DNA of 33,882 bases from Planctomycetota bacterium (GTDB taxonomy: Bacteria; Planctomycetota; UBA1135; GCA-002686595), in contig JACRIO010000206.1 of NCBI GenBank assembly GCA_016220035.1, forward strand, positions 1 to 33,882, read 5' to 3'. The notes under the pieces are model-generated. The model was not told the DNA's origin. It ran no database searches and saw only the letters and a list, made by a program, of their open reading frames with translations. Positions within the stretch are counted from its first letter, which is position 1; the number at the start of each line of letters is the position of its first letter. Position numbers and translations under genes: made by a program. Below are positions 1 through 33,882 of the stretch, one piece after another.

Positions 1-46
1 CACGGGATGGGTGCCGCCGTGCTATGACCGACTCGCCTTGGGGGCG

Positions 47-86
47 AACGCGCGCGGCGCGGCTCGTGAGCCGCGCCTCGCGCGTT
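47..86 (-). terminator. Long GC hairpin ending the leftmost minus-strand unit
   Basis: The arms 47-54 and 79-86 (8 bp) and 56-65 and 68-77 (10 bp) form one nearly continuous stem interrupted by a single mismatch at 55/78, with a 2-base loop at 66-67. It begins about 22 bases after the stop codon of the minus-strand gene ending at 109. There is no clear T-tract, so this is either a non-canonical terminator or an RNA-stabilising hairpin. Confidence 0.55.
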
Positions 87-108
87 TCCGTCGTGCGTCC
101 GCGGTGGA

Positions 109-1317
109 TCAGTGCAGGAGCCGGTCCGCCTCGTGCAGCGCGTCGAGCGCGCGCTCTTCCTCCGCGGTGAGTTCGCGCCCCCGGTAGGTGCGGTCGTCGT
201 AGGCGCGGATCCCGTGCAGCGCGAGGTAGCGGTCGAACCAGCGGCGCGCCTCGAAGCGTCCGTACGCGGCGTCGCTCGTCGTCGCGGCGATCCAGATCGC
301 TTCCTCGCTCAGTGGATCGAAGGCCGCGGCTTGCGACGCGATGCGCGCGGCGCGTTGGCGGCGCTCGGACTTGCCCAGCGCGGCGACGGACTTGGAGACG
401 GCGGTCGAGGGCGCGCGGTCGGGATCGAGCTCGCGCGCCGACGGGAGGAGCTCGCCCGCCCGCGCGAGCGCCGTCGTGCGCGCGCCGAGATCGTCCTCGA
501 ACCGGTCCGCGAAGGCGGTCGTGAACAAGGGGCGCGCCATCGCGTCCTCCGCGTCGTCGAGCCGGTCGAGGATCGGCGCGAGCTCGCGCTCGATGTGCTC
601 GTGCTGATGCGTGCGCGTGATCATCAGGATGCGCTCGTGGTCCACCTGCCACGGCGCGTTCGCGCCGAGCGCGCACGGCAGATCACGCAGCGCCTGGAGG
701 TCGAGCCGGATCGCGCGCAGCCGCGCGGCCGCGAGGTCGCAGCGCTCGCAGAGCGCGCCGATCTCCGCGTCCGTGAGGTCGACCCAGCCGTCCGTCTGCG
801 CCGCGAACAGGTCGAGGGCCCCGCGGACGTCCGCGAGCTCGCTCCCGACGCCGTCGATCACGCGCGAGCGCGTGCGGAAGCGCTGGTCCGTGAGCAACCG
901 TGCGAGCAAGTCCGCGGGAGCTCCACCGGAGCGCAAGACGCGCGGGACGTCGGTCGAGAGCTCGCGAAAGCGCCGACCGAGCGCTTCGGGGTGCGCCTCG
1001 CCCGGTTCGAGCGTCGCGTACCAACCGCACTCGCGGTAGCGCGCGTCGATCGCGCCGAGCTCGAGCTCGACGTCGTGCGCGAGATCGCGCAGGCCCCCGA
1101 GGAACGCGCGGTCTTCGGGAGCGTTCGAGCGCAGGAGCCGCTCGACGTCGCGCCGTGTGCGGCCGTAGCCGAACCCGCGCGCGCCGTCCTGCGCTCGCGG
1201 CGCGCCGAACTCGTCGGCCCGCGCGCGCGCGGCGGTCCGGGCCGTCGGACTGGTCGTCTTCGCGCCCGCCGTGACCGGCGACGACGCGAACATGGAAAGG
1301 ATGAGCACTGCCAGCAT
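109..1317 (-). CDS. Secreted alpha-helical protein of unknown function (402 aa)
   Basis: I do not recognise this protein. The start chosen at 1317 gives an N-terminus MLAVLILSMFASSP that looks like a signal peptide (cleavage near residue 19) and is preceded by a GAGGGG ribosome-binding site. An upstream in-frame ATG would add about 48 Arg/Pro-rich residues that look non-coding. The mature part is predicted to be mostly helical and rich in Ala, Arg, Asp and Leu, with a few scattered Cys. A C-terminal stretch (about residues 325-375) resembles a single TPR-like helix pair. It lies 52 bases downstream of the gene ending at 1370 on the same strand and is probably co-transcribed with it. The strong hairpin at 47-86 follows it. 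Presumably it is exported to the periplasm; no catalytic motif is visible. Confidence 0.7.
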   Translation of the reverse strand: MLAVLILSMFASSPVTAGAKTTSPTARTAARARADEFGAPRAQDGARGFGYGRTRRDVERLLRSNAPEDRAFLGGLRDLAHDVELELGAIDARYRECGWYATLEPGEAHPEALGRRFRELSTDVPRVLRSGGAPADLLARLLTDQRFRTRSRVIDGVGSELADVRGALDLFAAQTDGWVDLTDAEIGALCERCDLAAARLRAIRLDLQALRDLPCALGANAPWQVDHERILMITRTHQHEHIERELAPILDRLDDAEDAMARPLFTTAFADRFEDDLGARTTALARAGELLPSARELDPDRAPSTAVSKSVAALGKSERRQRAARIASQAAAFDPLSEEAIWIAATTSDAAYGRFEARRWFDRYLALHGIRAYDDRTYRGRELTAEEERALDALHEADRLLH

Positions 1318-1369
1318 GGGAACCCCTCGTGGAGCGCGAAGGGAATCCCTGCCAGGAAGGGCGCCGTCC

Positions 1370-2341
1370 TCAGACGAACGGTCCGCCCGCCCCCTCGCGC
1401 TCGGCCTCGAATCTCGTGGGCCGATCTTTCGGAGGGACGACGGGGGTGGTCTTGAGCCCATCCTGGAGATCCAGCCCGAGCGCCGGCCGCTTCAACGCGA
1501 ACGGAAGCTCCGACCGGGAAAACTTGGACGCGTCCGCGCTCGGGAACGGCGTCGCCGCGCTCCGCTGCGCGCGCACTGCTTCGAGCGCGGGCCCGAGCGC
1601 GCGCCGCGCGAGCGCGATCAGACGCGAGAGTCGGGTGAAGCCGGCCGTCGGCAGCCGACGCGCGAGCGTCACGGCGTCCGCGGTGGCGAGCTGATCCATC
1701 GAGCGCACGCCGGCCGACGCGAGCTCCGCCACGAAGGCCGCGTCGAGGCCGTCGAGGTCGTGGGCGTGCAGGGGTGCTCCGAGTTCCTCCGCTGGAACCA
1801 CGGCGAGCTCCTCCCCGCGCTCCTCCGGCCGCGAGCGCGCGAGGCGCGGTGCCGCCGCGGACTCCGGTTCCTGCTCCGGCGCTTCGGACGCCGTCTCCTC
1901 GACGTCGCGCTGCCGCCACGCATCGACGACGCGCTGGACGAGGCGTTTTTCGCGCGCGGGGAGCTCGACCGCAAGGCTCTCGCCGGGCTGGGCCGCGCTG
2001 TGCATCTCGCGCGCGTCGATCTCGGGGTTGAGCACGGAGTCCGCGATCTCGGCGCGCGCGCTCGGCAGCGGTGCACGCGGTTCCTCGTGGTCGAAGGCCG
2101 GGGGCGGCGCGCTCTCGCTCAGGGTTTCGCCCAGGGGTTCGCCGTGCAGGCGCTCGCGCAATCCGCGCGCCTCGCGCTGCAACCGCCGCGCGGACGCGGG
2201 CGTGCACGCGAGGATCTGGGCGGCGCGCTCGGCATCGAGCCGCTCCAGCGCCTCGAGTGTCGCGCACCCCGCCTGGCGCAGGCGCTTCAGCGTCGCCGGA
2301 CCATCCGCGTGCAACGTACACAGGAGAGCCATCGCATCCAT
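1370..2341 (-). CDS. Helix-hairpin-helix (DUF4332-like) repeat protein (323 aa)
   Basis: Two similar segments, about residues 5-65 and 194-249, each carry a pattern like 'L-x-x-AGC/GV-x-T-L-x-x-L...A-x-x-A-x-x-L': paired short helices around a Gly turn, as in helix-hairpin-helix and DUF4332-type domains. These usually bind DNA or act as protein interaction modules. The segments are separated by a roughly 130-residue Pro/Glu/Ala-rich linker. The start at 2341 has a GAGGTG ribosome-binding site 8 bases upstream; an in-frame ATG three codons later (2332) is possible. No signal peptide is seen, so it is probably cytoplasmic. It is first in a unit with the secreted protein at 109-1317. The family call is by pattern only. 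Confidence 0.6.
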   Translation of the reverse strand: MDAMALLCTLHADGPATLKRLRQAGCATLEALERLDAERAAQILACTPASARRLQREARGLRERLHGEPLGETLSESAPPPAFDHEEPRAPLPSARAEIADSVLNPEIDAREMHSAAQPGESLAVELPAREKRLVQRVVDAWRQRDVEETASEAPEQEPESAAAPRLARSRPEERGEELAVVPAEELGAPLHAHDLDGLDAAFVAELASAGVRSMDQLATADAVTLARRLPTAGFTRLSRLIALARRALGPALEAVRAQRSAATPFPSADASKFSRSELPFALKRPALGLDLQDGLKTTPVVPPKDRPTRFEAEREGAGGPFV

Positions 2342-2745
2342 GGGATCCGCACCTCGCGCCCACCCTCGGGCGGCACGCGTCGGTGTAGACAAAGGCGGGG
2401 CGGGAAACCAGAGCCGACCTCGTGACGTGCCCCCGCCGCGCTGCGGGATCTTCCCTGGTCGAGTCCAGCGTGACGGCATCCGCGAGCGCCCCGGGTTTCC
2501 GAGCGAGCGGCCGACCCCATGGGAACCGCCCGCTCGACAGGATGCGTCGATCCGCCGCACGCCTCGAAGCGCGCGCGGAGCACCCGTCGATCGTCGACCC
2601 ATTCGTGACGTCGATCGTCGCGGGCGGGCGGAAGCGCGCTGTCGAGCTGGGGTCGGCGGCCGGCGGCCGCGAGCCGCCGGGGCGCTTTGACACTGCACGA
2701 CACCGGTGAGAAGCTCCCGCGCAGAACCGCAACTGGCCGACGCCC
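2342..2745. other. Divergent intergenic region, 404 bases
   Basis: This region separates the divergent genes starting at 2341 (minus) and 2746 (plus), so it should hold both promoters. I see a TTGACA box at 2687-2692 for the plus side and a weak TACACC box on the minus strand (2382-2387), 41 bases before the minus start. A 7-bp inverted repeat (2661-2667 with 2673-2679) lies just upstream of the TTGACA box and could be an operator. Open frames here are Arg-rich shadows; I find no gene. Confidence 0.4.
2687..2715 (+). promoter_or_regulatory. Possible sigma70-type promoter of the hydrolase gene
   Basis: A perfect TTGACA box at 2687-2692 is followed after 17 bases by GAAGCT (2710-2715), which matches the -10 consensus only at positions 2 and 6. 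The start codon is 30 bases further on. The -35 box is good and the -10 box poor. Confidence 0.3.
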
Positions 2746-3759
2746 ATGACGATGCTCCTCACCCTCATCGCGACCCTCTCCCGCCCCGCACTCCAGGACA
2801 AGCCCGCCGCGCCGGCCCCGATCGTGACGACGGCGGAGCAGACGACGCTTTGGCCGCTCGCGAAGCTCGCGCGGCCCAAGTTCCCCGACCTGCCGGCTGC
2901 GACGCAGGTCGAGGGCGTCGCCTGTCACGCGGTCGAGCTCGCGTGGCCGCGCGGGGCGAGCAAGCTCTGGATCTACGTTCCCGCCGACGCCAAGCCCAAG
3001 GCCACGCCGTGCGTGCTCGTCGCGCCGGCGGGCAGCAACCTGATGTTCGGCATGACGCTCGGCGACGGCGACCGAGCCGAGCACCTGCCCTGGGCCAAAG
3101 CGGGCTTCGTCGTCGTTGCCTACGAGCTCGAAGGCGCCATGCCGGAGGAAGACCGGCAGACGGACGAGAACGTGTTCCGCCAACTCCACCGCTTCGCCGA
3201 CAGCTGGGCCGGAATCCAGGACGCGGAGGCGGCGCTGGAGTACGCGCTCGCCAAGCTGCCGATGGTCGATCCCGCGCGGGTTTTCGCCGCCGGCCACAGC
3301 TCCGCGGCGACGGCGACGATGCTATTCGCGCAGCACGAGCCGCGGCTGCGCGGAGCTTGCGCGTTCATGCCGATCGTCGACGTGCCCACGCGCATCCCCG
3401 ACGAGACCGAGGCCACGATCGAGGCGCAGATCCCCGGCTGGAGCGCCTTCCTCGCGCGGATCTCTCCCGACCGGCACGTGACCGACTTGCGCGTTCCCTT
3501 GTTCCTGTTCGGCGCCGAGGACGACGACAACGTGCGGTACGCCGACGTCGCTGCGTTCGCCGAGAAGGTGAGGGGCTCGAAGCGGGAGGTCGTCTTCGAG
3601 CACGCGGCCGAGGGCGGCCACTACCAGGCGATGATCGACGCCGGACTCCCGCGCGCGATCGCATGGGCGCAGGCGCTCCCGCCACGCGGAGCACCGGGCA
3701 AGCCGGCCGACGCGCAGGGCAAACCCGCGAAGCCAGCCAAGGAGAAGTCGAAGGGCTGA
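2746..3759 (+). CDS. Secreted alpha/beta hydrolase, dienelactone-hydrolase/peptidase-like (337 aa)
   Basis: An alpha/beta hydrolase fold is indicated by a beta-rich N-terminal half with LVAPAG (about 91-96), a nucleophile elbow GHSSA (Ser185), an acidic residue after the LFLFGAEDDD strand (Asp259-261) and a late GGHYQ His (His292). Together these form a complete Ser-Asp-His triad. The N-terminus is hydrophobic (MTMLLTLIATLS) and is probably a short export signal; ATG at 2752 is an alternative start. The last 25 residues are a Lys/Pro/Ala-rich tail. The substrate is unknown; family members hydrolyse esters, lactones or peptides. No ribosome-binding site is clear. It stands alone, divergent from the gene at 2341, and is followed by a small hairpin and the repeat element. 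Confidence 0.8.
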   Translation: MTMLLTLIATLSRPALQDKPAAPAPIVTTAEQTTLWPLAKLARPKFPDLPAATQVEGVACHAVELAWPRGASKLWIYVPADAKPKATPCVLVAPAGSNLMFGMTLGDGDRAEHLPWAKAGFVVVAYELEGAMPEEDRQTDENVFRQLHRFADSWAGIQDAEAALEYALAKLPMVDPARVFAAGHSSAATATMLFAQHEPRLRGACAFMPIVDVPTRIPDETEATIEAQIPGWSAFLARISPDRHVTDLRVPLFLFGAEDDDNVRYADVAAFAEKVRGSKREVVFEHAAEGGHYQAMIDAGLPRAIAWAQALPPRGAPGKPADAQGKPAKPAKEKSKG

Positions 3760-3771
3760 GCACGCGGGGAG

Positions 3772-3787
3772 CTTCTCCAGGGAGAAG
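3772..3787 (+). terminator. Small hairpin after the hydrolase gene
   Basis: The arms 3772-3778 and 3781-3787 are perfectly complementary (7 bp) with a 2-base loop, 12 bases after the stop at 3759. No T-tract follows. Confidence 0.3.
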
Positions 3788-3871
3788 ACCCTCGGGCAGA
3801 GGCCCCTCGACCGAGGCGGCCAGCGCACGGGTCAGGACGATCCATCGACGCGCACCGTCGGTGTCACGTCG

Positions 3872-4098
3872 GAATCCAGACCGCCTGACACAGCCCCAGC
3901 CGAGGAGCCGTTGGACCGGTGATCGGCGCTTGTTTCCCCGAGGGAATCGCTGGTCTGCGGTCGCCGTCCGTGGGCCTCGGGGTGCGCACCCAAACCTGTC
4001 CGCATTGCTTGCGCGCGCTGGCGAGGGCGGGGAGATGGCCGCCCAGGACCGCCGCACCGACCCGATCGCGCTCACGCCAAGCCTGGAGGTCTGGACTC
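3872..4098 (+). mobile_element. Small inverted-repeat element, MITE-like, copy 1
   Basis: The left end 3872-3890 (GAATCCAGACCGCCTGACA) is an inverted match to 4313-4331 (18 of 19 bases) and, more weakly, to 4080-4098 (14 of 19). Its closest relative is the sequence at 33695 onward. That copy matches the left end at 17 of 19 bases and shares a 25-base identical block, 3979-4003 with 33805-33829, containing the perfect 12-bp palindrome GGGTGCGCACCC. The element has no convincing open frame, so it would be non-autonomous. The right boundary is uncertain: 4098 gives a 227-bp unit, 4331 a 460-bp unit. No target-site duplication is obvious. It is not a named IS that I recognise. Confidence 0.5.
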
Positions 4099-4218
4099 CC
4101 GGACGATCGATGGGCGAACGCGCGCGGTCCGAGCGATCGGATTCCCCACTTCCGATCTCGGCGATGGTCGGCCGAGGGTTCCCGAATCAACATCGAGATC
4201 ATCCGCGGGTTCGTGCTC

Positions 4219-4331
4219 GTGCACTCGATCCTGTCCGCTCCCTCGGCGTGCCGAGGCAGGGGTGTAGGAGGTGGACGCGGAGTCGACCGAACCGGAGGCG
4301 GTCGCGCACCCCTGTCAGGCGATCTGGATTC
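4219..4331 (+). repeat. Degenerate right-hand half of the same element
   Basis: Bases 4219-4239 match the core of the 33805 copy at 17 of 21 positions and include CCTGTCCGCT. The distance from this core to the terminal motif TGTCAGGCGATCTGGATTC (4313-4331) is 83 bases. The corresponding distance in the first copy is 86 bases (3995 to about 4081). The left half of this copy is not recognisable, so it is either a truncated copy or the far end of a longer element starting at 3872. Confidence 0.4.
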
Positions 4332-4409
4332 AGCAGGGACGGATGGAGTCGATCCAGCAGCTTCGCGAGGGGCGTCCGATGGATTCGAGCCGCGATGGTG
4401 ATGCGCGTA

Positions 4410-5633
4410 TCACCCCCGCGCCCGCACCTTCACCGTCTCCCCCACGGTGTTCATCATCCGCCGCAGCTCGTCGTAGTCCGAGTGCTGCATGCGGATCCAC
4501 GCATTGGCCATGTATCCGCCGCCGACGGACTGCGTCGGCGTGCCGGGGGGCGGGAGGTAGTAATCGATGATCCACCGCCCGTACGCGTGCTGCACCTTGT
4601 CGAACCCGTCGTAGCCCGTGATGCGGCCGTCGCACTCCGGACGCAGCGCGATCATCCCGCCGGCGCGCGCGCGCGAGGGCTTCGACTCCGTGCGACCGTG
4701 CACGATCGCCTTCGCCCACTCCACGTACAGATCGAGGTCGTTCGCCGCGCCGTAGACGTCCCACACGCGCACTCCCGGAGGACGGCAACCGATCTCGCTG
4801 AACTTGAGGCCCTTCGGCCCGAAGAACCACTCCATGTGCGTCGCCGACGTCCCGATGCCGAGCGCTTGGATCACCTTCTGGCCCATCGCCTTAACCTCGG
4901 CGTAATCGGGTGCGTCCATCCGGTTCGTCAGCACGATCTGCGGCGAGATCCACCGTGTGCGCATCGCCTCGAGGACGTTCGGGTAGTAGTGGCAGATGAA
5001 GTCGTGCTGCACGCGGCCTTCGATCGAGAGCGTGTCGTAGAAGCCCTCGTGGCCCTCGATGAACTCCTCCACCGCGATCGGGGCGCCCTTGTCGACGCGC
5101 GTCGAGCGGAGCGCGGCCTCGAGCTCGACGTCGTTCGCCACCTTGCTCGTCCCCGACGCGCCCGCGCCGTCGCGCGGCTTCAGGATGAGCGGGTAGCCGA
5201 CCTTCTTCGCGAACGCGCGCACTTCGCTCGCGTCGCTCGTGCCGATCGACTGCGCGCACGGGACGCCCGCAGCGCGCAGCGCTTCCTTCATCGCGGGCTT
5301 GTCGCGACAGAGGAACGCCGTGCGCGTGCTCGTCCCGGGGATCGAGCAGCGCTCGCGCACGGTCGCGGCGGCCTGGATGTGCGCTTCGACGGTCGCTTCG
5401 AGCCGGTCGACCCACCCGCGCGCCTGGATGCGGCGCACGGCGTCGTGGAGCCCCTCCTCGTCGACGACGGAGCGCACCTGCTCGTACCCGGCCAGCCAGT
5501 CGCGCATCTCGGAGTCGAGCGCGCTCGCCGGCGCCTCGCCGATCGCCGTGACGCGCGCGCCGACGGCCTTCAACGCGCGCGGGAACTCGCGCTGGTTCCG
5601 GGGGAAATTGGGTTCGACGAAGATCACGTGCAT
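4410..5633 (-). CDS. ATP-grasp ligase, paralogue 1 (407 aa)
   Basis: A predicted ATP-dependent carboxylate-amine or carboxylate-thiol ligase. An N-terminal Rossmann-like pre-ATP-grasp domain (about 1-100) leads into the ATP-grasp core. The core shows RDKPAMK (110-116), the nucleotide-binding lysine in YPLILKP with a glycine loop (148-159), VEEFIEGHEG (188-197), and the metal-binding THMEWFF...EIGCRPPG (265-287). About 120 C-terminal residues follow. It belongs to the same subfamily as the proteins at 10396 and 11753. The substrate is unknown. ATG at 5633 is preceded by GGAG. It begins 95 bases after glycogen synthase on the same strand with no visible promoter between, so co-transcription with glgA is likely. 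It is probably cytoplasmic. Confidence 0.85.
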   Translation of the reverse strand: MHVIFVEPNFPRNQREFPRALKAVGARVTAIGEAPASALDSEMRDWLAGYEQVRSVVDEEGLHDAVRRIQARGWVDRLEATVEAHIQAAATVRERCSIPGTSTRTAFLCRDKPAMKEALRAAGVPCAQSIGTSDASEVRAFAKKVGYPLILKPRDGAGASGTSKVANDVELEAALRSTRVDKGAPIAVEEFIEGHEGFYDTLSIEGRVQHDFICHYYPNVLEAMRTRWISPQIVLTNRMDAPDYAEVKAMGQKVIQALGIGTSATHMEWFFGPKGLKFSEIGCRPPGVRVWDVYGAANDLDLYVEWAKAIVHGRTESKPSRARAGGMIALRPECDGRITGYDGFDKVQHAYGRWIIDYYLPPPGTPTQSVGGGYMANAWIRMQHSDYDELRRMMNTVGETVKVRARG

Positions 5634-5728
5634 GGGGGTCTCCGATTGCGGAGCGCGCGATCGCGCTCGCGGCTCGTCTTCGATGTGAGGGCTCGTTTGG
5701 AGGCTCGTTTCCGGTTCGGGGTCGTCGT

Positions 5729-7189
5729 TCAGCGGCCGAGGAGCCGCTCGTAGAGCGCCTCGTACTGCCGCACCTGCTTCTCCCACGAGAAGTCCTGCGC
5801 CATCCCGTTCTGCACGAGCCGGTTCCAAGCCTGCTCGTCGCGCCAGACGCCGAGCGCGCGCGCGATCGCGTCGAGCAGCGCCTCGCCCTTGAACTCGTCG
5901 AACAGGAAGCCCGTGCCCGCGCCGGTGCGGCCGTTCCACTCCTGCACGGTGTCGGCGAGGCCGCCGGTGCGCCGCACGATCGGCACGGTGCCGTAGCGCA
6001 GCGAGTACATCTGGTTCAAGCCGCACGGCTCGTAGCGCGACGGCATGAGGAAGAGATCCGCGCCGGCCTCGATCGAGTGCGAGAGCGCCTCGTCGTAGCC
6101 CGTCGCGTACGCGACCTTGTCGGGGAAGCTCCGCTGGAGGCTCGTGAAGAAGTTCTGGTAGCGCTCCTCGCCGCTGCCGAGCACGACGAGCCGCACATCC
6201 TGCCGGTGGAGCACGACGGGCAGCGCCTCGGCCGCGAGCTCGAAGCCCTTCTGCGCCGTGAGCCGCGACACGATGCCGAACACGGGCGCGTCGGGTCCCG
6301 CGGCGAGGCCGTACTTGGCGAGCAGCGCAGCGCGGCACGCGCGCTTCCCCTTCAAGTCCTTCGGCGAGTAGCGCGCGGGGATGAGCTCGTCGTGGCGCGG
6401 ATCCCACACGTCGTAGTCGACGCCGTTCACGATGCCGACCAACGCGTCGCGCCGCGCGCGCAGGAGTCCTTCGAGGCCCATGCCGAGCTCCGGCGTCTGG
6501 ATCTCCTCCGCGTACGTCGCGCTGACCGTCGTCACCGCGGTCGCGTAGAGCAGGCCCGTCTCGAGGAAGCCGATTTTGCCCTCGCGCAGGTGTTCTTGAT
6601 GGAGGAGGTTCGCGAAGTGCTCGAAGCCGAGGTCGTGGAGCTTGTCCGCGCCGACGATCCCCTGGTAGCCGATGTTGTGGAGCGTGAGCACCGTCTTCGT
6701 CGACTGGAACATCCGGTCCCAGCCGTACACCGTGCGCAGGTAGAGCGGGATCAGGCTCGCGTGCCAGTCGTTCACGTGGAACACGTCGGGCGCCCACTTC
6801 GACCACTGGCAGAGCTCGATCGCCGCGCGGTTCAGGAGCACGAAGCGCAGGTGCTCGTCCTGGTCCTGCGTGTAGATCCCCTCGCGGTCGTAGAGCTCGG
6901 GACAGCGCACGAACCACACGCGCGTCTTCGAATCGGGGAGCTCCGTGGTCGACACGCTGAACCACGTGCGCTTCGAACCGAGCGTGATCGGGACGTCCTG
7001 CAGGCCGGGGACGGGCTCGAGCTTCCACTTCCCCTGTTGAACACGTTGATAGAGCGGCATGACGAGCCGCACGTCGTGCCCCTTCTTGCCGAGGTGTCGC
7101 GCGAGCGCCGCGGCGACGTCCGCGAGGCCGCCGGTCTTGGCGAAGGGCGCGGCTTCGGACGAGACGATGCAGACCTTGAGTGCGCTCAT
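5729..7189 (-). CDS. glgA: Glycogen synthase, ADP-glucose-dependent (486 aa)
   Basis: A GT5-family enzyme that transfers glucose from ADP-glucose to the growing alpha-1,4-glucan chain. The N-terminal KTGGL motif (18-22) is the ADP-glucose-binding signature, HVNDWHAS lies near residue 160, and the C-terminal GT-B domain carries GIVSRL, PSRYEPCGLNQMYSLRYG and RRTGGLADTV, including the catalytic Glu region. Its length matches normal GlgA (about 470-500 aa). The start MSALKVCIVSSEAAPF is the family's usual N-terminus; GGAG lies upstream. It leads a likely unit with the ATP-grasp gene at 4410. Its substrate supplier, glgC, lies about 20 kb away at 25949-27232. No branching enzyme is present in the window. 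Confidence 0.95.
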   Translation of the reverse strand: MSALKVCIVSSEAAPFAKTGGLADVAAALARHLGKKGHDVRLVMPLYQRVQQGKWKLEPVPGLQDVPITLGSKRTWFSVSTTELPDSKTRVWFVRCPELYDREGIYTQDQDEHLRFVLLNRAAIELCQWSKWAPDVFHVNDWHASLIPLYLRTVYGWDRMFQSTKTVLTLHNIGYQGIVGADKLHDLGFEHFANLLHQEHLREGKIGFLETGLLYATAVTTVSATYAEEIQTPELGMGLEGLLRARRDALVGIVNGVDYDVWDPRHDELIPARYSPKDLKGKRACRAALLAKYGLAAGPDAPVFGIVSRLTAQKGFELAAEALPVVLHRQDVRLVVLGSGEERYQNFFTSLQRSFPDKVAYATGYDEALSHSIEAGADLFLMPSRYEPCGLNQMYSLRYGTVPIVRRTGGLADTVQEWNGRTGAGTGFLFDEFKGEALLDAIARALGVWRDEQAWNRLVQNGMAQDFSWEKQVRQYEALYERLLGR

Positions 7190-7209
7190 GCCGGGGGGCT
7201 CCGCGCGGC

Positions 7210-7215
7210 AGTGTA
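7210..7215 (-). promoter_or_regulatory. -10-like box of glgA
   Basis: The minus strand reads GCTACACT here, with TACACT at 7215-7210, 20 bases before the glgA start codon. The same octamer lies upstream of the genes at 11753 and 16254. No TTGACA-like box lies 17 bases further upstream. Confidence 0.45.
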
Positions 7216-7281
7216 GCGGCGCGGGTGCGCGCGGTCGCGCCGACGAGCGCGCCGCGGACGAAGCACGCCGCCGGTAATGCC

Positions 7282-7314
7282 GCGAGGCCGACGGCACTTC
7301 GCCGTCGGCCTCGC
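7282..7314 (-). terminator. Perfect 14-bp hairpin after the secreted PPC protein gene
   Basis: The arms 7282-7295 and 7301-7314 are perfectly complementary (14 bp) around the 5-base loop ACTTC. It lies 50 bases beyond the stop codon of the minus-strand gene ending at 7365 and before the glgA promoter region's distal side. There is no T-tract. Confidence 0.5.
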
Positions 7315-7364
7315 TGCTCGTCGTGAACGGAACGCTCGGGGTCAGCCGACCCGTCGCGCCTCGA

Positions 7365-8783
7365 TCACCAGGTGATGCCCCAAGCGTTCGTGCCGTTGAA
7401 GGTCTCGGGCGGGCAGAACGCGGCCGACGCGTTGCGGTAGTAGGCCATGTAGTACGCCGTGATGCCCGAACCCGGCGGCGTGTCGTTGCCGACACCCCAG
7501 CCGTTCGACAGCGTCACCGTATCGGTCGGCGAGGGGAAGCTCGCGAGACCCGGCGCGAAGATCGGCTTCGTGCGGCGGCGCAGGACGCCGTCGACGCAAC
7601 GCACGCCGTCGCCGAACACGAGGCCGACGACGTTGTCCACGTCGCCGCGCATGAAGATCACGTTGCCGCTCGCGTTCACGCCGTCGACGTTGAGGGCCAC
7701 GGTGTCGAGGGCCACGGAGCCCGTCGCCGCGAGTCCCGCACCGCTCGCGTTGAACGAGCTAGCGCAGCCGCGGCCGGCGGCGCCGAAGTTCAGGCACGGG
7801 CAGTCCGTCGTCACGTTCGGGTCGAGGTTGTCGCCCGCGCAGAACGCCGCGAAGAGCGGCGGCGCGCCGACCGTGAAGCAGGCCCAAGCGATGTCGAACT
7901 GGCTCACCTTCGTCAGCGCGACCGGCGTAGTGGTCGTGCCGTCGGAGATCGAACACGACACGTTGAGCGCGACCGTCGTGCTGCTGTTCGCCAGGGCGTT
8001 GGGGAAGTCCAGGACGGTGCCGGTCTGGAAGTCCTCATCCGCGTTGGCGTCACCGTTGCTGTTCGCGGTGTTGAAGTTCGAGATGGCGACGTAGTACGTG
8101 CCCGCCGCGAGCGTGCGCGTCGCGCGCGACTGCAGCGAGGGGCCGGCCGGACCTTCGTCGTCGTTGTGGAAAGTCGCGACTGGGTTGAACGACGAGTCGT
8201 ACACGTAGAGCTCCGTGTCCGTCGTGTGACCCTGAGCGATGGTCGTGACCGTGATCGGGCCGGGGAGGAACGCGCCCGGAACGATCACCGGCGTGATCGC
8301 CGTCGACGAAAGCGTCGAGACGTAGTCCATCGTCGTGGCCGCAGCGCCCGTGACGCGGTACACGATGCGGCTCGGAGCGCCGCCCGACGCGTACCACTGG
8401 TTGTAGCGCGGAGGCAGCGTCAGAGTGGACGAGGTCTGGAGCGTGAGGTCCGTGCCCGCGTTGGGCACGCCCGCGGCCTGGCTGAGACCGCGGATCGTGC
8501 CGGTGTGGCCGACGACCGCGCTCGTGATCGTGAGACGGTACTGATTGAGGCCGCCAGCCTGGGTGCAGACCGTCACGTCGTAGTAATCGGCCGAGGCCGC
8601 GCCGGGAACCGTCGTCGACGTGCCGGTCGTGTTGCCGGTGATCGTGTCCCCCACGTTCATGCAGTTGACGACGTTGGCGGCCGCCTTCGTGTCGTTCGCT
8701 TCGGTCTCGGGGAAGTTCGTCTGTGCGTAGCTCGCGGCGCTCGTGGCGAGCACGGCGGCGAGGAATGTCCAACTCTGCTTCAT
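7365..8783 (-). CDS. Secreted protein with PPC-like domain and C-terminal Cys-rich module (472 aa)
   Basis: A signal peptide (MKQSWTFLAAVLATSAASYAQ) is followed by a segment starting ETEANDT that resembles bacterial pre-peptidase C-terminal (PPC) domains, then a second beta-rich segment (about 150-300). From about residue 314 it carries the Cys-rich module: FCAGD, a CPCLNFG...GRGC cluster, FGDGVRC, and YYMAYYRN...FCPPETFN. The same module ends the proteins at 9077 and 32852. No catalytic residues are visible, so a structural or surface-adhesive role is an inference. A strong AGGAG ribosome-binding site precedes the ATG. It is second in line after the gene at 10135-9077 but separated from it by 293 bases, so co-transcription is uncertain. 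Confidence 0.8.
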   Translation of the reverse strand: MKQSWTFLAAVLATSAASYAQTNFPETEANDTKAAANVVNCMNVGDTITGNTTGTSTTVPGAASADYYDVTVCTQAGGLNQYRLTITSAVVGHTGTIRGLSQAAGVPNAGTDLTLQTSSTLTLPPRYNQWYASGGAPSRIVYRVTGAAATTMDYVSTLSSTAITPVIVPGAFLPGPITVTTIAQGHTTDTELYVYDSSFNPVATFHNDDEGPAGPSLQSRATRTLAAGTYYVAISNFNTANSNGDANADEDFQTGTVLDFPNALANSSTTVALNVSCSISDGTTTTPVALTKVSQFDIAWACFTVGAPPLFAAFCAGDNLDPNVTTDCPCLNFGAAGRGCASSFNASGAGLAATGSVALDTVALNVDGVNASGNVIFMRGDVDNVVGLVFGDGVRCVDGVLRRRTKPIFAPGLASFPSPTDTVTLSNGWGVGNDTPPGSGITAYYMAYYRNASAAFCPPETFNGTNAWGITW

Positions 8784-9076
8784 GGGTTCTCCTGCTAGGA
8801 AACAAGCCCCACGGCGCCGCTCTGCCTCGGTCGAGGCTGCCTGAGTTGCGGGCCAGTAGGGTCCCCTGGAGTCTCCCTTCGAAGTGCCCAGCGCGCCAGA
8901 CGGGAATGGGACTCGTCGGACACGTCAGGCTTCGGGAGGACCTCCCGCCGACCCCCCATGGGCCCTCGGCGTGAAGATCCTTCCGCCCCTCGCTTCCACC
9001 TGCACTTGGGTCGGGAATCGTCCGCCCTGAGGCTCCCCACGGCGCCGGCTCCTCCGCGGTGGACCCGCGCTCGGGC

Positions 9077-10135
9077 TCACCAGTCGACCCGCACGCCGTT
9101 CGTGACGTTGAAGGTCTCCGGCGGGCAGAAGGTCGCGACGGAGTTGCGGTAGAAGGCCTGGTAGTAGCGCCGCATTCCGCTCCCCGGCGTCACGCCCCCC
9201 CGCGCGGAGAGCGTGAGCGCGTCGCTGGCGTTCGGGAACGCGCTCGTCCCGCCCGAGTTCACGCGCAGGCGCAGGCGCAGGAGCACGCCGCCCGTGCACC
9301 GCACGCCGTCGCCGAACACCGCGTCCGCGAGCGCGTCCCCCTGCAGGAACACGCTCACCGCCGCCGACGGCATTCCGGAGGCGTTCAGCACGACCGAATC
9401 GCTCGCGGGAGCGCCGCTCGCGTTCAACACGGCACCCGAGGACGTCACGGAGTTCCCGCAGCCCTTCCCCGGCGAGCCGGAGTTCCCGCAGGGACACGGC
9501 GTCGTGTGATCGGCGAGCGCCGCGTCCCCCGCGCAGAAGCTCGCGATCGGCGCGCTCGCGTCCGTGCCCTCGAGCCGCCAGCCGGTCAGCGCGCCGACGT
9601 CGGAGCCGGCCCAGTCGCGGATCTCGAGCCGCCAGCTCCCCGCGGGTCCGGTGATCGTCGACAAGGGAACGTTGCTCGCGTTCACCGTCCACATCCCCGC
9701 GCCGGTGTTGAAGAAGGGGCCGTACGCGCCGGGCCCGATGTTCGTCGTGCCCTGCTGCACGCTCGCGCCGCCCGCGTCGACGAACCGGTAGTCGCCGAGC
9801 AGGTAGTTGCCCGTGTCCCCCGGCAGCCAGCCGTCCGAGCCCGGACGCACGACGAGGTTGTGGGCGGCGCCGCCGGGATCGACGAGCAAGAGGTGCAGGT
9901 CGCCCCGCCAGCTGTGTTGGAAGCCGAGGAGCTCCACGGCGGTGATGCTCGTCACCGCGCTCGACACGCTCACCGTCGAGGAGAACGGCGTGCCCGTGTA
10001 CGCGACGTTCCAGGCACCCGTGTTCGGGACGTGGTCGGGGATCGCGCCGCCGGGGCCGGTCACCGCGAAGTTCCCCGCCTGCGCGGCGAGCGCGAGCACC
10101 GACGAGCACAGGACGGCGAGCGCGGAGCGCTGCAT
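9077..10135 (-). CDS. Secreted protein with proprotein-convertase P-like domain and Cys-rich module (352 aa)
   Basis: A signal peptide (about 1-20) is followed by a domain at about 25-195 with the P-domain pattern: an HSWRGDLHLLLVDPGG strand pair, FFNTGAGMWTVN, and GSWRLEIRDWAGSDVGALTGW. P-domains accompany subtilases and also occur alone on secreted bacterial proteins. No protease domain is present here. The Cys-rich module starts at residue 200 (FCAGD) and shows PCPCGNSGSPGKGC, FGDGVRC and YYQAFYRN...FCPPETFN; it is closely related to the module in the gene at 7365. No clear ribosome-binding site precedes the ATG at 10135. It is divergent from the ATP-grasp gene at 10396. Confidence 0.8.
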   Translation of the reverse strand: MQRSALAVLCSSVLALAAQAGNFAVTGPGGAIPDHVPNTGAWNVAYTGTPFSSTVSVSSAVTSITAVELLGFQHSWRGDLHLLLVDPGGAAHNLVVRPGSDGWLPGDTGNYLLGDYRFVDAGGASVQQGTTNIGPGAYGPFFNTGAGMWTVNASNVPLSTITGPAGSWRLEIRDWAGSDVGALTGWRLEGTDASAPIASFCAGDAALADHTTPCPCGNSGSPGKGCGNSVTSSGAVLNASGAPASDSVVLNASGMPSAAVSVFLQGDALADAVFGDGVRCTGGVLLRLRLRVNSGGTSAFPNASDALTLSARGGVTPGSGMRRYYQAFYRNSVATFCPPETFNVTNGVRVDW

Positions 10136-10346
10136 GGTCGGGGACGGGGACGGGGAGGGGCTCGGGGCCGCGGCGCCGAGACGGTCCGCGCGCCGAGGAG
10201 CACGACGTGGACGGCCGAACGCGGGGCGCGGTCGGTCACGATCGAGGGGCGATCGGGTCGAGGCTCCCCGAACCCTACCCCGGAATCCGCGTGGCGGTCG
10301 GGAGCGCCCGCACGGGACTGCTTTCGAGGAGTCGCGGGTCCCGTGC

Positions 10347-10352
10347 TATCGT
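10347..10352 (+). promoter_or_regulatory. -10-like box upstream of ATP-grasp paralogue 2
   Basis: GCTATCGT with TATCGT at 10347-10352 lies 43 bases before the ATG at 10396. It fits the GCTA-nnnT pattern seen upstream of other genes here. No good -35 box is visible. Confidence 0.4.
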
Positions 10353-10395
10353 TTTCGCCCTCGTTTCCCGCGGAACCGCTTCCCTCACCGGCCCC

Positions 10396-11622
10396 ATGCC
10401 CAACGTCGTCTTCGTCGTCCCGTTCGCGATGGATGCCTCGCTCCGGTTCGTGCGCGCGGCCGCCGCGCTTCCGAACGTGCGGCTCGCGGTCGTCACGCAG
10501 GAGCCGCCCGAGCGCTTCCCCGACGACCTCCGCGCGGCGCTCGCCGGTCATGCCACCGTGGACGACGCGATGCAGTCCGATCAGATCGTCGCCGCCGTGC
10601 GCCAACTCCTGGGCGCGCTCGGCGGCCGCGTCGACCGCATGATCGGCATCCTCGAGCCCCTGCAGGTGCCGCTCGCGGAGGCGCGCGTGGCGCTCGGCCT
10701 CCCCGGTGCCTCCGTCGACGTCGCGCTCAACTTCCGCGACAAGGCGCGCATGAAGACGCTGCTGCGCCAGCACGGGCTCCCCTGCGCGAAGCACTGCCTC
10801 GCCGCGCGCGCGGAGGATGCGCTCGCGTTCGCCGAGCGCGTCGGGTTCCCGCTCGTCGTCAAGCCGCCCGCCGGTGCGGGAGCGCGCAACACGTTCCGCG
10901 TGAACTCGCGCGCCGAGCTCGACGACGCGCTGCGCACCATGCCGCCGCGGCCGGAGAAGCCCGTGCTCTTCGAGGAGTTCATCCAGGGCGAGGAGTACAG
11001 CTTCGACACCGTCACGCTCGGCGGACGGCACGTGTTCCACTCGATCTCGCGCTACGCGCCCGCGCCGCTCGACGTCCTGCAGAACCCGTGGATCCAGTGG
11101 GCCGTGTACCTGCCGCGTAGCATCGACGACCCCAAGTTCGGCGCGATCCTCGACGCGGGCCCGCGCGCGCTCGACGTGCTCGGCATGCACGTCGGCCTGA
11201 CGCACATGGAGTGGTTCCGCCGTCCCGACGGATCGATCGCGATCTCCGAGGTCGCGGCGCGTCCGCCGGGCGCGCAGTTCACGACGCTCCTGTCGTACGC
11301 GCACGACTACGACTTCTACCAGGGCTGGGCGCGCCTGATGATCCACGAGCAGTTCACGCCGCCGCGGCGCAAGTACTCCGCCGGCGCCGCCTACGTGCGC
11401 GCGCAAGGCAATGGCGCGCGCATCGTCGGCGTCCGCGGCCTCGCCGAGATCCAGCGCGAGCTGGGCGAACTCGTGGTCGAGTCGAAGCTCCCGCGCGAAG
11501 GCCAAGCGCCGACGGGAACGTACGAAGGCGAGGGCTACATCGTCGTGCGCCATCCGGAGACACGTGTCGTCGAAGAGGCCCTGCGGCGCATCGTCGAGAC
11601 GATCCGCGTCGACCTCGGATGA
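10396..11622 (+). CDS. ATP-grasp ligase, paralogue 2 (408 aa)
   Basis: A predicted ATP-dependent amide- or thioester-forming ligase of the same subfamily as those at 4410 and 11753. Key parts are NFRDKARMKTLL (112-123), FPLVVKP with a glycine loop (151-162), FEEFIQGEEYSFDTV (192-206), and THMEWF...SEVAARPPGAQ (269-294). In the last motif, Ala-Ala replaces the Gly-Cys or Gly-Gly of the paralogues before Arg-Pro-Pro. The start MPNVVFVVPF aligns with the beta-strand starts of the paralogues; a longer version from 10207 adds non-coding-looking sequence. No Shine-Dalgarno is evident. A hairpin at 11658-11682 separates it from the next ATP-grasp gene, which has its own promoter-like box. The substrate is unknown. 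Confidence 0.85.
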   Translation: MPNVVFVVPFAMDASLRFVRAAAALPNVRLAVVTQEPPERFPDDLRAALAGHATVDDAMQSDQIVAAVRQLLGALGGRVDRMIGILEPLQVPLAEARVALGLPGASVDVALNFRDKARMKTLLRQHGLPCAKHCLAARAEDALAFAERVGFPLVVKPPAGAGARNTFRVNSRAELDDALRTMPPRPEKPVLFEEFIQGEEYSFDTVTLGGRHVFHSISRYAPAPLDVLQNPWIQWAVYLPRSIDDPKFGAILDAGPRALDVLGMHVGLTHMEWFRRPDGSIAISEVAARPPGAQFTTLLSYAHDYDFYQGWARLMIHEQFTPPRRKYSAGAAYVRAQGNGARIVGVRGLAEIQRELGELVVESKLPREGQAPTGTYEGEGYIVVRHPETRVVEEALRRIVETIRVDLG

Positions 11623-11657
11623 CGCGGAGCGCGCGCCGCGCCGCGCTCGGCTTCGAC

Positions 11658-11682
11658 GGCGCACCTCGCACCCGGGTGCGCC
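11658..11682 (+). terminator. Hairpin between the two adjacent ATP-grasp genes
   Basis: The arms 11658-11665 and 11675-11682 are perfectly complementary (8 bp) with a 9-base loop, 35 bases after the stop at 11622. Only TT follows. It lies just before the TACACT box of the next gene. Confidence 0.4.
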
Positions 11683-11704
11683 TTCGCATCGTGCGTCCGG
11701 GCGC

Positions 11705-11710
11705 TACACT
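11705..11710 (+). promoter_or_regulatory. -10-like box of the ATP-grasp/S51/esterase operon
   Basis: GCTACACT (TACACT at 11705-11710) lies 42 bases before the ATG at 11753. TTCGCA 16 bases upstream (11683-11688) is a 4-of-6 match to a -35 box. Confidence 0.5.
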
Positions 11711-11752
11711 GCCCGTTCCGCGTCCCCCTCGACGACCCCTCGATATCACGCC

Positions 11753-12973
11753 ATGAACGTGCTCCTGATCTCGCCGGGCTTCCCCCACCAGATCCCCTTC
11801 TTCACGATCGGGCTCGCGAAGGTGGGCGCCAAGGTCTTCGGCGTCGGCGACCAGCCGGTGCAGGCGCTCGACGAGAAGGTGCGGCGCGCGATGACGGGCT
11901 ACCTGCAGGTGAAGAACCTGTGGGACGAGGAAGCGACGACGGACGAGATCCACGCCTGGGTGCGCGGAAAGTCGATCGACCGCGTCGAGTGCCTGTGGGA
12001 ACCCGGCGTCGTGCTCGCGGGACGCGTGCGCGAGGCGCTCGACGTGCCCGGGCTCACCGTCGAGCAGTCGATCCCGCTGCGCGACAAGGTCGCGATGAAG
12101 AACGTGATCGAGGCCGCGGGCCTGCGCACGCCCAAGCACGCGCGCGTGAAGACGGCGCGGGAATGCCGTGAAGCGGCCGAGCGCATCGGCTACCCGCTGA
12201 TCATCAAGCCGATCGCGGGCGCGGGTTCGGCCGACACGTACGAGCTGCGCGCTCCGCAGGACCTCGAGAACGCGCTGAGGATCCTGCAGCACGTGCCCGA
12301 GGCCTCGATCGAGGAGTTCATCGAAGGCGAGGAGCACACGTTCGACACGGTGTGCGCGAACGGCGAGATCCTCTTCGAGAACGTCGGCTGGTACCGGCCC
12401 AAGCCGCTCGTCTCGCGCCTCAACGAATGGATCAGCCCGCAGACGATCTGCCTGCGCGACATCGACCAGCCCGAGCTCTCCCCCGGCCGCAAGCTCGGCC
12501 GCGACGTGATCCGGGCGCTCGGTTTCCGCGACGGCTTCACGCACATGGAGTGGTTCAGGACGCCGAAGGGCGAGGCGGTGTTCGGCGAGATCGGCGGCCG
12601 TCCGCCCGGCGGGCAGATGGTGCACGGCATGAACTACACGACGGACGCGGACCTGTTCGTCGGCTGGGCCGAGGCGCTCGTGCACGGACGCATCTCCCAG
12701 GACCTCCGCAAGCAGTACAACGCGTGCCTCGTCTTCAAGCGCGCGCAGGGGAACGGCCAACGCGTCGTGCGTTACGACGGCCTCGACCGCGTGCTCAACG
12801 AGGTCGGACAGAACCTCGCGCACATGGAGCTCACCCCGCTCGGCGCGCCGAAGAAGGACTGGCGCCAAGTCGTGCAGGGCGACGGCTGGATCGTCGTGCG
12901 CCATCCCGAGCTCAGGCGCATGATCGAGCTCGCCGACCGCGTCGCCACCGACCTCACGCTGGTGGCCGGCTGA
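11753..12973 (+). CDS. ATP-grasp ligase, paralogue 3 (406 aa)
   Basis: It has the same fold and layout as the ligase at 4410: an N-terminal domain starting MNVLLISPGF, LRDKVAMKNVI (109-119), YPLIIKP with a glycine loop (147-158), IEEFIEGEEHTFDTV (186-200), and THMEWF...GEIGGRPPGGQ (263-288). By eye it resembles the 4410 protein more than its immediate neighbour at 10396. It is the first gene of a tight three-gene unit: the S51-like gene starts 1 base after its stop and the esterase overlaps that in turn. Such spacing means coordinated expression and suggests one pathway. The acceptor and donor substrates cannot be read from sequence. Confidence 0.87.
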   Translation: MNVLLISPGFPHQIPFFTIGLAKVGAKVFGVGDQPVQALDEKVRRAMTGYLQVKNLWDEEATTDEIHAWVRGKSIDRVECLWEPGVVLAGRVREALDVPGLTVEQSIPLRDKVAMKNVIEAAGLRTPKHARVKTARECREAAERIGYPLIIKPIAGAGSADTYELRAPQDLENALRILQHVPEASIEEFIEGEEHTFDTVCANGEILFENVGWYRPKPLVSRLNEWISPQTICLRDIDQPELSPGRKLGRDVIRALGFRDGFTHMEWFRTPKGEAVFGEIGGRPPGGQMVHGMNYTTDADLFVGWAEALVHGRISQDLRKQYNACLVFKRAQGNGQRVVRYDGLDRVLNEVGQNLAHMELTPLGAPKKDWRQVVQGDGWIVVRHPELRRMIELADRVATDLTLVAG

Positions 12974-12974
12974 A

Positions 12975-13919
12975 ATGCAGCGCCCCAAGGTCGTCCTGCT
13001 CGGTCCCCAGCGGCTCCACCCGACGCTGAACCTCGCCGTCGACGCGCTCGGCGTGCACGGACGCATCGCCGCGATCACCGCGGGCTGGGAGGAGCGCGAA
13101 GCGGAGGACCAGGAGCTCTCCGCGCACCTCGGCGGGCGCACGATCAACCTGCGCCTTTGGGAGCGCGCGAGCGACGTGTCCCAGCGCGATCCCGAGCTCC
13201 TGCGCGGCTGGCGCGCGCGCATCGACACGCAGCGCGAGATCCACGACATCTACAAGCTGCGCCTCGGACACGAGATGGAGTGCGCGCGCGAGCTCCTCCA
13301 ACGCGAAGCGCAGGACCCGACGCGCGAGCTCGTCGTCGCCGAGTGCGAGGGCGCCATCGACGCGGTGCGGCGGCTCGACGCGTTCCACCTCGAGCGCATC
13401 CGCGCCGTCCACGAGGAGTTCGCGGACCTGTGGCGTCCGCACGAGCGCGATTCCGTCGCGCGCCACCGCCGCGAGATCGCGGGCATCCTGCACGAGGTCG
13501 AGTGCCTCTGCGTCGCCGGCGGCCACGTCGCGCGCCTGCTCGACCACCTGCGCCTGTTCGGGATCTTCGGCCTCCTGCCCGAGATGCCCGTGATCGCGTG
13601 GTCGGCGGGCTCGATGGCGCTCGGCGACCGCGTGGTGCTCTTCCACGACGCGCCGCCGCAGGGTCCCGGCAACCCCGAGGTCTTCGAGCTCGGGATCGGG
13701 CTCTACCGCGGGCTCGTGCCGCTGCCGCACGCCTCGAAACGCCTGAAGCTCGACGATCCCTTGCGCGTGAAGCTCATGGCGCGACGCTTCCGGCCCGCGT
13801 TGTGCGCGGTGCTCGACCCGAAGACGCGCCTCGACTGGAACGGACGGCGGTGGCGCGGCGAGCACGGCACGCTGCGCATGTGCGAGAGCGGCGCGCTCGC
13901 GGAAGTGAACGCCGTATGA
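12975..13919 (+). CDS. Peptidase S51/class I amidotransferase-like protein (314 aa)
   Basis: The C-terminal half resembles the peptidase E/cyanophycinase (S51) fold. CVAGGHVARLLDHLRLFG (about 179-196) matches the family's Gly-Gly motif before the helix, PVIAWSAGSMAL carries a nucleophile-elbow serine (Ser210), and GLVPLPHAS supplies a plausible catalytic His (His252). The N-terminal half (about 1-160) is a charged helical region not typical of S51, with a helical insertion at 75-170. Characterised S51 members cleave after aspartyl or beta-aspartyl bonds. Whether this one is a peptidase, an amidotransferase-like enzyme or inactive is open. ATG is at 12975, 1 base after the preceding stop; its own stop overlaps the next start (ATGA). 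Confidence 0.65.
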   Translation: MQRPKVVLLGPQRLHPTLNLAVDALGVHGRIAAITAGWEEREAEDQELSAHLGGRTINLRLWERASDVSQRDPELLRGWRARIDTQREIHDIYKLRLGHEMECARELLQREAQDPTRELVVAECEGAIDAVRRLDAFHLERIRAVHEEFADLWRPHERDSVARHRREIAGILHEVECLCVAGGHVARLLDHLRLFGIFGLLPEMPVIAWSAGSMALGDRVVLFHDAPPQGPGNPEVFELGIGLYRGLVPLPHASKRLKLDDPLRVKLMARRFRPALCAVLDPKTRLDWNGRRWRGEHGTLRMCESGALAEVNAV

Positions 13920-15049
13920 ACCCGCTGCTCACCGATCTCGAGAAGCGGGCGCGCACCCGTCCGCGGGAGGTCGACGCGCTCCTCGCGCAGCACACCTTCC
14001 CCGTCGTCGAAGGGCGCAACGTCACGTTCGTCTTCCGCGGCGACGCGGAGGCGGTGCGCTTGCAGCACTGGATCCACGGACTGCAGAGCGCGCAGCCGCT
14101 CGCGCGCATCGGCGGCACGAACCTGTGGGCGCTCACGATCGACCTGCCCGAGGGCTCGCGCATGGAGTACAAGCTCGAGGTCGAGCAGTACGGCCATCGT
14201 CGGCTCGTGCAGGACCCGCTCAACCCGCACCTCGCGCGCGATCCCTACGGCGCGAACTCGGTGGTCTACGGCGCGGGCTACGCGCCGCCGGAGTGGACGC
14301 TGTTCGACGCGGAAGCGCGCCAGGGCGAGATCGTCGACCACTGGGTCCAGAGCGATTTCCTCGGGAAGCGGCCGTTCAAGGTCTACCTCCCCGCGCGCTT
14401 CCGACGCTCGCGCCGCTATCCGCTGCTCGTCGCGCACGACGGCGAGGACTACATGCGCTTCGCGGGCTTCAAGACGATCCTCGACAACCTCGTCCACCGC
14501 CTCGAGATCCCGCCGCTCGTCGTGGCGCTCATCCAATCGCCCGACCGACTGCACGAATACGCCGCCGACGACCGCCACGCGCGCTTCCTGGTGCACGAGC
14601 TCGTCCCGCTGCTCGAGAACGAGTACCCGCTCGTCGCGAAGCCGACGGGGCGCGCGCTCATGGGCGCGAGCTTCGGCGCGGTCGCGTCGTTGCACGCGGC
14701 GTGGAAGCACCCGCGCTTCTTCGACCTGCTCGCGCTGCAGTCCGGTTCGTTCGTGTTCACCGACATCGGCGACCACCAGCGCGGCCCGCTCTTCGATCCG
14801 GTCGTGAAGTGGGTCAACGAGTTCCGCGCGAGCCCCGGCCGCCCGAGCGACAAGCTCTTCGTGTCGTGCGGCAAGTACGAGTCGCTCATCTACTACAACC
14901 GCTCGCTCGTGCCGCTCCTGCAGAAGACCGGCATGCAGGTCGAGTTCAGCGAGGCCCCCGACGGCCACAACTGGGAGAACTGGCGCGATCGGTTGCGCGA
15001 AGCACTGTGCACGCTGTTCCCCGGGCCGTTGTGGCACGTGTACGAGTGA
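13916..15049 (+). CDS. Enterochelin-esterase-like hydrolase with N-terminal E-set domain (377 aa)
   Basis: The N-terminal E-set/CBM48-like domain (about 25-125) carries VTFVFRGDAEAVRL and MEYKLEV, as in Fes and glycogen-branching-type proteins. The C-terminal esterase-D-type alpha/beta hydrolase (about 140-370) has PLLVAHDGEDYM, a nucleophile elbow GASFGA (Ser252) and a catalytic His in DGHNW (His351). No signal peptide is seen, so it is probably cytoplasmic. Fes-family enzymes hydrolyse siderophore esters, but no siderophore genes are nearby. With ligases on either side, it more likely acts on the product or intermediate of this operon (inference). It starts at an ATGA overlap with the S51-like gene. 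No terminator is obvious after it. Confidence 0.82.
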   Translation: MNPLLTDLEKRARTRPREVDALLAQHTFPVVEGRNVTFVFRGDAEAVRLQHWIHGLQSAQPLARIGGTNLWALTIDLPEGSRMEYKLEVEQYGHRRLVQDPLNPHLARDPYGANSVVYGAGYAPPEWTLFDAEARQGEIVDHWVQSDFLGKRPFKVYLPARFRRSRRYPLLVAHDGEDYMRFAGFKTILDNLVHRLEIPPLVVALIQSPDRLHEYAADDRHARFLVHELVPLLENEYPLVAKPTGRALMGASFGAVASLHAAWKHPRFFDLLALQSGSFVFTDIGDHQRGPLFDPVVKWVNEFRASPGRPSDKLFVSCGKYESLIYYNRSLVPLLQKTGMQVEFSEAPDGHNWENWRDRLREALCTLFPGPLWHVYE

Positions 15050-15075
15050 GCTCGATCCGATCCGCGTGCGGCGCG

Positions 15076-15081
15076 TAGACT
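15076..15081 (+). promoter_or_regulatory. -10-like box of the DUF6263-like gene
   Basis: CGTAGACT with TAGACT at 15076-15081 lies 49 bases before the ATG at 15131. It is a weaker match to the GCTA-nnnT pattern seen elsewhere in the window. Confidence 0.35.
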
Positions 15082-15130
15082 GTGCGCCGGCCAAGAGCCC
15101 GTACCGGACCCTTTCTCCAGGAGCCCCCTC

Positions 15131-16141
15131 ATGCGTTTGCTCCCCTTCCTGCTCGCGCTCCCGCTCGCGGGTTCCCTGCTCGCCACGCCGCTCGCCCACG
15201 ACGGCGTCCGCATCGCCCTGAAGTACGAGAAGGACCAGGTCCTCCGTTATCGCAGCACCCTCACGATGGAGCAGACGGTCAGCGGTCCAACGGAGATCAC
15301 GACCAGGAACGAGACGGCGCAGGTGTTCGCGCAAAACGTCAAAGAGGTCGACAAGGAGGGCGTCGCCACGCTCGCCTGCGAGTGGGAGGCGGTGCGCATG
15401 AAGGTCGAGGCGGGCGGCGGCGTCACGATCGACTACGACTCGACCGATCCGAAGAGCACGCCGCCGGAGGGCCTCGCCGGGTTCGCCAAGCTCGTCGGCC
15501 TCGGGTTCGAGATGCAGGTGAAGCAGAACGGCGAGATCGTGCGCTTGAAGGGCATGAAGGAAGCGCTCGACGCGCTCTTCGAGGGCAGCGACCCGGGCGT
15601 GGCCGTCATGAAGCAGATGTTCCAGGGCATCCTCGACGACGACAACATGAAACGCACCTTCGAGGCCACCGTCTGGCCCGAGCACGAGTTGAAGGAGGAC
15701 GAGGTCTGGAGCCGCGACGTCGCGATGAAGCTCGGGCCGCTCGGCGAGGCGACGTTGAAGTACGAGTACACGTTCCGCGGCATCGTCGACGAAGGCGGCG
15801 AGCGTTGCGCGAAGCTCGACATCGCCGTGGTGATGAAGTTCGGGGACGAGATCGACACCTCGAACATGCCCGGTGCCGAACAGCTCGACATCGAACTCGA
15901 CGTGAAGGACTCGAAAGGCTCGGGCGAGCTCTACTTCGCCATCGACAAGGGGCGCCTCGTGCGCACGACGATGGACCAGGACGTCGAGTTCTCGATGAAC
16001 ATGAAGGCGAAGGAAGCGATCCCCGGATTCCCCGAGGAAGGCCTCGACATCGGCTTCGACATGAGCACCAAGGTCGAGATGCGCCTCCTCGGGAAGGACG
16101 ATCCGCCGTTCGGGGAAGCCCGCTCCGACGCGAAGAAGTGA
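15131..16141 (+). CDS. Secreted DUF6263-like protein (336 aa)
   Basis: A signal peptide (MRLLPFLLALPLAGSLLATPLA) is followed by a beta-rich, Lys/Glu-rich mature protein. Repeating elements are of the type 'LRYRSTLTMEQTV', 'GEIVRLKGMKEAL' and 'RLVRTTMDQDVEFSMNMK'. This resembles the DUF6263 family of exported planctomycete proteins, which has no known function; the assignment is by pattern. There are only two cysteines and no catalytic signature. The ATG has a good CAGGAG ribosome-binding site. It lies between the esterase and the fourth ATP-grasp gene, both on the same strand, but has its own promoter-like box, so its link to the pathway is unclear. Confidence 0.7.
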   Translation: MRLLPFLLALPLAGSLLATPLAHDGVRIALKYEKDQVLRYRSTLTMEQTVSGPTEITTRNETAQVFAQNVKEVDKEGVATLACEWEAVRMKVEAGGGVTIDYDSTDPKSTPPEGLAGFAKLVGLGFEMQVKQNGEIVRLKGMKEALDALFEGSDPGVAVMKQMFQGILDDDNMKRTFEATVWPEHELKEDEVWSRDVAMKLGPLGEATLKYEYTFRGIVDEGGERCAKLDIAVVMKFGDEIDTSNMPGAEQLDIELDVKDSKGSGELYFAIDKGRLVRTTMDQDVEFSMNMKAKEAIPGFPEEGLDIGFDMSTKVEMRLLGKDDPPFGEARSDAKK

Positions 16142-16187
16142 GCTCGCGGGCGCGGTTCCGCCCCGTGCCGAACCCGCGTTCCCGCGC

Positions 16188-16193
16188 TACACT
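16188..16193 (+). promoter_or_regulatory. -10-like box of ATP-grasp 4
   Basis: GCTACACT (TACACT at 16188-16193) is identical to the boxes before 7189 and 11753. It lies 60 bases before the GTG at 16254 but only 15 before an upstream GTG at 16209, which favours the downstream start. Confidence 0.45.
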
Positions 16194-16253
16194 CCCGCGT
16201 TCCCTGGCGTGCCTTCGAGGCCGCACGATCCCCCTGCAAAGGACTCCCCCGTC

Positions 16254-17651
16254 GTGACCACGATCACCCGCAAGATCGGTCTGTCCCTCGGCGCCGACAC
16301 CTGCTGGCCCATCTGCTACGAGGACATCGTTCGCGAGCTCGATCTCGCGCTGCCCCACGGCCCGAAGGGCCAAGACACCCTACGCTTCGAGGTCGAACGC
16401 GTGCGCATCGCGCCCTTCGACCTCGGGCAGGGCTGCCCGTACGACGTCGTCGTCGATCGCCTGACGCACTGGTACGTGCCGACGCGTGAGTGGATCAAGC
16501 GGTCGATCCTGATGGACGGCCTCTACGTCTGGAACAACCCGTGGTCGGTGCAGTCGAACGAGAAGAGCACGACCTACGCGGCGATGCTGAAGCTCGGACT
16601 GCCGATCCCGAAGACGTGGCTCGTCTCGCCCAAGAGCTACGAGGAGAAGAACGACCTGCAGACGACGCTGACGCGCTACGCGGACCTCTTCGACCTGGGC
16701 GCCATCGGCAGGGAGATCGGCTACCCGATGTTCATGAAGCCGTACGACGGCGGCGGCTGGGTCGGCGTCAGCAAGATCGACGACGAAGCCGCGCTGCGCG
16801 ACGCGTACGAGAAGAGCGGCAAGGCGTTCATGCTGCTCCAGAAGGGCGTCGTGCCCTTCGACGCGTTCGTGCGCTGCATCGCGCTCGGCCCGCAGACGCA
16901 CGTGATCAAGTACGACCCGTCGCAGCCGCTCCACCAGCGCTACACGACCGAGCGCGACTTCATGAGCGCGGACGATCGCAAGCTGCTCGAGGACATGACG
17001 CTGACGATCAACGCCTTCTTCGGCTGGGACTTCAACAGCTGCGAGGCGCTCCTGAAGGACCATGTCTGGTATCCGATCGACTACGCGAACCCGTGCCCCG
17101 ATTCGCAGGTGACGAGCCTGCACCAGCACTTCCCGTGGCTCGTCAAGAGCTACGTCCGCTGGTCGCTCTACTGCGCCGCGACGAAGAAGAAGATGCGCCC
17201 GTCGCTCGACTGGGAGCCGTTCTTCGCGGCCCGCGACGAAAAACTCGACCTGCGCACGCAAGTGGCGCGCTACGCGAAGATCGCGCGCGAGCGCCTCGAG
17301 GCCGATCGCTTCGAGGAGTGGTGCGCGAAGCACCTCCCGAACCTCGACGAGGTCGCGTGGAACTACTTCGGCACGCCGAGCGCGAAGGAAGCCATCCGCA
17401 AAAAGGTCGAGATGCTGTTTCCGCTGCACGAGCGGGAGCAGTTCACCGAGCACTTCTTCGCCGAGATCCAGAAGTGGCGCGAGCGTGACGCCGCCGAGCG
17501 CGCGGAGAAGACCAAGGCCAAGGGCCCGAGCGTGCAGCAGCACAGCTTCCTCGCGCCCGCCGGCTCCGCGGCCAAGACGCCGAGCACCGGGACGCATGCC
17601 GACGGCGCGGACAAGGCGTCGAAGCCCGCGAAGAAGAGCTCGAAGAAGTGA
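16254..17651 (+). CDS. ATP-grasp ligase 4, RimK/glutathione-synthetase-like (465 aa)
   Basis: A divergent ATP-grasp protein not closely related to the other three. It shows NNPWSVQSNEKSTTYAAML (94-112), a lysine in YPMFMKPYDGGGWVGV (157-172), FDAFVRCIALG (202-212), and the metal-binding block FFGWDFNSCEALL...YPIDYANPCPDS (256-284), where an acidic residue and Asn are followed by an Asn-Pro pair as in RimK and glutathione-synthetase-type enzymes. A Lys/Ala-rich tail begins near residue 430. I chose GTG 16254 because AAAGGA lies about 10 bases upstream and the promoter-like box is then suitably distant; 16209 (GTG) would add 15 residues. A predicted amide ligase with unknown substrates. The palindrome at 17664-17685 separates it from the esterase. 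Confidence 0.8.
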   Translation: MTTITRKIGLSLGADTCWPICYEDIVRELDLALPHGPKGQDTLRFEVERVRIAPFDLGQGCPYDVVVDRLTHWYVPTREWIKRSILMDGLYVWNNPWSVQSNEKSTTYAAMLKLGLPIPKTWLVSPKSYEEKNDLQTTLTRYADLFDLGAIGREIGYPMFMKPYDGGGWVGVSKIDDEAALRDAYEKSGKAFMLLQKGVVPFDAFVRCIALGPQTHVIKYDPSQPLHQRYTTERDFMSADDRKLLEDMTLTINAFFGWDFNSCEALLKDHVWYPIDYANPCPDSQVTSLHQHFPWLVKSYVRWSLYCAATKKKMRPSLDWEPFFAARDEKLDLRTQVARYAKIARERLEADRFEEWCAKHLPNLDEVAWNYFGTPSAKEAIRKKVEMLFPLHEREQFTEHFFAEIQKWRERDAAERAEKTKAKGPSVQQHSFLAPAGSAAKTPSTGTHADGADKASKPAKKSSKK

Positions 17652-17663
17652 CCCCGTCGCGGT

Positions 17664-17685
17664 CGGCGGAGCGCGCGCTCCGCCG
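17664..17685 (+). terminator. 22-base perfect palindrome between ATP-grasp 4 and esterase
   Basis: The whole of 17664-17685 is self-complementary, giving a 9-bp stem with a GCGC loop. It lies 12 bases after the stop at 17651 and 40 bases before the ATG at 17726. It could be a terminator or attenuator hairpin, or a dimer-binding operator for the esterase gene. Confidence 0.4.
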
Positions 17686-17725
17686 GCCGAACTCGTCTCC
17701 CCCGCACGCACCCCGCTCTTCCCCC

Positions 17726-18469
17726 ATGAGCAAGCAATCCGAGAACTGGTACTCCGAACGCCTGGGCCAGCACGTCACCGTCGCGCGCTGGGGCCAGGTG
17801 GGCACCCCCGTGCTCGTCTTCCCCACCGCCGCGGGCGACGCGGAGGAGTGCGAGCGCTTCCTCCTGCTCGACGTGCTCGCGCCGCTGCTCGAGGCGGGCC
17901 GGATCAAGGTCTACTCCGTCGACTCCATCGCGGGGCAGGCGTGGGTCGATCGCGACATCCCGCGCGACGTCGCGGGCCGACGGCAGAACCAATTCGACGA
18001 GTTCGTCTACCGCGAGGTGATCCCGCTCATCCGCTCGGACTGCAAGTCGCCCGACATCGAGGTCTTCGTCGCGGGTGCGTCGATCGGCGCGTTCAACGCG
18101 CTCGCGGCGATCTGTCGGCATCCCGACGTCTTCTCGAAGGCGATCTGCATGAGCGGGACGTTCGACATCGAACGCTTGTTCGCCGACGGCCAGGTCTCGC
18201 GCGACTTGTGGCACGCCTCGCCGCTCCATTTCATGCCGCGCATGCCGCCGGGCGAGCACTTGGAGAAGCTCAAGACGCGCTTCGTGCTCATGGCGCACGG
18301 CCAAGGCCGCGCCGAGAGTCCCGAGCACAACTGGGGCATGGCGCAGATCCTTGGGGCGAAGGGCATCCCCAATCGCGTCGACGACTGGGGACCCGACTAC
18401 CCGCACGACTGGGTCACGTGGCGCAAGATGCTGCCGAAGTACCTGGACGAGCTCGCGCCGCGCGCGTGA
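17726..18469 (+). CDS. COG4947-like esterase (247 aa)
   Basis: A cytoplasmic esterase-superfamily protein with the esterase-D-type alpha/beta fold. PVLVFPTAAGDAEECERF (28-45) and KVYSVDSIAGQAW (61-73) are typical of the COG4947 group. The nucleophile elbow is GASIGAF (Ser119), CMSGTFDIERLF follows at about 141-152, and the catalytic His is in DYPHDW (His227). The reaction is unknown. From memory, COG4947 proteins are often encoded near ATP-grasp genes, which fits here. The start MSKQSENWY at 17726 is the family-like N-terminus; no strong ribosome-binding site is seen. It converges on the gene at 18980-18531, with a shared hairpin between. Confidence 0.83.
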   Translation: MSKQSENWYSERLGQHVTVARWGQVGTPVLVFPTAAGDAEECERFLLLDVLAPLLEAGRIKVYSVDSIAGQAWVDRDIPRDVAGRRQNQFDEFVYREVIPLIRSDCKSPDIEVFVAGASIGAFNALAAICRHPDVFSKAICMSGTFDIERLFADGQVSRDLWHASPLHFMPRMPPGEHLEKLKTRFVLMAHGQGRAESPEHNWGMAQILGAKGIPNRVDDWGPDYPHDWVTWRKMLPKYLDELAPRA

Positions 18470-18476
18470 AACGAAA

Positions 18477-18508
18477 CGCCCCACGGATCCATGCGGAACC
18501 GCGGGGCG
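18477..18508. terminator. Bidirectional hairpin between convergent genes
   Basis: The arms 18477-18486 and 18499-18508 form a 10-bp stem with one A/C mismatch (a G-U pair on the minus-strand RNA) and a 12-base loop. It lies between the plus-strand stop at 18469 and the minus-strand stop at 18531 and could serve both. Confidence 0.5.
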
Positions 18509-18530
18509 CGGGAGGGGGACCGGATTCGTC

Positions 18531-18980
18531 TCAGGCGGCGCGGCGCGTCTTCGAGGTGATCGTGCGGCGCGTGTTCCACGGCGTGGAGCGCGTGGTCGTG
18601 TTCTTCTTCGCGTTCCAGCGCTTCGTGTTCGCGCCGGTGCGAGTCGTCGAGCGCTTCGACGTCGTGTTCCAGCGCTTCGCGTTCGTCGCGCGCGTGTTCT
18701 TGCGCGCGATCGTGGTCGAGCGCTGGTTCGTGCTCTTGCGCGCCTTCGTGATGCGCTTCGAGGTGTTCCGGCGCGCGTTCTTGGTCGTCGCGCGCATCGT
18801 CGTCGCGTAGAAGCCGTTCCAGTCTCGGATCAGGCCGGGGAACGCGCTCATGAGCGTGCGGAAGGCCTGGATCGTCGTCACCGAGTTCGTCTGGATCTTC
18901 CAGTCGGTGTTGCGCGTCGTCTTGAAGGCCTTGCTGAACTTCTGGATCTGCGTGGGCGTGAACGTGAGCTTCGAGTTCAT
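18531..18980 (-). CDS. Extremely basic Arg/Lys/Thr/Asn-rich low-complexity protein (149 aa)
   Basis: I do not recognise this protein. Residues 1-62 look like a small helical domain (TPTQIQKFSKAFK, TIQAFRTLMSAFPGLIRDWNGFY). From residue 63 it becomes a repetitive tail of Arg, Lys, Thr, Asn and Ser with no acidic residue; about 28 of the last 87 residues are Arg or Lys. The decamer-like unit AKRWNTTSKR / TKRWNAKKN is repeated. The whole protein has two Asp and no Glu. The codons are GC-ended throughout, including in the non-repetitive start, which supports real coding. A nucleic-acid- or polyanion-binding role, like other bacterial proteins with basic tails, is an inference. There is no signal peptide and no clear ribosome-binding site. 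Confidence 0.7.
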   Translation of the reverse strand: MNSKLTFTPTQIQKFSKAFKTTRNTDWKIQTNSVTTIQAFRTLMSAFPGLIRDWNGFYATTMRATTKNARRNTSKRITKARKSTNQRSTTIARKNTRATNAKRWNTTSKRSTTRTGANTKRWNAKKNTTTRSTPWNTRRTITSKTRRAA

Positions 18981-19097
18981 GATTGGGTGCTTGGGGTTTC
19001 GGATCGGGACACCCGCCTCTTCGGACCGGAACTCTCTTCCCGTGAGGAAAAAGCCCGCGCTCGTCCCGAGATCGATCCGCGCCTCGGCGCCGCGCGC

Positions 19098-19103
19098 TAT
19101 CCT
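19098..19103 (+). promoter_or_regulatory. -10-like box next to the toroid gene start
   Basis: GCTATCCT (TATCCT at 19098-19103) lies only 9 bases before the ATG at 19113. If it is real, the transcript would be nearly leaderless and would lose the GGAG at 19105-19108. It may therefore be a chance match. Confidence 0.25.
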
Positions 19104-19112
19104 CGGAGCGCG

Positions 19113-21563
19113 ATGTCCCCCCGCCTCGCAGCCTCGGCGCTCGCCGCCGTCGCGCTCCTGACGCTCCCGCTTCGCGCGCAGGAGTTCGGGCCTTGGCACG
19201 TGATCGGCCCGTTCCCGCATCCCGCGGGCGCTTCGACCTTCGAGCCCGCGGAGCCGCCCGAGCGCGCGCTCGAACGGATGAAGGCCGGGAAGGACGGGCC
19301 CGATCTCGCGACGCCGGTGAAGACGAAGGACGCGGCGCTGCGCTGGACGCCGGTCACGCAGGGCAAAGGCGGCGGACGCGAGCTCGACGTCGGGTTGCTC
19401 GACTTCAACGCGCTCCTCCAGCCGGCGAACGCGCCGCAGGGATGGAACGCGAAGCAGGTTGCGTTCCTCTACCGCCGCGTCGACTGCGCGGACGCGGTGG
19501 AGCTGCCGATCATGCTCGGCAGCGACGACGGCGTGCGCGTGTGGCTGGACGGCGAGGTCGTGCTCGAGCGCGCGGTCGCGCGCGGTCTGAACCTCGAGGA
19601 CGAACAGCTCGTGCTCCGCCTCGCGCGGGGCGTGCACCACCTGCTCGCGAAGGTCACGAACGAAGGCGGTGCGTGGAGTTTCCGCGTCGCGCCTTGGAAA
19701 CGCATCGAGCAGAAGGCGATCGACACGGCGATCGATCGCGGCGTCCAGTACCTGCTCGACGCGCAGCTCCTCGACGGGACGTGGGGCGAGCACCCCGAGT
19801 ACGGCGCGGGCCACACGTCGTTCACGGTCTACACGCTGCTCAAGTCCGGCGTCCCGCCCGAGGATCCCGCGATCGTGCACGCGATGGGCGCGATGGACGT
19901 GCTGGCCTCGGAGCACACGTACTCGGTCGCGTGCCTCGCGCTCGCCCTCGCGGCGACGCACGACGAACGCCACCGCGCGCGCGTCGAGCAGTGCGTGCGC
20001 GACCTGATCGAGTTCCAGGGCGGGCAGGACCTCTTCTCCTATCCGATCCTGCCGAACTACCCGGGCACGCTCCCGGCCGACCTGTCGAACACGCTCTACG
20101 CGGCACTCGCCTTCCGCGCGGCCGAGCGCATGGGCGTCGACGTGCCCGACAAGGTGTGGATCGACCTCGCGCAGGGCACGCTGCGCTGCCTGGGGAAGGA
20201 GCAGGCGCAGCGTTCGGTCGCGACCGGCAAGCCGGCGAGTAAGTCGGCGGGTTTCTCCTACCGCGCCGGCACGTTCGAGTGCACGGGTTCGATGACGACG
20301 GCCGGGCTCTCCGTGCTCGCGCTCGCGCGCGAAGGCACGGGCGCGCGCTTCCCGTCCGCGATGCAGGCGCGCACGAACGCGGCGATCGCACTCGGACTCG
20401 GGTGGCTCGACCAGCACATGGAGTGGGGTCAAAACCCCGGGCAGAACGGGCACCACTACTTCTGGATCTACGGCGTCGAGCGCGCGGGCACGCTGCTCGG
20501 ACTCGACGTGCTCGCGGGCATCGATTGGTACTGGTCGGGGGCCGCGTACCTCGTGAAGAAGCAGAAGGAGAACGGCGCGTGGTCGTCGGGCGGCGACGAA
20601 GCCGGCGAACCGATCGACACGCTGCTCGCGCTGCTCTTCCTCGAGCGCGCGACCGCGCCGATCGGGAGCCCGGGCACGGACCACTCGCGCCCCGATCCGC
20701 GCAAGCCGCGCACCGCGGACGAAGGCGAGCGCAAGACGGAGTGGAGCGCCGGTGCCGCGCGCGATCCGCTAGCGATCCACGCGCGCGGCGAGGCGCAGAC
20801 GGTCCTCTGGGTCGGCGGACTGCGCGACGACCTGAAGCAGGCGATCAGCGGGCCCAAGGGCGTCGAGGTCAAGGAGCTCCAGTTCGTCGGCCGCTGCTCG
20901 GACGAGAAGGAGGACGCCGAGGACGTGATCGGCACCGTGCCGGGCCGCTTCGTCGCGGCGGAGGACCTGCCGCGCCTCGAGCTCACGCACGTCTTCGCGC
21001 GACCGGGCACGTGGACCGTGCGCGGGCGGCTCAACGTCCTCGTCCAGGGCACGCAGTTGCGCGTGATCGACACGCCGACGATCGCGATCGTGGTGCGCGA
21101 CGTGTTCGACCGGCGGCGCCTCGAATACGTGAACGACCCCGGCCGCAACCTGCTGCGCGGGCTCGAACCGAAGTGCGAGGCCTCGAGCAGCGCGCCCCGC
21201 GCGAAGGAGGCGTTCGACGGGCGCTACGCGAGCTCCTGGGAGTGCGACGCGAAGGACGCGAGCCCGTGGATCCGCATCACGCTGCCGCGCGGCCTGCAGG
21301 CGGACCGGCTGACGCTCGCGCAGGCGCTCAACCGTCCGCGCGACACCGCGAAGGCGCGCGCGCGCGAGGTGGAGGTCGTGATCAACGGCGACGTGAAGCT
21401 GCGCCTCGTGATGGACGCGGACAACCGCCTCAAGGGGTCGATCGAGCTCCCGCCGCGCACGGTGGTCCGCACACTGGAGCTCCACATCTTGTCGCTGCAT
21501 GACGGCAAGCTCGGCACGGCATCGGCGGGGTTCAGCGAAATCGAGCTCTTCGCGGGCAAGTGA
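19113..21563 (+). CDS. Large secreted alpha/alpha-toroid (prenyltransferase/squalene-oxidase-like) protein (816 aa)
   Basis: The signal peptide is MSPRLAASALAAVALLTLPLRAQ. Residues about 22-195 form a beta-sandwich with LGSDDGVRVWLDGEVVLER, as in PA14/GLEYA-like carbohydrate-binding segments. Residues about 200-520 contain repeated helix pairs of the prenyltransferase/squalene-cyclase toroid type (AIDRGVQYLLDAQLLDGTWGEH, VERAGTLLG, KKQKENGAWSSGG). From about 680, a segment with AFDGRYASSWECD and SPWIRITLP resembles a discoidin (F5/8 type C) fold. The catalytic DXDD of squalene cyclases is not visible, so this is probably not a terpene cyclase but a secreted scaffold or binding protein, a common planctomycete type. 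GGAG lies 4-5 bases before the ATG. A weak hairpin follows at 21564-21584. Confidence 0.82.
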   Translation: MSPRLAASALAAVALLTLPLRAQEFGPWHVIGPFPHPAGASTFEPAEPPERALERMKAGKDGPDLATPVKTKDAALRWTPVTQGKGGGRELDVGLLDFNALLQPANAPQGWNAKQVAFLYRRVDCADAVELPIMLGSDDGVRVWLDGEVVLERAVARGLNLEDEQLVLRLARGVHHLLAKVTNEGGAWSFRVAPWKRIEQKAIDTAIDRGVQYLLDAQLLDGTWGEHPEYGAGHTSFTVYTLLKSGVPPEDPAIVHAMGAMDVLASEHTYSVACLALALAATHDERHRARVEQCVRDLIEFQGGQDLFSYPILPNYPGTLPADLSNTLYAALAFRAAERMGVDVPDKVWIDLAQGTLRCLGKEQAQRSVATGKPASKSAGFSYRAGTFECTGSMTTAGLSVLALAREGTGARFPSAMQARTNAAIALGLGWLDQHMEWGQNPGQNGHHYFWIYGVERAGTLLGLDVLAGIDWYWSGAAYLVKKQKENGAWSSGGDEAGEPIDTLLALLFLERATAPIGSPGTDHSRPDPRKPRTADEGERKTEWSAGAARDPLAIHARGEAQTVLWVGGLRDDLKQAISGPKGVEVKELQFVGRCSDEKEDAEDVIGTVPGRFVAAEDLPRLELTHVFARPGTWTVRGRLNVLVQGTQLRVIDTPTIAIVVRDVFDRRRLEYVNDPGRNLLRGLEPKCEASSSAPRAKEAFDGRYASSWECDAKDASPWIRITLPRGLQADRLTLAQALNRPRDTAKARAREVEVVINGDVKLRLVMDADNRLKGSIELPPRTVVRTLELHILSLHDGKLGTASAGFSEIELFAGK

Positions 21564-21584
21564 CGGCTCGACCGCCTGGAGCCG
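21564..21584 (+). terminator. Weak hairpin after the toroid gene
   Basis: The arms 21564-21569 and 21579-21584 pair over 6 bp around a 9-base loop, immediately after the stop codon. No T-tract follows. Confidence 0.25.
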
Positions 21585-21771
21585 GGCGAGATCGGCGAGT
21601 CACGGTCCGCGGCGTTCGGACACCCCAGTCGTTCCTGGTGCGTCCCGAGTGCATGGCCACGCCGAAGGCAGTTCGGCCGGCCGCCCAGATCCACTGCGCC
21701 CGCCGGCCTGCGGCAGATCCCATTCTTGGGCGCGGCGGAAAGTCCCCCTTCCCGGCGTGAACCACCATTCG

Positions 21772-21777
21772 TAGAGT
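21772..21777 (+). promoter_or_regulatory. Possible -10 box of the metzincin-like operon
   Basis: CGTAGAGT (TAGAGT at 21772-21777) is a weak match to the recurring GCTA-nnnT motif, 83 bases before the ATG at 21861. The 297-base gap otherwise shows nothing recognisable. Confidence 0.22.
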
Positions 21778-21860
21778 CGAGACCGCACCGTGTCCGCCAC
21801 TCAGGCGTGATGCGGTTTGCGTTTCTTCACCTCGAGACAACTCATTCCAGGAGTGCAGTC

Positions 21861-22412
21861 ATGGATTCCAGACGGGCGCGAAGGCTCTGGTCGGCGGTCC
21901 TACTCGTATCGATCGCGAGCGGCGTGGTCGGCACCGCATGGGCCAACCACCGATGGGGCTGCTGGAGATACGCCGACGCCAACATCAGCTTCTACAACGG
22001 CTGCACGGGGAGCTACTCCACCTACGTCGCGGATGAAGCCATCAACGACGCCAACTCCTGGCACAACTACACCGACGTCAACCTCAGCCCGTCGCCGCAG
22101 GGCACGACCGACCACCTGAACTGCTTCAACGGCTCCTACGGCATCAATGGGTGGCTCGGCATCGCGGAGATCCTCACCTACAACGGCTGCACGATCCTGC
22201 AGGGCAGGGCGCGCTTCAATCAGAGCTACATGGACAATCCAGCGTACGGCTACTCGACGACGAACAAGAAGCACGTCGTTTGCCAGGAGATCGGGCACTT
22301 GTTCGGCCTCGACCACCAGCGGGGCCAGGCGCAGTCCTGCATGAACGACCGGATCCTCAGCGTGCCGAACCCGAATTCACACGACCAGTCCCTCGTCAAC
22401 TCGATCTACTGA
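21861..22412 (+). CDS. Secreted metzincin-like protein with Gln in place of the first zinc His (183 aa)
   Basis: The signal peptide spans residues 1 to about 29 (MDSRRARRLWSAVLLVSIASGVVGTAWA). The motif QEIGHLFGLDH (142-152) fits the metzincin zinc site HExxHxxGxxH except that Gln142 replaces the first His; Glu143, His146, Gly149 and His152 are kept. A Met-turn-like SCMND (Met161) follows, and Cys141 and Cys160 could pair. From memory, a CQExGHxxGLDHQ...CM pattern exists in other bacterial secreted proteins, so this may be a variant family rather than a decayed gene. Whether it is a protease is uncertain. AGGAG lies 8 bases before the ATG. The next gene starts 10 bases after its stop, so the two form an operon. 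Confidence 0.78.
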   Translation: MDSRRARRLWSAVLLVSIASGVVGTAWANHRWGCWRYADANISFYNGCTGSYSTYVADEAINDANSWHNYTDVNLSPSPQGTTDHLNCFNGSYGINGWLGIAEILTYNGCTILQGRARFNQSYMDNPAYGYSTTNKKHVVCQEIGHLFGLDHQRGQAQSCMNDRILSVPNPNSHDQSLVNSIY

Positions 22413-22422
22413 AAGGCGCGCC

Positions 22423-23013
22423 ATGATCACCAAAGTGAAGTTCTGGTCCGTCTCCGCGGCGCTGGCCGTCGTGGGTGTCGTGAGCTCGTCGCTGCTCACC
22501 GCACGCTTCTGCCCCCCGGATGGTCCGCGGAGCGATGCAGCCTGGGCTTTCACCGCGGACAGCGCCAAGGCGCTCGTCACACACGCGGAGGCCATCGTCG
22601 TCGCCAAGGCCGTGGCGAACCACCCGGGCCGCGTCGCGGTGTCCGAGAACGGCGGGGACCTGCTGCCCTTCCAGATCGTCGAGTTCCAGATCGAGGAAGA
22701 GCTGAAGGGTGCGTTCCCCGACGGGCGTGTGTACGTCGAGCGCGCGGGTGGCATCGAGCCGGGCACCGACGTCCACCACGACATCGACATCGATGGCGGC
22801 GAGTTCGAGATCGGCGGAACCTACCTCTTGTTCTTGAACGAGCAGCCCGGAAACACGGGCCTCCATTATCAAGTCAACGCGCAGGCCCGTTACACGATCC
22901 TCCAGGGTCGCCTGCACGGGGTGGATTCCGAAGCAGGGGATCCAGTGCAGCAGGCCTTCCAACGGCGTTCGCCCGCGGAGGCCTCGGCGCTCGTGAAACG
23001 GCTGCTCGACTGA
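22423..23013 (+). CDS. Exported or membrane-anchored protein with possible NTR/TIMP-like fold (196 aa)
   Basis: A hydrophobic segment (about 8-26) acts as signal or anchor. The mature part has the order 'AEAIVVAKAVANH ... PFQIVEFQIEEELKGAFPDGRVYVER ... FEIGGTYLLFL', which resembles the strand order of netrin/TIMP-like OB-fold domains (secreted-protease inhibitors and collagen-binding modules). The usual disulphide cysteines are absent, so this is pattern recognition only. Because it is 10 bases downstream of a secreted metzincin-like gene, a partner or inhibitor role is an attractive inference. A GAAAGG ribosome-binding site lies before the ATG. A strong hairpin ends the operon at 23033-23065. 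Confidence 0.72.
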   Translation: MITKVKFWSVSAALAVVGVVSSSLLTARFCPPDGPRSDAAWAFTADSAKALVTHAEAIVVAKAVANHPGRVAVSENGGDLLPFQIVEFQIEEELKGAFPDGRVYVERAGGIEPGTDVHHDIDIDGGEFEIGGTYLLFLNEQPGNTGLHYQVNAQARYTILQGRLHGVDSEAGDPVQQAFQRRSPAEASALVKRLLD

Positions 23014-23032
23014 GAGCTCGGCTCCGGCAGCG

Positions 23033-23065
23033 GCGCGAGGGTGTCCGAGTCGGACGCCCTCGCGC
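23033..23065. terminator. Strong hairpin between convergent operons
   Basis: The arms 23033-23041 and 23057-23065 (9 bp, perfect) continue through a T/G position into a further 6-bp pairing (23043-23048 with 23050-23055). It starts 20 bases after the stop at 23013 and lies in the 226-base gap before the convergent stop at 23240. There is no T-tract. Confidence 0.55.
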
Positions 23066-23239
23066 TGTCGTTCCCACCAGTGTTCTCCACTTGCGAGGCG
23101 TCGGGCTGGCTCCATGTCTCACCATCGTCACGCCGAGGGAACCGACTCCGAGCAGGAATTCGCGCGACCTGCGCCCCACCAACCACTCACGGTCCCTGGG
23201 CGCAGTCCGTCGAGTCTTTTCCACCTCGGCAGCGCGAAA

Positions 23240-24472
23240 TCAGGGCACGATGCCGAAGCACAGCGCGTTCGTGAGCCCGCTCTGGTAGCCGGCGGGATCG
23301 TTCGGGTCGCGGTGCCACCACTGCGCGTAAATGAGCTCGCCGGGCAGGAGCGTCGGATCCGCGCCGCTCTGGATGCGGACGTTGAAGTTGTAGGAGAAGA
23401 CGCCGCCGCACGGCCCCGAACCCTGCGACGTCTGCCCGCCCGCGCGCCGGAACGCGCCGATGCAGAACGTCCCGCCCTCGAACGGCTGCGCGTCCTGCGT
23501 GTGCGAGTAGAAGAGCACGCCGCGTTTTCCCGGCGGGACGAGCGTCGCCGTGATGAGGAACGGCGCGGGGTTCGTGAGGCTCGGGAGTCCGCTCCCCGCG
23601 ATCTGCGGGACACAGCCCTGCGAGTTCAGCTTGCCGACGCAGTAGGTGGTGATCGGAGCGTAGCCGCCGTCGTAGGCGTAGTACCCGATGTCGCTGCGCG
23701 ACAGGTCGGGATCGAGCAGCGCCGGATCGCCCGCGTCGATGCACGGCGAACCGGGCCGCAGGTGGAGGTCTCCGCCCGCGAGGTTCCACAACCCCGGATC
23801 GCCCGTGAGGTTGTTCGTGAAGGGTGCTCCCGCGGCGTAGAACGGCCCGCCCGCGCAGTAGACGATCGTTCCGTAAGCGGGGCCCGCGTGATTCGTGCCG
23901 TTGCCCCACACGATGCAGTTCTTCATCCGGATGAAGTCGGTGAAGAGCGCCGCTTCGACGCCGACCGTGTTGTTCACGATCGTGCAGTCGAGCAGGTTGC
24001 TGTCGTAGACCGTGATGACGCCGTAGCCCGCATTGTCGCGCACGATGCAGCGCTCCAGGCGCCCGTCCCACGACTGCACGGCGGACACTCCCCCGGGCAG
24101 AAGTCCCGTGATCGTGAACCCCTCGAACACGATCGAGTCCATCTCGTCGGTGGGCGCGTCGAGGATGAGGATCGACGTCGCGGCTGCCGGTCGCAGCGTG
24201 GTCGCCTCGGCGCCGGCCGTCGCGCGCACGGTGATGCGTTTCGTCAGGTGCACGTTCTCGACGTACGTGCCGGCGGCAACGAGCACGGTGTCGAAGTCCA
24301 GCGTCGTCGGGCGGTCGTGCGCGTACTGGATGCTCGCGTAGGGACTCGCCTGCGTGCCGAGGCCCGGCGCCGTCGCGTTCACGTCGACGTACCAGGTCGT
24401 CTGCGCCGGGACGCGCGCGGCGAGCGCGAGGACGCCGAGGGCGAGGATCGAGGTTCGACGGCTGAGTTTCAT
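23240..24472 (-). CDS. Secreted right-handed beta-helix protein, tandem copy 2 (410 aa)
   Basis: A signal peptide (MKLSRRTSILALGVLALAARVPAQ) is followed by TTWYVDVNATAPG and a parallel beta-helix region (about 25-270). Short turns there follow the pattern VLVAAGTYVEN, ITGLLPGG, CIVRDNAGYGV, CTIVNNTVGV, CIVWGNG, as in polysaccharide-binding or lyase-like and surface proteins. The region ends with SPCIDAGDPALLDPD and SDIGYYAYDGGY. The C-terminal module (about 277-410) starts YCVGKLNSQGC and ends QWWHRDPNDPAGYQSGLTNALCFG. No catalytic residues are evident. GGAG lies upstream of the ATG. It starts 37 bases after the stop of its paralogue at 24510, so co-transcription is likely. Confidence 0.82.
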   Translation of the reverse strand: MKLSRRTSILALGVLALAARVPAQTTWYVDVNATAPGLGTQASPYASIQYAHDRPTTLDFDTVLVAAGTYVENVHLTKRITVRATAGAEATTLRPAAATSILILDAPTDEMDSIVFEGFTITGLLPGGVSAVQSWDGRLERCIVRDNAGYGVITVYDSNLLDCTIVNNTVGVEAALFTDFIRMKNCIVWGNGTNHAGPAYGTIVYCAGGPFYAAGAPFTNNLTGDPGLWNLAGGDLHLRPGSPCIDAGDPALLDPDLSRSDIGYYAYDGGYAPITTYCVGKLNSQGCVPQIAGSGLPSLTNPAPFLITATLVPPGKRGVLFYSHTQDAQPFEGGTFCIGAFRRAGGQTSQGSGPCGGVFSYNFNVRIQSGADPTLLPGELIYAQWWHRDPNDPAGYQSGLTNALCFGIVP

Positions 24473-24509
24473 GAGTGGCTCCGATCGCGAAGGATCCTGG
24501 ATTCTCGCT

Positions 24510-25748
24510 TCACGGCACGATGCCGAAGCAGAGCGCGTTCGTGAGCCCGCTCTGGTAGCCGGCCGGATCGTTGGGATCGCGGTGCCACCACTGCGCGTAG
24601 ACGAGCTCGCCGGGCAGGAGCGTCGGGTCCGCGCCGCTCTGGACGCGGACGTTGAAATTGTAGGAGAAGACCCCGCCGCACGGACCCGCGCCCTGCGACG
24701 TCTGCCCGCCCGCGCGTCGAAACGGGCCAATGCAGAACGTCCCGCCCTCGAACGGTTGCGCGTCCTGCGTGTGCGAGTAGAAGAGCACGCCGCGTTTTCC
24801 CGGCGGAACGAGCGTCGCCGTGATGAGGAACGGCGCGGGGTTCGTGAGGCTCGGGAGCCCGCTCCCCGCGATCTGCGGGACACAGCCCTGCGAGTTCAGC
24901 TTGCCGACGCAGTAGATGGTGATCGGAGCGTAGCCGCCGTCGTAGGCGTAGTACCCGATGTCGCTGCGCGACAGGTCGGGATCGAGGAGCGCCGGATCAC
25001 CCGCATCGACGCACGGCGAGCCGGGGCGCAGGCGGAAGTCGCCACCAGAGACGTTCCACATCCCCGGATCACCGGTGAGGTTGCCCGGCCCCGAGGCGAA
25101 GTAGAACGGTCCCCCCGCGCAGTAGCGGATGTCGGATCCGATCGGCTGCGGACCGGACAGGTGGTTCACGCCGTTGCCCCACACGATGCAGTTCTTCATC
25201 CAGATCGCGTCGGAGAGCGTGGAGCACTCGATGCCGTAGGTGTTGTTCACGATGGTGCAGTCCACGAGCACCGTGTCGTAGGTCGTCTCCACGCCGATGC
25301 CGACGTTGTCACGCACGATGCAGCGCACGAGCGTTCCCTCGCCGGAACGCACCACGCCCTGCGTCGCGGGCGCAACGTGCCCAGTGATCGTGAAGCCCTC
25401 GACCACGAGCACGTCGAGTTCGTCGAGCGGCGCGTTGAGCGACAGCGTCGCGGCCGCGGCGCCGGTGGAACGCAACGTCGTCACCTCCGCTCCTCCGGTG
25501 GTGCGGATCGTGACGCGCTTCGAGAAGGCGAAGTCGTCGACGTACGTACCCGGCGCGACCAGGATCGTGTCGTAGTCGACCGTGCTCGCTTGGTCGTGCG
25601 CGTTTTGGAGGTCCGTGTACGGGCTCGCAAGCGTGCCGCTGCCCGGCGGCGTCGCGTTCACGTCGACGTACCAAGTCGTCTGCGCAGAAGAGCGCGCGGC
25701 GAGGCTCGCAGCGAACACGAGGGAAAGAAGTTGGAATCGGCGCGACAA
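24510..25748 (-). CDS. Secreted right-handed beta-helix protein, tandem copy 1, TTG start (412 aa)
   Basis: It has the same architecture as the gene at 23240: a signal peptide (MSRRFQLLSLVFAASLAARSSAQ), TTWYVDVNATPPG, a beta-helix region with APGTYVDD, CIVRDN, CTIVNNTYGI and CIVWGNG, then the module starting YCVGKLNSQGC. The start is TTG at 25748-25746, decided by a perfect GAGGAGG ribosome-binding site 5 bases upstream (25754-25760) and by the position of the signal peptide. An ATG-initiated version would begin 141 bases upstream and place about 47 unlikely residues before the signal peptide. The last 177 residues differ from the downstream copy at 8 positions, while the first halves are much more diverged. 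glgC ends 200 bases upstream. Confidence 0.84.
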   Translation of the reverse strand: MSRRFQLLSLVFAASLAARSSAQTTWYVDVNATPPGSGTLASPYTDLQNAHDQASTVDYDTILVAPGTYVDDFAFSKRVTIRTTGGAEVTTLRSTGAAAATLSLNAPLDELDVLVVEGFTITGHVAPATQGVVRSGEGTLVRCIVRDNVGIGVETTYDTVLVDCTIVNNTYGIECSTLSDAIWMKNCIVWGNGVNHLSGPQPIGSDIRYCAGGPFYFASGPGNLTGDPGMWNVSGGDFRLRPGSPCVDAGDPALLDPDLSRSDIGYYAYDGGYAPITIYCVGKLNSQGCVPQIAGSGLPSLTNPAPFLITATLVPPGKRGVLFYSHTQDAQPFEGGTFCIGPFRRAGGQTSQGAGPCGGVFSYNFNVRVQSGADPTLLPGELVYAQWWHRDPNDPAGYQSGLTNALCFGIVP

Positions 25749-25753
25749 GGAAA

Positions 25754-25760
25754 CCTCCTC
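25754..25760 (-). promoter_or_regulatory. Strong ribosome-binding site that decides a TTG start
   Basis: GAGGAGG on the minus strand lies 5 bases before the TTG at 25748. It is the best Shine-Dalgarno sequence in the window and supports the non-ATG start. Confidence 0.7.
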
Positions 25761-25948
25761 GATGCGTGGGGTCGTACGCGATGGTGCGCGATCTGCTTGA
25801 TGGCTCGCGCTCGCGCCCGCGTTGCGGACGACTCCAGTTTCTCCGAGAGTGCGCGCGTCGACCAGCCCTGGAGCGCGGACGGAGTACACCTACGCACCGG
25901 AACGCAGAGCGGGCCGTTCGATGCGTACCCGCCGGCGTCGAACCGAGC

Positions 25949-27232
<1,284 letters not shown>

Positions 27233-27429
27233 GCGGCGCTCCGTGAGGGGTGCGGGGCCAGCGCGAGGAGGTTCCAGGTGCGCGTCCGGCCCCAGGATGC
27301 CGCGCCGCGCGCGCGAGCGAAAGTCTCCTCCGGCGCGGAGCGCGCGTTCGGGCCGGAATCCCGGCCGTTTCCCGCGGGTTCGGCCGGGAGCGCGCGGCGC
27401 GGAGCGCGACGTCGCGCCGCGTCGATCGC

Positions 27430-27435
27430 TACAAT
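27430..27435 (+). promoter_or_regulatory. -10 box of the GCS2-CBS/deacylase operon
   Basis: GCTACAAT (TACAAT at 27430-27435) is a 5-of-6 match to TATAAT and lies 27 bases before the ATG at 27463. No -35 box is recognisable at the usual distance. Confidence 0.5.
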
Positions 27436-27462
27436 CCCGCGCCGCGATCCACCCGAGAACCC

Positions 27463-29376
<1,914 letters not shown>

Positions 29377-29390
29377 TCGAGCGGAGGGAC

Positions 29391-30341
29391 ATGCACCTCT
29401 CCGGCTTTCGCCGCGACGAGCCGCTCGAGCGCGTGCTCGGCGCCTGCCAAGGCCGCGCGTCCGGACCGCTCGTGATCGCGATCGCGGGAATCCACGGCAA
29501 CGAGCCGGCGGGCGTCGTGGCGCTGCGCCGCGTGCTGCGCGAGCTCGTGCCGCACGCGCAGACGCTGCGCGGGCGATTCGTCGCGCTCACGGGCAACCGC
29601 GCGGGCCTCGCGCGCGGCGTGCGCGGCGTCGACCACGACCTGAACCGGTACTGGACGCGCGCGTCGATCGCGGAGGCGCGCTCGAAGGCTCCAGAGGCGC
29701 GCGACACGGAACAGAAGGAGCTCGTCGAGCTCGCCGAAGCCCTCGAACGCGAGTTCGCACGCGCGCCGGGCCCGGTGACGCTGCTCGACCTGCACTCGAC
29801 GTCCGGGCCCACGCCGCCGTTCACGCTGCACGCCGACGAGCTCCGCGCGGTCGAGCTCGCCCGCGCGCTCGACGTGGCCGCGCTGTTCGGCCTCGAAATG
29901 CTGCTCGGCAGCACGCTCGTCGACTGGACCCACAAGCTCGGCCACACCGGTCTCGTGATCGAAGGCGGCCAGAACGAAGCGGAGGACACGGCCGACCACC
30001 ACGAGTCCGCGCTGTGGATCGCGCTCGCGCACGCGGGCGTGCTCGACGCGAACGCGCTCCCCGACCTCGCGGCCCACCGCGCGCGCCTCACGCGCGCCGC
30101 CGGCCCGACGCCGCGCGCACTGACGATCTGCCACCGCCACGTGATCCCCGAGGGCGAGCGCTTCGAGATGCTCCCCGGCTGGTCGGGCTTCGATCCCGTG
30201 CGCGAAGGCGACATGCTCGCGCGCGGCGGCCCCACGCTGGAGCAGGAGCTCCGCGCGCCGTACGACGCGACGCTGATCATGCCCCGCTACCAGGGCGCGG
30301 GCAGCGACGGGTTCTTCCTCGCGCGGGCGAATCCCCGCTGA
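29391..30341 (+). CDS. Aspartoacylase/succinylglutamate-desuccinylase-like zinc deacylase (316 aa)
   Basis: An M14-like zinc hydrolase of the AstE/AspA family, which removes acyl groups from amino acids. Zinc ligands are His35 and Glu38 in GIHGNEPAG and His135 in LLDLHSTSG. Substrate-binding Asn-Arg occurs in DHDLNRYW (85-86), and the catalytic Glu is in VIEGGQNE (Glu191). All key residues are present, so it is probably active; the acyl donor is unknown. The ATG at 29391 has GGAGG only 3 bases upstream. A GTG at 29373 overlapping the preceding stop would add six residues and is a real alternative. It pairs an amide-bond breaker with the amide-bond-forming GCS2 protein. It ends 5 bases from the convergent ParA gene. 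Confidence 0.88.
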   Translation: MHLSGFRRDEPLERVLGACQGRASGPLVIAIAGIHGNEPAGVVALRRVLRELVPHAQTLRGRFVALTGNRAGLARGVRGVDHDLNRYWTRASIAEARSKAPEARDTEQKELVELAEALEREFARAPGPVTLLDLHSTSGPTPPFTLHADELRAVELARALDVAALFGLEMLLGSTLVDWTHKLGHTGLVIEGGQNEAEDTADHHESALWIALAHAGVLDANALPDLAAHRARLTRAAGPTPRALTICHRHVIPEGERFEMLPGWSGFDPVREGDMLARGGPTLEQELRAPYDATLIMPRYQGAGSDGFFLARANPR

Positions 30342-30346
30342 GCCTG

Positions 30347-31150
30347 CTACGCGACGACGGCGCGCGCGCGGCCCACGAGCCCCTTCGCGAAGAGCTCCTC
30401 GGCGAGCAGGTCGAAGTCGAGGCACGCATCGGACGCGGGATCGACGACCTGGATCGGCGCGCCGGCGCCGGCGGCTTCGCGCAGTCGGTCGTGTGTGCGG
30501 ATCGCGGCGTCGAGGAGGCGCGCGCCGAAGCGCAGTTCGAGCGCGATGAGGACCTCGCGCAGGAACGGCACGCGTCGGTCGAAGAGGGTCGCGAGCACGC
30601 GTGTCTCGAACGGGTGCTCCAGCTCGGCCTTCAGCTCCGCGAGGATCGCGTCGGCCTTCACGGCGCCCTGGAGCGAGTACGCGCCGGTCTCGACGACCAA
30701 CAACGCCGTATCGCAGGCCCTCAACGCGTTCTTCGCGAGCACGCCGTCGACGCGCGGCGGGCAGTCGAGGAGCACGACGTCGAAGATGCCGTCGAGCTCC
30801 TCCAGCGCGAGCTTCAACCGCTGTTCGGGCTGGAGCACGCGCGCGCTCTCCTCCTCGAAGCGCGCGAGCTCGAGCGTCGCGGGTATCAACCACACCCCGC
30901 CGGGCGCGGCGAAGAGCGCGGCGTCGGCGCGCGAGCTCCCTGACAGCACTTCGAGCGTCGTCGCTTCGCCCGGCGCGGGCGCGCACGAGAGCGAGAGCGT
31001 CGCGTGCGCCTGCGGATCGAGGTCCACCAGCAGCGTGCGCAGCCCGAGGCGCGCGAACGCGCCGGCCAGGTTCACGGCGCTGGTCGTCTTGCCGCAGCCG
31101 CCTTTTTGATTCACGAACGCGAGGACGTGCACCAGCTCTTCACCCTTCAT
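30347..31150 (-). CDS. ParA/Soj-family ATPase (267 aa)
   Basis: A deviant Walker A P-loop ATPase: NQKGGCGKTTSAVNLA (14-29, with the signature Lys16 and Lys21), LLVDLDPQAHATLSLS, and Walker B VVLLDCPPRVDGVLAKNAL. The family moves DNA or protein cargo by ATP-driven dimerisation. No ParB or parS-like site is next to it, so a role in chromosome or plasmid partition is not indicated; it may position another complex. It is last in a minus-strand unit, 11 bases after the YbjQ gene. GGAG lies close to the ATG (spacing 2). A GTG six codons downstream is possible. Confidence 0.88.
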   Translation of the reverse strand: MKGEELVHVLAFVNQKGGCGKTTSAVNLAGAFARLGLRTLLVDLDPQAHATLSLSCAPAPGEATTLEVLSGSSRADAALFAAPGGVWLIPATLELARFEEESARVLQPEQRLKLALEELDGIFDVVLLDCPPRVDGVLAKNALRACDTALLVVETGAYSLQGAVKADAILAELKAELEHPFETRVLATLFDRRVPFLREVLIALELRFGARLLDAAIRTHDRLREAAGAGAPIQVVDPASDACLDFDLLAEELFAKGLVGRARAVVA

Positions 31151-31161
31151 TGCTCCGAAGC

Positions 31162-31506
31162 TCAGCTTCGAGGCTCCGCTTCGATGACCACCGCGGTGCC
31201 GTACGCGAGCACCTCGGTCACTCCGGCCGCGATCTCGTTCGCGTCGTAGCGCATCGCCACGATCGCGTTCGCGCCGACGTCGCGCGCATGGCGCACCATG
31301 AGCTCGTACGCTTCCGAGCGCGCCTTCTCGGCGAGCTCGGTGTAGAGCGTGATGTTGCCGCCGACGAGCGTCTGCAGGCCGGCGCCGAACGTTCCGATGA
31401 AGGAACGGCTGCGCACGGTGATGCCGCGCACGACGCCGAGGTAGCGCGTGATGCGCCAGCCCTCGAACGAGTTCGCCGTCGTGACCCAGGGATCGCCGCT
31501 CGCCAT
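31162..31506 (-). CDS. YbjQ/UPF0145-family protein (114 aa)
   Basis: A small protein of the YbjQ (DUF74) family, whose function is unknown. It shows [15 protein letters not shown] near the N-terminus, [37 protein letters not shown], and a hydrophobic end [15 protein letters not shown], matching the family's full length (about 105-115 aa). MASGDPW at 31506 has an AGAGG ribosome-binding site 6 bases upstream; a longer form with 22 extra residues is less likely. It is sandwiched between two ParA/MinD-type ATPase genes in the same orientation. Confidence 0.87.
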
Positions 31507-31588
31507 GCCTTGCCTCTCCACGTGGAGCATGCAGGTCGGGAGTGCTCGGTTCAACGGCGGCGACGCGAGCACTTCGCGTCCCGCGCGG

Positions 31589-32470
31589 TCAACGCAGCGC
31601 CCTGCGCGCCTTGTCGTAGAACGCGCTCGTCGTCCGGGCGTGATCGATCGGCCCCCACGCGGACACGTGCGCGAATGCGCGCGCGGCGCGGCTCTCCGGT
31701 TCGTGCACGGCGACCGGCACGCGCGCCTGGACGCTGCGCGCGACGGCGTCGTCGGCCGGAACCCAACCGATGAACTCCGGCGACGCGCCGAGGAAGCGCA
31801 GCGAGGCGGCCTTGAAACGGTCCCACGCGCCGTGCGCGTCGGCCTCGGTCGGCACGCGGTTCACCACGACGCCCGTGCGAACGTGCGGGTTGACCATGTG
31901 CGCGCGCTTGTAGAGCGCGTAGGCGTCCGAGAGCGCCGTGACCTCGTGGTTCGTGACGACGATCAAGGTGCTCGTCGCCGCGAGGTGCGCCACGGTCGAG
32001 TACTGGAGCCCCGCGCCGTGGTCGATGATCATCAAATCGAAGCGCTGTTCGAGCGGGAGGAGCGCCTTGAAGAGCTTGTCGAGCTCCCGCCGCGTCGGAT
32101 TCGCGAGCGCGTGCCGTCCGACGCCGCCGGAAAGCAGCCGAATCCCCTCCGGCCCCTCGACGAGCGCCGTTTCCGCGTCGACCTGATCGTCGAGGATGTG
32201 GCCGAGGTCGTAGCGCGGCGAGAGCCCGAGGAGGAGGTGCGCGTTGGCGAGGCCGGCGTCCCAGTCGACGAGCAGGACGCGCTCACCGCGCCGCGCGCGG
32301 AGGACGGCGAGGTTGGAAGCGAGGATGCTCTTGCCCGTCCCGCCCTTCCCGCTGGCGACGCAGACGACGCGGGCGCCGCGCGTTTCGTCCGCCTGGATCC
32401 GCTCGCCCGCATGCATCCACTTGGTGAACGACCGCAACCGAGACAGGTCGAAGCGGGAGGTGTCGAGCAT
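31589..32470 (-). CDS. FlhG/MinD-like ATPase (293 aa)
   Basis: A P-loop ATPase with the MinD-type Walker [19 protein letters not shown] (38-55), followed by [28 protein letters not shown] and [21 protein letters not shown], the arrangement of FlhG/YlxH/FleN proteins. Walker B is [11 protein letters not shown]. FlhG proteins control flagellar number and placement with FlhF, but no flagellar gene is in the window, so the role is uncertain. The N-terminal 32 residues precede the P-loop. The start at 32470 lacks a clear ribosome-binding site. It leads a likely unit with YbjQ and ParA. Confidence 0.85.
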
Positions 32471-32851
32471 GGATCCGAGAGGTCGTCACGAGTGCGCGTC
32501 GAGGTGGAGCGCGTACTCTGGCCGAGCGTCGCGGGGTCGTCAATCGGTGGGAGCGGTCGGCGGGCCGTGCGCGACGGGCGAGCGCGAATCCTGGGCGCGA
32601 GAATCCACGAAGAAGTGAGCGCGTGGCCTTGACGCGGACCGTTCGAGCCACTCCTCCCAGCGTGCTGCTCCCGAGGCGCACGCTCGATAGCACCGACGAC
32701 CTCGCACCGGTGCACGCCCCACGCGCTTGCGTGTGCGGACTCGAGCCGAGCGTGGTCCCGCGCCGCCGAAACTCGCTCGGAGCACCCCCGATCCTCTCGG
32801 CCTCGGGTTCGTCTCCCTCTCAGTCGAGCAATTGCCGACCGTAGTCGAGCT
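32471..32851. other. Intergenic region, 381 bases
   Basis: It lies between the FlhG-like gene start and the stop of the PD40 gene, both on the minus strand. A minus-strand GCTATCGA (32684-32691) resembles the recurring -10 motif but is about 214 bases from the start codon. Open frames here are short and Arg-rich. I see no gene, tRNA or clear terminator. Confidence 0.4.
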
Positions 32852-33844
32852 CTACGGTTCCCAGAGAACGGCAACGGCCTGCGAGGAGTTCGCCGTCCCG
32901 CCCGCCGGGCAGAACGTCGGGTCCGCATCGCGGTAGTACGCCTGGTAGTGCCGCGTGGCACCGATCGGGATCGGATCGCCAACGATCGCGGAACGCGCGG
33001 AGATGGACGGCTCCCCCGCCTCGGGAAAGAGCGCGAACCCGCCCGCGGCGGTGCGCGCTTGGATGCGCCTGAGGAACCCGCCGACGCAGCGCAGCCCATC
33101 GCCGAACGGCGCGACCAACTCGGCCTCCGTCCCCTGGAACAGGATCACGAGCGTCGCGGGGCTCCCGCCGGAGAACGAGAACGAGAGCGAATCCGCCGAG
33201 AGGTTGGCTGCTCCGGTCGCGATGAGTTGACCACCACCGGTCCCGCGCGAGTTCTGACACCCACGACCCGGGCTCCCCGCGTTGCCGCAAGGACACGCAC
33301 CGCTCGAGCCGTCGCCGAAGCAATAGGAGTGCGGCGGAGTCGGGCCACGGTCGCGAAGGAACACGTCCTGGGCCGAGTTGGTGTCGCCGGGGACGACGGT
33401 GTTGTCCGAGGCTGCAAACGTGACCCATCGCCCGTCCGCAGAAATGGCCGGGAGGATGCCACCGTTGAAAAGTTCCTGCCCCGGTATCACCTCACTCACC
33501 TTCTGGGTGACGCGCGTGACCAGATCGTGTGTGAAGACGTCCCAGTAGAAGCCTGTGTCCCCCGGAACGAGCGATGTGGCCGCACTGAGAAAAGCGACGA
33601 CACGGCCGTCATAGGATATCGGCGAGGAGGTGTATCCGATGCAGCAGTCAGCCCCGCTCCCGCTGTTGCCCTGGAGCCCCGTCGACGAGACGCTGACTCC
33701 AGACCTCCTGACATAGGTCCCGGTTGACGGTGCGGTTGGATCGGCGATCGGAGCTTGTTTTCCCGAGGGAACTGGTGTTCCGTCGTCGCGGACACATCCC
33801 CCCTGGGGTGCGCACCCAAACCTGTCCGCTTTTTCGGCGCGCAC
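32852..33844 (-). CDS. 5'-truncated PD40-repeat protein with C-terminal Cys-rich module (up to 330 aa)
   Basis: From residue 50 the protein has two beta-propeller-like (PD40/TolB-type) units: SVSSTGLQGN ... SSPISYDGRVVAFLSAATSLVPGDTGFYWDVFTHD and PAISADGRWVTFAASDNTVVPGDTNSAQDVFLRDRG. From residue 174 the Cys-rich module follows (YCFGDGSSGACPCGNAGSPGRGC, FGDGLRCVGG, YYRDADPTFCPAGG). Full-length relatives normally have a signal peptide and more repeats. Here residues 1-49 are encoded by the repeat element that begins at 33695, with a weak GTG start at 33844 and no signal peptide. I read this as a gene disrupted by insertion; the original 5' part may lie beyond the window. It is probably non-functional unless a promoter within the element drives it. 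Confidence 0.6.
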   Translation of the reverse strand: MRAEKADRFGCAPQGGCVRDDGTPVPSGKQAPIADPTAPSTGTYVRRSGVSVSSTGLQGNSGSGADCCIGYTSSPISYDGRVVAFLSAATSLVPGDTGFYWDVFTHDLVTRVTQKVSEVIPGQELFNGGILPAISADGRWVTFAASDNTVVPGDTNSAQDVFLRDRGPTPPHSYCFGDGSSGACPCGNAGSPGRGCQNSRGTGGGQLIATGAANLSADSLSFSFSGGSPATLVILFQGTEAELVAPFGDGLRCVGGFLRRIQARTAAGGFALFPEAGEPSISARSAIVGDPIPIGATRHYQAYYRDADPTFCPAGGTANSSQAVAVLWEP

Positions 33845-33882
33845 GGGCCAGGGTAGGGGGATGCCCCCGCCGTCCCAGCAAG
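33695..33882 (+). mobile_element. Small inverted-repeat element, copy 3, cut by the window end
   Basis: The left end 33695-33713 matches 3872-3890 at 17 of 19 bases. The internal sequence follows the 3872 copy, with a 25-base identical block at 33805-33829 (containing the palindrome GGGTGCGCACCC at 33806-33817) and conserved stretches such as GCTTGTTT and CCGAGGGAA around 33754-33772. The right end is outside the window. It interrupts the PD40 gene whose reading frame enters it at about 33697. Confidence 0.5.

Follow-up and report, generated by a model that had tools for sequence, protein, structure and literature searches.

The segment 3872-4331 of the window (the whole 33,882-nucleotide stretch of Planctomycetota DNA analyzed here) is very probably a head-to-tail pair of non-autonomous mini-elements that arose through internal deletion of a Planctomycetota insertion sequence (IS), one which codes for a transposase of the Pfam family PF21804, makes 5-bp duplications and targets GANTC, and which could mobilize such derivatives in trans. 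The ends of the elements, the 5-bp duplication, the GANTC preference, the identity of the parent and the two-unit structure are read directly from the DNA, and the parental IS is itself present in the genome, split between the end of the window's contig and another contig.

Architecture of the composite

The composite consists of two units, each bounded by GANTC words, with the following parts:

3872-3876, no strand: target word GAATC, left flank of unit 1 (from the sequence; GANTC occurs at 27 of 60 independent end matches in the phylum)
3877-4093, plus strand: mini-element unit 1, 217 bp, the IS left end through the core and start-codon region, joined to the IS right end (from alignments to the left end of the IS at 33700, the copy on contig C281 and the right end on contig C11)
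3979-4003, plus strand: 25-base core of unit 1, GGGGTGCGCACCCAAACCTGTCCGC, a subterminal motif (identical at 33805-33829 and on C281; conserved in relatives)
4035-4037, plus strand: remnant of the start codon of the transposase, lying 38 bases after TGTCCG (the full IS has this spacing at 33861)
4094-4098, no strand: GACTC separating units 1 and 2 (from the sequence)
4099-4326, plus strand: mini-element unit 2, 228 bp, diverged, with an unrecognizable left terminal repeat and a clear right end (from alignment and a shuffle test via the copy on contig C46, z 23; the right end resembles the IS right end on C11)
4327-4331, no strand: GATTC, right flank of unit 2 (from the sequence)

A first-pass annotation of this DNA had proposed 19-bp inverted ends, and the arm at 3872-3890 (GAATCCAGACCGCCTGACA) is indeed identical at 18 of 19 positions to the reverse complement of 4313-4331 (GAATCCAGATCGCCTGACA). 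This is the only such pair in the window at a spacing of 150-600 bp, as against a mean of 0.1 expected from first-order Markov simulations. While these inverted repeats are real, the first five bases of each arm are the target word GANTC, and the true ends lie at 3877, 4093 and 4326. The inner motif at 4080-4098, put forward as an alternative end, is a genuine right end with its boundary at 4093, and the suspected nested or tandem copies resolve into two units arranged head to tail and separated by a single GANTC word.

Unit 1 retains about 160 bp of the IS left end, running through the core and the start codon, after which the right half of this unit, like that of unit 2, is alignable with the IS right end on C11. 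Both unit 1 and the C46 copy can be aligned with unit 2. A direct comparison of the two units is not significant in shuffle tests (z 1.4), but the C46 copy matches unit 1 (z 11), unit 2 (z 23) and the IS left end (z 14); the homology of the two units rests on this intermediate. Divergence of the units from the resident IS amounts to about 26%. The flanks of the units (GAATC, GACTC and GATTC) keep the GANTC pattern and differ at N, so that no literal target duplication is seen at this locus. No Pfam family, transposase or other, matches the single scanned reading frame of the middle part, the other frames having been assessed by inspection only. The possibility of a captured gene in the middle (4140-4240) was rejected, as the weak matches in genomes G005, G034 and G048 share nothing upon translation and Pfam finds nothing there. 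The units in the window have decayed and can probably no longer move.

Copies across the genome

The genome searched comprises 4.78 Mb in 341 contigs and is 84% complete, with C145 being the contig of the window. A nucleotide search with 3850-4345 reaches five places in it. The 25-base core had been reported as identical at 3979-4003 and 33805-33829, which we confirm; a 21-base part of it has no chance matches expected in the window, and a 24-base version occurs three times in the genome (twice on C145 and once on C281), each time as an exact match, in a search permitting 3 mismatches. A profile built from the units recovers all five training units along with the IS right end on C11, which was not in the training set (weak, E 0.025); it detects the diverged further unit on C46 and points to no further convincing place in the whole genome. 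The tally thus stands at four mini-units at three loci (the window pair, C281 and C46), one IS and two fragments. The further copies for which the first-pass annotation suggested a whole-genome search are those on C281 and, in diverged form, C46.

The C281 copy carries the same pair of units in a right-truncated form, begins right at a stop codon, and its similarity to the window starts essentially at the left end proposed earlier. As this same pair occupies another GANTC site, it is old and was probably copied together at least once. This raises the possibility, to which we give somewhat less than an even chance, that the whole composite of 450 bp (3877-4326) is a mobile unit in its own right, moving by its outermost ends, with the inner end at 4093 being a relic of the joining of the units. 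In its support, C281 shares unit 1 and most of unit 2 (to 4251) in the midst of different upstream DNA and next to a different flank word, GAGTC versus the GAATC of the window, as if the pair had been copied together. However, the C281 copy is without the outer right end, and C46 bears a single unit of the unit-2 type. A 450-bp mobile unit is compatible with the two-unit explanation, and both can be true at different times.

Two further observations concern repeats in this DNA. An 87-bp piece of unit 2, 94% identical, stands alone at C266:2360-2445 (L003), where it adjoins a local pair of another intergenic repeat starting at CCGAATCAAG. Separately, the 18-mer ACGCACATGGAGTGGTTC is found four times, on either strand, in the sampled DNA, at positions 4824, 11200 and 12539 of the window and at L026:17804.

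The parental insertion sequence

The core copy at 33805 had been taken for a second copy of a miniature inverted-repeat transposable element (MITE). Instead, it belongs to the left end of a full, transposase-carrying IS that is cut by the contig end:

33695-33699, no strand: GACTC, which reads GAGTC on the gene strand and together with C11:14251-14255 makes up the 5-bp target duplication of the full IS (flank joining restores an open frame)
33700-33882, plus strand: left end of the full IS, interrupted where the contig stops; its right end is at C11:14256 on the other contig (from the sequence, end-pattern search and flank joining)
33805-33829, plus strand: 25-base core of the full IS (identical to 3979-4003)
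33861-33882, plus strand: first transposase codons (MPPPSQQ), cut by the contig end (the start resembles the MPAPAAQGELF of the relative L040; 38 bases from TGTCCG)

The repeat at 33700 carries CAGACCTCCTGACATAG, which is followed by the core, an ATG 38 bases after the start of TGTCCG with codons for PPPSQQ, and then the contig end. Searching with the terminal-repeat pattern reveals a single additional end, which starts at C11:14256 and has the opposite orientation; it is followed by an open frame of 467 codons on the minus strand, cut off where the contig stops. The 467-aa product matches Pfam Transposase_29 (PF21804) with an E-value of 7.6e-65 and 219.6 bits against a cut-off of 27; the anticipated parent transposase with the same ends is thereby found. 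Both C11 and C145 enter the IS from a TolB-like repeat gene (named by its repeat pattern, the C145 part being without a Pfam match), and joining C11 up to 14255 to the reverse strand of C145 below 33695 yields a stop-free frame across the junction (VHDRVLQTTVRVSVSSTGLQGNS). The joined site keeps one GAGTC, and GAGTC flanks the IS on each side. This IS hence shows matched inverted ends and a 5-bp direct duplication, as do its relatives.

Three contigs terminate within the IS, namely C11, C145 and C135 (the last with a truncated piece of the transposase), as would be expected of a repeated element when an assembly is fragmented. The assembly yielded no match to the missing N-terminal part of the resident transposase, and a sequence comparison with solved structures returned no match to the transposase. 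Close to the end of C135 (L038), 59 aa of the transposase are fused in an open frame with an apparent lipoprotein gene, and C135 breaks off at the same codon as C11, which marks an assembly break at the repeat.

The composite lies between convergent genes (a hydrolase at 2746-3759 and an ATP-grasp gene ending at 4410) and contains hairpin-forming stretches; together with the start of the C281 copy at a stop codon, these features speak for an intergenic repeat with a regulatory or structural role (REP-, terminator- or riboregulator-like) and without a transposon origin. We consider this reading very unlikely, as both halves of the composite are ends of a transposase-carrying IS, no Rfam family matches the core or leader, and the fold z-scores of 11 left ends spread between +1.2 and -2.9 without any consistent structure. 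On the latter two grounds, an RNA-structure reading of the core and leader was likewise rejected.

Relatives in Planctomycetota and the target preference

The transposase occurs in 17 of 392 genomes across the phylum. Among the nearest set of 121 genomes, only the window's own has one, and nucleotide matches in 60 of them amount to three weak ones of 28-49 bases; vertical inheritance was accordingly set aside. Phage or plasmid carriage was rejected too: neither the core nor the transposase has a match in IMG/VR, no plasmid matches the left end, and for the protein there is just a 25%-identical match on a Streptomyces plasmid. Four relatives, L039 (68% identity), L040 (60%), L042 and L047, share this left end and carry the core before an ATG. 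The L040 element is intact, spanning 2659 bp with GAGTC on both sides and coding for a 758-codon transposase with weak N-terminal helix-turn-helix (HTH) matches and the PF21804 domain (2.1e-81). Both it and the resident transposase match PF21804 along nearly the whole model, with a weak DDE_Tnp_1 match in the expected place. A relative of the IS in G303, at C253 ~1773-5997 (L042, L055), has GAATC on both sides and ~1.6 kb inserted inside its transposase gene. The phylum is taken to be Planctomycetota from the sequence that G320 shares with the deposited "Candidatus Brocadiia bacterium MAG_16", which has a contig that likewise ends at the core.

The end sequence CAGANCTCCTGACNT, with its first base limited to A, G or T, was searched in the 392 genomes without requiring GANTC. 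GANTC precedes 27 of the 60 matches, in 12 genomes, where ~0.3 would be expected after accounting for the limit on the first base (the p-value of 1.7e-45 is nominal, the ends of one element being non-independent). Nearly every end in this clade being preceded by GANTC, the word could conceivably be part of the terminal repeat rather than the target, but this appears extremely improbable: its N is nearly even across insertions (T8, A8, G6 and C5), yet around each of the three paired elements it agrees as a direct repeat; the empty site obtained by joining the flanks retains one GAGTC in frame; and two 99.7%-identical 2.38-kb copies in the single-contig genome G206 (L046, L057) show 5-bp direct duplications of other words, AATTT and AGATT.

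We therefore take GANTC to be the target. Among the remaining end matches, nine from G407 and one from G214 all follow ANNTT. This points to a sister group, belonging to another family of the phylum, that has the same end sequence and an ANNTT-type target. Exceptions to GANTC in transposase-bearing genomes come mostly from the more distant G277 and G282 (45-47% identity), and the protein of the G206 element is 32% identical to the transposase of the window IS. Since the G206 copies also duplicate 5 bp, the 5-bp duplication looks general for the family, and GANTC special to the clade of the window's IS.

The core motif

The core had been described as conserved and palindromic. It is conserved, but GGGTGCGCACCC is a perfect palindrome only in the window's genome and one Brocadiia bin, the other relatives having GGGTGCG(A/G)ACCC at this position, and the core is best viewed as a subterminal motif whose conserved part is GCGNACCCAAACCTGTCCG(C/G)TTT. 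The distance from the left end to its TGTCCG is 73-177 bp, and in most elements with both TGTCCG and the start codon readable, the latter follows 35-38 bp further on; the leader of L040 contains two copies. Most relatives also have a shortened version, TGTCCG(C/G)TT, which faces inward ~20 bp inside the right end. The core occurs in 8 of the 392 genomes, each time with a GANTC-flanked left end upstream, and five of these eight also have the transposase (Fisher p 4e-6).

In three of the four relatives, the core recurs in frame inside the transposase gene, with two copies each in L039 and L047 and one in L042. These coding copies, which read NPNLSAF, DPNLSAF or NPNLSG, sit between the HTH and the DDE domain. 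The copies inside one element match at two variable positions (GCG-N-AC and CCG-C/G) though one is non-coding and the others are coding: GCGA is seen in L039 and L042, GCGG in L047, and CCGG in L042 only. The leader copy has no consistent frame, and hence would act as DNA or RNA rather than as protein. The agreement within elements favors a site recognized by a co-evolving protein, most simply the transposase, with a recent duplication inside the element being the alternative. The core is most likely a promoter or operator as well as a transposase-binding site, the former role being suggested by its location before the start codon.

GANTC is the site methylated by CcrM-type enzymes in other bacteria. 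A more elaborate proposal is that the transposase reads the core as a control site at the DNA level and that this site has been copied into the transposase gene in frame, such that the element would sense its transposase at two or three places, and that the GANTC preference would tie insertion to CcrM-type methylation sites; we regard this combination as unlikely.

Origin of the mini-elements and known systems

The parent would be an IS with CAGANCTCCTGACATAG-type inverted repeats at its ends and a transposase of the Transposase_29 family combining an HTH with a DDE-type domain. Internal deletion would have left mini-elements with both IS ends and the subterminal core, while removing the transposase gene; therefore, we infer that any mobilization would be in trans, by the transposase of the IS. 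As each inserted element has GANTC flanks, the unit-GANTC-unit layout could have formed when a second insertion targeted the GANTC flanking an earlier copy. Given the low copy number (four units) and the ~26% divergence, the actual source of the window units may be a somewhat different IS than the resident one.

The earlier label of a MITE-like element holds insofar as these are non-autonomous derivatives of an IS with an identified parent; its boundaries have been revised and the copy at 33805 is a full IS. The units have terminal inverted repeats in common with the transposase-carrying IS (33700, C11:14256), are short, lack a transposase of their own in the one middle-part frame scanned, and are present in several dispersed copies, though four units at three loci is low for a MITE. 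The reading of the composite as decayed, low-copy, tandem MITE-type derivatives of a PF21804 IS is sound, and elements of this kind are already known. The 107-bp RUP of Streptococcus pneumoniae (108 copies, TA targets, partner IS630-Spn1) is likewise a short non-autonomous repeat that shares its ends with a resident IS and has a proposed mobilization in trans and a short target word (PMC2229807); it differs in being high-copy and targeting TA, as opposed to four units, a 5-bp GANTC target and a PF21804 transposase. The CIR repeats of Caulobacter, for which no mobility mechanism is known, are similarly intergenic, ~100-200 bp long and associated with GANTC (PMC2229807), but there the word is internal to the repeat, whereas in the window element it is the flanking target.

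The resident transposase and that of L040 belong to the same family, PF21804, which is a model of the protein alone; the ends, GANTC target, mini-elements and core motif are read here from sequence. IS1634, IS1380, IS4 and IS5, relatives of DDE_Tnp_1, show weak profile similarity in the DDE domain. None of the NCBIfam IS-family models matches this transposase: those for IS1634, IS1380, IS4, IS5, IS481 and IS630 give 12.8-18.8 bits against equivalog cut-offs of 100-224, and by score the IS belongs to none of them. In the literature searched, this IS was not found, and PF21804 is mentioned neither by accession nor, in the sense of a transposase, by name.

The split IS explains where the contigs of such metagenome bins break. 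More generally, these observations supply the ends, a 5-bp GANTC target rule and internal signals for a transposase family that is otherwise only a Pfam entry in the resources searched, and show that the PF21804 family leaves mini-elements behind. A target of 5 bp that is palindromic around a free central base gives a bacterial DDE-type element a clean specificity that can be tested directly.

Follow-up and report, generated by a model that had tools for sequence, protein, structure and literature searches.

The three ATP-grasp ligases encoded in this DNA, here called A, B and C, are parts of a conserved system that also includes a fourth ATP-grasp protein (D), a protein with an S51 fold (U), two esterases (E1 and E2), one type of glycogen synthase (GlgA) and often an ADP-glucose pyrophosphorylase (GlgC). 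An earlier note had drawn attention to the trio, to which D and the other conserved genes of the cluster are added here. The comparisons described here establish that the members of the set are present together, to which families they belong, and that they are linked to alpha-glucan genes, and they indicate that the three ligase groups are old. The window, by which we mean the whole 33,882-nucleotide stretch that was analysed, is one contig (C145) of a MAG of 4.78 Mb in 341 contigs that is 83.7% complete. Its relevant features are as follows.

5633-4410, minus strand: A, ATP-grasp ligase, L-amino-acid-ligase-like, 407 aa (ORF translation, Pfam, relatives)
5729-7189, minus strand: GlgA, glycogen synthase of the trio-linked type (TIGR02095 at 537.8 bits, over cut-off; co-occurrence; adjoins A in relatives)
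10396-11622, plus strand: B, ATP-grasp ligase, 408 aa (ORF, Pfam, relatives)
11753-12973, plus strand: C, ATP-grasp ligase, 406 aa (ORF, Pfam, AlphaFold model)
12975-13919, plus strand: U, S51 (peptidase E/cyanophycinase) fold (PF03575 below cut-off, alignment, model, fold search)
13916-15049, plus strand: E1, esterase (PF00756) with an Enterochelin_N domain (Pfam, PDB profile matches)
15131-16141, plus strand: DUF6263 gene
about 16254-17651, plus strand: D, fourth, divergent ATP-grasp protein (Dala_Dala_lig_C below cut-off, alignment, orthologs)
17726-18469, plus strand: E2, small alpha/beta-hydrolase esterase (PF00756; Pfam, alignment)
25949-27232, minus strand: GlgC, ADP-glucose pyrophosphorylase (TIGR02091 at 445.7 bits, over cut-off; co-occurrence)
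27463-29376, plus strand: protein with two CBS domains, an occasional neighbour outside the core (Pfam)

A starts with the ATG at 5633, position 4410 being the 3' end of this minus-strand gene; for D a GTG start is assumed at 16254, and searches were run with 16260-17651. The genes for C, U and E1 are tightly packed, with 1 base between the C stop and the U ATG and a 4-base overlap of the E1 start with the U stop. GlgC lies 7.5 kb from E2 and is the probable source of ADP-glucose for GlgA. No signal peptide was seen by eye in A, B, C, D, U, E1 or E2. Two secreted-looking proteins encoded on the minus strand between GlgA and B (7365-8783 and 9077-10135) have a common C-terminal domain that ends ...FCPPETFN..., and related domains recur near the cluster in loci L028, L045, L056 and L061. 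A second pair of neighbouring secreted-looking proteins (23240-24883 and 24510-25889, minus strand) are tandem duplicates with nearly identical C-terminal halves and, by eye, beta-helix-like repeats. The 816-residue product of 19113-21563 (plus strand) gives weak matches to terpene-cyclase-like repeats and a match to an F5/8 type C domain, all below cut-off.

A, B and C carry the motifs from which the earlier note had proposed a single ATP-grasp subfamily of about 407 residues, and they detect one another far beyond chance. Pairwise identities are 30.8% (A-B), 33.7% (A-C) and 32.1% (B-C) over 402-404 aligned residues; a search with B retrieves C (E = 1.2e-68) and A (E = 2.5e-58), and a profile of the A family matches the window's C at 283.5 bits (E = 3.6e-84). 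In an alignment of 37 A, 30 B and 28 C sequences, thirty-three columns reach 95% conservation or more within every one of the three groups, and these columns include RDKxxMK, P..xKP, EE, HMEW and E...R..G. There are in addition 24 clade-specific invariant residues in A, 11 in B and 13 in C. Pfam and NCBIfam assign A, B, C and D to ATP-grasp families only, with A and B over the cut-off of PF02222 and C over those of PF02655 and PF13535, and none of the four reaches an NCBIfam cut-off. PF15632, an early guess at the family, was discarded when it matched only ORFs of carbamoyl-phosphate-synthase-like size elsewhere.

The top PDB profile match of all three is RizA (4wd3), at E = 8.7e-20 for A, 2.5e-23 for B and 6.9e-26 for C. 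Structure models were made for C and U, and the ligase likeness of A and B rests on sequence profiles; the AlphaFold model of C (pLDDT 81.7) has BL00235 (3vot) and RizA (4wd3) as its nearest solved folds. Judged by these nearest relatives, A, B and C probably belong to the L-amino-acid ligase group, whose members join carboxylates and amines into amide bonds. The residues of the metal-site motif differ in the window as described earlier (IGC in A, VAA in B, IGG in C), but their value as a mark of specialisation is another matter. EIGCRPPG is fixed in 37 of 37 A sequences, whereas the motif residue is A, Q, C or V among B sequences and A, G or C among those of C, and we therefore rejected it as such a mark for B and C. 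The pattern E-[IV]-[AG]-x-R is also present in the alignment rows of RizA and BL00235, and residues 282-287 of the C model, which make up the motif at issue, have pLDDT below 50.

We then consider how old the trio is. In a larger tree of 106 rows, with A, B and C taken from 28 of the best 80 of 559 loci and from 8 of 16 relatives' loci, A, B and C each form one side of a branch (97, 87 and 100). A more careful tree of 54 rows, with ultrafast bootstrap/SH-aLRT support, seven other ATP-grasps and long outgroup branches that were flagged by the program, recovers A (99/96), C (100/99) and a further A-like group, A2 (100/99). A had been thought closer to C than to B, and both trees agree, at 97 in the 106-row tree and at 99/100 for A, A2 and C against B, with the long outgroup, in the 54-row tree. 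Placement of the three in distant ATP-grasp families is contradicted by their grouping together against the seven other sampled ATP-grasps (89/96). The unity of B is weaker; it has 87 in the 106-row tree but appears in just 14% of 200 bootstrap trees with 54 rows, where the Myxococcota B rows float. A2 is 45-49% identical to A, comprises 7 rows, and is located elsewhere in genomes as a separate clade. The window's own genome has an A2 gene (L043 8397-9614, G000:C15; 45% to A), and others are at L044-L048 and L050; a lone B-like paralog (L049 8193-9407, 44% to B) lies away from the cluster in G033.

All three genes are found together in 39 of the best 80 of 559 loci, which by record title are from Planctomycetota (23), Myxococcota (5), Acidobacteriota (4), Eiseniibacteriota (1), Actinomycetota (1) and unassigned sources (5); these labels are titles of MAG records and may be wrong, and that of Actinomycetota looks doubtful. 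Duplication and specialisation are thus supported, with A, C and, weakly, B as separate multi-phylum groups that have clade-specific invariant residues. The local duplication suggested by the words 'within 9 kb' is not; we rejected tandem duplication in place because the A, B and C groups are each shared over phyla, and the data show instead an old set that has been kept together.

The partners were identified from the neighbourhoods of A, using the best 80 of 559 loci from named MAGs, several of them the same MAGs as in a set of 41 relatives described below. Around A in these best 80 of 559 loci we find U in 55, E1 in 53, GlgA in 51, B in 46, D in 44, C in 40, E2 in 37, and GlgC and the CBS-domain protein in 9 each. 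When only the 33 of these best 80 of 559 loci with at least 9.5 kb on each side are counted, U and E1 are present in 28, D in 26, GlgA in 25, B in 24, C and E2 in 23, and GlgC in 6. The order [A-GlgA] divergent from [B-C-U-E1-D-E2] recurs in 16 relatives' loci, apart from rearrangements and places where a contig ends. In 10 of the best 80 of 559 loci, A has nearby either GlgX, of the debranching type, or GlgP, an alpha-glucan phosphorylase. With the known genes masked only four ORF groups recur in at least 6 of these loci; GlgX and GlgP account for two of the four, and a third is an RND-like ORF (8 of the best 80 of 559).

Other candidates for membership were set aside. The DUF6263 gene was dropped, with no relative in the 16 relatives' loci. 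The CBS-domain protein, whose N-terminal part we take by eye to be a putative GCS2-like ligase although PF04107 is unmatched, follows E2 as a relative in some Myxococcota loci, but it is present in 15/17 genomes with the trio and 13/24 without it, and was not retained as core. A role in anti-phage defence was likewise dismissed, since PADLOC gave no match at 0.001 for A, B, C, D, U, E1 or E2. Plasmid records yielded no D and, for A, only weak relatives.

The contents of these loci bear on the idea that the ligases modify a protein or a cell-wall component by peptide tagging, with the glycogen genes as regulatory partners only. A D-like protein at L154 weakly matches the R2K ATP-grasp clade (PF18299, E = 0.0043, below cut-off), for which a role in modifying proteins is predicted (PMC4431377). 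No conserved gene for a target protein is in the cluster among the best 80 of 559 loci, however, and A, B and C are closest to ligases of free amino acids; we regard tagging as quite improbable.

Joint presence was examined across genomes, all of them MAGs, with Fisher tests that ignore kinship. The 41 relatives include the window's own genome, and the trio genomes are the 17 with B at 53% identity or more. D (at least 383 bits) is in the same 17 of 41 as B, weak relatives of D (115-132 bits) being present in 3 of the 24 trio-less relatives, and U is in 16/17 trio genomes and 0/24 of the others. In the phylum at large (294 genomes), A and full-score D each occur in 35 genomes and share 34 of them (Fisher p = 3e-42, kinship ignored); the exceptions are G075, with A and without D, and G167, with D and without A, and weaker D relatives (297-331 bits) are carried by seven genomes that lack A. 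The thresholds for D (464 vs 331 bits) and GlgA (544 vs 484 bits) were chosen after the lists had been seen. D and U lie on contigs other than that of A-GlgA-B-C in G029 and G033, and far off in another contig in G040, so that joint presence does not reflect linkage alone. It is accordingly very unlikely that the trio and the alpha-glucan genes are mere neighbours by chance or hitch-hiking: related genomes do share gene order and our statistics ignore kinship, but gene order varies widely between loci and the partners co-occur even when unlinked.

About 80 residues of U (about 73-153) form a long helical insertion, and the model of U (pLDDT 90.4) retrieves 15 peptidase E/cyanophycinase chains with Foldseek at E values from 2.5e-6 to 6.8e-5; its match to PF03575 (E = 3.5e-4) is below cut-off. 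Ser210, in WSAG, and His252 are invariant in 13/13 sequences, and they are probably the S51 catalytic pair. The modelled fold together with this Ser/His pair suggests that U belongs to the S51 peptidases. D resembles Dala_Dala_lig_C of Pfam below cut-off (E = 0.0024), and its PDB search gives only fragmentary matches to D-Ala-D-Ala ligases. In E2, Ser119 is invariant in 7/7 sequences, and the one marginal PDB match is an esterase.

E1 matches CE1 ferulic acid esterases (E = 5.5e-18) and Fes (6.6e-16) by profile. Enterochelin_N is found in its N-terminal domain in 11/11 sequences, CBM_20 and CBM_48 below cut-off in 4/11 each, and no PDB chain matches this domain at E up to 1. The resemblance to enterochelin esterase, together with the production of antibiotics by BacD-type ligases, could point to a secreted siderophore- or antibiotic-like glycopeptide that the ligases assemble, to which GlgA and GlgC add sugar, and which a Fes-like E1 releases. 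We consider this improbable. The surroundings of A in the best 80 of 559 loci show no recurring exporter, receptor or regulator dedicated to such a product, GlgA and GlgC score over the cut-offs of true glycogen enzymes, and a spread over phyla would be unusual for such a pathway.

The glycogen synthase is of a particular type. GlgA of the window type (at least 544 bits; next best 484) is in 26/35 genomes with A and in 1/259 without A, the latter only 66% complete, and 9/35 A genomes do not have it at the threshold used. All 17 trio genomes have some GlgA. Within the window's family, 11/11 trio-less genomes have GlgA of another type only (358-406 bits to TIGR02095), and a complete GlgA of this other type is also present in 12/14 trio genomes of the family. 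GlgC (threshold 1e-70) is in 11/14 trio vs 0/11 trio-less genomes of the window's family, and in 3/3 and 4/13 respectively outside it; overall 14/17 trio genomes have it, and the three that do not are all incomplete MAGs.

Branching enzymes were sought with TIGR01515 (E up to 1e-70) and PF09210 (E up to 1e-8) only. The GlgB type (TIGR01515) is found in 1/17 trio genomes, G020, where the match is at a contig edge in a MAG of 1060 contigs, and the PF09210 type (1e-8) in 0/17; no branching enzyme is detected by either profile in 13 of the 14 trio genomes with GlgC. One or both types are present in 4/4 trio-less genomes with GlgC, two of which are from one family (1/17 vs 4/4, Fisher p = 0.0016, kinship ignored), and G025 and G036 are trio-less with a branching enzyme and without GlgC. 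With GlgC in 14/17, GlgA in 17/17 and a branching enzyme detected by TIGR01515 or PF09210 at these thresholds in 1/17, the trio genomes do not show the classical glycogen pathway. Of six loci examined with D relatives and without A, those of the trio-less G031 and G167 have D and E2 relatives beside GlgB, and G167 also E1; the other four (L151, L152, L153 and L156) have no adjoining glycogen genes. At L154 (3251-11794), in a trio-less genome, genes for GlgB, an E2-like protein, a D-like protein, a YbdK-type carboxylate-amine ligase and an M29-like peptidase lie side by side.

What the system makes can be approached from these parts. Three old, non-exchangeable paralogs together with D imply that several different bonds are formed; the two esterases and the S51 hydrolase imply breakage of ester and amide bonds as well; the dedicated GlgA, together with GlgC, implies that ADP-glucose enters; and the lack of a detected branching enzyme implies an unbranched glucan. 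The simplest single product would be an alpha-glucan bearing amino acids or peptides. Our best guess, which we put forward tentatively, is an intracellular alpha-glucan made from ADP-glucose, with an amino-acid or peptide unit that the ligases assemble and that is either attached to the glucan or produced in coordination with it. The linkage of the genes to alpha-glucan synthesis is observed, and the chemistry of the product we infer from it.

In such a scheme A, B and C would be three non-redundant amide-bond-forming ligases, each activating a carboxylate as an acyl-phosphate and joining it to a different amine, and with D they would build an amino-acid or short peptide unit. GlgC and GlgA would provide an alpha-1,4-glucan by way of ADP-glucose, and the unit would be attached to this glucan, probably via an ester; E1 and E2 may cut or transfer the ester, and U may cut an amide or isopeptide bond during turnover of the compound. 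The decorated glucan would stand where other genomes have branched glycogen. The covalent link between unit and glucan, and the substrates of all members, are predictions. The most specific form of this proposal, a new kind of storage or structural polymer in which an unbranched ADP-glucose-made alpha-glucan bears ester-linked amino-acid or peptide groups built by four dedicated ATP-grasp ligases and replaces branched glycogen in several phyla, we regard as unlikely. The A genomes without trio-type GlgA (9/35), the trio genomes without GlgC (3/17), the four D-relative loci away from glycogen genes, the Enterochelin_N match of E1 and the enterochelin esterase among its relatives count against glucan decoration.

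An alternative that we consider about as likely as a decorated glucan is that the product of the ligases is an amide-linked amino-acid compound in its own right, serving as a soluble nitrogen reserve or a compatible solute, co-regulated with the alpha-glucan but not joined to it, and that U and the esterases degrade it. Cyanobacteria, which have cyanophycin beside glycogen, offer an analogy, and the cyanophycinase/peptidase E fold of U, the synthesis of free dipeptides by L-amino-acid ligases and the co-occurrence of glycogen and ligase genes are all consistent with this possibility. It does not explain the trio-specific GlgA, the missing branching enzymes or the need for two esterases, one of them carbohydrate-esterase-like, and none of A to D is a cyanophycin synthetase by the NCBIfam cut-off.

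If the linkage is taken at face value, bacteria of several phyla, mostly uncultured ones, make an amino-acid-coupled alpha-glucan, or a coupled reserve, that has so far gone unsought. At least four families of ligases, two esterases and an S51 peptidase whose insertion is unusual would thereby acquire a function, and it would become clear how cells that have GlgC and GlgA manage without a recognisable branching enzyme. The families were already known; their combination, in which a cluster of ATP-grasp ligases is coupled to the synthesis of alpha-glucan, is new to the literature searched, which mostly lay outside subscription journals and in which no description of the cluster or combination was found. 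A 2009 paper that reportedly deals with amidoligase gene neighbourhoods could hold an earlier description.

Several known systems resemble this one in part. Among solved structures, the profiles of A, B and C come closest to RizA (4wd3), BL00235 (3vot) and BacD/YwfE (3vmm), with which the three proteins share the catalytic pattern HxE...E-[IV]-[AG]-x-R, and C also resembles the L-amino-acid ligases RizA and BL00235 by fold; however, C has only about 16-20% identity to these enzymes in fold alignments, and unlike them the three paralogs are in one system with alpha-glucan genes. Cyanophycin metabolism similarly combines an ATP-grasp ligase, CphA, with an S51-fold hydrolase, cyanophycinase, but A, B and C reach just 35.3, 41.8 and 38.1 bits against the 850-bit cut-off of TIGR02068 for CphA, and U differs from cyanophycinase in its long helical insertion and is only 10-12% identical to it. 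E1 is like CE1 ferulic acid esterases and Fes by profile match, but sits in a cluster of ligase and alpha-glucan genes. The bacterial GlgC-GlgA glycogen pathway is matched by GlgC and GlgA over curated cut-offs and by the presence, in some genomes, of GlgX, GlgP or GlgB close to members of the cluster, and differs in that a branching enzyme is undetected with TIGR01515 and PF09210 in 16/17 trio genomes, and in that four ATP-grasp proteins and two esterases accompany GlgC and GlgA.
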